From: a virus
IMG/VR virus record: IMGVR_UViG_3300028840_007688
Coordinates: 1-43,397 of that record
DNA length: 43,397 bases
Reading direction: 5' to 3' (one strand)
The notes beneath the pieces are model-generated. The model did not search any database, had not been told where the DNA came from, and worked only from the letters and a program-made list of their open reading frames with translations. Position numbers and translations under genes: made by a program. The number at the start of each line of letters is the position of its first letter. Position 1 is the first letter of the stretch. Shown here piece after piece: positions 1 through 43,397 of the stretch.

Positions 1-824
1 TCGCCACTGGATTCATCGTCCAGGTTCACCTCGTAGGTATCTCCGAGAAGGTAGTCCACCCGCTCCTGGTGGGTGTACTTGCTGAGGGGCCTCAGGTCCA
101 GCGCGGCGACCTTGTGACGGCGAACCAGGAGATTCGGGTTGTGCCGCGCCTCGTGCTGCGGGGGCAGATCAGCGAGCTCCTCTGCTGTGAACTTCCGGGT
201 CACGCTGATCTTTCGCAGGATGGCGCCGCGTTTGTGCATAACAGGCACGTCGTTCCAGTTGAGACCCTTCTGCCAGCACATCTCCTGAAGATCGTCGTTG
301 CTCTTGCCTTGTAGGTCAGCGTGCTTGTAGCAGGACTGCGCCAGCATCTGGATCGAGTTACGCTCTGCATCTCGTTCTCTCCAGAGGATGTAGTTTGCGG
401 CTTCGTCGAGATCAGGGACCGACCAGACGCGGCAATCGAACGCGGGGATCTTCACCACTGTTTTCCCATCCATGATCGCTGGGATCCACTGCATGAAGTG
501 GCCCGTGACCATAGAGGCCAGGACGGAGCACAGCTTCTGGTGGCGCCCGTCGAAGAAGATCTGGCTCTTCCAGGATTCCTGCACGAAGACGAGATTGATC
601 TCGTCGCTGAAGGTGTGAGCCACACGAGCTCCGGTCTCTTCGATCATGCGCCCGGCTACGTCCATGAAGGCGTTGCGAAGATCGTCGTCGTAGGGCTCGG
701 TCAAGCCCTTGGTCCAGGTGTGGAACGCGCGTCCGTCAATGCGGGCGCAGACAGGGGCGAGCGGGAGGAGTCTGTTGTCCCACAGCTCCTCGTAGGTTTT
801 CATCCGGTCTCCGAGACTCGGCAT
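1..824 (-). CDS. Thg1-like protein (3'-5' tRNA polymerase / tRNA-His guanylyltransferase family), C-terminus cut by window edge
   Basis: Reading leftward from an ATG at 824 gives about 274 codons that run off the left edge. Residues 28-34 read RIDGRAF and residues 72-76 FSDEI; these are the two metal-binding carboxylate motifs of the Thg1 family (D30 and D74 here). Further on come CRVW, the WRERDAERNS stretch and GKSNDDLQ, which match the pattern I know from bacterial and phage Thg1-like proteins; the eukaryotic HINNLYN motif is absent. Family members add nucleotides in the 3'-5' direction, repairing 5'-truncated tRNAs or adding G-1 to tRNA-His. The start is chosen because AAGGAGG lies just upstream and the ATG overlaps the previous stop (TAATG). 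It is the distal gene of a tight leftward group. The substrate in this phage is unknown. Family assignment is strong. Confidence 0.92.
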   Translation of the reverse strand, partial: MPSLGDRMKTYEELWDNRLLPLAPVCARIDGRAFHTWTKGLTEPYDDDLRNAFMDVAGRMIEETGARVAHTFSDEINLVFVQESWKSQIFFDGRHQKLCSVLASMVTGHFMQWIPAIMDGKTVVKIPAFDCRVWSVPDLDEAANYILWRERDAERNSIQMLAQSCYKHADLQGKSNDDLQEMCWQKGLNWNDVPVMHKRGAILRKISVTRKFTAEELADLPPQHEARHNPNLLVRRHKVAALDLRPLSKYTHQERVDYLLGDTYEVNLDDESSG

Positions 825-1462
825 TATTCCTCCTTGGGCGGCAAATAGGGGAGGGCGACTTTCGCTTTCTCCCGAGCTTCCTCCAGGCTGTCGGCTACGA
901 CGGTCGTGCCGGTGGACCCGGTCTTGGTGGGCTGCTCCGCGTAGAACCGCCGCGGATTGTTTTCATCCTGCTTGACAGTTCTCCGAGGGTCGTCGGGGGC
1001 CAGGGCCCTGAGCAGCCTGATCTCTTCTCTGGTCTCGAGGTCCTCCTTGTGCGGGTAGTACCGCTTTCCCACCCACGAAGCCTGTTCACGGATGGACTCC
1101 ACGGCCCACCTCGGGATGTCGATCGTGCCGCCTGCTCCGCAGTTCATGCAGTAGCTGGGGCCGACAGCCGCACCCCACGAGCTGTTGTCGCTGCTTCCGA
1201 GGCAGCGCACGCAGAAATGGACGACGGCCTTCTTCTCTTCGGGGGTCAGTTTCGATTCGGGTTCCGGGAAAATCTTCTGCACCCAGGGGACCGTTTCGAA
1301 GTCGCACCAGATGCGCTGCTCGGTCTTGTACCAGGAACCGAAGTTGTTGTCGATCGTGATGTACCAGCCGAGCTCGTAGTGCTTCTGCTCGACGATGGCG
1401 ATCGAGTCGTCCCGGTCGCGAAGGTGTGGCCTCGGCTTCAGTTTCATGCCGACGGCGATCAT
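824..1462 (-). CDS. hypothetical protein, 212 aa, two CxxC pairs
   Basis: No family recognised. The middle holds CVRC and CMNC about 20 residues apart, a likely four-cysteine zinc site. The N-terminal third is rich in aromatic and charged residues; the C-terminus ends in a short helix-like, Lys/Glu-rich stretch. The ATG at 1462 follows AAGGAGG and overlaps the stop of the upstream gene by 4 nt (ATGA); its own stop overlaps the Thg1-like gene by one base, so the three genes 2229-1 are translationally coupled. It may be a small nucleic-acid or protein-binding accessory factor, but that is only inference from the cysteines. Confidence 0.82.
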   Translation of the reverse strand: MIAVGMKLKPRPHLRDRDDSIAIVEQKHYELGWYITIDNNFGSWYKTEQRIWCDFETVPWVQKIFPEPESKLTPEEKKAVVHFCVRCLGSSDNSSWGAAVGPSYCMNCGAGGTIDIPRWAVESIREQASWVGKRYYPHKEDLETREEIRLLRALAPDDPRRTVKQDENNPRRFYAEQPTKTGSTGTTVVADSLEEAREKAKVALPYLPPKEE

Positions 1463-2229
1463 GAGTCCTCCTTCCTTGGGTAGAGACGTTGCAGCCTCTT
1501 CTCGATGAGGGCGCTCCGGAACATGGCCAGGTACTGCGCCATCTTCGTGTAGCCCCAGCAGTGGATCACCTGGCCGAACTTCGTCGTGCTCTCCTTGGGA
1601 AACAGCTCCTCCGTGTCGTAGCCCTCAGTCGGGTCCACGACCTCGAGATGGATGACCCGCTTCCGCCACCCAACCTTGAACCTGGCCAGGGACGTGTACA
1701 CGTCGAACCAGTAGGTGTAGAAGATGGCGTTGGGATCCGGATAGTATTCGTTAGGAACGGGGATGAAGAAGGCAGGGCCGAGACCGGCTACGTCGAAGGC
1801 CGCTTCCAGGTCGCCTTGGGTCTCCTTGGCGAGCTTGATCCGGTAGCACCGGGCGTGATAGGTGAACCAGGCCTGCCCGATGTGGGTCTGGTAGCAGTCG
1901 TGGACGTTGTGGATGCTCCACCCGCGGTTGCAGAACGGGCAGATGTCCTTGTGGCCCGGAATGCTGGTCGGCATCCCGAAGCCCACCATGTTGTCCCTGC
2001 CGATCTCCTCGAAGAACTCCTGTTTGGTGAGTACTGGGGACACGTTGAACGGCGTCGGGGCGCCCATGCAGTTCCCGCAGGAGTCGAGCAGCCATCGGCC
2101 GAGAACGACGAACTCGTTCAACCGATGCTCGTCGACGTAGGCCGCGTGATGCCGCGTTCTGCGCAGTTCGCCGAATCCTTCGAGCGTCTGGACCGCCTCA
2201 GCGATCCCCTCCTTGGTGTCGAAATCCAT
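1459..2229 (-). CDS. hypothetical protein, 256 aa, with CxxC pairs
   Basis: No family recognised. It carries CGNC near residue 52 and CPFC near residue 97, followed by a His/Cys-containing segment (HNVHDC, HARC) that could complete a metal site. The C-terminal half is rich in Trp/Tyr/Phe and looks globular. The ATG at 2229 is preceded by AAAGGAG, and just 6 nt before that lies the T-run of an intrinsic terminator (2246-2272), so only transcripts that read through the hairpin carry this ribosome binding site. It is the first gene of the coupled trio ending in the Thg1-like gene. Confidence 0.82.
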   Translation of the reverse strand: MDFDTKEGIAEAVQTLEGFGELRRTRHHAAYVDEHRLNEFVVLGRWLLDSCGNCMGAPTPFNVSPVLTKQEFFEEIGRDNMVGFGMPTSIPGHKDICPFCNRGWSIHNVHDCYQTHIGQAWFTYHARCYRIKLAKETQGDLEAAFDVAGLGPAFFIPVPNEYYPDPNAIFYTYWFDVYTSLARFKVGWRKRVIHLEVVDPTEGYDTEELFPKESTTKFGQVIHCWGYTKMAQYLAMFRSALIEKRLQRLYPRKEDS

Positions 2230-2245
2230 GACGTCTCCTTTCCGG

Positions 2246-2272
2246 ATAAAAGAGACCGCCGGTCAAGCGGTC
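2246..2272 (-). terminator. intrinsic terminator (leftward)
   Basis: On the minus strand a 6-bp GC stem (2272-2267 with 2259-2254) with a 7-nt loop is followed by a TCTTTT run. It lies 10 nt after the stop of the 2282-2608 gene and 6 nt before the Shine-Dalgarno of the next gene. The T-run is short, so strength is uncertain. Confidence 0.6.
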
Positions 2273-2281
2273 CCCTGATGC

Positions 2282-2608
2282 CTACCCGATGCCCGGGGCG
2301 TCCTCGTCGTCGATCATGAGGTCGAATACGCTGCCCATCTGCTCCATCGTCAAGTCGAGCTGCGTCAGGGTCATCCCCATTCCGATGGCTTGAGCCCGGG
2401 CAAGGCCGGCGTTGATGTCGAGAAGGGCGTTGACCTTCTCCTCGAGATCGCCCGGCTGGTCCACCTTCAGGAGCGTGTCCCTGTGTCGGTCGAGAGATGC
2501 CTCCAGGGCGCCCTGGACCTCTCTCATCTTCTTCCCGAGGTCCTTCATGCCCTCCAGCATTTCCTTGGTCTTTTTGATCGCGTTCTTCTCCTTGTCTTCC
2601 TCGGTCAT
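2282..2608 (-). CDS. small coiled-coil-like hypothetical protein, 108 aa
   Basis: The N-terminal 50 residues are Lys/Glu-rich with heptad-like spacing (KKTKEMLEGMKDLGKKM), suggesting an amphipathic helix or coiled coil. The C-terminus is acidic (MIDDEDAPG). No family recognised. The ATG at 2608 follows a GGAGATGAGG stretch. It is the first leftward gene after a divergent promoter region that holds the GTCATAAGA box at 2649-2657, so it is likely expressed from that site, and it ends at the terminator at 2246-2272. Confidence 0.75.
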   Translation of the reverse strand: MTEEDKEKNAIKKTKEMLEGMKDLGKKMREVQGALEASLDRHRDTLLKVDQPGDLEEKVNALLDINAGLARAQAIGMGMTLTQLDLTMEQMGSVFDLMIDDEDAPGIG

Positions 2609-2648
2609 GCCTCATCTCCAAAAAACGAACCTTATTTCCATCTACAGG

Positions 2649-2675
2649 TCTTATGACACAGGTGTGGTTATTTTC
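2649..2675 (-). promoter_or_regulatory. putative leftward phage promoter (GTCATAAGA box with upstream GAAAAT)
   Basis: The minus strand reads GTCATAAGA at 2657-2649, with GAAAAT at 2675-2670, 12 nt upstream. The same arrangement with an 11-nt gap occurs at 5873-5898, and the box alone recurs at 4593-4601 and 41906-41914. Two copies sit about 15-45 nt upstream of leftward genes in noncoding DNA. Promoter function is inferred from position and recurrence; the box has only loose likeness to a host -10. Confidence 0.5.
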
Positions 2676-2705
2676 CGTATAGCCACGAATTTGGTTTGCG
2701 TGGCT

Positions 2706-2740
2706 TGCTTTCTATGTTACTTTAATAGTGAGAACAGCAA
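2706..2740 (+). promoter_or_regulatory. putative rightward promoter (ATAGTGAGAAC box)
   Basis: ATAGTGAGAAC at 2725-2735 matches ATAGTTAGAAC at 5913-5923 upstream of the polymerase gene, with one mismatch. Both lie about 31-34 nt before the start codon of the first rightward gene, and both have TTTCT and an AC pair just upstream. No convincing host -35 is visible. Called on recurrence and position only. Confidence 0.42.
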
Positions 2741-2758
2741 ATCAATCGGAGGTTCTTG

Positions 2759-3052
2759 GTGAGCCCCGTTTTAGCACTCATGAGGTGTAGCATGGAACCC
2801 GGAATCAGGGGAGAGGCTCCGTTCAACGGAAAGCCGACACCCAATCTCTGTCCGGGTTGCGGGGACAGGCTGTTCTCCGTGAAACCCGGACATCTCAAGT
2901 GCGAGCTCTGCGGCGCCGAAGTCATGATCGCCACACCTCCGGAAACGGAAGAGGGTTGGGGTGGAGACGACGTCGCCGTACGGGCCAGACCGGCCATTCC
3001 AGCGGCGATCTTCCGGCGACAGCGCAGGCAGACCGGGGCGGTGATGGTCTGA
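2759..3052 (+). CDS. small zinc-ribbon protein, 97 aa
   Basis: Contains CPGCG and, 15 residues later, CELCG, a classical four-cysteine zinc ribbon (residues about 31-52), followed by an acidic linker and a basic Arg-rich C-terminus (RRQRRQ). A GTG at 2759 lies 6 nt after GGAGG and is preferred over the TTG at 2756, which is too close to that site. It stands alone as a rightward gene among leftward ones, with its own candidate promoter upstream and a strong terminator 20 nt after its stop. Function unknown; zinc-ribbon proteins of this size in phages are often transcription or host-takeover factors, which is inference here. Confidence 0.72.
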   Translation: MSPVLALMRCSMEPGIRGEAPFNGKPTPNLCPGCGDRLFSVKPGHLKCELCGAEVMIATPPETEEGWGGDDVAVRARPAIPAAIFRRQRRQTGAVMV

Positions 3053-3227
3053 CGAGGGACATATCGAGATAAAAAAGGACCTCATCCGGAGAGGATGGGG
3101 TCCTTTTTGCTTTCCTACCAGTCCATCCTCTTGGACGCCATGGATCCGACTTGCTCCCGATCTCACTGAGGGCGGTCTTGATCTCCGCATCGGTGATCTG
3201 GGGCCGGTCGAACGTCCGCTCCTTCAT
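2922..3227 (-). CDS. small leftward ORF; only its first ~37 codons are plausible
   Basis: The ATG at 3227 overlaps the stop of the DUF4262 gene (ATGA). The first 37 or so residues (MKERTFDRPQITDAEIKTAL at the start) look like a real small protein. The frame then runs straight through the terminator hairpin at 3072-3108 and antisense to the zinc-ribbon gene, where it looks like shadow sequence. A TAG in another frame at 3117-3115 lies just before the hairpin, where a normal stop would be expected, so a frameshift or sequence error is possible. Extent doubtful; no family recognised. Confidence 0.33.
   Translation of the reverse strand: MKERTFDRPQITDAEIKTALSEIGSKSDPWRPRGWTGRKAKRTPSSPDEVLFYLDMSLVRPSPPRSACAVAGRSPLEWPVWPVRRRRLHPNPLPFPEVWRS
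3072..3108. terminator. strong bidirectional intrinsic terminator
   Basis: A 16-bp stem (3072-3087 with 3093-3108, one wobble pair) and a 5-nt loop, with A-run and T-run flanks built into the stem, so it can act on both strands. It ends the rightward zinc-ribbon gene (stop at 3052) and faces leftward transcription arriving from 3751. Confidence 0.88.
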
Positions 3228-3751
3228 ACTTTCGCTCCTTTCTCAGGCCATTGGGCCACCTCGAGCTGAGCCGGCCGGAAATGATCGTTGAACCCGTCCT
3301 CCCAGGGGAAGACGTTGAACTCGTCGGGCCAGACGAGCTGCATCCGAGGGAACTTGCGGTCGGCCGGCGAGCCGTACTTCGCGTAGAAGAGCCTGGTGAA
3401 CACGAAGATCTGGTCAGGTTTCTGGATCTCCGCGAACACTGTATCGAGGCCTTTGGCAAGCCCGGAGTACCTCTTGTGCGGGTGGATGACCATGCCTTCC
3501 CTGACCTTGTCCCTGACGGTGTTGAGCATGGCTGGGTTCGCCGCAAACATCACGAGTTCAGGCGCGCCGAAGTTGTGCCACATGCCAATCGTGTAGGTGA
3601 AGTCAGGAGTGTACCCGGGTGCGCCCAGCTTAGGGCCTCCGGTTTGGATCATCATGAGGTGGGTGTTCCCCTCGTCCACTACGATCCTCCGGATGCTCTT
3701 GAGGATTTCGTCTCTGGAATGCCCCCGGCACATAAGGCAATCATCGCTCAC
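3224..3751 (-). CDS. DUF4262 domain protein, 175 aa
   Basis: The protein has the DUF4262 pattern: YTIGMWHNFGAPELVMFA near residue 53, a central variable part, and LVWPDEFNVFPWEDGF near residue 140. A CLMC pair near the N-terminus may bind metal. The domain occurs in bacteria and phages; its biochemical role is not established. The ATG at 3751 is preceded by a GAAAGGAGAGTGACGTGAG-like leader. It follows the 56-aa gene at 3923-3753 with a 1-nt gap and overlaps the next ORF by 4 nt, so it is part of one transcript. Confidence 0.82.
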   Translation of the reverse strand: MSDDCLMCRGHSRDEILKSIRRIVVDEGNTHLMMIQTGGPKLGAPGYTPDFTYTIGMWHNFGAPELVMFAANPAMLNTVRDKVREGMVIHPHKRYSGLAKGLDTVFAEIQKPDQIFVFTRLFYAKYGSPADRKFPRMQLVWPDEFNVFPWEDGFNDHFRPAQLEVAQWPEKGAKV

Positions 3752-3752
3752 G

Positions 3753-3923
3753 TCACTCTCCTTTCTCTATTCTCTCTGCGATCAGGTTTTGGGTCCATAC
3801 GAGGACTGCCTTGAGTTTCTGACGCGTCTTCCAGTATGGCGGTAACGCCATCTTGGGCCCATCCTTGATCAGATCCCGGGCTTCCTGGAGCCTGGCGTAC
3901 TGGATAGATCCCATCGCTGCCAT
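3753..3923 (-). CDS. small hypothetical protein, 56 aa
   Basis: The ATG at 3923 follows GGAGG, which directly abuts the T-run of the terminator at 3935-3963. The product is basic and probably helical (YARLQEARDLIKDGPKM). No family recognised. An in-frame extension upstream to 3974 would have to translate through the hairpin and is rejected. It is coupled to the DUF4262 gene. Confidence 0.68.
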   Translation of the reverse strand: MAAMGSIQYARLQEARDLIKDGPKMALPPYWKTRQKLKAVLVWTQNLIAERIEKGE

Positions 3924-3934
3924 CGTCGGTCCTC

Positions 3935-3963
3935 CAAAAAAGAGAGCGGCAACTCGCCGCTCT
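3935..3963 (-). terminator. intrinsic terminator (leftward), fused to next RBS
   Basis: An 8-bp stem (3963-3956 with 3950-3943, AGAGCGGC type) with a 5-nt loop is followed on the minus strand by a run of T. The next gene's GGAGG (3934-3930) begins immediately after the T-run. It lies 3 nt past the stop of the gene at 3967-4197. Confidence 0.82.
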
Positions 3964-3966
3964 TTA

Positions 3967-4197
3967 TCAATCAATCACGCAAATCTTGCGGCCGATCTTC
4001 TCCAGGATCGTGAACTGTTTCGGTGAAACCTTGGTCTTGGCCCCGAACCGTTGGAAAGCGTGGGCCATGTCTCGCACGAAGTGGCGCTCGAAATCGTCGA
4101 GCAGGTCAGGGTAGTTGAGGCCGGCCATCAGAATCCTGACCAGCCTCTTCTGAACATCCCGCGCCATCGACGGGCTCTCCTTTTTCTCCTCCGTCAT
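3967..4197 (-). CDS. small hypothetical protein, 76 aa
   Basis: The ATG at 4197 follows AGGAGG by about 9 nt. The product is helical and mixed-charge (LMAGLNYPDLLDDFERHF, then KVSPKQFTILEKIG). No family recognised. It overlaps the 3' end of the upstream gene (4106-4513) by 92 nt in another frame, an unusually long overlap, so one of the two ends may be misjudged. It ends just before a strong terminator. Confidence 0.62.
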   Translation of the reverse strand: MTEEKKESPSMARDVQKRLVRILMAGLNYPDLLDDFERHFVRDMAHAFQRFGAKTKVSPKQFTILEKIGRKICVID

Positions 4198-4513
4198 GCT
4201 CTTCTTCCTCCTCTGCGTGTTCGTGCTCGAAGCACTCTGGGCATCCGATCGTGTAGTCCTCATCCATCCGACGCTTGCAGGTCTGGCAAACGATGGGGTT
4301 GATATGCGCATCCCACTCTTCCTGGGTGACACCGGACTTGATGAACTCCCGCTGCATGGTGTTGAGGGTGGGAAATGCGTTCTGGATGAGAGCGCCTTCC
4401 TGCCACTTCTTGAACGCGGCCAGGAACTCATCGCGGCTGAGCGGCAACGCCATCTCGTTGACTTTCCCGGTGAACTCAGAGCGGCGTGCGAGGATGAACG
4501 TCTTGAAACCCAT
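4106..4513 (-). CDS. hypothetical protein with zinc-ribbon-like pairs and acidic tail, 135 aa
   Basis: The N-terminal half (FLAAFKKWQEGALIQNAFPT, then MQREFIKSGVTQEEWD) has a pattern I have seen in small proteins of large phages. CQTC and CPEC pairs around residues 78-93 look like a zinc site; the C-terminus is a His/Glu-rich acidic tail. ATG at 4513 is preceded by GGAGG at 5 nt; the GGAGG itself sits 4 nt from the T-run of the terminator at 4528-4557. Function unknown. Confidence 0.75.
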   Translation of the reverse strand: MGFKTFILARRSEFTGKVNEMALPLSRDEFLAAFKKWQEGALIQNAFPTLNTMQREFIKSGVTQEEWDAHINPIVCQTCKRRMDEDYTIGCPECFEHEHAEEEEEHDGGEKGEPVDGAGCSEEAGQDSDGRPQLP

Positions 4514-4527
4514 GGACACCTCCAGAC

Positions 4528-4557
4528 AAAAAAGAAGCGACTCTTTCGAGCCGCTTC
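4528..4557 (-). terminator. intrinsic terminator (leftward), fused to next RBS
   Basis: A stem of about 10 bp with one mismatch (4557-4548 with 4543-4534), a four-base loop and six T on the minus strand. GGAGG of the gene at 4513 follows within 4 nt. It lies about 37 nt past the stop of the gene at 4595-5203. Confidence 0.85.
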
Positions 4558-4592
4558 CGGTGGTGGAGCATGAGGGCCGTTTCTTTCACTAC

Positions 4593-4601
4593 TCTTATGA
4601 C
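4593..4601 (-). promoter_or_regulatory. GTCATAAGA box (candidate leftward promoter element)
   Basis: Exact 9-base match to the boxes at 2649, 5873 and 41906. The TAA stop of the 4595-5203 gene lies within it, so the match could partly reflect coding. Unlike the others it lacks an upstream A-tract. Any transcript starting here would meet the terminator at 4557-4528 within about 40 nt, giving only a very short RNA. Weaker candidate than the other three. Confidence 0.3.
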
Positions 4602-5203
4602 GGAAGTGCCGCCTTGAGTTGCGTCAGAAAAGAGGTCAGGGCGCGGGGAGCGTCCTTCTTCCTCTGGTTCAGAACCACTGTTCGCCGGCTGCCGTCTTCT
4701 TGGAGAAGCAGCCTGTGCGAGATCCGCGTCTCCCCAGTGCCCCAGATGTGGTCCACTTCGCACCCCATGATCTTGGCGGCACGGAGGGCTCTCCGCAGAC
4801 CCATTCCTGACGAGATTCGGGGGCGCCGCACTCGTGGCAAGGAAGGTCTTGTCTCCGGAGGTGTCCGCAGACTTGACACCTTGTCATTGTGGTGCCTTCC
4901 ACGAAAGACACGTTCGATCTCTGCCGGCGCTGCTTCGATCTCTTCTTGGCTGACCTCTTGAGAGCGCGCTTTTTCAGTCTCCCCATCTTGTGGAGAGACC
5001 GGGATACTTCGGCTCGCGTCTTTGGTACTTCGTTCTCGCTCGACACGGTTCGGCCCTCCGTACTTCCAGACGGTTCTCTTGAAATGGCGGATTCTCATTC
5101 CCTTCGCCCAGGCGAGGTCGCCCTCCACCTTCACGATCTTGCCTAATTTGACCGTTACCCGGAACGGTCGGTGGGCGTAGTTTCCGATCCAGACTTCTTG
5201 CAT
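4595..5203 (-). CDS. two-part protein, 202 aa, with HicA-like C-terminal segment
   Basis: ATG at 5203 follows GGAGGAG by 6 nt, a strong start. The N-terminal ~60 residues (IGNYAHRPFRVTVKLGKIVK) look beta-rich. The C-terminal ~68 residues contain MGCEVDHIWGTGETRISHR and RRKKD-type patterns (NQRKKDAPRALTSFL), similar in layout to HicA-type small double-stranded-RNA-binding folds, where an SH pair in the beta-hairpin is conserved. The joining part (about residues 60-135) has poor codon quality compared with another frame (see 4669-5046), so the gene may really be two or three genes or contain a frameshift. No adjacent HicB-like antitoxin is recognised. The HicA link is tentative. Confidence 0.55.
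   Translation of the reverse strand: MQEVWIGNYAHRPFRVTVKLGKIVKVEGDLAWAKGMRIRHFKRTVWKYGGPNRVERERSTKDASRSIPVSPQDGETEKARSQEVSQEEIEAAPAEIERVFRGRHHNDKVSSLRTPPETRPSLPRVRRPRISSGMGLRRALRAAKIMGCEVDHIWGTGETRISHRLLLQEDGSRRTVVLNQRKKDAPRALTSFLTQLKAALPS
4669..5046 (-). CDS. overlapping ORF with zinc-ribbon segment (alternative reading)
   Basis: In a different frame from 4595-5203, this ORF encodes a very basic stretch (KKRALKRSAKKRSKQRR) and CQVC plus CHEC eleven residues on, with better third-position GC than the competing frame over about 5000-4810. It has no good ribosome binding site at its GTG (5046); an internal ATG at the MTRC position has a GGAAGG-like site. Both frames are unlikely to be fully coding. 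It may be a separate small zinc-ribbon gene or reached by frameshift. Confidence 0.32.
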   Translation of the reverse strand: MSSENEVPKTRAEVSRSLHKMGRLKKRALKRSAKKRSKQRRQRSNVSFVEGTTMTRCQVCGHLRRQDLPCHECGAPESRQEWVCGEPSVPPRSWGAKWTTSGALGRRGSRTGCFSKKTAAGEQWF

Positions 5204-5367
5204 GATTTCTCCTCCTCCACTCGTATCCGGTTGCATGCCGGCTGATCGGGCCGGCGTTTGGTCTTGAGCAGGAAGCAATACTTCTTCGTCTTTCGATCGA
5301 AGGAAATGCAGTCGCAACACCTGAGCTTCCGTAGTTTCATCTTGGATATGGTCTCCGGAATCCTCAT
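5155..5367 (-). CDS. small cysteine-rich protein, 70 aa
   Basis: Residues 17-45 contain CCDC, YC and a further C spaced as in small metal-binding proteins; the rest is basic and hydrophilic. ATG at 5367 follows GGGGAGGAG, which starts right after the terminator T-run at 5384-5381. Its 3' end overlaps the next gene by 49 nt. No family recognised. Confidence 0.66.
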   Translation of the reverse strand: MRIPETISKMKLRKLRCCDCISFDRKTKKYCFLLKTKRRPDQPACNRIRVEEEKSCKKSGSETTPTDRSG

Positions 5368-5380
5368 TTGCTCCTCCCCT

Positions 5381-5405
5381 AAAAGAAGCGGCGACGAGCC
5401 GCTTC
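5381..5405 (-). terminator. intrinsic terminator (leftward), fused to next RBS
   Basis: Perfect 8-bp stem (5405-5398 with 5392-5385) with a 5-nt loop and TTTT on the minus strand. The stem overlaps the stop codon of the DUF1232 gene, and the next gene's GGAGGAG follows immediately. Confidence 0.8.
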
Positions 5406-5853
5406 ACCATCGTTTTCTGAGTTTCATCTTGTCCGTGTCTGTGAACCAGTGGGTGATCCTTTCCCACGCGGCCGCCAGAAGAAATGCGTCGTCCATCAGT
5501 CCGACTCCGGGTATGAAGTCGGGGATGCTATCGATGGGGGAGATGAGGTAGGTCAGCGCGGCGACACCGACGACGAGGATGCACGTGTTCGCTTTGGCAT
5601 GCATCTTCACGGCCTTGAGGATCTTCTTGGCCGTTTGAAGCAGACCTTCGGGTGCGTCGTCTCGGCTGGCGACCTCCCTGATCTTCTGTGGCGCATCTCT
5701 GAGTGCTCGGTCCAGGTTTGTCGATGCCCTTGCCTCGTGAATCTCGAAGGCTTTCTTCCAGTTCTCTTGCTGTTCTCTTTCCTTTTCCCTGGCCATTTCA
5801 TCTTTGAACCACTTGGGTAGCGGCAAGATGCTCGAGTCCTTCTTCGTGGCCAT
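5404..5853 (-). CDS. DUF1232 (YkvA-like) membrane protein, 149 aa
   Basis: The C-terminal half has the DUF1232 signature SPIDSIPDFIPGVGLMDDA, preceded by a hydrophobic segment (TCILVVGVAALTYLI) that is probably membrane-embedded. The N-terminal half is charged and helical. ATG at 5853 follows AAAGGAGG by 5 nt; the GTG at 5859 is inside the spacer and rejected. Family members are small membrane proteins of unknown role. It is the first leftward gene below the divergent promoter region at 5873-5923 and ends in its own terminator. Confidence 0.85.
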   Translation of the reverse strand: MATKKDSSILPLPKWFKDEMAREKEREQQENWKKAFEIHEARASTNLDRALRDAPQKIREVASRDDAPEGLLQTAKKILKAVKMHAKANTCILVVGVAALTYLISPIDSIPDFIPGVGLMDDAFLLAAAWERITHWFTDTDKMKLRKRW

Positions 5854-5872
5854 GAACACCTCCTTTCACCAT

Positions 5873-5898
5873 TCTTATGACGGATTGGGTCGATTTTC
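5873..5898 (-). promoter_or_regulatory. putative leftward phage promoter (GTCATAAGA box with upstream GAAAAT)
   Basis: GTCATAAGA on the minus strand at 5881-5873 with GAAAAT at 5898-5893, an 11-nt gap, nearly the same as at 2649-2675. It lies about 20 nt upstream of the DUF1232 start codon in an 84-nt divergent intergenic region. Confidence 0.55.
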
Positions 5899-5923
5899 TG
5901 CCGTCCTACGCTATAGTTAGAAC
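5899..5923 (+). promoter_or_regulatory. putative rightward promoter before RNA polymerase gene
   Basis: CTATAGTTAGAAC at 5911-5923 shares ATAGTKAGAAC with 2725-2735. TATAGT resembles a -10 element, but no clear -35 at normal spacing is seen. It lies 31 nt upstream of the polymerase start, back to back with the leftward box at 5873-5898. Confidence 0.47.
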
Positions 5924-5943
5924 GACACAAACCGAGGTGGAAG

Positions 5944-8900
5944 ATGATCGTAAGCCAGGAGAGATTCGCCGCTCTCCTCAGAAATCTGAAGGATCGTGTC
6001 GAGAGGATGTTCCCCATCAGTGGTGAGCGGAACACGATCTCAGTCTCCAACCTCCGGTGGGCGAACACGAGCCCCGACATGTATGGAGATCCGGAGCTTC
6101 ACAAGAAGTATAAGACCACGGGGAGGACCCTGGCCTCCAGGCTTCTTGGTGATGTCGTCATCACGGACACCAAGAACAACAAGGTTCTCGACCGGCAGTT
6201 GGGGCACCCGATCCTCTCTGTCCCGCATCTCACGAGCAAGCAGTCCTTCATCGTCGGCGGCAAGGAAGTCCAGATTGTCAACCAGATCCGGCTCAAGCCG
6301 GGGACGTACACCAGGTACACGGCCGACAACAACGTGGAGACCTTCATCAACACTGCGGGCGGCGGTTACCGAGTCCAGTTCGACCGCGTGCGGCAGGTCT
6401 TCCGCATTCGTGTGGGCCAGTCCACCTACGTCTACCTCTACCCCATCCTCAAGGCTCTGGGCGTCACCGATGTGGACCTTCGGAAGATCTGGGGCGACGA
6501 GATCCTCCAAGAGAATCGGAAGTACGACCGCCCTGCTGAGTTGGCGAAGCTCTACAAAAAGATGCGACCCTACGCCGACCAGCCGGAGGGTCAGGAAGCC
6601 TTGGCCGAGGCCATCGGAAAGTTCTTTGCCAGCAAACCGCTGGATCCGAACATCACGAAGCTGACGCTTGGGACCCGATACAGCCGCATCGAGCCCAAGG
6701 TCCTTGTGGCTTCGAGCGAGAAGGCCCTGGCTCTGGCTCGCGGAGAGGTGAAGGCCGACGACACTGAGAACCTGGCCTACAAGTCCCTGCATTCGGTGGA
6801 CGATTTCATCGTCGAGAAGCTCGAGCAGAACGTACCGACAGCCGAGAGGTCGATTCGATTCCAGATCGATCGCCGGCCGTCAGTGGTCGACGTGCTTCCA
6901 CCTTCTCTTTTTACCAAGCCCGTGCAGCGGTTCTTCACCACAAGCGAGTTCTCTCGATACAGCGACCAGAATAATCCCCTCGACATGGTGGGCGTGCAGT
7001 CCCTGGTCACGTCCATGGGCGAGGGAGGCATCTCCTCCGTACACGCGGTAAGTGACCGACTCCGTGCCCTGCACCCGAGCCACCTGGGGATCTTCGACCC
7101 TGTTCAGACGCCAGAGTCGAGCAAGATCGGCATCAATGCCCATCTCGCTCTCGGTTCCAAGAAGATCGGGAACGACATTGGGCTGACGGTGATCAACGCC
7201 AAGACGGGCGCGAGAGAGACGAAGAAAGCCTTCGACCTCGAGGACAAGGTGCTCGCGTTCAACGATGAGTTCGACACCACCAGGACGCCGCCGAAAGCGC
7301 GGAGAGATCCGGTCAAGGCCCGGTACAAAGGCGAGTTCAAGATGATCCCCGCACGTCAGGTGGATTACATCGTGGACAGCGCCTCCAAGATCCTCAGTTT
7401 CGCGGCCAATGCCGTCCCCTTCGTTCACACGAACAGCCCCAACCGGATCCTCATGGCGAGTCATCACATCACCCAGGCCGTGCCGTTGAAGGACCCGGAC
7501 GTGCCCCTCGTTCAGTCCAAGTTCGGAGCGCGGGGCTACGAGACGGCTGTTGGCGAGCGTATCGTGCCCCAGGCTCCAGTGGACGGTGTGGTGAAGCGTG
7601 TCACTTCGAAGAAGATCACGATTCAAGGGAACGATGGGCAGACGTACACCGTCCCGCTCCACGATCACTACCCGCTCAATTCGAACGCTTTCCTGAACGA
7701 GAAGGCGATTGTGAAGACGGGAGACCGTGTGCGGAAGGGTCAGCCGGTGGCCGATTCCGACTTCACGCGTAACGGCGCCTTGGCTCTCGGGAAGAGCCTT
7801 CGAACGGGATTCATGCCTTACAAGGGGTACAACTTCGAGGACGGTATCGTCGTCTCGGAGACTGCGGCCAAGAAACTCACCTCGGTGCATAAACACGAGA
7901 TGACCCTGAACCTGGACTCTACGATCAGCGTGGGGCTTCCGGTATTCCTGGCTCACTTCCCCGCTGAGGCCGAGGGGTTGGACCGGTCGAAGTACGGCCC
8001 CAACGGGATTGTGAAGACTGGCGCCGTCCTCCAGATGGGTGATGTGGCGATTCCAGCCGTGAGAAAGATAAAGGTCCACGAGGAATTCAGCTACGCCAGT
8101 TTGCACCGGTCTCTGAAGCACCAGTGGCAGGATGTGTCGGTTCGGTGGGACAGCGAATACCCGGCCGAGGTGATGAACGTGGTCAAGACGCGAACGTTGG
8201 AGGTCGGAGACAAGCTCTCTCAGAGGCACGGCGGAAAGGGCATCGTCACGATGATCCTTCCGGACAAGGAGATGTATCACGGCGAGGATGGCAAGCCCCT
8301 CGACGTCCTCTTCAATCCGTCCGGAGTCCTTGGCCGGGCCAATCCCGGGGCGTATCTCGAAGCGTCCGCGGGGAAGATCGCCGAGAAGACGGGGAAGCCG
8401 TACCTCGTCCAGAACTTCGGTGGTGTGGCAGACGCCACGGAGCACATTCGTCAGCAGCTCGAGGCCAACGGTCTCAACCGTAACAGTGCCGAACGTCTCC
8501 ACGATCCGACCACGAACAAGTACCACGACAATGTGCAGACGGGAAATCTGCACTTCGTGAAGTTGCGCCACCAGGTCTCGAAGAAGCTGAGCGCCCGTGG
8601 CCACACGACGTATACCCACGACGAATCTCCGGCACGTGAACCTCACGCCAGCCCCATGGCCATCGGGATGATGGAGCTCTACTCGCTCCTTTCTTCCGGA
8701 GGCACGGCGTTTCTGCGGGATGCGGCCACGATCAAGTCCCAGAAGAACGACGAGTTCTGGCGTGCCATCCAGCTCGGCCTCCCGACGCCGCCACCGAAGT
8801 CGCCCTTCGTGGTGAACAAGTTCATGGCTTACATGAAGGGCGCCGGGATCAACGTGAAGCAGGAGGGCAAGAAGCTCAAGGCACTCCCGCTCACTGACGA

Positions 8901-11900
8901 GGATATCCTCGACCAGAGCAACGGGGCCATCACGAGTCCTGGCGTAGTGCGGGCCAACGACTTGGCCCCCGAGCCGCGGGGCCTCTTTGATCGAGGGTTG
9001 ACAGGCGGTTTCGACGGGAACTACTGGAATCACATCGACCTCGAGGGACCCATCGCCAATCCACTCATGGATCAGGCTATCATGGGCGTTCTCAGCCAGC
9101 CCGGGCGTCCGTTCAAGCGAACGCAGTTTAACGGACTCATCAACGGCACGTTGTGGGTCACGCCGGAGGGAGAGATCACCCACGATCACGCACCTCAGAA
9201 CAAGACGGGCGGCGAAGGTCTCAAGATTCTTCTATCGAAGATCGACGTGGACGGAGAGCTGAGGAGTTTGCGGCGCCAGGTCAGCGGGTTGAAGGGGGAT
9301 CGGCGTGACGTAGCCATCAAGAAGCTCCGATATCTCCGTGCGCTCAAGGCTGTGAACCTGACGCCGGCGAAGGCGTACCTCAACTCGAAGGTGCCCGTCG
9401 TTCCGGCCAAGATGCGCCCCATCTACCCCAATCCGGACGGAACGCTGAACGTGGCGGATCCCGTACACGGCTACCGAGAGGTCCTCATGGTGAACAACCA
9501 GATCAAGGACCTCAAGAGCTTGGGTGTGGACGACAAGAACCTTGCTCCACTCCGGGCGCAGCTCTACGGTGCGGTCCGTGGGCTGGTGGGGTTGCAGGAG
9601 CCTCTGACCAGAAGCCAGAATTTCAAGGGATTCCTGGCCACCATCAAGGGACAGCAGAACAAGTACGGCCTCTTTCAAGGTCGTGTGCTGAAGCGCAGGC
9701 AGGACCTCACCGGCCGGTCCACGATCATCCCGGACCCCAAACTCGGCATCGATGAGGCGAAGATTCCCGAGGAAATGGCCTTCACCATCTACAAGCCTTT
9801 CATCGTCCAGAGGATGGGGATGCTCGGGTATCCGCCACTGAAGGCCAGGGAACTGATCGAGAAGCGAGATCCTTCAGCCCTCTCCGCACTCGAGGCCGTA
9901 GTCCGGGAGCGGCCGGTCGTGCTGAACCGAGCCCCGTCCCTCCACAAATTCAGCCTTCTCTCCTTCAAGCCCATGCTCACGAAGGGTAAGGCCATCGAGA
10001 TCAACCCTCTCGTGGTGAAGGGGTTCAACGCCGATTTCGATGGCGACGCCATGCAGGTCCACGTACCGGTGTCGGAGGATGCTCGCCGCGAGGCTACGAC
10101 AAATCTGCTCCCGAGCAACAACCTCTTCAGTCCCCGGGATAACAGCCTGATCCACTCTCCATCGATGGAAATGGTTCTCGGGGTCTACCTCATGACCACC
10201 CCGAAAGGCGCAGCGGTCACTAAGGCGAGCTCAGAGAACGAGGTTCTCCAGATGTACCGGAGCGGCCGCATCAAAGCCAATCAAGCGGTGTCAATTCACG
10301 GGAATCGGATTTGCGCAGGGCAGATCATCTTCAACCAGGCGTTCCCTGTCGGATTCAAACCGGGAAACATCTCGGTCGACAAGGGGAAGCTCATGAAGAT
10401 CATCCATGACGTTGCCAGGAAGAAGCCGGCCGTGGCCGGCCAGGTGATTTCGAAGATCAAGGATCTCGGGAACAAGTACGTGACCGAGATTGGATGGTCT
10501 TTCGACCTGGGCGATCTCTCCTTCCCGAAGAACGAGCGCGACTCCATTTTGGCCAAGGCGAAGAAGAACGCCAAGACCATGGGCTTCGCCAAGGCCTACG
10601 GGCGGGCCCAGAAGGAGATGGAGCGTGCGGTCAAGGCCAAGGTGGACAACCGGATGGTCATCGGAGGTCCACTCTCCGGGGCTTTCGGGAAGTCCAATAT
10701 GATCACCCAGATGGTCGCCTCGCCCGTGGCCGTGACAGATCACGAGGGGAAGATCATCGAGGTGCCCATCGAGAAGTCCTTCTCCGAGGGCATGGACATG
10801 GGCAGCTTCTGGGCCATGATCCCCGGCTCCCGGAAGGGCCTCATGGACCGTACGCTTTCGACGGCTGACACCGGCGCATTCGGAAAGGCGCTCATCGCCG
10901 CTACAGTGGACACGACCATCTCAGCGCGGGATTGCGGGACGACCATGGGTATCGAAATGGGCATCACGGATCCAGAAGCGCTTGACCGGGTCGTGGCCAG
11001 TGGGCCATACCGCGGGAAGATCACCGACCCGCAGCTCATCAGGAACCTCAAGGCGCGCGGCGTGAAGAAGATCAAGGTTCGGTCTCCCCTACGGTGCCAG
11101 GCCACTCGGGGCGTCTGCGCCATGTGCTTTGGTCCGTTGGAGAACGGAAACCTCCCCAACGTGGGTTACCATGTCGGAACACTCGCCGGTCAAACGATTT
11201 CGGAGCCGGCAACGCAGCTCACGATGAAGACGTTTCACACGGGCGGCGCCCTGGGCGGTGCAAGTTTGGGCTACCCCAGGCTGAAACAGATCCTTGAGAT
11301 GCCCACCAATGTGAAGGGCCGTGCCATTTTGGCACTCCAGGGCGGAAAGATCGACAGCATAGAGACTTCCGCCGCTGGCGGCTGGAACGTGAGTGTCGCG
11401 GGAATGCGACACTTCGTGCCCAAGGAGGTCGGTCTGGGCGTGAAGAAGGGTCAATCCGTTCGAGCCGGTCAGATGCTCTCGGCTGGCGGGGCTGTCAAGC
11501 CTCAGGATGTCCTCGCGGCCACCAACGACATCCACGTCGTTCAGGAGAGAATGATCGGTGACATGAGCCGGGTCTTCACCGACGCCGGCGTCCGGGTGAA
11601 GCGGAAGATCTTCGAGACTGCCATCCATCCACTCACGACACGGGCCCAAGTGGACGAGCCGGGCGATGCAGACGTGGAGTTCGGGGTGCACCGAGGCGAC
11701 GTGATCTCCGTGAACAATCTGGAGGCCATGAACAAGAAGCTGCGGAAGAAGGGAAAGCAGCCCATTGTGTTCACGCCTACGCTCTTGTCCATCAGGAAGG
11801 CTCCTCAATACGCGAACGACTTCATCGGTCAGCTCGTAGCCGAGCGGCCCCACCAGACACTCAAGGCCGCCCCGGGGCTCGGAGCCGTTTCCAACATCGG

Positions 11901-12105
11901 TCCTGGTGGCCATCCCATTGCTACGTACGCTTTCGGAAAGTACTTCAACACGAAAGTGGACCAGAACATGTCCAAGGTGGCTCTCACCCGTGAGATCGAC
12001 TCTATAATGTCCCTGATGGTCGAGCCCGAAGAGGTTGTTCATTCCGATCTCGACGGGGACGTGAGTGCGGCTCTACAGGAACTTGTGGACAAGCTCGAGG
12101 AGTGA
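5944..12105 (+). CDS. single-chain DNA-directed RNA polymerase, fused beta and beta-prime, 2053 aa
   Basis: One uninterrupted reading frame carries both large subunits of a bacterial-type RNA polymerase. Beta part, about residues 1-980: FIVGGKE in the N-lobe, the rifampicin-region DQNNPL (341-346), HPSHLG..TPESSKIG, GYNFEDG (628-634), and GDKLSQRHGGKG with Lys757 and Lys765 at the spacing of E. coli K1065/K1073. Beta-prime part, about 985-2053: LTGRS, RPVVLNRAPSLHK, the catalytic NADFDGD (1362-1368; D1364, D1366, D1368), a four-cysteine zinc site (RDCGT, then CQATRGVCAMC) and the trigger-loop region LTMKTFHTGG. The N-terminal beta-prime zinc site is absent. E. coli beta plus beta-prime total about 2750 residues, so this is a compact version. 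The ATG follows GAGGTGG. It heads the rightward block; alpha and omega are not seen. Identity is certain from motifs; autonomous activity is inferred. Confidence 0.97.
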   Translation: MIVSQERFAALLRNLKDRVERMFPISGERNTISVSNLRWANTSPDMYGDPELHKKYKTTGRTLASRLLGDVVITDTKNNKVLDRQLGHPILSVPHLTSKQSFIVGGKEVQIVNQIRLKPGTYTRYTADNNVETFINTAGGGYRVQFDRVRQVFRIRVGQSTYVYLYPILKALGVTDVDLRKIWGDEILQENRKYDRPAELAKLYKKMRPYADQPEGQEALAEAIGKFFASKPLDPNITKLTLGTRYSRIEPKVLVASSEKALALARGEVKADDTENLAYKSLHSVDDFIVEKLEQNVPTAERSIRFQIDRRPSVVDVLPPSLFTKPVQRFFTTSEFSRYSDQNNPLDMVGVQSLVTSMGEGGISSVHAVSDRLRALHPSHLGIFDPVQTPESSKIGINAHLALGSKKIGNDIGLTVINAKTGARETKKAFDLEDKVLAFNDEFDTTRTPPKARRDPVKARYKGEFKMIPARQVDYIVDSASKILSFAANAVPFVHTNSPNRILMASHHITQAVPLKDPDVPLVQSKFGARGYETAVGERIVPQAPVDGVVKRVTSKKITIQGNDGQTYTVPLHDHYPLNSNAFLNEKAIVKTGDRVRKGQPVADSDFTRNGALALGKSLRTGFMPYKGYNFEDGIVVSETAAKKLTSVHKHEMTLNLDSTISVGLPVFLAHFPAEAEGLDRSKYGPNGIVKTGAVLQMGDVAIPAVRKIKVHEEFSYASLHRSLKHQWQDVSVRWDSEYPAEVMNVVKTRTLEVGDKLSQRHGGKGIVTMILPDKEMYHGEDGKPLDVLFNPSGVLGRANPGAYLEASAGKIAEKTGKPYLVQNFGGVADATEHIRQQLEANGLNRNSAERLHDPTTNKYHDNVQTGNLHFVKLRHQVSKKLSARGHTTYTHDESPAREPHASPMAIGMMELYSLLSSGGTAFLRDAATIKSQKNDEFWRAIQLGLPTPPPKSPFVVNKFMAYMKGAGINVKQEGKKLKALPLTDEDILDQSNGAITSPGVVRANDLAPEPRGLFDRGLTGGFDGNYWNHIDLEGPIANPLMDQAIMGVLSQPGRPFKRTQFNGLINGTLWVTPEGEITHDHAPQNKTGGEGLKILLSKIDVDGELRSLRRQVSGLKGDRRDVAIKKLRYLRALKAVNLTPAKAYLNSKVPVVPAKMRPIYPNPDGTLNVADPVHGYREVLMVNNQIKDLKSLGVDDKNLAPLRAQLYGAVRGLVGLQEPLTRSQNFKGFLATIKGQQNKYGLFQGRVLKRRQDLTGRSTIIPDPKLGIDEAKIPEEMAFTIYKPFIVQRMGMLGYPPLKARELIEKRDPSALSALEAVVRERPVVLNRAPSLHKFSLLSFKPMLTKGKAIEINPLVVKGFNADFDGDAMQVHVPVSEDARREATTNLLPSNNLFSPRDNSLIHSPSMEMVLGVYLMTTPKGAAVTKASSENEVLQMYRSGRIKANQAVSIHGNRICAGQIIFNQAFPVGFKPGNISVDKGKLMKIIHDVARKKPAVAGQVISKIKDLGNKYVTEIGWSFDLGDLSFPKNERDSILAKAKKNAKTMGFAKAYGRAQKEMERAVKAKVDNRMVIGGPLSGAFGKSNMITQMVASPVAVTDHEGKIIEVPIEKSFSEGMDMGSFWAMIPGSRKGLMDRTLSTADTGAFGKALIAATVDTTISARDCGTTMGIEMGITDPEALDRVVASGPYRGKITDPQLIRNLKARGVKKIKVRSPLRCQATRGVCAMCFGPLENGNLPNVGYHVGTLAGQTISEPATQLTMKTFHTGGALGGASLGYPRLKQILEMPTNVKGRAILALQGGKIDSIETSAAGGWNVSVAGMRHFVPKEVGLGVKKGQSVRAGQMLSAGGAVKPQDVLAATNDIHVVQERMIGDMSRVFTDAGVRVKRKIFETAIHPLTTRAQVDEPGDADVEFGVHRGDVISVNNLEAMNKKLRKKGKQPIVFTPTLLSIRKAPQYANDFIGQLVAERPHQTLKAAPGLGAVSNIGPGGHPIATYAFGKYFNTKVDQNMSKVALTREIDSIMSLMVEPEEVVHSDLDGDVSAALQELVDKLEE

Positions 12106-12106
12106 G

Positions 12107-13534
12107 ATGCTGCGATCGGGACTGTTCGGCGATTCAGCGCAAGAAGCGGCGTTCAACATGGGTTTCGTGCGCACGTACGATCCCGGCGTGAACACGTACC
12201 GAATCGCTCTCGATGGGAAAAGTGAGGGGATCGCTCGCCCAATCATGAGCGGTGCCTACAAGCCGTACCCTGTCGGCACTCGGGTGGCCTGTATCAAGTT
12301 TGCCACGTCAAGCTGGCTCATTCTCGGCGAAGTTGCTTCGTCAAGGGCGCCCACGAAGGAAAGAGAATCTCCTGCGGGTGCCGTGTACCAGAAGGACCTC
12401 GAGCTTCGTAGGGCCCTCCACGACCGATACAGCATCGACATGGCTGACTTCGGGGAATATGTTATTGACCCACCGTTGGAGGGCGATGTGGTCATGCAGA
12501 ACCGGGATGATCCTCGTAGTTATCACCAGATCTACGAGAACGGTGACATCCTCTCCCTGGCCTCGAACTTCTGTTTCCGTCTTCTGAGTCGGGTGAAGAG
12601 TCTTGCGGTCACTTGGGCCAAGGATTGCTGGCAGATCTTCGCCGGATACAGCTTTAAGGTCCAGACCGACGACAAGACCAAGCAGGCCACGACCACCATC
12701 AGCATCAACAGTGATCCATCCGACGAAGCTGACCGTGACGTGGATATCGTCGCTGGCGCAGTTTCGAACGGGAACCGCCCCACCAAGAACGTCTCTGTGG
12801 AGACAAAGGGGCAGACCATCTCCGAAGGTGTGTGGGCGCTCTTGGGGACGCACGCGCTGCTCGAGGTGGATAATCAGGCCAAAGAGGTCAGACTCTCTAA
12901 GGTGGCGATTCAGGCCGGACAGGACACGTTCGGCAAGGATGCCCAGTTCCGGATGAACGAAAACCAAATCGGTCTCGTTTGGGGGGACAACAAGGTCGTT
13001 CTGAGCGACAGCATGCTTGTGCTCAAGCGGAAAGGTCGCTCGATTCTCATGGACGACAAGCGCATCTCACTCACGTGGGCCAGCGATAAGTTCATCGCTC
13101 TGACGGACAAGGGTGTTCAGATCGCTGGGATGCTCGAGATCGTGGGCGGCCAGCTAAAATTCAACAGCCAGTCGCCCATGGCGTCGTCGCTCGTGGTGGA
13201 CGGCGAAAGCATTCAGGTTCCGGAGGGCACCGACGGGGTGCCCAACCTGACGTACCAGGTGTCTGGTGACAAGCTGGACATCAGCGGAAGCGGGGAGCTG
13301 ATGGCGATCAATCTGAACACGGATCTTTCGGTCAGGGGTATGGGTCTCGTGGACGAGAGGTTCCTGACCAAGTACGATGCGGACATGAGCGCCATTAAAC
13401 TGCACACTCATCCCGTTCTCATCACGCCCGGTACGCCGCCGACGGCCCTTCAGTCAACGGACATCCAGCAGACGTTGGATCAGCCGCAGGCATCGTCGTC
13501 GAGCAAGGTACTGACTTCGAAAACGCTGTCGTAG
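12107..13534 (+). CDS. probable baseplate central spike (gpV / VgrG-like), 475 aa
   Basis: Residues about 14-80 look like the OB-fold of gpV-type spikes (GFVRTYDPGVNTYRIALDG, then a YPVGTRVACIKF strand). Residues about 215-370 are short beta strands with regular Asp/Gly turns, as in a trimeric beta-helix spike. Near the C-terminus is KLHTHPV; HxH motifs of this kind coordinate iron at spike tips in some phages. The start is ATG at 12107, one base after the polymerase stop, with GAGGAG upstream. Spike identity is a structural-pattern inference rather than a close match. It is the first virion gene and is likely co-transcribed with the polymerase. Confidence 0.62.
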   Translation: MLRSGLFGDSAQEAAFNMGFVRTYDPGVNTYRIALDGKSEGIARPIMSGAYKPYPVGTRVACIKFATSSWLILGEVASSRAPTKERESPAGAVYQKDLELRRALHDRYSIDMADFGEYVIDPPLEGDVVMQNRDDPRSYHQIYENGDILSLASNFCFRLLSRVKSLAVTWAKDCWQIFAGYSFKVQTDDKTKQATTTISINSDPSDEADRDVDIVAGAVSNGNRPTKNVSVETKGQTISEGVWALLGTHALLEVDNQAKEVRLSKVAIQAGQDTFGKDAQFRMNENQIGLVWGDNKVVLSDSMLVLKRKGRSILMDDKRISLTWASDKFIALTDKGVQIAGMLEIVGGQLKFNSQSPMASSLVVDGESIQVPEGTDGVPNLTYQVSGDKLDISGSGELMAINLNTDLSVRGMGLVDERFLTKYDADMSAIKLHTHPVLITPGTPPTALQSTDIQQTLDQPQASSSSKVLTSKTLS

Positions 13535-13543
13535 GAGCGAGTC

Positions 13544-15091
13544 ATGGAAAATCTCTTCATCACGGAGAAAGTGCTCGGCACCTTCGAGAAGGAAGCCAAC
13601 GTCAAGCTGAGCAAGAACCCGGACGAGTGGATGCAGGAGGTGGTGAAGTTCCTCCACCAGTCCTATCCGTGGCTCGCCAACGCCAAGGTCCAGGTGAACT
13701 TCAACCGGGTGGACGCGGAGAACGGTGCCGGCGTCGGGCAGATCCAGCTCGATGACAAGGTATCGATCCCTCTCGTGGTGGACAACTTCCGCCTCTCCCC
13801 ACTCGACGTTTTCTGGGTGAACGGAAGGCTCCATCCGCTCACCAAGTCGTCGCTCCAGGAGATCGTTCAGGGAACGACCCTGGGCAAGCCCGTGGAGCCC
13901 GGGGAGGGTGCCGCGAGCGACATGGCCCTCTTCTCCCGGACGCAGCCGCCCTACGATGGCCGTTACGTCTATGCGGCCAAGATCGACCTTCCCTTCGAGT
14001 CTTTCGAGAGGGAAGCCCAGCTCGCCTTCGGATCTCAGGAAGCGCTCGAGTGGGCCATGCGAAAGAACGCCTCGTTCCGCCAGGTCTTCGCCGACAATGC
14101 TCGTGCGTCGAAAGAGGCCGAGAAGACGTCGGCAGTGGCCGGCCCCAAGGCCACGGACATGCTCAAGCGCAAGGCGCTCCCGGTGAAGATCCGGAAGCCT
14201 CAGATCACGAAGGCCGGCGTCTTCAAGGTCGCCATGGGCAACGAAGACACCACGTGCATCGTGGCCGATCACATCTTCGGTCTGGACGGGAAGGTGCGAG
14301 ACGGCGTCATGGGCGTCTTCGAACTCGGCGGAGATCGGTACTACTACGCCAGCGACCCGATCTTCGGTGAAGAGGTGGCCCTCGACAAGACCGCCTCTTT
14401 CGGGAAGGACCCCAACGGGTGGGGCGCCTTCGTTCTCCAGAAGAACGGAAGCATCATCGCCACCGAGCCCGTGAAAGTGGTGGGTCGCGCAACGATGCCG
14501 GGCGGCATCGACAAGATCGCGGTGGACTCCATTTACGGCACGCGGGAGATTCACGTCTCGCCCAACATCAAGAACATCCACATGGACGACCAGGGTGGTC
14601 TCTTCATCAGCCAGGACTGGTCTTTCGTTCCCTGCTCGAAGATGGCGAAGCTCGGTTCTTACGAGCCCGTGACCATGGAGAAAGACGCCAGCGCGAAGGA
14701 ACAGCCGCGACCGGCGTTCCGAGGCTCCTACCCCAACCTCATGAAAGAGGCAGCCTTCGTTCAGCCGGTGAGCGGCAAGTGGCTGCCCCTCTCCACGGTG
14801 GACGGCCAGAAATTCGTGAAGATCGCCCTGGACGTGGACGACGACGAGGCGAAGAACACCGTCGACGCCATGCTCGGGTTGAACTTCATCACCGAGGAGA
14901 ATGCCTACAAGTTCGTGGACCAGATCGAGAAGCTCGGTCAGGCGAAGGAGGCGTGCGCGAAACTCCTCCTGGCGTCGAGGCTGGGCCTGCCCGTCTCCCA
15001 GGAGCCCCTGAAGACGGCCATGTACGCCTTGGACAACGCGGAACGTGACCTGCGGCAGTACAGCCACACCATCATGGAAAGCGAGGGTTGA
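13544..15091 (+). CDS. uncharacterised phage protein, 515 aa, probably structural
   Basis: No family recognised. It is a mixed alpha/beta protein with several Lys-x-Ala sites (FEKEAN, LDKTAS, MEKDAS) like those in neighbouring virion proteins. The N-terminal ~170 residues (FVVDNFRLSPLDVFWVNG-like, PFESFEREAQLAFG) and a beta-rich middle (DDTTCIVADHIFGLDGKV-like) suggest more than one domain; the last ~70 residues are helical. ATG at 13544 follows TAGGAGC. GC-rich third positions suggest good expression. Position between spike and terminase favours a baseplate, head or connector role. I do not see convincing portal features. Confidence 0.8.
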   Translation: MENLFITEKVLGTFEKEANVKLSKNPDEWMQEVVKFLHQSYPWLANAKVQVNFNRVDAENGAGVGQIQLDDKVSIPLVVDNFRLSPLDVFWVNGRLHPLTKSSLQEIVQGTTLGKPVEPGEGAASDMALFSRTQPPYDGRYVYAAKIDLPFESFEREAQLAFGSQEALEWAMRKNASFRQVFADNARASKEAEKTSAVAGPKATDMLKRKALPVKIRKPQITKAGVFKVAMGNEDTTCIVADHIFGLDGKVRDGVMGVFELGGDRYYYASDPIFGEEVALDKTASFGKDPNGWGAFVLQKNGSIIATEPVKVVGRATMPGGIDKIAVDSIYGTREIHVSPNIKNIHMDDQGGLFISQDWSFVPCSKMAKLGSYEPVTMEKDASAKEQPRPAFRGSYPNLMKEAAFVQPVSGKWLPLSTVDGQKFVKIALDVDDDEAKNTVDAMLGLNFITEENAYKFVDQIEKLGQAKEACAKLLLASRLGLPVSQEPLKTAMYALDNAERDLRQYSHTIMESEG

Positions 15092-15591
15092 TACGTCTGA
15101 TCACCAGCGCCTGGTTTCGCTACGTGAGACCAGCCTGGGGCGTGATTCCATCGGCGTTTCAGGCGTGGCTCTCAAGCGATATTGAGCACCGTGGTCTCGG
15201 GGTCCTCCGGTATCTGCGGACCCGCGCTCCACGTTGGGGCCTCGTGTCTTCCGATATGGATCAGCGCGGGTTTTCTTGCGACGAAGTCTCGTTGCGGTGG
15301 TTCGGGTTCTCTCAGCGGCCGTGGATCACAGCGGCTTCCGGGTGCGGTCGTTCAGACGACTGGGCATACTTGTGGCGTGACCTGGCCGAGATGTACGGGG
15401 AGGTGGAAATCATCGTCGTGAAGAAAAAAGGTGGCGGCCTGTTCATGGCCTCGATTCTCGACGATGGGGTCGAATCTCACCTTTTTGCGAACCTGGAGCA
15501 CATCAGATCTACGCCATCTTCAAACCGAAAGGCTTTGGAAAATTCTCTGTTTGGTTATGATAAGACAGAGTACGTCATTCACATGCGATGA
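15088..15591 (+). CDS. hypothetical protein, 167 aa, start uncertain
   Basis: Open from a TTG at 15088 that overlaps the previous stop, to a TGA that overlaps the next ATG by 4 nt. Trp-rich N-terminal half and a more ordinary C-terminal half (WRDLAEMYGEVEIIVVKK, ESHLFANLEHI). No good Shine-Dalgarno at the TTG; later GTG or ATG codons could be the start. Codon choice is less GC-rich at third positions than in neighbours. No family recognised. Confidence 0.55.
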   Translation: MIRLITSAWFRYVRPAWGVIPSAFQAWLSSDIEHRGLGVLRYLRTRAPRWGLVSSDMDQRGFSCDEVSLRWFGFSQRPWITAASGCGRSDDWAYLWRDLAEMYGEVEIIVVKKKGGGLFMASILDDGVESHLFANLEHIRSTPSSNRKALENSLFGYDKTEYVIHMR

Positions 15592-16616
15592 TTACACGAG
15601 TCCAAATCTGCGAGAAGTACGGCATTTCGCCGGCCACTTTCAATGAGGTCCAGGATCTCTTGAAGGCGAAGCCGCAGGCGAAACACGGCCGCATCCTCTA
15701 CAAGATCGATCCACGCGACGACTTCATCCTCAGATGCGCCAAGAATCACATCTACAGTTTCGGGGGGAGCGGGCGCGAGAACGGCCACATTCTTCCGTTC
15801 CACCGTTTCCTCTGCCTCAAGTTCCTCACCACACCACAGAAGGAGGCCGTGGCCGAGATCCATCAGCGCAACCTCGCGTCCCCCAAGTTCGGGCTCGGTT
15901 ACTACAAGAAGCTCGAGAAGCGGTTCCTGTCCAGGATCCCGAAGGAACTCAAGGACACGGTGAAGAAACGCAAGGCTCCGTCGGCGAAGCAGAAAGGCGC
16001 CTATGAGATGCTCCTTCGGGTCATCGGCGTCATCGTCCCGTATTCGAACCCCTTGTGGATGGATAATTTCTTTTCGTTCCTGGGTGACGCCAAAACCAAG
16101 AACATCATAGAGAGCGTTGTGACCACGCGAGGGACCCGGGCCGACCATCAGGCCGCTATGGAGGAGCTCTCCGGACAGCAGTGGAAGAATGTGGCGCTCG
16201 ACCTCTACATGTCTGTTTTTTACGACATCGCGCCCATGACCGAGCGTGACTGGCGGTACTACCTGGGCATCATCCTACCCACCGAGAGGAAGGCGAAGAG
16301 CAAAGCCAGGGGGATGACCACAGGCGAACTGCGTATTCGCGAAGGGAAGGAGCCTCACTTCCAGGAGACGCTGCGCATCGTGGCTGTCGATCTCGAGAAG
16401 AAGATTCTCGCGACGTTGGCTATGAAGGGGGAAGGATTCAAGCACGTTCACCAGCACCTCAACTCTTACACCAAGGTGGGTGTGACGCGCGGAGACGTGG
16501 ACAAGCCTGTCCAAGGTGGCTCGTTCTTCCAGAACATTTCCATCGTCGCTTCCGACAGGGAGTTCAAATCCATCAACGCGGAGATTCAGGGGCAGTTGGC
16601 TGATGGCAGGTCATAA
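15588..16616 (+). CDS. DNA-binding-like protein upstream of terminase, 342 aa
   Basis: Residues 1-27 (VQICEKYGISPATFNEVQDL) have the look of a helix-turn-helix. The remainder is helical and basic with no recognised domain. The gene overlaps the 5' end of the large terminase gene by 14 nt. A helix-turn-helix protein immediately before TerL is a candidate small terminase or packaging recognition subunit, but at 342 residues it is larger than most, so this is only positional inference. Confidence 0.7.
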   Translation: MITRVQICEKYGISPATFNEVQDLLKAKPQAKHGRILYKIDPRDDFILRCAKNHIYSFGGSGRENGHILPFHRFLCLKFLTTPQKEAVAEIHQRNLASPKFGLGYYKKLEKRFLSRIPKELKDTVKKRKAPSAKQKGAYEMLLRVIGVIVPYSNPLWMDNFFSFLGDAKTKNIIESVVTTRGTRADHQAAMEELSGQQWKNVALDLYMSVFYDIAPMTERDWRYYLGIILPTERKAKSKARGMTTGELRIREGKEPHFQETLRIVAVDLEKKILATLAMKGEGFKHVHQHLNSYTKVGVTRGDVDKPVQGGSFFQNISIVASDREFKSINAEIQGQLADGRS

Positions 16617-18480
16617 CGACGGCTGGTTTATCGAGGACGGCACGGTCAATCCTCGAGAGATTAACTTCGTCGACGAAGATGGAAATCTGATCATCGGCAT
16701 GGGGGAGGCAGAGCAGGAGTCTCTCTACGATGAAGAGGCTACACGGGATGTAACCACACTCTCTGATCTCATTCCGGAAATCATCCACGTCGAGAAGGGC
16801 TGGCCGTTCCGATACGTCGATCACATCAAGCAGATGGACGGCTCGGTCATTCGTCACGATCGTTCCTACCTCAAACCCATCTACGACCTGAGCGTCAAGC
16901 ATCCAGAGGGCTCGCGGAACATGGTGCTCATGTGGGCTCGGCAGTGCGAGAAGAGCACGACCGCGGCCTGTAAGTCCATCGCCCTCATGGCCTCCATGCC
17001 CAACATGAAGGCCCTGTTCATCCAGCCCAGGTTCAGCCAGGTCTCCGTCTTCAGCCAGCAGCGTTTCAAGAAGATCGCTGAGGACTCTCCGCGTATTGCT
17101 GCTGAGATGCTCTCCACCATGAACATCTGGCAGGTGGGGATGAAGGAGTTCAACAACGGAGCCTATGCGAACTTTCGATCCTGCTATTTGACAGCCGACG
17201 CCACTCGCGGTGTTTCGGCCGATCTGGTCAACATCGACGAGATTCAGGACATCATCTCCGACGAAATTCCCGTTATCGAGGAGACCCAGTCACACGCCCT
17301 ACCAGATCGGTTCTTCCGGATCTATACGGGGACGCCAAAGTCGAAGATGAACGTGCTGCCCAGGCGCTACGATCAGACGAGCCAGTTCGAGTGGATGGTC
17401 AAGTGCAGCCACTGCTCTCACTGGAACTACCTGGACGAAAACGTCATCGGCGACTTCTTCTTCATCTGCACGCGATGCGGGAAGGAAATCTTTCCGAAGA
17501 AGCACAAGAATCCGCGGGACCCGAATGATTTCGGCGGTGAGTGGGTGGCCATGCGGCCGAGCAAGCTGGACGAGAGCTTCGGCTTCAGGATCAGCCAGAT
17601 CCAGGTCCCCTTCCAGTCATTCAAGCGAGTTCACTCCAAACTCCACGATCCAGAGGTCCCTTTCTCCATTTTCCAGAATGAAGCGCTCGGCCTCCCCAGC
17701 GAGGAGGGCGAGCTTGTCCTCACCGAACAGGACATCCGAAATGCCTGCGAGGAGGAGCGGAAGTCGTGGGACCGTCCAGATGGTCTTCGCCGGGTAGGGC
17801 GGCCGATGTTCATGGGCATCGACCACGGTACCGGTCTTCGATCTACGGACACGCAGGGGAAGAAGAGGAAGAAACGTGCGTTCACCGTGGTGGTCGTCGG
17901 TACGTTCGGCGCCGACGAGAAGTTCCGGATTCATTACATGGAGAAGTACCTGGGCGAGAAATCGGACCTGGTTCAGCAGCCCTTCCATTTCGACAAGCTC
18001 GCCAGGCAGTTCCAGGTGGCCTTCTGCGGATCGGACTATGGTTTCGGCCACATCAACAACGAGCACCTCGTGGACAACTACGGGTGGAAACCGGTGGATG
18101 TGGGCACACCGGATCCTGTCTTGCTCGAGTTCCAGTCCACGCAGCAGCGCGCCCTTGTGAAGTTCGATCCCAAGGCGGGCAAGTACGGCCGATACCTGAT
18201 CGACCGGTTCCAGAACATGCGGGATGTGATCGACACGATCAAGAAGGCCCGCATCCGGTTCCCTTGCTTCGAACTCATGAAGAACGACCCCAGCCCCAAG
18301 ATGCCCATGATCGACGACTTCACCTCGATCTTCATCGAGTACGACGACTATCATCAGACCATGCGCTACGACCACACGCTCCCCGACGATGCTTTTCAGG
18401 CGACGATGTACTGCTGGCTGGCAGCCAAGCAGTATTACGGGGACTACGCCAGGACGATCGTTCCGGCTGTTCGGTCTTGA
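16603..18480 (+). CDS. terL: terminase large subunit, 625 aa
   Basis: DNA-packaging motor ATPase and nuclease. ATPase: deviant Walker A ARQCEKST (112-119) with Glu where Gly is usual, Walker B VNIDE (209-213), coupling motif TGTPKS (242-247). A zinc ribbon follows: CSHC (268-271) and CTRC (289-292). RNase H-like nuclease: acidic residues at D407 (MGIDHG), D478 (CGSDYG) and D595/D596 (PDDAF). Start ATG at 16603 gives a product of normal TerL length; the longer frame from 16516 overlaps the previous gene and reads poorly. It would work with a portal, which is not recognised in this window. Confidence 0.93.
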   Translation: MAGHNDGWFIEDGTVNPREINFVDEDGNLIIGMGEAEQESLYDEEATRDVTTLSDLIPEIIHVEKGWPFRYVDHIKQMDGSVIRHDRSYLKPIYDLSVKHPEGSRNMVLMWARQCEKSTTAACKSIALMASMPNMKALFIQPRFSQVSVFSQQRFKKIAEDSPRIAAEMLSTMNIWQVGMKEFNNGAYANFRSCYLTADATRGVSADLVNIDEIQDIISDEIPVIEETQSHALPDRFFRIYTGTPKSKMNVLPRRYDQTSQFEWMVKCSHCSHWNYLDENVIGDFFFICTRCGKEIFPKKHKNPRDPNDFGGEWVAMRPSKLDESFGFRISQIQVPFQSFKRVHSKLHDPEVPFSIFQNEALGLPSEEGELVLTEQDIRNACEEERKSWDRPDGLRRVGRPMFMGIDHGTGLRSTDTQGKKRKKRAFTVVVVGTFGADEKFRIHYMEKYLGEKSDLVQQPFHFDKLARQFQVAFCGSDYGFGHINNEHLVDNYGWKPVDVGTPDPVLLEFQSTQQRALVKFDPKAGKYGRYLIDRFQNMRDVIDTIKKARIRFPCFELMKNDPSPKMPMIDDFTSIFIEYDDYHQTMRYDHTLPDDAFQATMYCWLAAKQYYGDYARTIVPAVRS

Positions 18481-18533
18481 AATCATGGGTCCCCTGAGTA
18501 AACCTTAGAGGACTACATTTGACGGAGAAGAGC

Positions 18534-19421
18534 ATGATCACCTACGAGGATCTTCTGGCGAGATTCGCCAAGATGGCAGAGGATCGGCTGGGGGCCGGCG
18601 GCGTTCTTCCGTCTCAAGCCGACGTCAACGCCTCTCAGGGAGCGCCGAGTCACGACTCGAAGGAGAAGCCGGACCTTCCAAGCAAGGAGCCCAACAAGCT
18701 GACCTTCGACAGTGGAAAGTGCGTGAAAGGCCCTGAGGAGCCCAAGATCAACAAGAACGTCTTCATGACGAGGGCTAAGAACTCCACCATCAAGCAGGCG
18801 GAGGAGGCGTTTACCGCTGGATTTCTCGCCGGTATCGAGAAGGAAGCCGAGAGCGGACTCTCCAGCTTCATGCAGCAGGGGAAGAAGTTGAGGAGCGGTG
18901 GTTGGCATCCAGTCGAGCGTGAATCTGCTCAGCGAGCGCATCGTCTTGGGGGCAAGGTCTCTGTGAAAGAGGTGTACCCGGAGACCACCGGACCCAAGGG
19001 AGAGAGAATTCCACGGGTGGTCATGGCCAAGACCAAGTTGCCCAGTAGTCTGGCGCCGAAGGGCGGGTTCTCCGAGAGGGCCCTTTCGCGGAGTCGGTCG
19101 GCAATCTCGAAGGGCGTCAAAGTCCCCGGGGTGAGCCAGTTCTTCCGCAAGAGCGCCGCTGAAGCCTTCTTGGACGGCTTCCTGGACGAGCTTGACAAGG
19201 TTGGCGCGTCTCTCCCGAAGAGCATGAGACCCAAGATGCCAACCCCTCAGATGGCCCCAAACCAGAGGGTGGCGGGCCCTCCAAACGGCAATCTACAGAC
19301 GCGGCTGAAGAGAAGCAAAGCCATCCGAAAGCAGATCATCGGCCCGATCCCGAAGGGAGAGGGGCCGGCCGCGATCTCGAAACAGATCGGGAAGACGTCG
19401 CTTTCGGGATCCATCAGATAG
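18534..19421 (+). CDS. tagged internal virion protein candidate, 295 aa
   Basis: No named family. It carries two copies of a motif shared with other proteins here: EAFTAGFLAGIEKEA (about residue 92) and EAFLDGFLDELDKVG (about residue 208). An N-terminal FAKMAED resembles FAKMASE in the next gene. The body is basic and Pro/Lys/Arg-rich, especially the C-terminus (QTRLKRSKAIRKQI). ATG at 18534 with GGAGAAG upstream is preferred over the TTG at 18519. A DNA-contacting head protein is a reasonable inference. Confidence 0.78.
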   Translation: MITYEDLLARFAKMAEDRLGAGGVLPSQADVNASQGAPSHDSKEKPDLPSKEPNKLTFDSGKCVKGPEEPKINKNVFMTRAKNSTIKQAEEAFTAGFLAGIEKEAESGLSSFMQQGKKLRSGGWHPVERESAQRAHRLGGKVSVKEVYPETTGPKGERIPRVVMAKTKLPSSLAPKGGFSERALSRSRSAISKGVKVPGVSQFFRKSAAEAFLDGFLDELDKVGASLPKSMRPKMPTPQMAPNQRVAGPPNGNLQTRLKRSKAIRKQIIGPIPKGEGPAAISKQIGKTSLSGSIR

Positions 19422-19430
19422 GAGAGGATC

Positions 19431-20684
19431 ATGGATATCAATCCGATCCGTTTCGCCGACTTCGCCAAGATGGCCTCGGAGCAGTTCGTAGAGAAGAACG
19501 TGCCACTCAACGACACCATCGCGAAGCTCGCCGAGAAGAACAATCTCTCGCCGGTCCAGATCCAGAGAGTCGTGGAGCTCACGAATCTGGATGCCAACGA
19601 GCGTCTGTTCAAGACCGCTGGCGACAAGACGTTCACTTTCCCGTTGGCATCCTTGGCCGGCGTGCAGGCAATCCTGCATCCCGACAAGGCCAGTACCGTG
19701 AAAACGGCCTCTGTCATGTCCGTGTTCGAGCCCATGCGGGACGAGTCCGCTTTCAAGCAGACCGTTCTCGAGGGGATCGAGAAGGTCGCCAGCGCGCGTC
19801 CGTTCGTGAAGGAAGCCGAGGAGCTCATGGAGAAGCGCGCCGAGCACAGCGCCGGTGTCGTCCTCTCTGAGCTTCGAAAGAGGGTTGGTGAGCTGGCCCT
19901 CCAGAAGCAGGCATCAGAGGACGCCACGCACAAGGCCTACGCCAAGATTCGGGAGGAAGCGCGAAACCACGTCCTTCTCGACGGCGGCGAGATTCAGGAT
20001 CTCATGAAGTACGCCTGCGCCGCGTTCCCAGGGAACGATCGGCTCTGGCTCAAGGTCTTCGAGGCGGTCAAGGACGATCTGACCAAGCTCGGCCATCCCG
20101 TGGACAAGAAGATCCTCGCGCAGAACGTGGAGATCCCCAACGGCGAGTGGCAGGTCATCAACGGGCGCCACGCATTCCAGGTGGACCTCGATACCTTCCG
20201 GAAGAAAATCAGCGAGACCGACTCCGTTCGAGGAGCGATCCAGATGCTGAACGACGCTCCGGACCCGGTCGAAGTCGGTACGAACTCCTTCACCGACAAC
20301 CTGGACACGCAGGAGTACCTGATGTCGGAGGTGGAGAACCTGGCGAAGAAGGCGTCGAGCATGGCGGACGAGGACCTCTTCCACAAGGTTGTCGAGATCC
20401 GAAAGATCGCGGCGGCGACCAAGGCGCCCGTGAAGCAGTCCGGTGTCCTGGGCAAGGCCTGGAGGATGGGAAAGGGTACGGCCATGGTCGGCGGTGGGGT
20501 TCCACTTCTGGCTGCCCTCCTCTTCGGTCCTTCGATTCTCAAGGCGGTGGGTCGAGGCTTCGGGCGCGCGTTCGGGCGTGAGGGCCGGGCAGGGTGGAGT
20601 CCTGAGGCTCAGGTCCAAGGGCCGCAGGCCCCGGTTGGCTCGTTCTACGGGAACCAGGCCTACGCGCCGCCCTTCCAGATGTAG
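19431..20684 (+). CDS. virion protein candidate with C-terminal membrane segment, 417 aa
   Basis: Begins with a helical FADFAKMASEQF region and continues with LSPVQIQRVVELTNLD and DKTFTFPLA, a pattern I associate with structural proteins of large phages. Contains KMASE and KQASE, matching the KxAxE motif, plus several looser KxA sites. Near the C-terminus a Gly-rich hydrophobic stretch (AMVGGGVPLLAALLFGPSI) looks membrane-inserting and is followed by a basic, Gly/Pro/Gln-rich tail. ATG at 19431 has a GGAGAGG site. May be an ejected or internal head protein; function unproven. Confidence 0.8.
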   Translation: MDINPIRFADFAKMASEQFVEKNVPLNDTIAKLAEKNNLSPVQIQRVVELTNLDANERLFKTAGDKTFTFPLASLAGVQAILHPDKASTVKTASVMSVFEPMRDESAFKQTVLEGIEKVASARPFVKEAEELMEKRAEHSAGVVLSELRKRVGELALQKQASEDATHKAYAKIREEARNHVLLDGGEIQDLMKYACAAFPGNDRLWLKVFEAVKDDLTKLGHPVDKKILAQNVEIPNGEWQVINGRHAFQVDLDTFRKKISETDSVRGAIQMLNDAPDPVEVGTNSFTDNLDTQEYLMSEVENLAKKASSMADEDLFHKVVEIRKIAAATKAPVKQSGVLGKAWRMGKGTAMVGGGVPLLAALLFGPSILKAVGRGFGRAFGREGRAGWSPEAQVQGPQAPVGSFYGNQAYAPPFQM

Positions 20685-20693
20685 AGGTTTACC

Positions 20694-21623
20694 ATGTCCA
20701 TCTTCGAAAAATTCGCTGCGCTTTACAACGAGCGGAACTTCAACGAGGACGAGCGCGCGGAGATCGGCAAGTTCGTGGCCGGGATGCTGAAATGCGCCCA
20801 GGCTGGGGATCGTGAGGGCATGTCGCGCCTCGTCGAGCAGCACCTGGCCTACGCGTCCGACGATCTCATCGAGAAGATCGGCCGCGTCACCACCTATATC
20901 GCTTTCCGTGGAGAAGACCACGAGCGCGCGGCCGTCGACCGGCACATCACGAAGGAGGCGTTCTCGGCTCTCGAGAAATTGTCCCCTCACATCGAGAAGA
21001 CTGCCGGCATCGCAGACAAGATGCTCCAGGCGTTGAAGGATGTGGGTCGAGGAGTTGGTAGGGGCACCAAGTACACGTGGCATGGCAAGGGCACTCCTGG
21101 CAAGCCAGGAGGCATCGTCCGAGGCGGTCAGTGGTGGGGAAAGAACTGGCAGCCGATCATGGCGGCCATGGCCCTCAGCGGCGTCGCCGCTCCGGTCATC
21201 GCCTCCGGTGTGAAAGCCATCACGCAGTCAGGCAATCTGAAGAACTCGCTCACCAGGATCCTCCGACAGCATCCCGAGCTGAGGAACGACCCCAACGTGG
21301 GCCATTACTTTCAGATTCTCACGACCTTCGCCCCGCACGTGGCCCAGAATCCGATTCTCGCGGGGAATCTCATGAAGCGGTGGCACGAGACAGGCCCGGA
21401 TCTCATCCAGCCGGGCATGATCAAGGAGCTGCTCGACATCGAGAATCAGAGCGGAAACATCGAGCGCACCACCCAGGGCCAGGTCAACCAAATGGCCACC
21501 ACCATGCTCGACGTGGCGAAGAACTTCGGGCCGAGGCAGAAAGGCACGACCATTCACGCGCCGACCATCATCGAGATGCGTGGTGGGAGTGCGCGAGCAA
21601 GAACCCCGGGCCGCAGCAAGTAG
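20694..21623 (+). CDS. virion protein candidate with membrane segment, 309 aa
   Basis: N-terminal ~110 residues are helical (FEKFAALYNERNFNEDERAE), with IEKTAG near residue 102. Residues about 152-175 (MAAMALSGVAAPVIASGV) are hydrophobic. The C-terminal part is helical, then polar with a basic Ser/Arg end. No family recognised. It shares the layout of its two neighbours (helical N-terminus, one hydrophobic segment, basic low-complexity end), suggesting a functional set. Confidence 0.8.
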   Translation: MSIFEKFAALYNERNFNEDERAEIGKFVAGMLKCAQAGDREGMSRLVEQHLAYASDDLIEKIGRVTTYIAFRGEDHERAAVDRHITKEAFSALEKLSPHIEKTAGIADKMLQALKDVGRGVGRGTKYTWHGKGTPGKPGGIVRGGQWWGKNWQPIMAAMALSGVAAPVIASGVKAITQSGNLKNSLTRILRQHPELRNDPNVGHYFQILTTFAPHVAQNPILAGNLMKRWHETGPDLIQPGMIKELLDIENQSGNIERTTQGQVNQMATTMLDVAKNFGPRQKGTTIHAPTIIEMRGGSARARTPGRSK

Positions 21624-21635
21624 ATCGGAAGACGC

Positions 21636-22607
21636 ATGCGCGACGGAATGCAGGTCACGTGGCGCGGGCGAATCGGGCCCGCAACGCTCAGCAAGCCCGA
21701 GGCTCAGGGCTCCAGCGAGATCTCCGCGCAAGAGGAGTACGAGTCCGGAGCTGGTCGCAAGGTTCCTTCGCCTGCACGTCAGGAGCGCCAAGAGATCCTA
21801 CGCGGCATCGGTCTCAAGGCCCAGGCTAACGACCGATCTCTCCGAGACAAGGTGGTCCGTGGTGGCGGCGTCAAACCAACGCGCCGGAAAGCATCCAAGT
21901 ACAAAATTCTTTCCACAAGAGCGATCCCACAGTGGGGCGACACGAACGTGAGCCTCGTCGGGGATGGAACGGATGCTCTATCCAAGGAGGGCGGGGCTCT
22001 CGATTGGTTGAAGGGGCTGACCGCCACTCCGCCCAAGGCTCCTGTCGTGTCCAAGCCAGCGGGATCGGCTGTCCCGGGTGGCGAGGCGATGTGGAAGAAG
22101 TTTCAGGCGGGGCTCAAGGTTCCCAAGCCCGGCACTCCTGCTGTGCCCAAGGCAGCAAGACCGAGTCAGGCCCCAATTACTCAGAAAAAGTTCCAGAGTA
22201 TTCTCAGACAGCAGAAGGCGGTGGAGGCCGACCCTCTCGGCGTCGCCCAGCAGCAGGGGATGAAGGTGGGGCCGTGGGCGAAGATCGTGAACAACCCCTG
22301 GGGGAGCATGCTCCTCCAGATGGCTGCCATGAGCGCTATCGAACCCATCATGTATGGGCTGGGGGTTCGCAGCCCGATCTTGGGCGGTGTGCTCCCGCTC
22401 ATCGCGATGCAGGGGCTCCCTGGGATCCTTCAGGAGTCGGCTGGCATCCCCCGCCTGCAAAATGTTCTCATGCGGCGAGCGGAACGCGGTAGACTGAAGA
22501 TGCCGACCGCTGCACCCCCGGCGGCGGCGCCACAACCTGCGCCCCTCACTGGAATGACCAATACGGCGAGTGTGGCTATACCTCGAGTGACCACGGTGTT
22601 CGGATGA
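21636..22607 (+). CDS. Pro/Ala/Lys-rich protein with hydrophobic segment, 323 aa
   Basis: N-terminal ~200 residues are low-complexity and basic (PKAPVVSKPAG, KVPKPGTPAVPKAARP). Residues about 226-268 (MLLQMAAMSAIEPIMYGLG and LPLIAMQGLPGI) are hydrophobic and could span or insert in a membrane; the tail is Pro/Ala-rich. The stop overlaps the ATG of the protease gene. No family recognised; probably another internal virion protein. Confidence 0.76.
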   Translation: MRDGMQVTWRGRIGPATLSKPEAQGSSEISAQEEYESGAGRKVPSPARQERQEILRGIGLKAQANDRSLRDKVVRGGGVKPTRRKASKYKILSTRAIPQWGDTNVSLVGDGTDALSKEGGALDWLKGLTATPPKAPVVSKPAGSAVPGGEAMWKKFQAGLKVPKPGTPAVPKAARPSQAPITQKKFQSILRQQKAVEADPLGVAQQQGMKVGPWAKIVNNPWGSMLLQMAAMSAIEPIMYGLGVRSPILGGVLPLIAMQGLPGILQESAGIPRLQNVLMRRAERGRLKMPTAAPPAAAPQPAPLTGMTNTASVAIPRVTTVFG

Positions 22608-24139
22608 TCGACAAGAGAGCAAATCTGATCCTCTCTCCGGAGATGGAGAAGCACGTGGCCCCCGCATACGATGCCAGGTGGGGCCCGTCCTATCTCCCGA
22701 TCCATTCGCGCGTCTTCGAGAAGACAGCGTCCGAGGTCTACATTCCGGAGCGTCTCATCAAAGCTGCGGCCTCCCTCTCTCCGAGGGAAGACGGTAGATA
22801 CGTGCACATCAACGCCGTGGGTGCTACCGAGGCATGGGGGAGCAACAAGAACGGCGACAGCTTCTGGGAGTGGTCTCTCCTTCATGAGCCGCCCCCTCCG
22901 GACATCCAGGCGTTCCTCAGAAAGACCGGCCGTCCGATTCCTCCGGAGTACGGTATCAGCACCTTCGAGACTTATGCCTACCCGTTCGTCCTTCACAACA
23001 ACAAAGACCCGAAGTTCTCCATCGGGGAGAAGGTGATTTGCGCGGCATACAACGAGAAGATGCGCCGCGGAGAGCTCATCGTTTTCATTCGAAAGGATCC
23101 ACCAAGGGACGGCGTTGGTCTTTCCGCCCCGGATCTCGTGGGCATGATCGACCGTGGTGAGCCCATTCCGTGGTCCATGGGTTGCAAGGTCGCGTTCGAC
23201 GTTTGCTCCATCTGCAAGAATGTGGCGAAGAATCGGAACCAGTACTGTGAGCATCTTCGGACGCTGTTGAACGTCACGCTTCCAGACGGAAGAAAGGTCG
23301 CGGCAGAAAACTGGTTCCCGAGGTTCTTCGATATTTCGAGAGTAATCACGCCAGCATTCGCTCCAGCGTATTCCCTTCGAAAAGTCGCCGGCGTTCATCT
23401 TCCAACAGCCGACCCCACGGTTGTCCAACGTCACGAAGATTACACCATTCGTAGTGTCGACTTCGTGAAGGTTGCCTCGGCGCAGGAATCCATGCGAAAG
23501 AAAAGAACGATCTTCAAGCTTGGCGAGATCAGCAAAGAAGTCCCAGCCGAACCTGGCCAGGACAATCTCGGCAAGACTCTGCTCAAGCCGAAGGCACAGA
23601 AAATCCTCTCGAACCTCGTGAAAGAGGATGACAACGCGTCGAGGTGCATTCCGGCCGTGTCCCTCAAATCGATGCGCCAAACGATGTCTCCGGAGGAAAT
23701 CTTTAACGGCGCAACAGCATCGGGTATCCTTCTCAAGAAACCCGAAGTGGAGATCATCACAGAGGGAGACTCGGAGAAAGTTCCGGAACGACTTGACTTG
23801 GATTCAGTACTCCCCAGACTCCTATCGAAGTTCAAAGAGTTGATCCCGAGCAGGAGTTTGTTTGATCCGCCATTTGCCAAACGCGTGGTCAGGATTATAA
23901 GAATCTCAGGACCAAAGCCGGGGGCGGCTCTTGACAAGGGGGCAAGCGAAGTCTACGACAAGTACCTGGAAGCACTCGGGCGACTGGATGTCGAAGACCT
24001 GGTGAAAGCAGCAGAGAAAACTTTGCTGATTCGTGACCCCGACGCGGTTGAAAATGCTTTGGCGGGGATTAAAACTGCGAGTGACAGGTTCCGGCCGGTG
24101 ACGCCTTTCCTGGTCGGGTTGAAGATGAAAAAGGTTTGA
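22604..24139 (+). CDS. probable head maturation (prohead) protease with Cys cluster, 511 aa
   Basis: The N-terminal half matches the pattern of large-phage prohead proteases as I know it: SNKNGDSF, then FVLHNNKDP with H131, and PWSMGC with S191, a His-Ser pair at plausible spacing for the assemblin/S78-like fold. A Cys/His cluster follows (C201, C204, C215, H217), then FFDIS and SLRKVAG. Two sites, KTASE near residue 42 and KGASE near 447, could be self-cleavage points. The C-terminal ~200 residues are helical and of unknown role. Such enzymes trim scaffold, capsid and internal proteins during head maturation. Position before the acidic protein and major capsid gene fits. Catalytic residues are inferred, not proven. 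Confidence 0.66.
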   Translation: MIDKRANLILSPEMEKHVAPAYDARWGPSYLPIHSRVFEKTASEVYIPERLIKAAASLSPREDGRYVHINAVGATEAWGSNKNGDSFWEWSLLHEPPPPDIQAFLRKTGRPIPPEYGISTFETYAYPFVLHNNKDPKFSIGEKVICAAYNEKMRRGELIVFIRKDPPRDGVGLSAPDLVGMIDRGEPIPWSMGCKVAFDVCSICKNVAKNRNQYCEHLRTLLNVTLPDGRKVAAENWFPRFFDISRVITPAFAPAYSLRKVAGVHLPTADPTVVQRHEDYTIRSVDFVKVASAQESMRKKRTIFKLGEISKEVPAEPGQDNLGKTLLKPKAQKILSNLVKEDDNASRCIPAVSLKSMRQTMSPEEIFNGATASGILLKKPEVEIITEGDSEKVPERLDLDSVLPRLLSKFKELIPSRSLFDPPFAKRVVRIIRISGPKPGAALDKGASEVYDKYLEALGRLDVEDLVKAAEKTLLIRDPDAVENALAGIKTASDRFRPVTPFLVGLKMKKV

Positions 24140-24152
24140 AGGAGCGTTCGAC

Positions 24153-24572
24153 ATGAACGGCATCAACATCGACAGTCTGCTCGAGGAACTCGAGACCGAC
24201 GGGAGCCTGGAGAAGAACGCTTCCGCCGGCAAGGCCGACGATCCCATGATGAAGGTCGCGGAAGACCTCTTCGCCGGCGGGCGCATGTTCGCCAAGGGCT
24301 TCGTCGCGGAACTCAAGAAGACGGCGGCCGAAGGCGGCACCGTCGAGTCTTCCCAGGCCAACCCCGAAAACGACCAGTCGGTCTTCAAGAACGTGGCCAA
24401 GAAGGTCCAGGAGCGCCACGGCGCGGGGCCGGCCGGCGCCACGATCGGCGAGACCGGGGGCGGCGGGGTCACCGAGAAGAAGATCGAGGGGGCCAACCCC
24501 AACGTGACCTACGGCGCGGTGGCTCCCCCGCAGTCCAAGAACCCGAACCCGGCGGAGACCCGCGGAGGCTAA
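24153..24572 (+). CDS. small virion-associated protein with tag motif, 139 aa
   Basis: Helical N-terminus (IDSLLEELETDGSLEKNAS), then MFAKGFVAELKKTAAE at about residues 48-63, a version of the FxxGFxxELxK motif joined to a KxAxE site. The C-terminal half is Gly/Pro/Asn-rich and disordered. ATG at 24153 follows GGAGCG. GC3 is very high here and in the next genes, a sign of strong expression. It may be a scaffold or core component. Confidence 0.78.
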   Translation: MNGINIDSLLEELETDGSLEKNASAGKADDPMMKVAEDLFAGGRMFAKGFVAELKKTAAEGGTVESSQANPENDQSVFKNVAKKVQERHGAGPAGATIGETGGGGVTEKKIEGANPNVTYGAVAPPQSKNPNPAETRGG

Positions 24573-24615
24573 GTCGCCTTCCCGGGATTGATCTCCGTTC
24601 GCCCGGTGTGAGACT

Positions 24616-24635
24616 CTCCTCGAACAGTCGAGGAG
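24616..24635 (+). other. perfect RNA hairpin in leader of acidic head protein gene
   Basis: An 8-bp perfect inverted repeat, CTCCTCGA and TCGAGGAG, with an ACAG loop and no following T-run. It lies 31 nt before the start of the 24667 gene in the 94-nt gap between two head genes. It could be an RNA-processing or stability element; it is not a typical terminator. Confidence 0.5.
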
Positions 24636-24666
24636 TGACCGAAAGACATCCAGGAGGAAGAACGAG

Positions 24667-25140
24667 ATGGAGACGAGACTCAGCGACATCGTCCAGGCCC
24701 TGGACCAGCAGGAGTTCAACGTCAAGCTCGCGGCCATCGAAGCCGCGTACGAAGGCGACGAGCTCCGCCAGCAGCTCCTCGACGAGGCTGTCGACCTGCT
24801 GAAGGTGGCCGAGGCCAACGGCGAGGTGGCCCCCATGTCCGACTCGGGCATGCTGTCGGCCGCGGCCCAACTGGTCGAAGAGCACATCGCGGCGCACTCC
24901 GAGCCCGAAGGGGGCGAGGAGAAGACGGCGGGCGTCGAGGAGGGCGAAGAAGAGCTCTCCAAGGAAGCCGCCGAAGAGCTCGCGGAGCTCGGCGCCCTCG
25001 CGGGCGAGGCCCTCCAGATGGCGGGCATCTCCGAGGAGGACCTGGAGAAGGTCGCCTCGGACGAGGAATCCGAGCAGCTCGGCCGCTTGGCGGCCAACAT
25101 CCTGCTCGAGCTCGGCGAGGAATCCGCCGAGGAGGAGTAA
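24667..25140 (+). CDS. very acidic scaffold-like protein, 157 aa
   Basis: Glu/Ala/Leu-rich and predicted all-helical, with a highly acidic second half (EEGEEELSKEAAEEL) and LEKVASDEE. These are common traits of capsid scaffolding proteins, and the gene lies between the candidate protease and the major capsid gene. ATG follows AGGAGG. Scaffold identity is inferred from composition and place only. Confidence 0.72.
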   Translation: METRLSDIVQALDQQEFNVKLAAIEAAYEGDELRQQLLDEAVDLLKVAEANGEVAPMSDSGMLSAAAQLVEEHIAAHSEPEGGEEKTAGVEEGEEELSKEAAEELAELGALAGEALQMAGISEEDLEKVASDEESEQLGRLAANILLELGEESAEEE

Positions 25141-25143
25141 CCC

Positions 25144-25386
25144 TTGGACGTTGCGGCTGTTCAGTCAGCCCTGGACCAGATCAAAGCCCGGTCCAGGGAG
25201 CGCTTCCGGAAGGAAGCACAGGCGGACCCCGATCTCGACGAGGTCATCGGGTCGCTGACGGACGCCATGGGGAACTCCGAGGTTCAGCGGGGGCTGGAAA
25301 AGAAGGCGTACCTGGAGCGTCGTGAGGACCTGACAATGGCCGGATGGCTTGCGGCTCTCGACGCCCTGGTCTCACTGGAACCGTGA
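25144..25386 (+). CDS. small helical protein, 80 aa
   Basis: TTG at 25144 lies 6 nt after GAGGAG that spans the previous stop, supporting a TTG start. Contains FRKEAQADPD and LEKKAYLER, like the KxA sites of neighbours. Helical and mixed-charge. No family recognised; part of the head block. Confidence 0.68.
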   Translation: MDVAAVQSALDQIKARSRERFRKEAQADPDLDEVIGSLTDAMGNSEVQRGLEKKAYLERREDLTMAGWLAALDALVSLEP

Positions 25387-25387
25387 G

Positions 25388-25777
25388 ATGGGCAAAGTCG
25401 TTCTGGATACGGAGGTGGCGGCGAGGATTCGGGACAAACTGAGGAATCAGGAAGTCCTGGTCAAGACCGCCGAAGAGAAGGCCCAGGAGGCGATGGAAAA
25501 GGTGGCAGCCATTCAACAGGAACTGGAGATCACAAAGGGCGTGCTGCAACTCATCGCCGAAGGCCAGATCGACCCGAACGATGCGACTGACAAGGTCGCG
25601 GAGTTCATGGCCGATCCCATGAGGTTTCAAGTCACCAAATCGGCACACGAACTGGGGATCGATCGTTTCGAGACCCGTCTGGGAGAACCGGTGTCCGAGT
25701 CACAGCCCAAGAGCGGTGGCAAAAACCCGATTGCGGATTGCTTCAGCGATCTCCTCGATCGGGGTGTCATCGGGTAG
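25388..25777 (+). CDS. helical head-block protein, 129 aa
   Basis: ATG at 25388 one base after the previous stop. Residues about 20-75 form a likely coiled coil (KTAEEKAQEAMEKVAAIQQE) that includes KTAEE, a match to KxAxE. The C-terminus is polar. No family recognised. Could be a scaffold or core helper. Confidence 0.74.
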   Translation: MGKVVLDTEVAARIRDKLRNQEVLVKTAEEKAQEAMEKVAAIQQELEITKGVLQLIAEGQIDPNDATDKVAEFMADPMRFQVTKSAHELGIDRFETRLGEPVSESQPKSGGKNPIADCFSDLLDRGVIG

Positions 25778-25799
25778 AAATCAGAAGGAGTGAAAAGCC

Positions 25800-26330
25800 A
25801 TGACTCAGGAGAGAAAGAGCGAGTCGATCGTCACGATCAACGCGAAGTTCAGCTCCTTCAACTTCGAGAAGCTGAACTGGCGTGATCTGACCTCGACGGT
25901 CGAGGAAGGGCGTTTCGTGACCCACGACACCACGGGCTACGCGCGCCTCGCCGACGAGAACGACCTCGTCGCCTACGTCAACTTCCTGGTGTCGAGCGCG
26001 CCGTCCGCCCAGGACTCGCAGACGGATCCGTTCGACCCGAGCGCGCCCAACCAGGCTCTCCTGGCCGGCGGTCTCTCGGGCATCCAGGGCGGCGGCATCG
26101 AGCTGGCCATCCCGCTCGATCGCTGGTACGTGGCGGCGTCCCCGGCCAACGATCCGGCCGTGGGCAAGCACGTCACGATCACCCCGAACGCGGCTCCGGC
26201 CGCGGACCACGGGAAGCCCCAGGCCGTGGCGGCGGGCGCCATCGGCGGCAAGGTCAGCTTCGGCGTGATCACCAAGCTCAGGGGAGACACCATCTTCTTC
26301 ATGTACAACTCCATCGGCACCCAGTACTAA
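25800..26330 (+). CDS. possible capsid decoration protein, 176 aa
   Basis: Immediately upstream of the major capsid gene, with very high third-position GC. The sequence is Gly/Ala/Pro-rich and probably beta-structured (GGKVSFGVITKLRGDTIFF), without membrane segments. Size, position and composition fit a head decoration or head-fibre protein; no family is recognised. ATG follows AGAAGGAG. Confidence 0.72.
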   Translation: MTQERKSESIVTINAKFSSFNFEKLNWRDLTSTVEEGRFVTHDTTGYARLADENDLVAYVNFLVSSAPSAQDSQTDPFDPSAPNQALLAGGLSGIQGGGIELAIPLDRWYVAASPANDPAVGKHVTITPNAAPAADHGKPQAVAAGAIGGKVSFGVITKLRGDTIFFMYNSIGTQY

Positions 26331-26394
26331 GCCGCGATTGTCTCGACGGTGAAGTAGGGTTCCGGGAGAAAGGTTCTCAATAGGAGGAACTGAC

Positions 26395-27585
26395 ATGTCG
26401 GATACGGGCGCGTTCAACGCCGAGCAGTTCAACACGCTGTTCGGGCAGACCCTCGAGGTCGGCGGCGAGGCGCTCACGAAGCTCGGACAGGCCAGCGGCC
26501 TGTACATCCAGCAGAAGCTCCGTGAGAACGCTTTCTGCCGCAAGATCCTGCCTCCGAAGGTCGTGACGGAGAAGGAGTGCCAGCGGAGGATCGAGGACGA
26601 AGGTCTCGAGTACATCGACGACCTCGAGCCGGATTCCATCGCCATGCACATCAACTGGCGCGGCGAGCCGGAGAAGACCTACATCCAGGCTCCGCGGTAC
26701 AAGATCGTGTTTCACACGATCTCCTCGGACAAGATCATCAAGTCCGAGCAGGAGCTCCGCTCCTACCGCATGCCCCTCACCAAGATCCTGGAGCAGAACA
26801 TCGCCAAGGACATCCAGGAGCAGGAGGACTTCACGTTCATGCAGCACGTGAAGTCGGGGCTTTTCCTGGGCACCCGGTACAACTACAACAAGCTCGTGCA
26901 GCGCGGCGTCGTCGCCGGCGGCACGAGGAACTTCGGCGATCAGGCCGAGTTCATGCGCTTCCTCTTCCAGAGGGCCAAGGGCGCCGGCGCGTGGGCCCCG
27001 ATTCCCACGGCCAACCTCAACCGGGCGGACGCGATCTACTCCAACATCATCCTCTCCGACGAGGACGACTGGAACCGCGTGGTCCTGAAGGACCTCGTGA
27101 AGATCCCCGCCGCGCGCCAGCAGAAGGCGCGTACCTTCCTCCTCCACGAGGTCACCTGGACCGACACCGTCGCGTGGTCGCTGACGGAGGCCGGCCTCGA
27201 GATCACGAGCGAGATCGTCCGCGACGGGTACAAGTACACGACCGTGGGCGGCTACACCTTCGTGACCACGATCCGGGACAACGACGACCTCGTCGAGCCG
27301 GGCGTCATCTACGTGTTCCCGGCCCCCGAGTTCATCGGCCGCTTCATGGTCCTGGAGAACACCAAGTTCTTCATCGACAAGCGGAGCCGCTGGATCGAGA
27401 TGGAGGCCTGGGAGGACGTCGGGGCCGGCTTCGGCAACATCCGCGCCCTCGGCGCCATCCTGCTCAAGGGAGCCAGGATGACGTTGCCGGTGACGTTCCA
27501 GACGCCCGCGGGCGTCACGGCCTCGGCCGGGAACTTCACCATCATCAACGACAACCTCCAGGCGGCGCTGCCGGCCGTGGTGTAA
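26395..27585 (+). CDS. major capsid protein (probable HK97 fold), 396 aa
   Basis: Identified by context and character: 396 residues, extreme preference for C/G third positions, an AGGAGG ribosome binding site, and a strong terminator immediately after. The N-terminal ~60 residues are helical; later parts are mixed alpha/beta (VVLKDLVKIPAAR, FLLHEVTWTDTVAW, YTTVGGYTFVTT). No cleavage-type KxAxE site is seen near its N-terminus, so delta-domain removal is not predicted. The name relies on synteny rather than recognised motifs. Confidence 0.78.
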   Translation: MSDTGAFNAEQFNTLFGQTLEVGGEALTKLGQASGLYIQQKLRENAFCRKILPPKVVTEKECQRRIEDEGLEYIDDLEPDSIAMHINWRGEPEKTYIQAPRYKIVFHTISSDKIIKSEQELRSYRMPLTKILEQNIAKDIQEQEDFTFMQHVKSGLFLGTRYNYNKLVQRGVVAGGTRNFGDQAEFMRFLFQRAKGAGAWAPIPTANLNRADAIYSNIILSDEDDWNRVVLKDLVKIPAARQQKARTFLLHEVTWTDTVAWSLTEAGLEITSEIVRDGYKYTTVGGYTFVTTIRDNDDLVEPGVIYVFPAPEFIGRFMVLENTKFFIDKRSRWIEMEAWEDVGAGFGNIRALGAILLKGARMTLPVTFQTPAGVTASAGNFTIINDNLQAALPAVV

Positions 27586-27618
27586 GCCACGAGGCGAGCT
27601 GCCCACGATAACTGAGAG

Positions 27619-27657
27619 AGCCCCATCCGCCCGGCTCTGAGGCGGGTGGGGCTTTTT
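27619..27657 (+). terminator. strong intrinsic terminator after major capsid gene
   Basis: A 13-bp GC-rich stem (27619-27631 with 27641-27653, one wobble) with a 9-nt loop followed by TTTTT. It lies 33 nt past the capsid stop and 15 nt before the next ATG, so it probably lowers expression of the downstream genes relative to the capsid. Confidence 0.92.
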
Positions 27658-27672
27658 CGTCGGAGATCGGCC

Positions 27673-28932
27673 ATGCCACGATACCCGAAGCATCGGCGAC
27701 GGTTCGACCCGGACACGGCCCAGGACATGATGCAGGCTGTCCGGAAGATCATCCCCAAGCGACGACGGAGAAGGCGCATGGAGAAGAAGGGCCAGGCGAC
27801 GAAGTACATCCAGCTTACGGCCATGCTCGAGCGCATCCTGGCTCATGCCGGCGTCCCGAAGAGCGATGTGGTCCTGGGGGGGAGCGCACTCCTCGGCGCT
27901 TTGGGCCTGCGAGAGATCAACGATCTCGACGTTCAGGTACCGGAGGAAGCGTTCAAGAAGATGTCCTCCTTTCCCGGCGCAGTCCCGGGGCGGAGTCCAA
28001 TCGGCTCCCCCATGCTCACCATCAGGACCAACTACGGCCCGATCACCGTCTTCACCGGTCGGTGGTACGTCGGTGGTCGTGACTTCAGCAACGTGCCCAC
28101 GACCACGCTTCGCGGCCTCAAGCACTGGGACGTTCCCACGACCCTGGACTTCAAGCGTAGAATGGGGCGCGAGAAGGACACGAAGGACATCGAGCGCATG
28201 AAGAAACAGGGGTCTGAGGAGGAGGTGGCCAGGGTTTTCAGGGGACAGAAATTCAGCGACAAGGACATCGCTTTGGGCCCTCGAAATGAGGGATGGGAGA
28301 CCCTCAAGTCCGAATTCAAGCCCACGCCCAGCGGTGTGATGATCGAGAAGACGACGCGCGTGAGGAGATTCGGAAGGATGAAGAAGACCGCCTTCCTGCA
28401 AGGTTTCGAGGACGAGCTCGAGAAGAAGGGCTTCACGCTCATCGAACTGATGATGCTCCTCGGCCTGGGTGCTGGTGGCGGTGGCGCTGTCGGAGGTCTT
28501 CCGGGTGCAGCCCTCGCTCCAGCAGGGATGATCGGTGGCGGCCTTGCCGGGAGTGCTGTCGGTGACGCGCTCGCACGTCGAGGCATGTCCGGAGCGTCAG
28601 GAATCGCTCCTGGGATTGGCGCCCTGGGCGGCACGATTGGGGGCGCGCTGCTCGGTCGTAAGATCCAGCAGTGGCTCCAGGGTCGTCGAAGAACGGGCCA
28701 GGAGAAGAAGGCATCGTACCTCGACAAGTTTGCCGCCGGCGCGAAGATGCTTCTGGATCCCAACGTGAAGAAAAGCCCGGTCCTCAGAAAGAATCCGTTC
28801 CTTCGTCTCGAGACCGGGCGTAAACTTGTATCGGGCAAGAAACGCACGACGGATGTCCCAAAGGCGAAGGGACTCCTGAGTGGCTCGATTCAATTCGCTC
28901 ATCTCACGAGGAGATCAAAGGAGGCGTCGTGA
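27673..28932 (+). CDS. nucleotidyltransferase-fold domain joined to tagged Gly-rich region, 419 aa
   Basis: Residues 1-35 are highly basic (KRRRRRRM). Residues about 50-180 look like a pol-beta-type nucleotidyltransferase fold: GGS at 69-71, then D84 and D86 in NDLDVQV, and KDTKDIERM near 168-176 as in AbiEii/MNT-type proteins. At 236-252 is KKTAFLQGFEDELEKK, the shared tag, followed directly by GFTLIELM (253-260) and a long Gly/Ala hydrophobic stretch (to about 320), then a basic tail. ATG at 27673 has GGAG upstream; an internal ATG at 28378 with AGGAG could start a separate tagged protein. Catalytic activity and role in the virion are unknown. Confidence 0.72.
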   Translation: MPRYPKHRRRFDPDTAQDMMQAVRKIIPKRRRRRRMEKKGQATKYIQLTAMLERILAHAGVPKSDVVLGGSALLGALGLREINDLDVQVPEEAFKKMSSFPGAVPGRSPIGSPMLTIRTNYGPITVFTGRWYVGGRDFSNVPTTTLRGLKHWDVPTTLDFKRRMGREKDTKDIERMKKQGSEEEVARVFRGQKFSDKDIALGPRNEGWETLKSEFKPTPSGVMIEKTTRVRRFGRMKKTAFLQGFEDELEKKGFTLIELMMLLGLGAGGGGAVGGLPGAALAPAGMIGGGLAGSAVGDALARRGMSGASGIAPGIGALGGTIGGALLGRKIQQWLQGRRRTGQEKKASYLDKFAAGAKMLLDPNVKKSPVLRKNPFLRLETGRKLVSGKKRTTDVPKAKGLLSGSIQFAHLTRRSKEAS

Positions 28933-29525
28933 AAACCGCACAGATCACCTATTACGGGGAAGGGCCGCTGAACCTCCAAATCCGGAGGTTCAAGCCGGGC
29001 ACGTCCGTGAAGACGCGCCTGGACGACATCCTTCCGGACGAGCGCCGGCGATACGGGGACAGGTTCCTGGTTGTCGGCCCCGACGGCTTGATCATCAACA
29101 TCGGAGCCATGGTTCCCGATTCGGTGGCCAAGGAGGTCATCGGCGTGAATCCGCAGATCTTGCGCGTGCCCGGATTCGACGTGAGGGTCCCGCCAGGCTA
29201 CGCTCTGGACGACACCGGCGCCGAGCCCAGGATCGTCCAGGCCGGGGTCATGGCGGCCAAGATGGAGGCCAAGGAGAAGCCTCTGGACCGGGAGCCCACC
29301 ACAGTCAAGGTCACGGACAAGCCCGAGGTTCCTGCGGAAGAGGCTGTCGTGACGGTGGAGATCCCCAAGAAGTCCGAGGAGAAGCCGAAGGCCGCTTCCA
29401 AGAAAGAGAAGAAGCGGAAGAGAATCGCCAACAGGCCTCCGAAGAAGGTGGGGAAGAAAGCTCCAGCCAAGAAGAAAGCTCCGGCCAAGAAGAGCGCGGC
29501 TGACGATCTGATGGAGATGTTCTGA
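28929..29525 (+). CDS. protein with histone H1-like Lys/Ala/Pro tail, 198 aa
   Basis: GTG start at 28929 after AAAGGAGG, overlapping the previous stop by 4 nt. Residues 1-105 look globular and beta-rich (GDRFLVVGPDGLIINIG). From about 120 on it becomes charged, and the last ~60 residues are Lys/Ala/Pro repeats (KKAPAKKKAPAKK) typical of H1-like DNA-binding tails. It may bind packaged DNA, or the tail may be an interaction arm. Confidence 0.76.
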   Translation: MKTAQITYYGEGPLNLQIRRFKPGTSVKTRLDDILPDERRRYGDRFLVVGPDGLIINIGAMVPDSVAKEVIGVNPQILRVPGFDVRVPPGYALDDTGAEPRIVQAGVMAAKMEAKEKPLDREPTTVKVTDKPEVPAEEAVVTVEIPKKSEEKPKAASKKEKKRKRIANRPPKKVGKKAPAKKKAPAKKSAADDLMEMF

Positions 29526-30034
29526 TGCCGGAATACAAGGTCCCCGTGAGCCTCGTGGGAAAGCTTCGACGCTTTCTCCAGGACTACAAGGAGGCCAACG
29601 AGCTCATCGAGACGGAGGAGTCTCCGGACACCTTTCTGGCTGAGATGCTCGTGGACGCCGTTCATCGGTACAACCTCATCGAGCCCAGCGGCCCGGGCCT
29701 GGACATCTCCATCGAAAGTCTCACCGGTCCCCAAGCCCTTCTGGTCGTCGATGAAGCGGCGGCCAGGACCCTCACCTCCGTGTCCATCCGAATGCAGCGG
29801 AACATGCTGGATGTGACGGATGGAAACGTGCGGAAGATGATCAACGACAAGTGGCAGTTCTACAACACCACGATCGCCAGATTGCGCGGAGGGGACGCAG
29901 GCAACGGGTTCGACAAGCTCGTCAAGGAACTTAAAATTAACCAGAACTGCGATCTCGCCTGGGGAGTCGTCCCCTCGGAACTCTGGGACGGCTACAGGGT
30001 CGGAGGAACGGGGTTCATCTCGGTGATCGTATAG
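29525..30034 (+). CDS. head-tail region protein, 169 aa
   Basis: Starts one base inside the previous stop (TGATG). Helical N-terminal half with LRRFLQDYKEANEL, then a mixed part ending in a beta-like GGTGFISVIV. No family recognised. Placement after the capsid genes and before neck genes suggests a head-completion role. Confidence 0.72.
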   Translation: MPEYKVPVSLVGKLRRFLQDYKEANELIETEESPDTFLAEMLVDAVHRYNLIEPSGPGLDISIESLTGPQALLVVDEAAARTLTSVSIRMQRNMLDVTDGNVRKMINDKWQFYNTTIARLRGGDAGNGFDKLVKELKINQNCDLAWGVVPSELWDGYRVGGTGFISVIV

Positions 30035-30044
30035 GAGAAGGCCC

Positions 30045-30434
30045 ATGCCGGTCGAAGTCGAAGGGACCGTTTCGGTCCACGGAAATCCGGACGTGAACAT
30101 GCAGGCGGCTGTGAATCTCACCTACGACACCGAGGTTACGATCCCTGCTGGTGCCACACACGTGGAAGTTCATCGTGGAAGCGCTCCGTGGCAGAGGATG
30201 TGGTGGAGCTTCACTGGGCTCGCGAACGAATGGTTCCCGATTCAGGAACCTTCTCGGCTGCCCATGGGGCCGCTCAGAGTCGCTCTCGCCGGTGCTACGA
30301 AGTTCTATCTTCGAAAGCCGTACAATCCGCGGCACCTGGAAGAGCGGAAGGATCTCATTCCTGTCTACTCCGATCTTCGTGGGAAGGCGGACGATAGGAT
30401 CGTCGAGATCGTCGTGACCTTCACACAGGACTAA
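30045..30434 (+). CDS. tandem paralogue A, 129 aa, beta-rich
   Basis: Shares with the next gene: a similar N-terminus (GTVSVHGNPDVNMQAA), HxEVHRGSAPWQRMWW near residue 40, PSRLP, FYLRKPYNPR and a terminal VTFTQD. It is therefore one of two duplicated beta-sandwich-like proteins. ATG follows AGGAGAAGG. Function unknown; likely virion surface or decoration. Confidence 0.76.
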   Translation: MPVEVEGTVSVHGNPDVNMQAAVNLTYDTEVTIPAGATHVEVHRGSAPWQRMWWSFTGLANEWFPIQEPSRLPMGPLRVALAGATKFYLRKPYNPRHLEERKDLIPVYSDLRGKADDRIVEIVVTFTQD

Positions 30435-30444
30435 GGAGAGCGGA

Positions 30445-31074
30445 ATGCCTACGGAGCAGCAAGGCACCATCACGGTTCTCGGCAACCCCAACGCGGACAT
30501 GCAGGCGGCTTTCGACGCTCGGTACGACACACTGGTGGCGATCATTGCCGGCAGTACGCACGCAGAGATCCATCGCGGAAGCGCCCCCTTTCAGCGGATG
30601 TGGTGGAGCTGGTACGGGACAGTGGGGACGTGGCATGTAATCCAGCCTCCATCGAGACTACCTCTCGGCCAGGTCCGCATCGCGGTTCCCGTGCCACCCG
30701 ATCCGGCAGCGACCAACATTTATTTCAGGAAGCCCTACAATCCCAGATACTTGTCGAGCTGGAAGGGAGTGACCCCCATCAGGCTCGGAACGGACAAAGG
30801 AAGCGCCGGAAGGTATTTGGGGGATTGGGCAGCCTCGACCAATACGCCAACGCTTGTGAATGGGGTCGGCTCCGACAAGCAGTACTTCTACGCCAAGGAT
30901 GCCGGTGCCGTCAACTTCGGCGCGGGTCCGATCGCTTTCGTGAAGGGCGATTTTGTGATCTACGACGCCGTTGGCCCACCCCCTGGGGAGTGGAAAAAGG
31001 CCACAGAAGATCCAAGGGAGGCCTTGGCCGACGACGAAGGAATAGAGATTACGATCAGTTTTACCAGAGATTGA
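30445..31074 (+). CDS. tandem paralogue B with inserted fibre-like repeat, 209 aa
   Basis: Same framework as the upstream gene (HAEIHRGSAPFQRMWW, PSRLPLG, FRKPYNPR, ISFTRD), but about 70 residues are inserted before the last strand. The insert contains YFYAKDAG, FVKGDFVIYD and EWKK, which resembles a repeat common in tail fibre and surface proteins (AG...W..GDW.IYNG..W.K). An exposed display or binding role is inferred. ATG follows AAGGAGAG. Confidence 0.76.
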   Translation: MPTEQQGTITVLGNPNADMQAAFDARYDTLVAIIAGSTHAEIHRGSAPFQRMWWSWYGTVGTWHVIQPPSRLPLGQVRIAVPVPPDPAATNIYFRKPYNPRYLSSWKGVTPIRLGTDKGSAGRYLGDWAASTNTPTLVNGVGSDKQYFYAKDAGAVNFGAGPIAFVKGDFVIYDAVGPPPGEWKKATEDPREALADDEGIEITISFTRD

Positions 31075-31079
31075 GTTTG

Positions 31080-31108
31080 ACAGCGGAGGTTGTGCGTCAC
31101 CCCGCTGT
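31080..31108 (+). promoter_or_regulatory. hairpin covering the RBS of the neck protein gene
   Basis: ACAGCGG (31080-31086) and CCGCTGT (31102-31108) form a 7-bp stem. The only good Shine-Dalgarno of the next gene, GGAGG at 31085-31089, overlaps the left arm. Translation may depend on ribosomes arriving from the gene that ends at 31074. Confidence 0.4.
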
Positions 31109-32082
31109 TCCCCGAGGTGGCCTTCCGTATCTGGGCTGAGGCGCGCCCTGTGGCTTGTGACATGGTCAGGATCGATAAACTCGAGACACTCGAGCACGCA
31201 GTGTTCGTGGAAATCGCCAGCCGAGAGGCGGTGATCGTGTCGTGGTGGATTCAACCCACCAACGAGGATCTCGATCAGACGGCCGTTACAGTCTTCCGCG
31301 GATACTCTTCCGAAGGTCCGTTCGAATCCATCGCAGACGTGCCGGGAACACAGCAGTATTTCCGGGATTCGGGCGCGCTAATTCGGGACAAGTGGCGGGA
31401 GGTTTACTACAAGCTGCGAGTAACAAGTCCGGACGGCAGCGTTGACGAGAGCGAGGCATTTGGAGTAGCGTCGCAACCTACTCTTGAAACGGTTGCAACG
31501 CGAAGAAGGACAGACATCGCCCTCCGCTTCGAGGGTGTACCCTGCCTGATCTACGTTCGACGTGGAGAGGGCGAAAGGTGCCCAGACTGCTGGGACCCGG
31601 TACTACAGAAGGTCATGTCGTCCACGTGCCCGCGCTGTTTTAACACAGGCCGCCTCGGGGGCTTTTATTCTCCCATCCTGACCCAGGTGAAGATCAATCC
31701 TGTGGCCAAGGTCAATGAGCCAGGGGACACCTTGCGTCAGGTTTCTCAGACTACCGGTATGTGCAGCTTCCTCCCCATCGTAAGCCCCAGGGATCTCATC
31801 TACGAGGTGAACACGGGGAAGCGGTGGCGCCTGGTCAGCGTGTCTCCGACGGAGCATCATCGAGTCACGATTCACCAAGATCTCCAGATGATCGAGCTGA
31901 ACACAGGGGACATCGAGCACAAACTCCCCATCCCGTCTAACCTGACCCCCGTAATCAGGGAGTGGCGAGACAACAGGCGGTACGCGCAGCGACCCGTCGT
32001 CCAGGACTACGAAACGACGCCTGAAGAAGATCAGGAGGGAAAGGATCCGGAAGACGTGGATTTCATCGTGGTGGTCGCATGA
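31090..32082 (+). CDS. FN3-like plus zinc-ribbon neck/tail protein, up to 330 aa
   Basis: Residues about 38-130 read like a fibronectin type III beta-sandwich (VIVSWWIQP, FRGYSSEGPF, VYYKLRVTSPDGS). Then CPDC and CPRC (about 171-190) make a zinc ribbon, followed by a beta-rich C-terminal half and an acidic tail. The start is unclear: the TTG at 31090 touches GGAGG, while the ATG at 31162 has no ribosome site but would leave both domains complete. Likely a head-tail connector or tail component from its position. Confidence 0.7.
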   Translation: MCVTPLFPEVAFRIWAEARPVACDMVRIDKLETLEHAVFVEIASREAVIVSWWIQPTNEDLDQTAVTVFRGYSSEGPFESIADVPGTQQYFRDSGALIRDKWREVYYKLRVTSPDGSVDESEAFGVASQPTLETVATRRRTDIALRFEGVPCLIYVRRGEGERCPDCWDPVLQKVMSSTCPRCFNTGRLGGFYSPILTQVKINPVAKVNEPGDTLRQVSQTTGMCSFLPIVSPRDLIYEVNTGKRWRLVSVSPTEHHRVTIHQDLQMIELNTGDIEHKLPIPSNLTPVIREWRDNRRYAQRPVVQDYETTPEEDQEGKDPEDVDFIVVVA

Positions 32083-32321
32083 ACCTGTTCAGAGATTCAA
32101 TCCAGAGAGCCTCCGTCAAGATGAGCCTCGACAAACTCCGTAAGGCGCAGAAGATGGCTATACGGGGTATAGGCACAACGGACAAGGCCAGAGTGGAGGC
32201 TGTGAAGCCGCAGACAGACGACGAATCCGGGCCCGGTTCTGTCAAGGATTGGGCCGAAGCCATGCGGATTCGACCCCCCAAGGCGATCACCACGTTCATC
32301 AGAAAGAAACTCAAATACTGA
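32079..32321 (+). CDS. small basic protein, 80 aa
   Basis: The ATG overlaps the previous stop by 4 nt and the stop overlaps the next ATG by 1 nt. Basic helical N-terminus (KMSLDKLRKAQKMAIRG), central polar part and basic C-terminus. No family recognised. Confidence 0.66.
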   Translation: MNLFRDSIQRASVKMSLDKLRKAQKMAIRGIGTTDKARVEAVKPQTDDESGPGSVKDWAEAMRIRPPKAITTFIRKKLKY

Positions 32322-32773
32322 TGTCACTGGCCATCATCATTATCGACGAGGACGCTTCTGAGGAGGCCATTGCTCAGTTCAAGGAGCGGCTCAAGCCGGG
32401 GATTTCGGATGCCATTCGGAATGTATGCAAGAGCCCCACAGGGAATCTCGCGGACAGCATCTCCATACAGGATATCGGTCCCCGAACAATCCGGGTGGTT
32501 TCTTCGGCTCCGTACGCCGAAGAGGTGGATAAAGGAAGCCGGCCGCGCATCATGTGGAACTTGATAAACCGGGTGGTGCCGATAAAACTCTCAGGAACGA
32601 CGGTCTTCCGAAAGGTGACCCTGAAGTCGATCCTTGAAGGGAAATGGCAGTTCCCCGGGACTCCCGGGAAGGCTTTCGTGGAGAAGGGAGCGCATCTGGC
32701 CCGGAAGAAGATGGACGAGCCCATCTCCTTCAGAGTTGTGAAGCCTCCCCTCACGGTCATCGACGTTGGATAG
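32321..32773 (+). CDS. tail completion / HK97 gp10-like protein candidate, 150 aa
   Basis: Begins MSLAIIIIDEDASEEAI; later VVSSAPYAEEVDKGSRPR resembles the conserved YA..VE.G..P segment of the HK97 gp10 / minor tail (head-tail joining) family. It ends with FVEKGAHLARKKM, the usual F...A...A helix. Length fits. The start at 32321 is chosen because it overlaps the previous stop and precedes the recognisable domain. Confidence 0.66.
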   Translation: MSLAIIIIDEDASEEAIAQFKERLKPGISDAIRNVCKSPTGNLADSISIQDIGPRTIRVVSSAPYAEEVDKGSRPRIMWNLINRVVPIKLSGTTVFRKVTLKSILEGKWQFPGTPGKAFVEKGAHLARKKMDEPISFRVVKPPLTVIDVG

Positions 32774-32782
32774 GAGCAAGCC

Positions 32783-33076
32783 ATGAACGGAGAAATGACG
32801 GCGGAAGAAAGGCTCCAGATGGAGCTCATCGCCATCACGGGGGCGGACCCCGAGAAGCTCGCTTCCGCACGAGGCGCGGAGCTCGAGGCCCAGGGCCGGC
32901 TCGACGCCGACGTGCAGGACGTCTTCCCGGGCCTCCAGAAGGTGGCGTCGCTCACCTCCATGCCGGTCGAGCAGATCATGGAAGACCCCAATTTCAAGGC
33001 CGGGGTCAACTTCGAGCTCGAGAAAACGGCGGACGAGTGGGTGCCCATCGCGAGGAAACTCCTCGGCTTGGAGTAG
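32783..33076 (+). CDS. small helical protein with KxAxE site, 97 aa
   Basis: All-helical and acidic, with LQKVASLTSMP and FELEKTADEWV, the second a KxAxE match. ATG follows AGGAGC. Very high GC3. Lies between tail-completion candidates; function unknown. Confidence 0.72.
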   Translation: MNGEMTAEERLQMELIAITGADPEKLASARGAELEAQGRLDADVQDVFPGLQKVASLTSMPVEQIMEDPNFKAGVNFELEKTADEWVPIARKLLGLE

Positions 33077-33080
33077 GCCC

Positions 33081-33752
33081 ATGACGACCAAGTTTGGCAC
33101 TCCGGAGGTAAAGGATCTGACCACGCCCGTGGGCAACCCTCTGCGGTACCCGCGGCGCGTGCTCCTCCAGATCCTCGCGAGTGCCTTCTCGGAGCCGGAG
33201 CTGTTGGACGGGAAGAACCCGTTCCTCTTCGTGTTCGACTTCGAGAAAGGGGAGATCTCTTCGGCCTCGAAGCTCGTCTTGGCGGACACCTACTCGGATG
33301 AGCTCGAGCAAACGGAGCCGAGGCCCATGATCATCGTGAGCCGAGGCGACTTCGGTTTCCTCAACTTGGGAATCGGTGGCAAGCAGAACACGGTCTCGTA
33401 CCTGGGGCAGAAGAAGACCTACGCGGACATGACCGAAATGCCCGTGATCCTCAACTGCATCTCGAGACGGGACACAGAGTCCGAGGACCTGGCCTGGGCG
33501 GTCACAGGTCTGATTCGCTACTTCAAGGAGGAGATCCGGAAACGGATCAACGTCCAGAAACTGAGCGACCCGAGAGTGGGCGCGCCGATCGTTGTGAAGG
33601 CGGATTCACAGGCCGACTTGTTCCTGACCCCGGTTTCGATGGTCGTGGACCAGGCGAGCAGGTGGGTGGTGAAGAAGTCCTTGAGGTTCGGCAGATTCGA
33701 GTACCAGTTCTTCCTTCCCGGGGAGGATGAACCAATCCATGAGGTGAAGTGA
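33081..33752 (+). CDS. probable tail terminator / neck protein, 223 aa
   Basis: Mixed alpha/beta protein of a size and position (just before the tail sheath) typical of tail terminator proteins. Notable segments are PMIIVSRGDFGFLNLG, VILNCISRRDTESEDLA and a C-terminal beta part (RFGRFEYQFFLPG). Assignment rests on synteny; no clear family motif. ATG 4 nt after the previous stop. Confidence 0.66.
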   Translation: MTTKFGTPEVKDLTTPVGNPLRYPRRVLLQILASAFSEPELLDGKNPFLFVFDFEKGEISSASKLVLADTYSDELEQTEPRPMIIVSRGDFGFLNLGIGGKQNTVSYLGQKKTYADMTEMPVILNCISRRDTESEDLAWAVTGLIRYFKEEIRKRINVQKLSDPRVGAPIVVKADSQADLFLTPVSMVVDQASRWVVKKSLRFGRFEYQFFLPGEDEPIHEVK

Positions 33753-33753
33753 C

Positions 33754-36700
33754 ATGGCACTGAGCGGCCTTCGACCGGACATCACGGTCTTCCAGATCTT
33801 CGAGACGCAGGCACCCATCGTGCCCGCGACGAATCTCCCTGTGGCGCTCATCGGCTTGAACCGCCAGTTCGTCTGGCGCGGAAACGCCGGTTCCTTCGTC
33901 GGAGGTCAGCCGGGCCAGCGCTACTACTTCCCCGACCTCATCGCGGGCTCGACGGTGGAGCAGCCCGGAGCCGTCCTGGATGTTCTCGAGTTCCCGGACG
34001 TCCTCGAGCCGCACGTCTTCATCTCGAACAACTACGGCCTGGGCGAGGTCCTCTCACCGGACCTGTCCTACGACTTCGTGGCCGACCCGCCGCATTTCGA
34101 CATTGCGGCCGGAGCTTCGGTGGTCTTCACCATCGTGGAAGGGGAAGACGGAGCCTATTCGGCCGTGTCGGGATACTTCACCGACGCCGAGGAGGACTTC
34201 ATCGACGCCGAGGTCGCCACGAACGACGTCATCGAGACGCTTCATTCGGACGGGAGTTACTACCCGTCCTTCGACGTGGTGAACATCATTTCGGACAGCC
34301 AGCTCGACGTGGTGCGCCGGAACAAGGCCGTGACCCCTCTGGTGCCCGACGCCGTTCTCGGCGCGGAGGACGCCTACGGTTTCCGCATCCTCAGCAGCTC
34401 GAACCAGCAGTTCGAGCAGAACGGTGTGGACGTGGGCGACCTGTGCACCATCGACGGCTGGGACGCCATCATCAGCGTCCTGGGCGGCGATTACGGAGCG
34501 GTGGGGACGGGGACGGGAGCGCCGGCCACGAGTCGGTCCTTCTCCGATGCGGCCGCTCTTTTCATCACCGCGGGTCCTGTGCTCGCCAACGACATCATCT
34601 TCTCTGCGGACGCTCTGGGAGACTGGGTTCCCTTCTTCCTGGTCAACAGCGTGGCGAGCGAAATCCTCATCGACGACTGCGAGAACATCGTCACGCTGCC
34701 GGTGCCAAATCCGGCTCTGACGGCCGCGGCCGTTGGCGTCCCCTACGACATTGTGCGCTACGGCGCGCCCAAGAATCTCGGTCCAGGGATCTTTTCCCTG
34801 GTTGGTGAGTACGACGCTGACGGTGTCGCTGCGTGGGGACAGCCCGCGCCTCCTGCCGGTCAGAGGATTTTTCACGATGCTACGGCCAATTTTCTCGCTA
34901 CGCCGATCGCCATCGGTGACGAAATCATCATCGACAACCTGGCGGGACCGGCCCCGTACCTGGGAGTGGGGAACCCGCCGATCTTCATCGTTCAGGGGGT
35001 GCCTTCAGCCACGGAACTGGTCGTGTCGCAGCACGACAGCACCGATCCGAATCCCACCGCCACCGCCATCAACCCGTCCTTCGTCTCCTACGAGATCAGG
35101 ACGCCGACCAGCATCACGGGGAACACGGCCGGCTCCTACCTCGCCGAGGGCACCGGTGCTGGCGGTCCGACCGAACGTCGGATCACCGCCGCTGGCGTGG
35201 ACTTCGCGACGGCCGGGGTGGTCCCGGGGGATTGGATCCAGGACGTAGTCACCGGGACTACGCTCTTCACCGTTGTGACGGTGCACCCGGCGGGCGTAGG
35301 CACGCTGGACGTGGTGAACATCATCCCGGGCAACCCCCCGGCCTCCGCGAGCGACACGCGCTTCGCGTTCAACGTGCTGGACCAGAACGCCGCGATCCTC
35401 GAGGTGATCTCGGTGGACTCGGACACACAGCTCACGGTCAAGAACGAGCTGGTGGGGTCTCCGGGTGCGGGAGCCTACGCGGGCCTCTTCATCAACGCCG
35501 TCACCTTCCCCGACACGGGGCAGGACATCAACTACCGGATCAAGAAGACGGTCACCGGGTCGCCTCTCCAGGGAGACGTCCTGTGCACCTACGCGGCCAA
35601 GAGGAACGACCTCCTCAACCAGCGGGTGCCCATCGACGAGAACAACTTCGAGGCCATTCTGGGGGCGCCGGTCCCCGGCAACGATCTGGCCCTGGCTGCC
35701 CAGACTCTCTTCACGGTTCTGGGCGCGAGCGCCTTCGCCATCCAGGTCACGGACGATACCGTGGCCGACTGGACGGACGGCTTGACGGTCGCCGAGAGCG
35801 ACGAGGTCTACATCCCCATCGTCCTCACCCAGAGGGAGGATGTCCTGGCCCTCCTGCGGACCCACGTGTCGCTCATGAGCGAGCCCGAGGAGAAGCGGGA
35901 GCGGATCACCTACTTCTCCCACAAGGAGGTCGTGCAGACCACGCGTACGAGTGAGAGTCTGGGCGACGCGGTCACCTACGGCAAGACGGCCACCGGGATC
36001 ACCACCGTCGTCTCCACCACTCGTGATCTGACGAGCTACGGAGTGGTCGTGGGCGACGTCTTCAATGGCACGCTCAACGACGGAACGACGGACTACCCGA
36101 TCACCAACGCCAGGATCATCTCGATCCAGGGATCCACACCGGCGTCGGGGCAAAGCACCATGCGGATCGTGGCCGACCCCACGGTGCCCTCTCCGTCGAG
36201 CGGAACCGCGAGTTCGTGGGACATCAAGAGCAAGAATCTCTCGCTGCTCGAGCGAGCCAACCAGCAGGCGGCCTACGCCCAGAGCATCCCCAACCGTCGC
36301 TTCCGGAACATCTGGCCCGATACGGTCATGATGCGGTTCACGGACGAGATCGCGGGCGAGGACGCCACTACGGGGCCTTTCGGGGGCGGCGACCAGATCG
36401 CCACTCTGGGGGCCGAGTACCTCACCGTCATCGAGGCCGGGAAGCGGTCCAACGAGAACCCCAAACAGCCCCTGACCGGATTCAAGAGGGGCTCCATCTA
36501 CCGCATCCTGGATCCCATGGGGGACATCGAGGCCTACCAGGACATCATCATCGACGGCGGGAACTACTACATCATCCACGACGGCGACGACCTGGAACCC
36601 TACGCCATCCGGGCGCTCTCCACGGACGTCACCGACATCTACAAGGCCGAGGACAACGTGGCGGTCCAGGTGGACTCGTTCGCCAGGAAGCTGCGAAGCC

Positions 36701-36930
36701 AGCTCAAGCCGCTGCTCGGGCCCTTCGTGATTGACGAGCCCTTCTTCGACCTGGTGAGCAACAACTTCGAGGCCGTCCGGAAGGACGTGGTCGAGCAGAA
36801 CAAGGAGCTGCGCGACGTCGTGCTCCTGAGCATCGAGGAGGATCCGGACCGTCCGGACACCTTCATCATCAAGTGCCGCGTGACCCCGTACGTCTCCGCG
36901 GCCGAGGGCGAGGTCTACATCTACATCTAA
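33754..36930 (+). CDS. contractile tail sheath protein, 1058 aa, with inserted beta repeats
   Basis: N-terminal SGLRPDITVFQIFETQAP and the C-terminal ~350 residues (EAYQDIIIDGGN, then VAVQVDSFARKLRSQLKP, and a final TFIIKCRVTPYVSAAEG strand set) fit a myovirus tail sheath. It is much longer than usual sheaths (about 480-700 residues). The extra length is in several beta-rich units around residues 139-185, 260-310, 370-430, 474-525 and 746-800. They share a pattern like F.DA...F...GV..GD.I, then F.V..V.S.T.L.V. GC3 is very high. It is followed by tagged internal proteins and the tube-like gene. Confidence 0.85.
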   Translation: MALSGLRPDITVFQIFETQAPIVPATNLPVALIGLNRQFVWRGNAGSFVGGQPGQRYYFPDLIAGSTVEQPGAVLDVLEFPDVLEPHVFISNNYGLGEVLSPDLSYDFVADPPHFDIAAGASVVFTIVEGEDGAYSAVSGYFTDAEEDFIDAEVATNDVIETLHSDGSYYPSFDVVNIISDSQLDVVRRNKAVTPLVPDAVLGAEDAYGFRILSSSNQQFEQNGVDVGDLCTIDGWDAIISVLGGDYGAVGTGTGAPATSRSFSDAAALFITAGPVLANDIIFSADALGDWVPFFLVNSVASEILIDDCENIVTLPVPNPALTAAAVGVPYDIVRYGAPKNLGPGIFSLVGEYDADGVAAWGQPAPPAGQRIFHDATANFLATPIAIGDEIIIDNLAGPAPYLGVGNPPIFIVQGVPSATELVVSQHDSTDPNPTATAINPSFVSYEIRTPTSITGNTAGSYLAEGTGAGGPTERRITAAGVDFATAGVVPGDWIQDVVTGTTLFTVVTVHPAGVGTLDVVNIIPGNPPASASDTRFAFNVLDQNAAILEVISVDSDTQLTVKNELVGSPGAGAYAGLFINAVTFPDTGQDINYRIKKTVTGSPLQGDVLCTYAAKRNDLLNQRVPIDENNFEAILGAPVPGNDLALAAQTLFTVLGASAFAIQVTDDTVADWTDGLTVAESDEVYIPIVLTQREDVLALLRTHVSLMSEPEEKRERITYFSHKEVVQTTRTSESLGDAVTYGKTATGITTVVSTTRDLTSYGVVVGDVFNGTLNDGTTDYPITNARIISIQGSTPASGQSTMRIVADPTVPSPSSGTASSWDIKSKNLSLLERANQQAAYAQSIPNRRFRNIWPDTVMMRFTDEIAGEDATTGPFGGGDQIATLGAEYLTVIEAGKRSNENPKQPLTGFKRGSIYRILDPMGDIEAYQDIIIDGGNYYIIHDGDDLEPYAIRALSTDVTDIYKAEDNVAVQVDSFARKLRSQLKPLLGPFVIDEPFFDLVSNNFEAVRKDVVEQNKELRDVVLLSIEEDPDRPDTFIIKCRVTPYVSAAEGEVYIYI

Positions 36931-36939
36931 GAGGCCGAC

Positions 36940-38085
36940 ATGAACTACGACGTGTTCCTGGGTGGGCTCGTGGACGAGCTCGAGAAGGCGGCAGACGCGC
37001 CCGCCGACCCGGCACCGACCGCCGAGGACATCTTCATGGCGGGGTTCTTCAGCAAGTTCGCTTCGGAGGACGAAGAGGGCCCCATGTCTTCCCTCGAGGA
37101 GGCCTTCTTCGCCGGCCTTTACGACGAGCTCGAGAAGAGCGCCGGCTGGCGGGATCTCTCCGGAGCGGCCAAGCAGCGGTTCATGTCCCGGGCCAAGGCC
37201 AGCATCGGCGGCGCTCGCCAGGCGGCCGCGAAGAAACTCTTGGCCACCGGCGGCAAGACCACAGGCACCGGCGGCTTCAAATCCACGGCTGAAGGCGGCT
37301 CCTTGCGTTTCGGACGCATCAAAGGAACCGACCAGGCCACGGTGGGTCGTGTACGGACAGGGCGTGCCAAGCGCATCATGGGGCGCCACGGACTGGGGAA
37401 GGGCAAGCCCGGAAAGGGCACCTACTCCATTCCGGGGGTGGGCACGCGCCAGATCGGAGCGAAGAAGGCCACACCTCCCGTGGCGCAGCCCAAGAAGGCT
37501 CCGGCTGTGGCCGATACCGGAAAGAAGGTCAGCAGCCGGCCCATGTCCGGATGGGGAGCAAAGAGCTGGAAGGATCTTCAAGCGGCCAAGAAGACGGCAC
37601 CTCCGGCGGCTGCCCAGCCGAAAGCCGATCCGTTCGCTGCGCTCGGAAAGAAAATCCGGCGTCGCAACGAGCTCAGGGCCGCGGCGAGGGCCAGCGGCCG
37701 TGAGGACGTGGCCAGGTTCCGGAAGATCGATGCGGCCACGCCGGCGAAACCGTTGGCGAAGCCCGCTGCTCCATCGGTCGCTTCCGCAGGCGCAAAAATC
37801 CGTGAACGGAACATCGCGGCCGGAAGGTTTGGCCCCGGCGGCGGTCCGGCCGGCGCGCCAGCGAAACCCACAGGTGTCATGGCGGGCGCGGCGAAGGGAA
37901 TCGGCTCGACACCGTCGACCGGGACTCCTCCGTCGAAGCCCACAGGCATCTTGGGCAGGGCTGCGGCCGGCGCAGGAGTGGGCGCACCTCCCGCAGCGAA
38001 GCCGCCCGGTGGCGGGTGGGGTGCAGCCATTCCGTGGGCCAAGAGGACCGCGGCGAAGATTCAGGGTCGCGGCGTGGCAGCCTGA
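36940..38085 (+). CDS. triple-tagged basic Pro/Ala/Lys-rich protein, 381 aa
   Basis: The first ~70 residues hold three tandem copies of the shared motif: VFLGGLVDELEKAA (5-18), IFMAGFFSKFASE (30-42, with a KxAxE match) and AFFAGLYDELEKSAG (53-67). The remaining ~310 residues are basic low-complexity sequence rich in Lys/Ala/Pro/Gly, with recurring KPAAP- and RRNELRAAARA-like parts. This is expected of a DNA-associated internal head protein whose N-terminus directs packaging; that role is inferred. ATG follows GAGGCCG. Confidence 0.78.
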   Translation: MNYDVFLGGLVDELEKAADAPADPAPTAEDIFMAGFFSKFASEDEEGPMSSLEEAFFAGLYDELEKSAGWRDLSGAAKQRFMSRAKASIGGARQAAAKKLLATGGKTTGTGGFKSTAEGGSLRFGRIKGTDQATVGRVRTGRAKRIMGRHGLGKGKPGKGTYSIPGVGTRQIGAKKATPPVAQPKKAPAVADTGKKVSSRPMSGWGAKSWKDLQAAKKTAPPAAAQPKADPFAALGKKIRRRNELRAAARASGREDVARFRKIDAATPAKPLAKPAAPSVASAGAKIRERNIAAGRFGPGGGPAGAPAKPTGVMAGAAKGIGSTPSTGTPPSKPTGILGRAAAGAGVGAPPAAKPPGGGWGAAIPWAKRTAAKIQGRGVAA

Positions 38086-38420
38086 TGAACGAAGCTTTCA
38101 TAACAGGATTTCTGGATGAGCTCGAGAAGAATGCGTTCTTCGGAAAGAAGGAACTTCGAGACCTTCAGAGTAAACTGAAAGAGGTATACAGGGGCTACAC
38201 GAAGGCTCCGCAGGTCGAAGTAGTTCCCACCCCCGGGGGTGGTTCTGAGGAAAAACCAATCGAGTCCGGGTCCGTGATGGAGTCGGCCAAGAGCATGGCA
38301 AGCGACGTTGGAAAACGGATCAAGTCGCTGAAGCCTATGCGGCGCAGATACGCGTCGTTCCGGCAACGGAAACCCGGACTCGTTCAGCGAGTCAAGACCT
38401 GGTTCGGGAGGAACCGATGA
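38085..38420 (+). CDS. small tagged basic protein, 111 aa
   Basis: ATG at 38085 overlaps the previous stop by one base. Residues 2-15 are NEAFITGFLDELEK. The rest is basic, ending in an Arg/Lys-rich segment (MRRRYASFRQRKPG). Same design as its neighbours at smaller scale. Confidence 0.74.
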   Translation: MNEAFITGFLDELEKNAFFGKKELRDLQSKLKEVYRGYTKAPQVEVVPTPGGGSEEKPIESGSVMESAKSMASDVGKRIKSLKPMRRRYASFRQRKPGLVQRVKTWFGRNR

Positions 38421-38641
38421 GCGCACCTTTCATCTACGGCTTCTTCGACGAATTGGAGAAGCAAGGAGCGGGCAAGTGGATCCAGCGGGCGATCAAGAAG
38501 CCCGGAGCACTCCACAAGCAGCTCGGCATTCCCCAGGGGAAGAAGATTCCGGCCAAGACCTTGGCTCGGGCGGCTGAGGCCCCGGGGAAGCTCGGAAAGA
38601 GGGCGCGTCTCGCCGAGACTCTCAAGAAGATGAACAAGTAA
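38417..38641 (+). CDS. small tagged basic protein, 74 aa
   Basis: Overlaps the previous gene by 4 nt. Residues 3-16 are APFIYGFFDELEKQ, followed by a strongly basic Lys/Ala/Pro-rich remainder. The tag makes up nearly a quarter of the protein, which suggests the tag is the functional targeting part. Confidence 0.74.
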   Translation: MSAPFIYGFFDELEKQGAGKWIQRAIKKPGALHKQLGIPQGKKIPAKTLARAAEAPGKLGKRARLAETLKKMNK

Positions 38642-38662
38642 CATCCGAGGAGGAGACTGGAA

Positions 38663-39427
38663 ATGGCCGAAGGCACGAATTTCCTGAACTGGAACTGGGC
38701 GGCAGAGCACGTTCAGGCGGAGCTGGTCAATGGCGAGTACATCTCGGCCGAGTCCACCCTCCTCCTGGCAGGTCCTGCGCGGCTCGAGTACCTGGTCGGA
38801 GCAAACAGCACGCCCGAGTCGGTGAAGAGCAACCTCTACCCGATCGGCCTCGTGCAGAACTTCATGATGGCCCAGAACAGGTTCCTTACCCGTCTCTTCG
38901 AGATCGGGTCGAAGCGAGCCTACTTCGTCACGGGGCGTCTGGCGGCGAATTTCCAGATCAACCGCGTGATGTTCTTCGGGCCGTCCCTCATGAGGCTGCT
39001 CTACTCCCTGGCGCCCAACCGGCCGGGCTTCGGCGGGAACGAGTTCAAGTTCATCCGCGAGGGCACGACCGGTTCGTCTCTCCAGAGCGCGGGCCTGGTC
39101 ACGCCCCCCCTGTACGCGGATCTGTTCCCGAGCAAGTACCTGCTCCCGCCGGGCTATGGCGGGGCGACCGGCGAGGACAACCGGGACTTCTTCATCAACC
39201 TGGCCTCGGACCTGTTCCAGATTCCCTTCGGGATCTCCGTCATCTTCAAGGATGCGAAGAACAGGCCGTACGGGGCATGCTACCTCCAGGACTGCTACAT
39301 CGAAGCGCACTCGATGGGCGTCGACGCGAACAACGTGGTGATCGCGGAAGGCGTGAACGGGCAGTTCGACCAGGTGGCCCCGGTGCAGCTCGTGAGCGTG
39401 GGGACGCAACTCAGCCTGGCGGCGTAG
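38663..39427 (+). CDS. probable tail tube protein, 254 aa
   Basis: Follows the sheath block and is strongly expressed by codon use. The pattern QNRFLTRLFEIGSKRAYFV, then RLAANFQINRVMFFGPSLM, resembles tube-like virion proteins of large myoviruses; the C-terminus is beta-rich (FGISVIFKDAKNRPYG). ATG follows GAGGAGGA. Ends at a strong terminator. Tube assignment rests on position and general pattern. Confidence 0.72.
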   Translation: MAEGTNFLNWNWAAEHVQAELVNGEYISAESTLLLAGPARLEYLVGANSTPESVKSNLYPIGLVQNFMMAQNRFLTRLFEIGSKRAYFVTGRLAANFQINRVMFFGPSLMRLLYSLAPNRPGFGGNEFKFIREGTTGSSLQSAGLVTPPLYADLFPSKYLLPPGYGGATGEDNRDFFINLASDLFQIPFGISVIFKDAKNRPYGACYLQDCYIEAHSMGVDANNVVIAEGVNGQFDQVAPVQLVSVGTQLSLAA

Positions 39428-39470
39428 GTAAGAAATCCAGACTCCGAACGCTGGATTCCATCGGTGGGAA

Positions 39471-39502
39471 GACGGGTCCTTCGGGGCCCGTCTTTCTTTT
39501 TA
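39471..39502 (+). terminator. intrinsic terminator with UUCG loop ending the virion block
   Basis: A 9-bp stem (39471-39479 with 39484-39492, one wobble) closed by TTCG and followed by TTTCTTTTT. A weaker 7-bp hairpin precedes it at 39436-39458. It separates the rightward virion block from the convergent sigma factor gene, whose stop lies within its T-run. Confidence 0.92.
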
Positions 39503-40462
39503 ATCGTCCGGATCGCGGAAGGCGCGGAGGGCCATGTAGAGCTTCTCGAGGCCGCCGTTCTCAATCTGCCGGATGCGCTCCTTGGTCACGCCGTACCTGG
39601 CTGCCAGCTTCTGTAGGGTCTCCTCCGGGTAGCCGAGTCCGTAGTGCCTCCTGATGATGTCCTCCTCGAACGGCTCCAGAACACCCATGTTGTCGTGTAG
39701 AGCGTTCACAATCTCCCTCTGCACGATGTCATCGGGTATGGGTTCGCACGATTCGTCCTCGCGGTCGAAGGTCTCTATCGGCGTATTGGAGATTCCTGAC
39801 GTCTGGTAGATGTGCAGGGTCTTTCGCCCCCAGTTCAGGTGCTCGGCCACGTCCTCGTTCGTCGGGCGAATGCCGTCGTCCGTGGTGAGGTCTTTCTCGG
39901 CCCTCTTGAACGTGCTCGTCAGTTTCTTCAGGAGAGGGGGTTTCTGCCCTTCGACGAACTTGAGGCCTTTCCTGATCTGAGACTCAATCCAGTGGACGGC
40001 GTAGGTGGAGAACCTCGTCCCGCGGGATAGGTCGAAGAGCTCGATGGCTCGGTAAAGACCGTCGGTCCCGTAGGAGACGATCTCCATGACGTCTGGGTCC
40101 TCCTGGTGCCTGAACTTCAGCACTCTCGACAGGACCAGGCGCATGTTGTGCATGACGAAACGCTCGAGGGCCTCTTTCATTTCCTGTCGCGTTGGCCGCC
40201 GGCAGGTTCCGTTGACTGGGAATGGGTTCTCCTGTTTGACGCCCCACATCTTCTCGTCGAGCGAGAGCCACAGATCATCGATGGCGCCCTTGGTCCCGTT
40301 CTCCTTGTGCTTTCCCCACATTCGCTCCATGCCGTCGTAGTCCACTGGCGGTTGCAGGCCTTTGATCACGTGCAGCAGGCGGCGTTCCTCGGTGGGGCGA
40401 AGAGGAGGATAGGCACGAAACTGCGTGTAGTACTCTCTGAAATCAGCGCTTGTCTTTTTCAT
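39500..40462 (-). CDS. sigma-70 family RNA polymerase sigma factor, 320 aa
   Basis: Region 1.2-like segment near 22-35, then a spacer of about 60 residues. Region 2 is at about 98-168: RFVMHNMRLVLSRVLKF, the 2.1-2.3 part DGLYRAIELFDLSRGTRF and region 2.4 STYAVHWIESQIRK. Region 3 is at about 185-235. Region 4 is at about 258-312, with EETLQKLAARYGVTKERIRQ as the -35-binding helix-turn-helix. It would load on a beta/beta-prime core and select promoters. ATG overlaps the upstream stop by 4 nt. Together with the fused core polymerase at 5944 it suggests a phage-specific holoenzyme. Confidence 0.94.
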   Translation of the reverse strand: MKKTSADFREYYTQFRAYPPLRPTEERRLLHVIKGLQPPVDYDGMERMWGKHKENGTKGAIDDLWLSLDEKMWGVKQENPFPVNGTCRRPTRQEMKEALERFVMHNMRLVLSRVLKFRHQEDPDVMEIVSYGTDGLYRAIELFDLSRGTRFSTYAVHWIESQIRKGLKFVEGQKPPLLKKLTSTFKRAEKDLTTDDGIRPTNEDVAEHLNWGRKTLHIYQTSGISNTPIETFDREDESCEPIPDDIVQREIVNALHDNMGVLEPFEEDIIRRHYGLGYPEETLQKLAARYGVTKERIRQIENGGLEKLYMALRAFRDPDD

Positions 40463-40935
40463 ACAGGGAACTCCTTTTTCAGACTATCGACGATGAGATT
40501 GAGCTTCGCCTGGGCGACGAGAGCGCTGATGTTGAGAATGGTCACGTCCCAGTTGCTTCTGAAGATGGGGTTCTCACCCGCCTCTACGGATGCCCCGGCC
40601 ATGAGGTCCGCGTCCGTGATGATCTTCCTGCGTACCTTCTCCCAGAAGAACCGGCCAAGCTGATTGGCGAAGTTCTTGGAGACGTTCTCGAAGTGAAAGA
40701 TGAGCTTGCAGACGTCCGGTGCGATCTCGATCACACCGTACTCCAGGACGCCCTGGCGCAGGGACATCTTCTTGAAGGGGATGAAGATGTCGTCGCCGTG
40801 GATGGTCTGGTCGACGCTCTCTTGAAGCGTCGCCACATCCTCATCGGTGACTGTTCCTACGAGACGAGCGTAGTCGGGATCGCCGGGTTGGATGATCTTC
40901 GGGGTCTTGCGTGGTTTTGAGCTTAGATTTCCCAT
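40459..40935 (-). CDS. hypothetical protein, 158 aa
   Basis: Mixed alpha/beta protein; notable segments are IHGDDIFIPFKKMSLRQG and YGVIEIAPDVCKLIFHF. No family recognised. ATG at 40935 has an AGAGG site 5 nt upstream. It directly precedes and overlaps the sigma factor gene, so a link to transcription control is possible but only positional. Confidence 0.72.
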   Translation of the reverse strand: MGNLSSKPRKTPKIIQPGDPDYARLVGTVTDEDVATLQESVDQTIHGDDIFIPFKKMSLRQGVLEYGVIEIAPDVCKLIFHFENVSKNFANQLGRFFWEKVRRKIITDADLMAGASVEAGENPIFRSNWDVTILNISALVAQAKLNLIVDSLKKEFPV

Positions 40936-41374
40936 TCTGCCTCTCCCTCAGCATTGGCCCGATAACGTCGGCGTACGAATGGAGTGCGGTCACGAGATCC
41001 CTGTACGGGTATCTTCGTAAAAAGAAGCCGACGACCAGGCCCATGAAATGAAGACGCGCCCGGATGGGCGCGACAAAAGCTTCATCGAGAAAGAAATCCG
41101 AGACTCCCTTGCTCACCCGGACGCTGATGATGTGGGGTTGCTCTTCTTGAGATTCGAGGATGCGGGGCTTGTAGTAGGAGGGGTTCTCGAGGTAGTTCTT
41201 GGCGGCGGCAGAAACGATGTCGACGAGGGGCCGGCTCGAGTCTCTGCTTACTCGATCCAGTAGATCCTTTGTGCTGTCGGACAGGCGGACACGAATCAGG
41301 TGCCCGACTTTTCGTCCGGCAAGCAGGCGGCGGACCCGGTCACCTTGCTGAATCTGTGCTTGCAGTCCTGGCAA
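40841..41374 (-). CDS. ribbon-helix-helix-like protein, up to 177 aa, start uncertain
   Basis: HLIRVRLSDSTKDLLDRVS near residue 25 looks like an RHH DNA-binding motif (strand, then two helices). A second RVSKGVSDFF segment near residue 86 has a similar opening, so the motif may be duplicated. No in-frame ATG lies before the domain; the available start is a TTG at 41374 with a poor ribosome site, inside the upstream gene. The 3' end overlaps the next gene by 95 nt and is Arg/Ser-rich. Possibly a phage repressor or regulator. Confidence 0.55.
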   Translation of the reverse strand: MPGLQAQIQQGDRVRRLLAGRKVGHLIRVRLSDSTKDLLDRVSRDSSRPLVDIVSAAAKNYLENPSYYKPRILESQEEQPHIISVRVSKGVSDFFLDEAFVAPIRARLHFMGLVVGFFLRRYPYRDLVTALHSYADVIGPMLRERQNGKSKLKTTQDPEDHPTRRSRLRSSRRNSHR

Positions 41375-41508
41375 AGGAACGAGCCCCCCATGTTCTCGGA
41401 GGCCGTCTTGATCAGATCGTTGTGCTCGACCGCGATCTTCTCAGCACCCTCCTCGATCACATTCATGCTCTTGCACTTCGGACATTGAATTGCGCCGTAC
41501 TTTTCCAC
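41296..41508 (-). CDS. small zinc-ribbon protein, 70 aa
   Basis: CPKCKSMNV at residues 9-17 and CQDCKHRF about 30 residues later form a four-cysteine zinc ribbon. The GTG at 41508 follows GGAGTGG by 5 nt. It is the first gene after the AT-rich region at 41543-41600 and overlaps the RHH-like gene. Confidence 0.72.
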   Translation of the reverse strand: MEKYGAIQCPKCKSMNVIEEGAEKIAVEHNDLIKTASENMGGSFLCQDCKHRFSKVTGSAACLPDEKSGT

Positions 41509-41556
41509 GTGACCACTCCGAGTGAAAAATCAAGGGTCGTTTTTGAGCATATCGAC

Positions 41557-41580
41557 TTTTCGTGAAAATTTCCACGAAAA
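41557..41580. repeat. inverted repeat in AT-rich control region
   Basis: TTTTCGTG and CACGAAAA (8-bp arms, 8-nt spacer) lie in the most AT-rich part of the window (about 41543-41600), between the noncoding RNA terminator and the zinc-ribbon gene. On the minus strand a TATATT-like -10 overlaps the repeat. It could be an operator or a hairpin in the leader; the RHH-like protein nearby is a possible ligand. Confidence 0.45.
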
Positions 41581-41603
41581 TATAAAATACGAACTTGATT
41601 TTC

Positions 41604-41899
41604 GCTGAGTAAAAAGAAACTCGATCCGCGCGGGTATCGAGTCTCTTCCGGAACCGATCGTGGCGTGCACACCTCGATCCCGCCTACACGTCTTACGTTT
41701 CGGCGGCTGACCCCTCCTTGACCAAGCAGGTCGGTTCCCCGTCACGGCTGCGCGTGCCGATCAGGTATCCCGTCTCCTTGGCCCGTACCCCATCTCTCAA
41801 GCGGCTGCTTGATCGACGGTCAACCTGGTGCTCCCTACGGTGCTTCCTTTAAGCCCTTATGGGCCACGACAGAGTTGTGAATGAATGAAAGGTTCCTAC
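41604..41899 (-). ncRNA. structured noncoding RNA, about 290 nt, unknown family
   Basis: Between a GTCATAAGA box (41914-41906) and an intrinsic terminator (41642-41610) the minus strand has no convincing gene but many hairpins. Examples in transcript order: GCCC-AUAA-GGGC; UCAAGC-AGCC-GCUUGA; GACC-UGCUU-GGUC; CCGCC enclosing ACGU-AAG-ACGU and closed by GGCGG; GAUCG enclosing GGUG-UGCA-CGCC and closed by CGAUC. A GAUCAAGCAG segment can also pair with CUGCUUGGUC about 85 nt downstream, so alternative folds or a pseudoknot are possible. It does not match tmRNA, RNase P, SRP or tRNA patterns that I can check by eye. Exact 5' end is inferred. Confidence 0.6.
41610..41642 (-). terminator. intrinsic terminator of the noncoding RNA
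   Basis: A 7-bp stem ACTCGAT (41642-41636) with ATCGAGT (41625-41619), with an inner GC-rich CCGCGCGG loop that can extend pairing, followed on the minus strand by TTTCTTTTT. Confidence 0.85.
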
Positions 41900-41905
41900 C
41901 GAGTT

Positions 41906-41933
41906 TCTTATGACTGATCAGCATGCCCTTTTT
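41906..41933 (-). promoter_or_regulatory. putative leftward phage promoter (GTCATAAGA) for the noncoding RNA
   Basis: Exact GTCATAAGA at 41914-41906, with a five-A tract 14 nt upstream on the minus strand, similar to the A-tract plus box at 2649 and 5873. It overlaps the TAA stop of the gene at 41908-42168. The structured RNA begins just downstream. Confidence 0.5.
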
Positions 41934-42168
41934 GGTAGTCGGGCAGGGCGTCCCTGGCCATACTCCGTGTGGCCAAGCCTTGGTCGGTTAAAAGGCTGAT
42001 GATGATCTGCTGACCGCGCATGATCGCAGTGTGATTCAGAAGCACTTCGGCGAGAACTGAACGATCGCTCGGCTCTCCGTCGACGATTCGGTTCAGCATG
42101 TTCATCGTACTCCGGCGGCGATCATCGAGATTTCCGAGAAGTGCGAAGACGGCGTTCGGGTCGGTCAT
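41908..42168 (-). CDS. small hypothetical protein, 86 aa
   Basis: ATG at 42168 overlaps the ligase stop by 4 nt. Helical, with FALLGNLDDRRRSTMNMLNR and IIISLLTDQGLAT. No family recognised. A longer reading upstream in the same frame lies inside the ligase gene and is rejected. Confidence 0.7.
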   Translation of the reverse strand: MTDPNAVFALLGNLDDRRRSTMNMLNRIVDGEPSDRSVLAEVLLNHTAIMRGQQIIISLLTDQGLATRSMARDALPDYQKGHADQS

Positions 42169-43397
42169 ACCGCCTCCCCCGCGGCCGCCAGGAACTGCTC
42201 CTCGGACATGATCTCGTGCCCGGCCTTGCGCGCGGCCTGAGCCTTGGTGCTCGTGGAGTTGGGGTCGGCGATGATCAGGACGTTCTTCTTGCCCTTTTGC
42301 CAACCGATGCGCGCTCCCTTCTCCATGGCGAGGTCTTCGAGGTCGTTCCGCTTCCGCGTCATCTTTCCTGTGAACTTGACGGCCCATCCGTCCAGGTTTC
42401 CTCCCTTCGGCATGGGTACCTCCGGATTCACATGGTTGAGGAGGCGTTGGATGTTGGCGGCCTCCTGTTTCATTCCTTCGTCGATGGTCTTGACCATCTC
42501 CTCACCGATGCCGTCCACGTTGGTGTAGGCCAACGGCGAGCGGTTCAGCAGGATGTGGTCGATGGAGAAGCCGGCGTCGATGAGCGCTCGGAAGCGCCGG
42601 CGCCCCACGTTGGGGACGTGGGCGGCCAAGATGTACTCGGGCTTCACGGTCTTCTTCAGCATGAGCTGCTGGAAGACCTTCCTCCCGTTGGCTCCGAACT
42701 CCTGCCAGAACTCGAACCGCTGGTTGTAGAGCTGGTAGGGACGTCGGACACCCATCTCCACGAGCTTCTCCAAGGTCCTCTTTCCGACGCCCTTCAGCTC
42801 GATGAGGCGCAGCCAGTGGGCAACGCTTCCGGAGTCCTTGGCTTCGCAGGCCAGGTTCTTGCACTTGAGGTAGGCCCCGTCCCTCTCGAGGACGCTCTTG
42901 CAGGCTGGACACGACCCGGGGATAACCAGGGGTGCGCCGGCCTTGAGGACCTTCTCCACTGCTGGAATGGTGTCGCCGCGGCGCGAGATCTCGACCAGGG
43001 CCCCAACGCCCACGCCCAGGTTCTTCAGCCAGGGATAGTTGTTCCCCGTCGCGTGGGTGACTGTGACGCCCCCCACCTTCACCGGCTCGACGTGGACTCT
43101 CGGGTTGACCCTCCCGGACCGGCCGGCGACGTGCTCGATCTCGGTGACTTGGGTCTCGGCCACGTCCGGATTGAACTTGTAGACGAAGGCGTCGTCGGGC
43201 AGGAAGGGATCTCCTGGATCCCTCTCGCCTACACGGTCGACGTACACTACGATGCCGTCCATCTCGTAGGCTCGTTCGTAGCGAGTCTTCACCACACCGT
43301 TCCATGCGTGCCAGAGGCTCGTGATTCCCTTCGTCTTGAACGAGTCGACGGTCTTGAGTCCCAGCTCCTTGATGCGTGCCAGCATCTCGCTCTTGGT
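42165..43397 (-). CDS. ligA: NAD-dependent DNA ligase, C-terminal ~410 aa; N-terminus beyond window
   Basis: The gene enters from the right edge; the AMP-accepting KxDG lysine lies outside. Visible in order: adenylation-domain motif MDGIVVYVD, motif V-like YKFNP, OB-fold segment (GRSGRVNPRVHVEPVKVGG and ISRRGDTIPAVEKV), a four-cysteine zinc finger (CPACK, then CKNLAC), helix-hairpin-helix segments (LKGVGKRTLEKLVEMG, VPNVGRRRFRAL, VDGIGEEMV) and a BRCT domain (WAVKFTGKMTRKRNDLE to HEIMSEEQFL). This is the complete LigA domain order from mid-adenylation on, with no truncation seen. It seals nicks in phage DNA replication or repair using NAD+. Confidence 0.95.
   Translation of the reverse strand, partial: TKSEMLARIKELGLKTVDSFKTKGITSLWHAWNGVVKTRYERAYEMDGIVVYVDRVGERDPGDPFLPDDAFVYKFNPDVAETQVTEIEHVAGRSGRVNPRVHVEPVKVGGVTVTHATGNNYPWLKNLGVGVGALVEISRRGDTIPAVEKVLKAGAPLVIPGSCPACKSVLERDGAYLKCKNLACEAKDSGSVAHWLRLIELKGVGKRTLEKLVEMGVRRPYQLYNQRFEFWQEFGANGRKVFQQLMLKKTVKPEYILAAHVPNVGRRRFRALIDAGFSIDHILLNRSPLAYTNVDGIGEEMVKTIDEGMKQEAANIQRLLNHVNPEVPMPKGGNLDGWAVKFTGKMTRKRNDLEDLAMEKGARIGWQKGKKNVLIIADPNSTSTKAQAARKAGHEIMSEEQFLAAAGEAV

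What the first reader, a model, noticed from the sequence alone, without database searches (positions are those of the whole stretch)
5944..12105. Phage-encoded single-chain beta/beta-prime RNA polymerase
One frame of 2053 codons encodes a complete-looking bacterial-type core: beta motifs (DQNNPL, GYNFEDG, paired Lys757/Lys765) followed by beta-prime motifs (LNRAPSLHK, NADFDGD, TMKTFHTGG). phiKZ-type phages encode these subunits split over several genes, and YonO/crAss-type single-chain enzymes are far more diverged. A fusion that stays this close to cellular RNAP, in beta-then-beta-prime order as in natural bacterial fusions (Helicobacter, Wolbachia), inside a virion gene block is unusual and may represent a distinct lineage of viral RNAP.
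Basis: partly seen in the sequence, partly recalled or inferred. Interest (0 to 1): 0.88.

Follow-up and report, generated by a model that had tools for sequence, protein, structure and literature searches.

The report
Single-chain phage RNA polymerase family
This bacterial virus carries a gene in which the two large halves of a cell-type RNA-making enzyme are joined in one protein; it belongs to a widespread family of such virus enzymes that has probably been sampled in print before, though I found no account of the joining and of the parts that are missing.

Summary
In detail: window 5944-12105 (+) is one intact 2053-codon frame that encodes a full-length beta followed by beta-prime, with the catalytic residues tested in place. 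I found no sign of an assembly join or of a recent host capture. A 99% copy lies in a second virus record of 130,894 bp, and three alignment-based IMG/VR scans gave 166, 260 and 99 relatives (overlapping). Of the first 83 family loci examined, 63 hold one complete frame. The fused phage rows form one clade outside the sampled Bacteria (support 100); a place beside CPR-type bacteria is not rejected. The build differs from bacterial rpoBC fusions: almost no linker at the joint, the N-terminal zinc ribbon of beta-prime missing in 69 of 69, no alpha or omega found in 45 records. A sigma factor is clear in the window and in 11 of 45 records. Carriers share a gpA-type terminase and give no match to the Gp23 capsid Pfam. 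A deep phage clade of cellular-like RNAPs (mReC) was published in 2020, so the lineage is probably known; I found no paper describing its single-chain build. Best reading: a sigma-dependent phage RNAP, encoded at the head of the virion block. Activity, alpha-independence and packaging are inferred.

The parts
5944..12105 (+). Single-chain beta/beta-prime RNA polymerase, 2053 aa
8212..8238 (+). Codons of Lys757 to Lys765, the catalytic lysine pair of beta (E. coli-type K1065, K1073)
8851..8898 (+). Beta/beta-prime joint (residues 970-985), almost no linker
8980..9033 (+). Place where the N-terminal zinc ribbon of beta-prime is missing (residues 1013-1030)
   Evidence: (segment print)
10027..10047 (+). 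NADFDGD active-site motif (residues 1362-1368)
10933..11127 (+). Second zinc site of beta-prime, Cys1664, 1718, 1725, 1728 (E. coli-type C814, C888, C895, C898)
11209..11247 (+). Trigger-loop start, ATQLTMKTFHTGG (residues 1756-1768)
12107..13534 (+). Gene directly downstream of the RNAP, start one base after its stop; no PHROG family, no Pfam family over its cut-off; homologues in 4 loci
13544..15091 (+). Gene with a homologue 63 to 8754 bases downstream of the RNAP in 56 of 65 family loci that have over 4 kb of downstream sequence; no PHROG or Pfam hit
16516..18480 (+). Terminase large subunit, gpA type (phrog_675, PF05876)
22604..24139 (+). Possible head maturation protease (PHROG hit E 2e-4; homologue of Arash gp222, annotated structural protein)
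26395..27585 (+). Major capsid protein (phrog_2522 hit E 6e-6; homologue of Arash gp226, annotated major capsid protein)
39500..40462 (-). Sigma-70 family factor, regions 2 and 4, region 3 below cut-off; homologue of the sigma factors of Arash and D69

Best explanation
The gene encodes an active DNA-dependent RNA polymerase of cellular type in which beta and beta-prime are one continuous polypeptide. The fusion lets the core form without alpha or omega, because the two halves no longer have to be brought together by an assembly platform. The core pairs with a phage sigma-70-like factor (39500-40462 here) to recognise phage promoters and transcribes phage genes, most likely middle or late ones; its own gene heads the virion block. 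The fused form is ancestral to one large clade of tailed phages with a gpA-type terminase; in the Vibrio D69 / Salmonella Arash branch beta-prime was most simply re-split later, behind the catalytic barrel. Shown: intact frame, catalytic residues, fold of the modelled parts, fusion and missing zinc ribbon across the family, clade, neighbours, no alpha or omega gene found. Inferred: activity, working without alpha, use of the phage sigma, timing, and whether the enzyme is packaged in the virion.
For: Catalytic residues across 69 family sequences: beta-prime D460/D462/D464, R425, R352, K334, R780 and H936 in 69 of 69; beta K1073, R1106, R678 and D814 in 69 of 69, K1065 in 64 of 69 (4 gaps, 1 other letter). 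AlphaFold models: residues 455-1560, pLDDT 85.1, pTM 0.71; residues 1-1000, pLDDT 82.3, pTM 0.75. Matches: bacterial beta with Z 35.4, 840 residues aligned, rmsd 3.5; bacterial beta-prime with Foldseek E 1.3e-39 over 686 columns, TM-score 0.44 of the query. One complete frame in 63 of 83 loci and in 73 of 79 of a second set, 44 of them not seen before. Alpha PF01193 0 of 45 and omega PF01192 0 of 45, controls 13 and 14 of 14. Sigma: regions 2 and 4 in the window's gene; phrog_351 at E below 1e-19 in 11 of 45 records, including D69, D181 and Arash, which also carry annotated sigma factors. Clade support 100.
Against: No biochemistry or expression data exist here. Most of the 45 records are IMG/VR records that may be fragments, so absence of alpha and omega is firmest for the whole isolate records D69, D181 and Arash. 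At the loose threshold phrog_351 matches 22 of 45 and Sigma70_r4 16 of 45 (9 over the cut-off), but archaeal controls, which have no sigma factor, ring too (3 of 4 and 4 of 4), so weak matches prove little; 23 of 45 have no phrog_351 match. Host alpha and omega could still bind. The beta-prime clamp helices, where sigma region 2 docks in bacteria, are quite diverged (segment print). A gene inside the virion block also fits a packaged virion polymerase. The beta-prime part behind residue 1560 was not modelled.
Confidence: 0.68

Rival explanations
1. It is a virion polymerase: packaged in the particle and injected to transcribe early phage genes, as in N4, phiKZ and P23-45.
For: Its gene heads the structural block and part of the downstream order is conserved: a conserved unknown gene in 56 of 65 loci, terminase homologues in 45 loci, 42 of them downstream, a capsid gene homologous to D69 and Arash. 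In Arash it lies between a portal gene and structural genes.
Against: It would need sigma co-packaging or sigma-free initiation; no particle proteomics were available; a place in a late operon equally fits a late-made, non-packaged enzyme.
Confidence: 0.3
2. Recent capture of a host rpoB-rpoC pair, possibly from a bacterium with a natural fusion.
For: The best solved-structure matches by sequence are bacterial RNAPs; the AU test does not reject a place beside Peregrinibacteria (p 0.095) or beside that row plus one unclassified MAG row (p 0.066).
Against: Bacteria and the fused phages are each one clade (support 100 and 100; 99 and 100). Placement with the two Bacillota rows (p 4e-5), the two Gammaproteobacteria rows (p 2e-4) and Kosmotogaceae (p 0.019) is rejected. 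Scores are far below the NCBIfam cut-offs for bacterial fusions. The zinc ribbon is absent in 69 of 69 family sequences.
Confidence: 0.04
3. Chimeric assembly or decayed, inactive relic.
For: None found.
Against: Same gene and neighbours in L001 (99%; whether its assembly is independent is not known) and in a 64% relative, L062; no stops; catalytic residues intact.
Confidence: 0.02
4. It works as a beta/beta-prime chain that recruits host alpha and omega, i.e. a takeover core rather than an alpha-free enzyme.
For: The beta half aligns over 840 residues with bacterial beta, so alpha-contact surfaces could be kept.
Against: The fusion would then bring little (inference); no phage alpha or omega found; phiKZ-type phage RNAPs are described as lacking alpha (PMC7598289, passages).
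Confidence: 0.15

Closest known systems
mReC RNAPs (multi-subunit RNAP-encoding Caudovirales; Weinheimer and Aylward 2020, PMC7481178; parts 1-3 of 6 of the text and find passages read)
   Same: Cellular-like phage beta and beta-prime that form a clade outside cellular RNAPs, near Bacteria; RNAP genes amid virion genes; from metagenomes.
   Different: The main text speaks of beta and beta-prime subunits and uses 'fused' and 'fusion' once each, both for crAssphage. Its eight detected capsids were all PF07068; 0 of 45 records here match PF07068.
phiKZ/AR9-type jumbo phage RNAPs (PMC7598289, passages read)
   Same: Phage multisubunit-type RNAP without alpha and omega.
   Different: There the core is split over at least four or five polypeptides and has evolved fast; here one chain, readily alignable with bacteria, with a sigma factor in the same genome.
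Single-polypeptide two-barrel RNAPs: crAss phi14:2 gp66, P23-45 gp64/gp96, QDE-1 (PMC10770324, passages and section 12 read); YonO (as described in PMC7481178)
   Same: Both catalytic barrels in one chain.
   Different: Those are reported as highly divergent; this one keeps nearly the whole bacterial beta and most of beta-prime by sequence.
Natural bacterial rpoB-rpoC fusions (Helicobacter, Wolbachia: recalled; NCBIfam PRK09603 and PRK14844 tested)
   Same: Beta-then-beta-prime order in one chain.
   Different: Far below the NCBIfam cut-offs; here the zinc ribbon is absent and no alpha or omega gene accompanies it.
Vibrio phages D69, D181, D148 and Salmonella phage Arash
   Same: Same family: beta joined to beta-prime with the same joint and the same missing ribbon (D69, Arash); several virion genes in the same order and a sigma factor.
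   Different: About 29-31% identical; in D69 and Arash beta-prime is cut behind the catalytic barrel into a second gene (1527+609 and 1525+606 aa).

Membership tests
mReC (PMC7481178) | RNAP clade separate from all cellular RNAPs | tested here: met
   Fused phage clade support 100, outside 15 or 14 bacterial rows; a CPR-sister place is not rejected, p 0.066-0.095; only two archaeal rows and no eukaryotic or NCLDV row
mReC (PMC7481178) | Both beta and beta-prime, NADxDGD motif, at least 800 aa | tested here: met
   as one chain
mReC (PMC7481178) | Tailed-phage hallmark genes on the contig | tested here: met
   Terminase; capsid gene by homology to Arash gp226
mReC (PMC7481178) | Capsid of PF07068/VOG11186, where one was detected (8 of 97 contigs in the paper) | tested here: not met
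   0 of 45 records; the same search finds T4 and 7 of 7 other RNAP-bearing phages at E 0.001 or better, 3 of the 7 over the cut-off
mReC (PMC7481178) | Terminase of VOG01069/PF03237 | tested here: inconclusive
   Window: no PF03237 match, PF05876 instead; 14 of 36 fused-lineage records match PF03237 at E 0.001 or better, all far weaker than T4; VOG models not available
mReC (PMC7481178) | Identity with the published contigs (mReC1 to mReC3 are named) | not testable with these tools
   Supplements not held; samples 3300017989 and 3300000786 did not appear in the listed hits of four scans (three of the lists capped at 80)
phiKZ/AR9-type phage RNAP | Beta and beta-prime split over separate genes | tested here: not met
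   One frame
YonO/crAss/QDE-1-type single-chain RNAP | Strong divergence from cellular beta and beta-prime | tested here: not met
   rpoC 2e-150 and rpoB 1.5e-97; Z 35.4 over 840 residues against bacterial beta. No direct comparison with YonO or crAss sequences was made
Bacterial rpoB-rpoC fusion (NCBIfam PRK09603, PRK14844) | Score over the curated cut-off | tested here: not met
   495 of 5372 and 479 of 4632 bits
Functional cellular-type RNAP core | Catalytic aspartates, lysines and trigger-loop histidine | tested here: met
Functional cellular-type RNAP core | Transcription activity | not testable with these tools
   needs purified protein

The most novel reading that the evidence does not exclude
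A large phage clade carries a nearly full bacterial-grade RNA polymerase as one chain that needs no alpha, no omega and no beta-prime zinc ribbon yet works with a sigma factor on phage promoters; the fusion arose once, close to or before the split of the bacterial phyla, and the beta-prime cut seen in some members arose later, showing that split phage polymerases can derive from fused ones.
Probability: 0.28. Interest if true: 0.85.

Novelty: new variant of a known kind. Interest (0 to 1): 0.62.

Why it matters
If the single chain works without alpha, it would be a one-gene form of the cellular-type enzyme that keeps nearly all of bacterial beta, and a simple tool for studying how sigma factors drive such a core. 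The nearly linker-free joint and the loss of the same domain in 69 of 69 sequences date the fusion to the base of the clade, which makes the direction of splitting and fusing in phage RNAPs testable. The family has isolates (Vibrio D69, D181 and D148, Salmonella Arash), so packaging and promoter use can be tested directly. It also gives a marker for a large group of phages with a gpA-type terminase.

Tried and rejected
Recent host capture: disfavoured by the trees and by three of five AU tests; the two CPR-type tests were not significant. Assembly artefact: no support. Same kind as bacterial fusions: rejected. Member of mReC in the strict sense: not filed, because the capsid test was not met, though the RNAP clade probably overlaps; two further scans listed no contig from the samples of the published examples, but their lists were capped at 80.

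Led nowhere: nine paper searches were run. Those aimed at the fusion listed no paper that describes it; I saw only the listings (up to 20 of 25, 24 and 81 papers), and only open PubMed Central papers are held, so a subscription paper, a preprint or a supplement could hold it. The first beta-prime residue table had its numbering off by 14 and was redone; only the beta table and the segment prints are used. The G050 genome (Hydrogenedentota) first looked like a fused bacterial rpoBC (note), but in the fetched stretch its two frames are divided by a stop, so I withdraw that note. The VIA-align listing for the junction model covered mainly its beta part, so the beta-prime part rests on Foldseek (TM-score 0.44 of the query) and on sequence. 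A promoter motif before the plus-strand virion block was looked for by eye and by 8-mer counts and not found.

Tree caveats: one search warns that the long branches of Carin-5/YerA41 and an unclassified row meet and that 19 rows have an odd letter make-up; the two archaeal rows are Woesearchaeota bins; some bacterial rows come from phage-labelled records whose organism is assumed. Rows dropped: 5 near-identical phage rows; 87 rows cut to 49, 40 and 30 for run time; the L001 row was left out as a near copy of the window. Three isolates for which I had beta-prime only were left out. After re-checking, the sigma evidence was lowered (archaeal controls ring too), and for that reason the odds of the best explanation went from 0.70 to 0.68 and of the novel case from 0.30 to 0.28.
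Full report
What is there. The frame 5944-12105 (+) is one intact 2053-codon gene. Its first half is a full beta subunit and its second half beta-prime, in that order. A ribosome-binding-like stretch precedes it, and the next gene starts one base after its stop. It heads a plus-strand block with a terminase, a weakly matched head protease and a capsid gene; the likely genes to its left run on the minus strand. The window is itself a 43,397-bp virus record. A second record, 130,894 bp long, carries the same protein at 99% identity.

It is a family, not an oddity. Among annotated phages the nearest long relatives are Vibrio phages D69, D181 and D148 (29% over 94-95% of the chain) and Salmonella phage Arash (31% over 70%). 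Three alignment-based scans of IMG/VR found 166, 260 and 99 relatives (the sets overlap, and only the best 80 were kept each time). Of 83 loci examined (80 from IMG/VR, 3 from MAG contigs), 63 have one complete frame, 10 one frame cut by the contig end, 8 are split, and 2 show only the first piece. In a second set of 79 loci, 73 are one complete frame, 44 of these sharing no identical 150-base probe with the first set (near copies among the 44 were not removed).

Anatomy. In an alignment of 69 family sequences (the window, 62 further single frames, and 6 split ones joined for alignment) the last part of beta runs into the first residues of beta-prime with hardly any linker. The four zinc-ribbon cysteines of beta-prime (E. 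coli-type C70, C72, C85, C88) are missing in 69 of 69, but present in 14 of 15 bacterial rows (the fifteenth is a fragment) and in 5 of 5 other phages whose beta-prime is a protein of its own. The second zinc site is kept in 65 of 69. The catalytic aspartates, beta K1073, R1106 and the trigger-loop histidine are kept in 69 of 69. AlphaFold models of residues 1-1000 and 455-1560 have mean pLDDT 82.3 and 85.1 and match solved bacterial RNAPs: beta with Z 35.4, 840 residues, rmsd 3.5; beta-prime with Foldseek E 1.3e-39 over 686 columns, TM-score 0.44 of the query. Residues 1561-2053 were not modelled.

Partners. Alpha (PF01193) and omega (PF01192) were found in 0 of 45 records (42 from IMG/VR, with the near-identical copy of the window among them, plus D69, D181 and Arash), while 13 and 14 of 14 control genomes rang. 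A sigma factor (phrog_351) matched in 22 of 45 at E 0.001, in 11 of 45 at E below 1e-19, the three isolates among these; Sigma70_r4 in 16 of 45, 9 over the cut-off. Archaeal controls, which have no sigma factor, ring in both searches (3 of 4 and 4 of 4), so only the strong matches are worth much. The window's own sigma gene at 39500-40462 has regions 2 and 4 over their cut-offs and homologues in Arash and D69. Many records may be fragments, so absence is firmest for the isolate records.

The carriers look like one phage group. A terminase of phrog_675 lies in 39 of 45 records. The gpA-type ATPase (PF05876) lies in 33 of 36 fused-lineage records, 32 over the cut-off, and in 0 of 7 phages with other multisubunit RNAPs; T4 matches weakly. 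The Gp23 capsid (PF07068) was found in 0 of 45 (where no control rang); in a second search T4 and 7 of 7 of those other phages matched, 3 of the 7 over the cut-off, and D69 and Arash did not. The gene at 13544-15091 has a homologue downstream of the RNAP in 56 of 65 loci with over 4 kb of downstream sequence.

Phylogeny. With 49 rows (29 fused phages, 15 bacteria, 2 archaea, 3 others) the fused phages are one clade (ultrafast bootstrap 100) and Bacteria are one clade (100). A mixture model on 40 rows agrees (SH-aLRT 100 and 99). AU tests on 30 rows reject placing the phages with the two Bacillota rows (p 4e-5), the two Gammaproteobacteria rows (p 2e-4) and Kosmotogaceae (p 0.019), but not with Peregrinibacteria (p 0.095) or with that row plus one unclassified MAG row (p 0.066). 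So a very old origin is favoured, but a source near the CPR remains open; the panel is small. The D69/Arash branch, cut behind the catalytic barrel, lies inside the fused clade, so that cut is most simply secondary.

How it probably works. The intact active site, the complete beta and the cellular fold point to a working polymerase. With no phage alpha or omega found, the covalent joint most simply replaces the assembly platform (inference). A sigma factor in the window, in the three isolates searched and, clearly, in eight of the 42 IMG/VR records suggests a sigma-dependent enzyme (inference). The place at the head of the virion block fits late expression and leaves virion packaging open at about 0.3.

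What is known. PMC7481178 (parts 1-3 of 6 and find passages) describes 97 contigs with beta and beta-prime in a deep phage clade. It names three examples, two from IMG sample 3300017989; no contig of that sample was in my listed hits. Its search rules would seem to accept these single chains, so the family was probably in that set (inference), but its main text mentions fusion only for crAssphage. PMC10159854 (passages) places one hydrothermal-mat phage RNAP at the base of that clade. PMC10770324 (section 12 and passages; [quoted passage not shown] PMC7598289 (passages), PMC7824862 (12 of 44 passages) and PMC13282480 (passages from its reference list only) do not describe this build in what I saw. 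The searches aimed at the fusion listed no description. I therefore call it a new variant of a known kind.

Noticed in passing
window 2649-2657, 4593-4601, 5873-5881, 41906-41914 (all -); further sites L318:17903, L319:4434, L320:1902, L320:12936: The 9-mer GTCATAAGA occurs 4 times in the window (0.05 expected; 0 of 100 shuffles reach 4) and at 4 further places in 57 kb of the near-identical record, all 8 on the strand opposite to the virion block and several close before a likely start codon: a candidate phage promoter without a shared -35 element. The word was picked from the same window, and it is not shared by the family: 76 of 80 other loci have none.
   Followed up: partly
L038, L043, L045, L046, L049, L050, L054, L056, L057, L079, L083, L086-L089: 15 of 63 single-frame RNAPs (some near copies of each other) carry one or two intein-like inserts of about 340-530 aa at several sites, some in or near catalytic motifs (NADFDGD, the beta lysine loop); Pfam finds LAGLIDADG in 3 of 3 tested and an intein splicing domain below cut-off in 1.
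   Followed up: partly
L074 and L076, RNAP gene: In-frame TGA codons (4 and 1) inside otherwise continuous RNAP frames suggest phages whose hosts read TGA as an amino acid.
   Followed up: no
L101-L107, L160: Contigs of bacterial MAGs (Armatimonadota, Hydrogenedentota, Poribacteria, Kosmotogaceae and an unnamed bacterium) hold short single frames of about 890-1380 aa that match both the beta lysine region and the DxDGD region: perhaps another group of small fused RNAPs.
   Followed up: no
window 3-824 (-): A tRNA-His guanylyltransferase (Thg1) homologue in a phage, PHROG E 5e-73.
   Followed up: no
L005 11836-17350 (Vibrio phage D181): The fused frame is interrupted after residue 495 of the query by a stretch with an annotated homing endonuclease; in D69 the same region is one frame.
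   Followed up: no
G005, G013, G016, G035 terminase genes: Terminase frames of about 970-1060 aa with a gap in the profile match near position 370, perhaps inteins as well.
   Followed up: no
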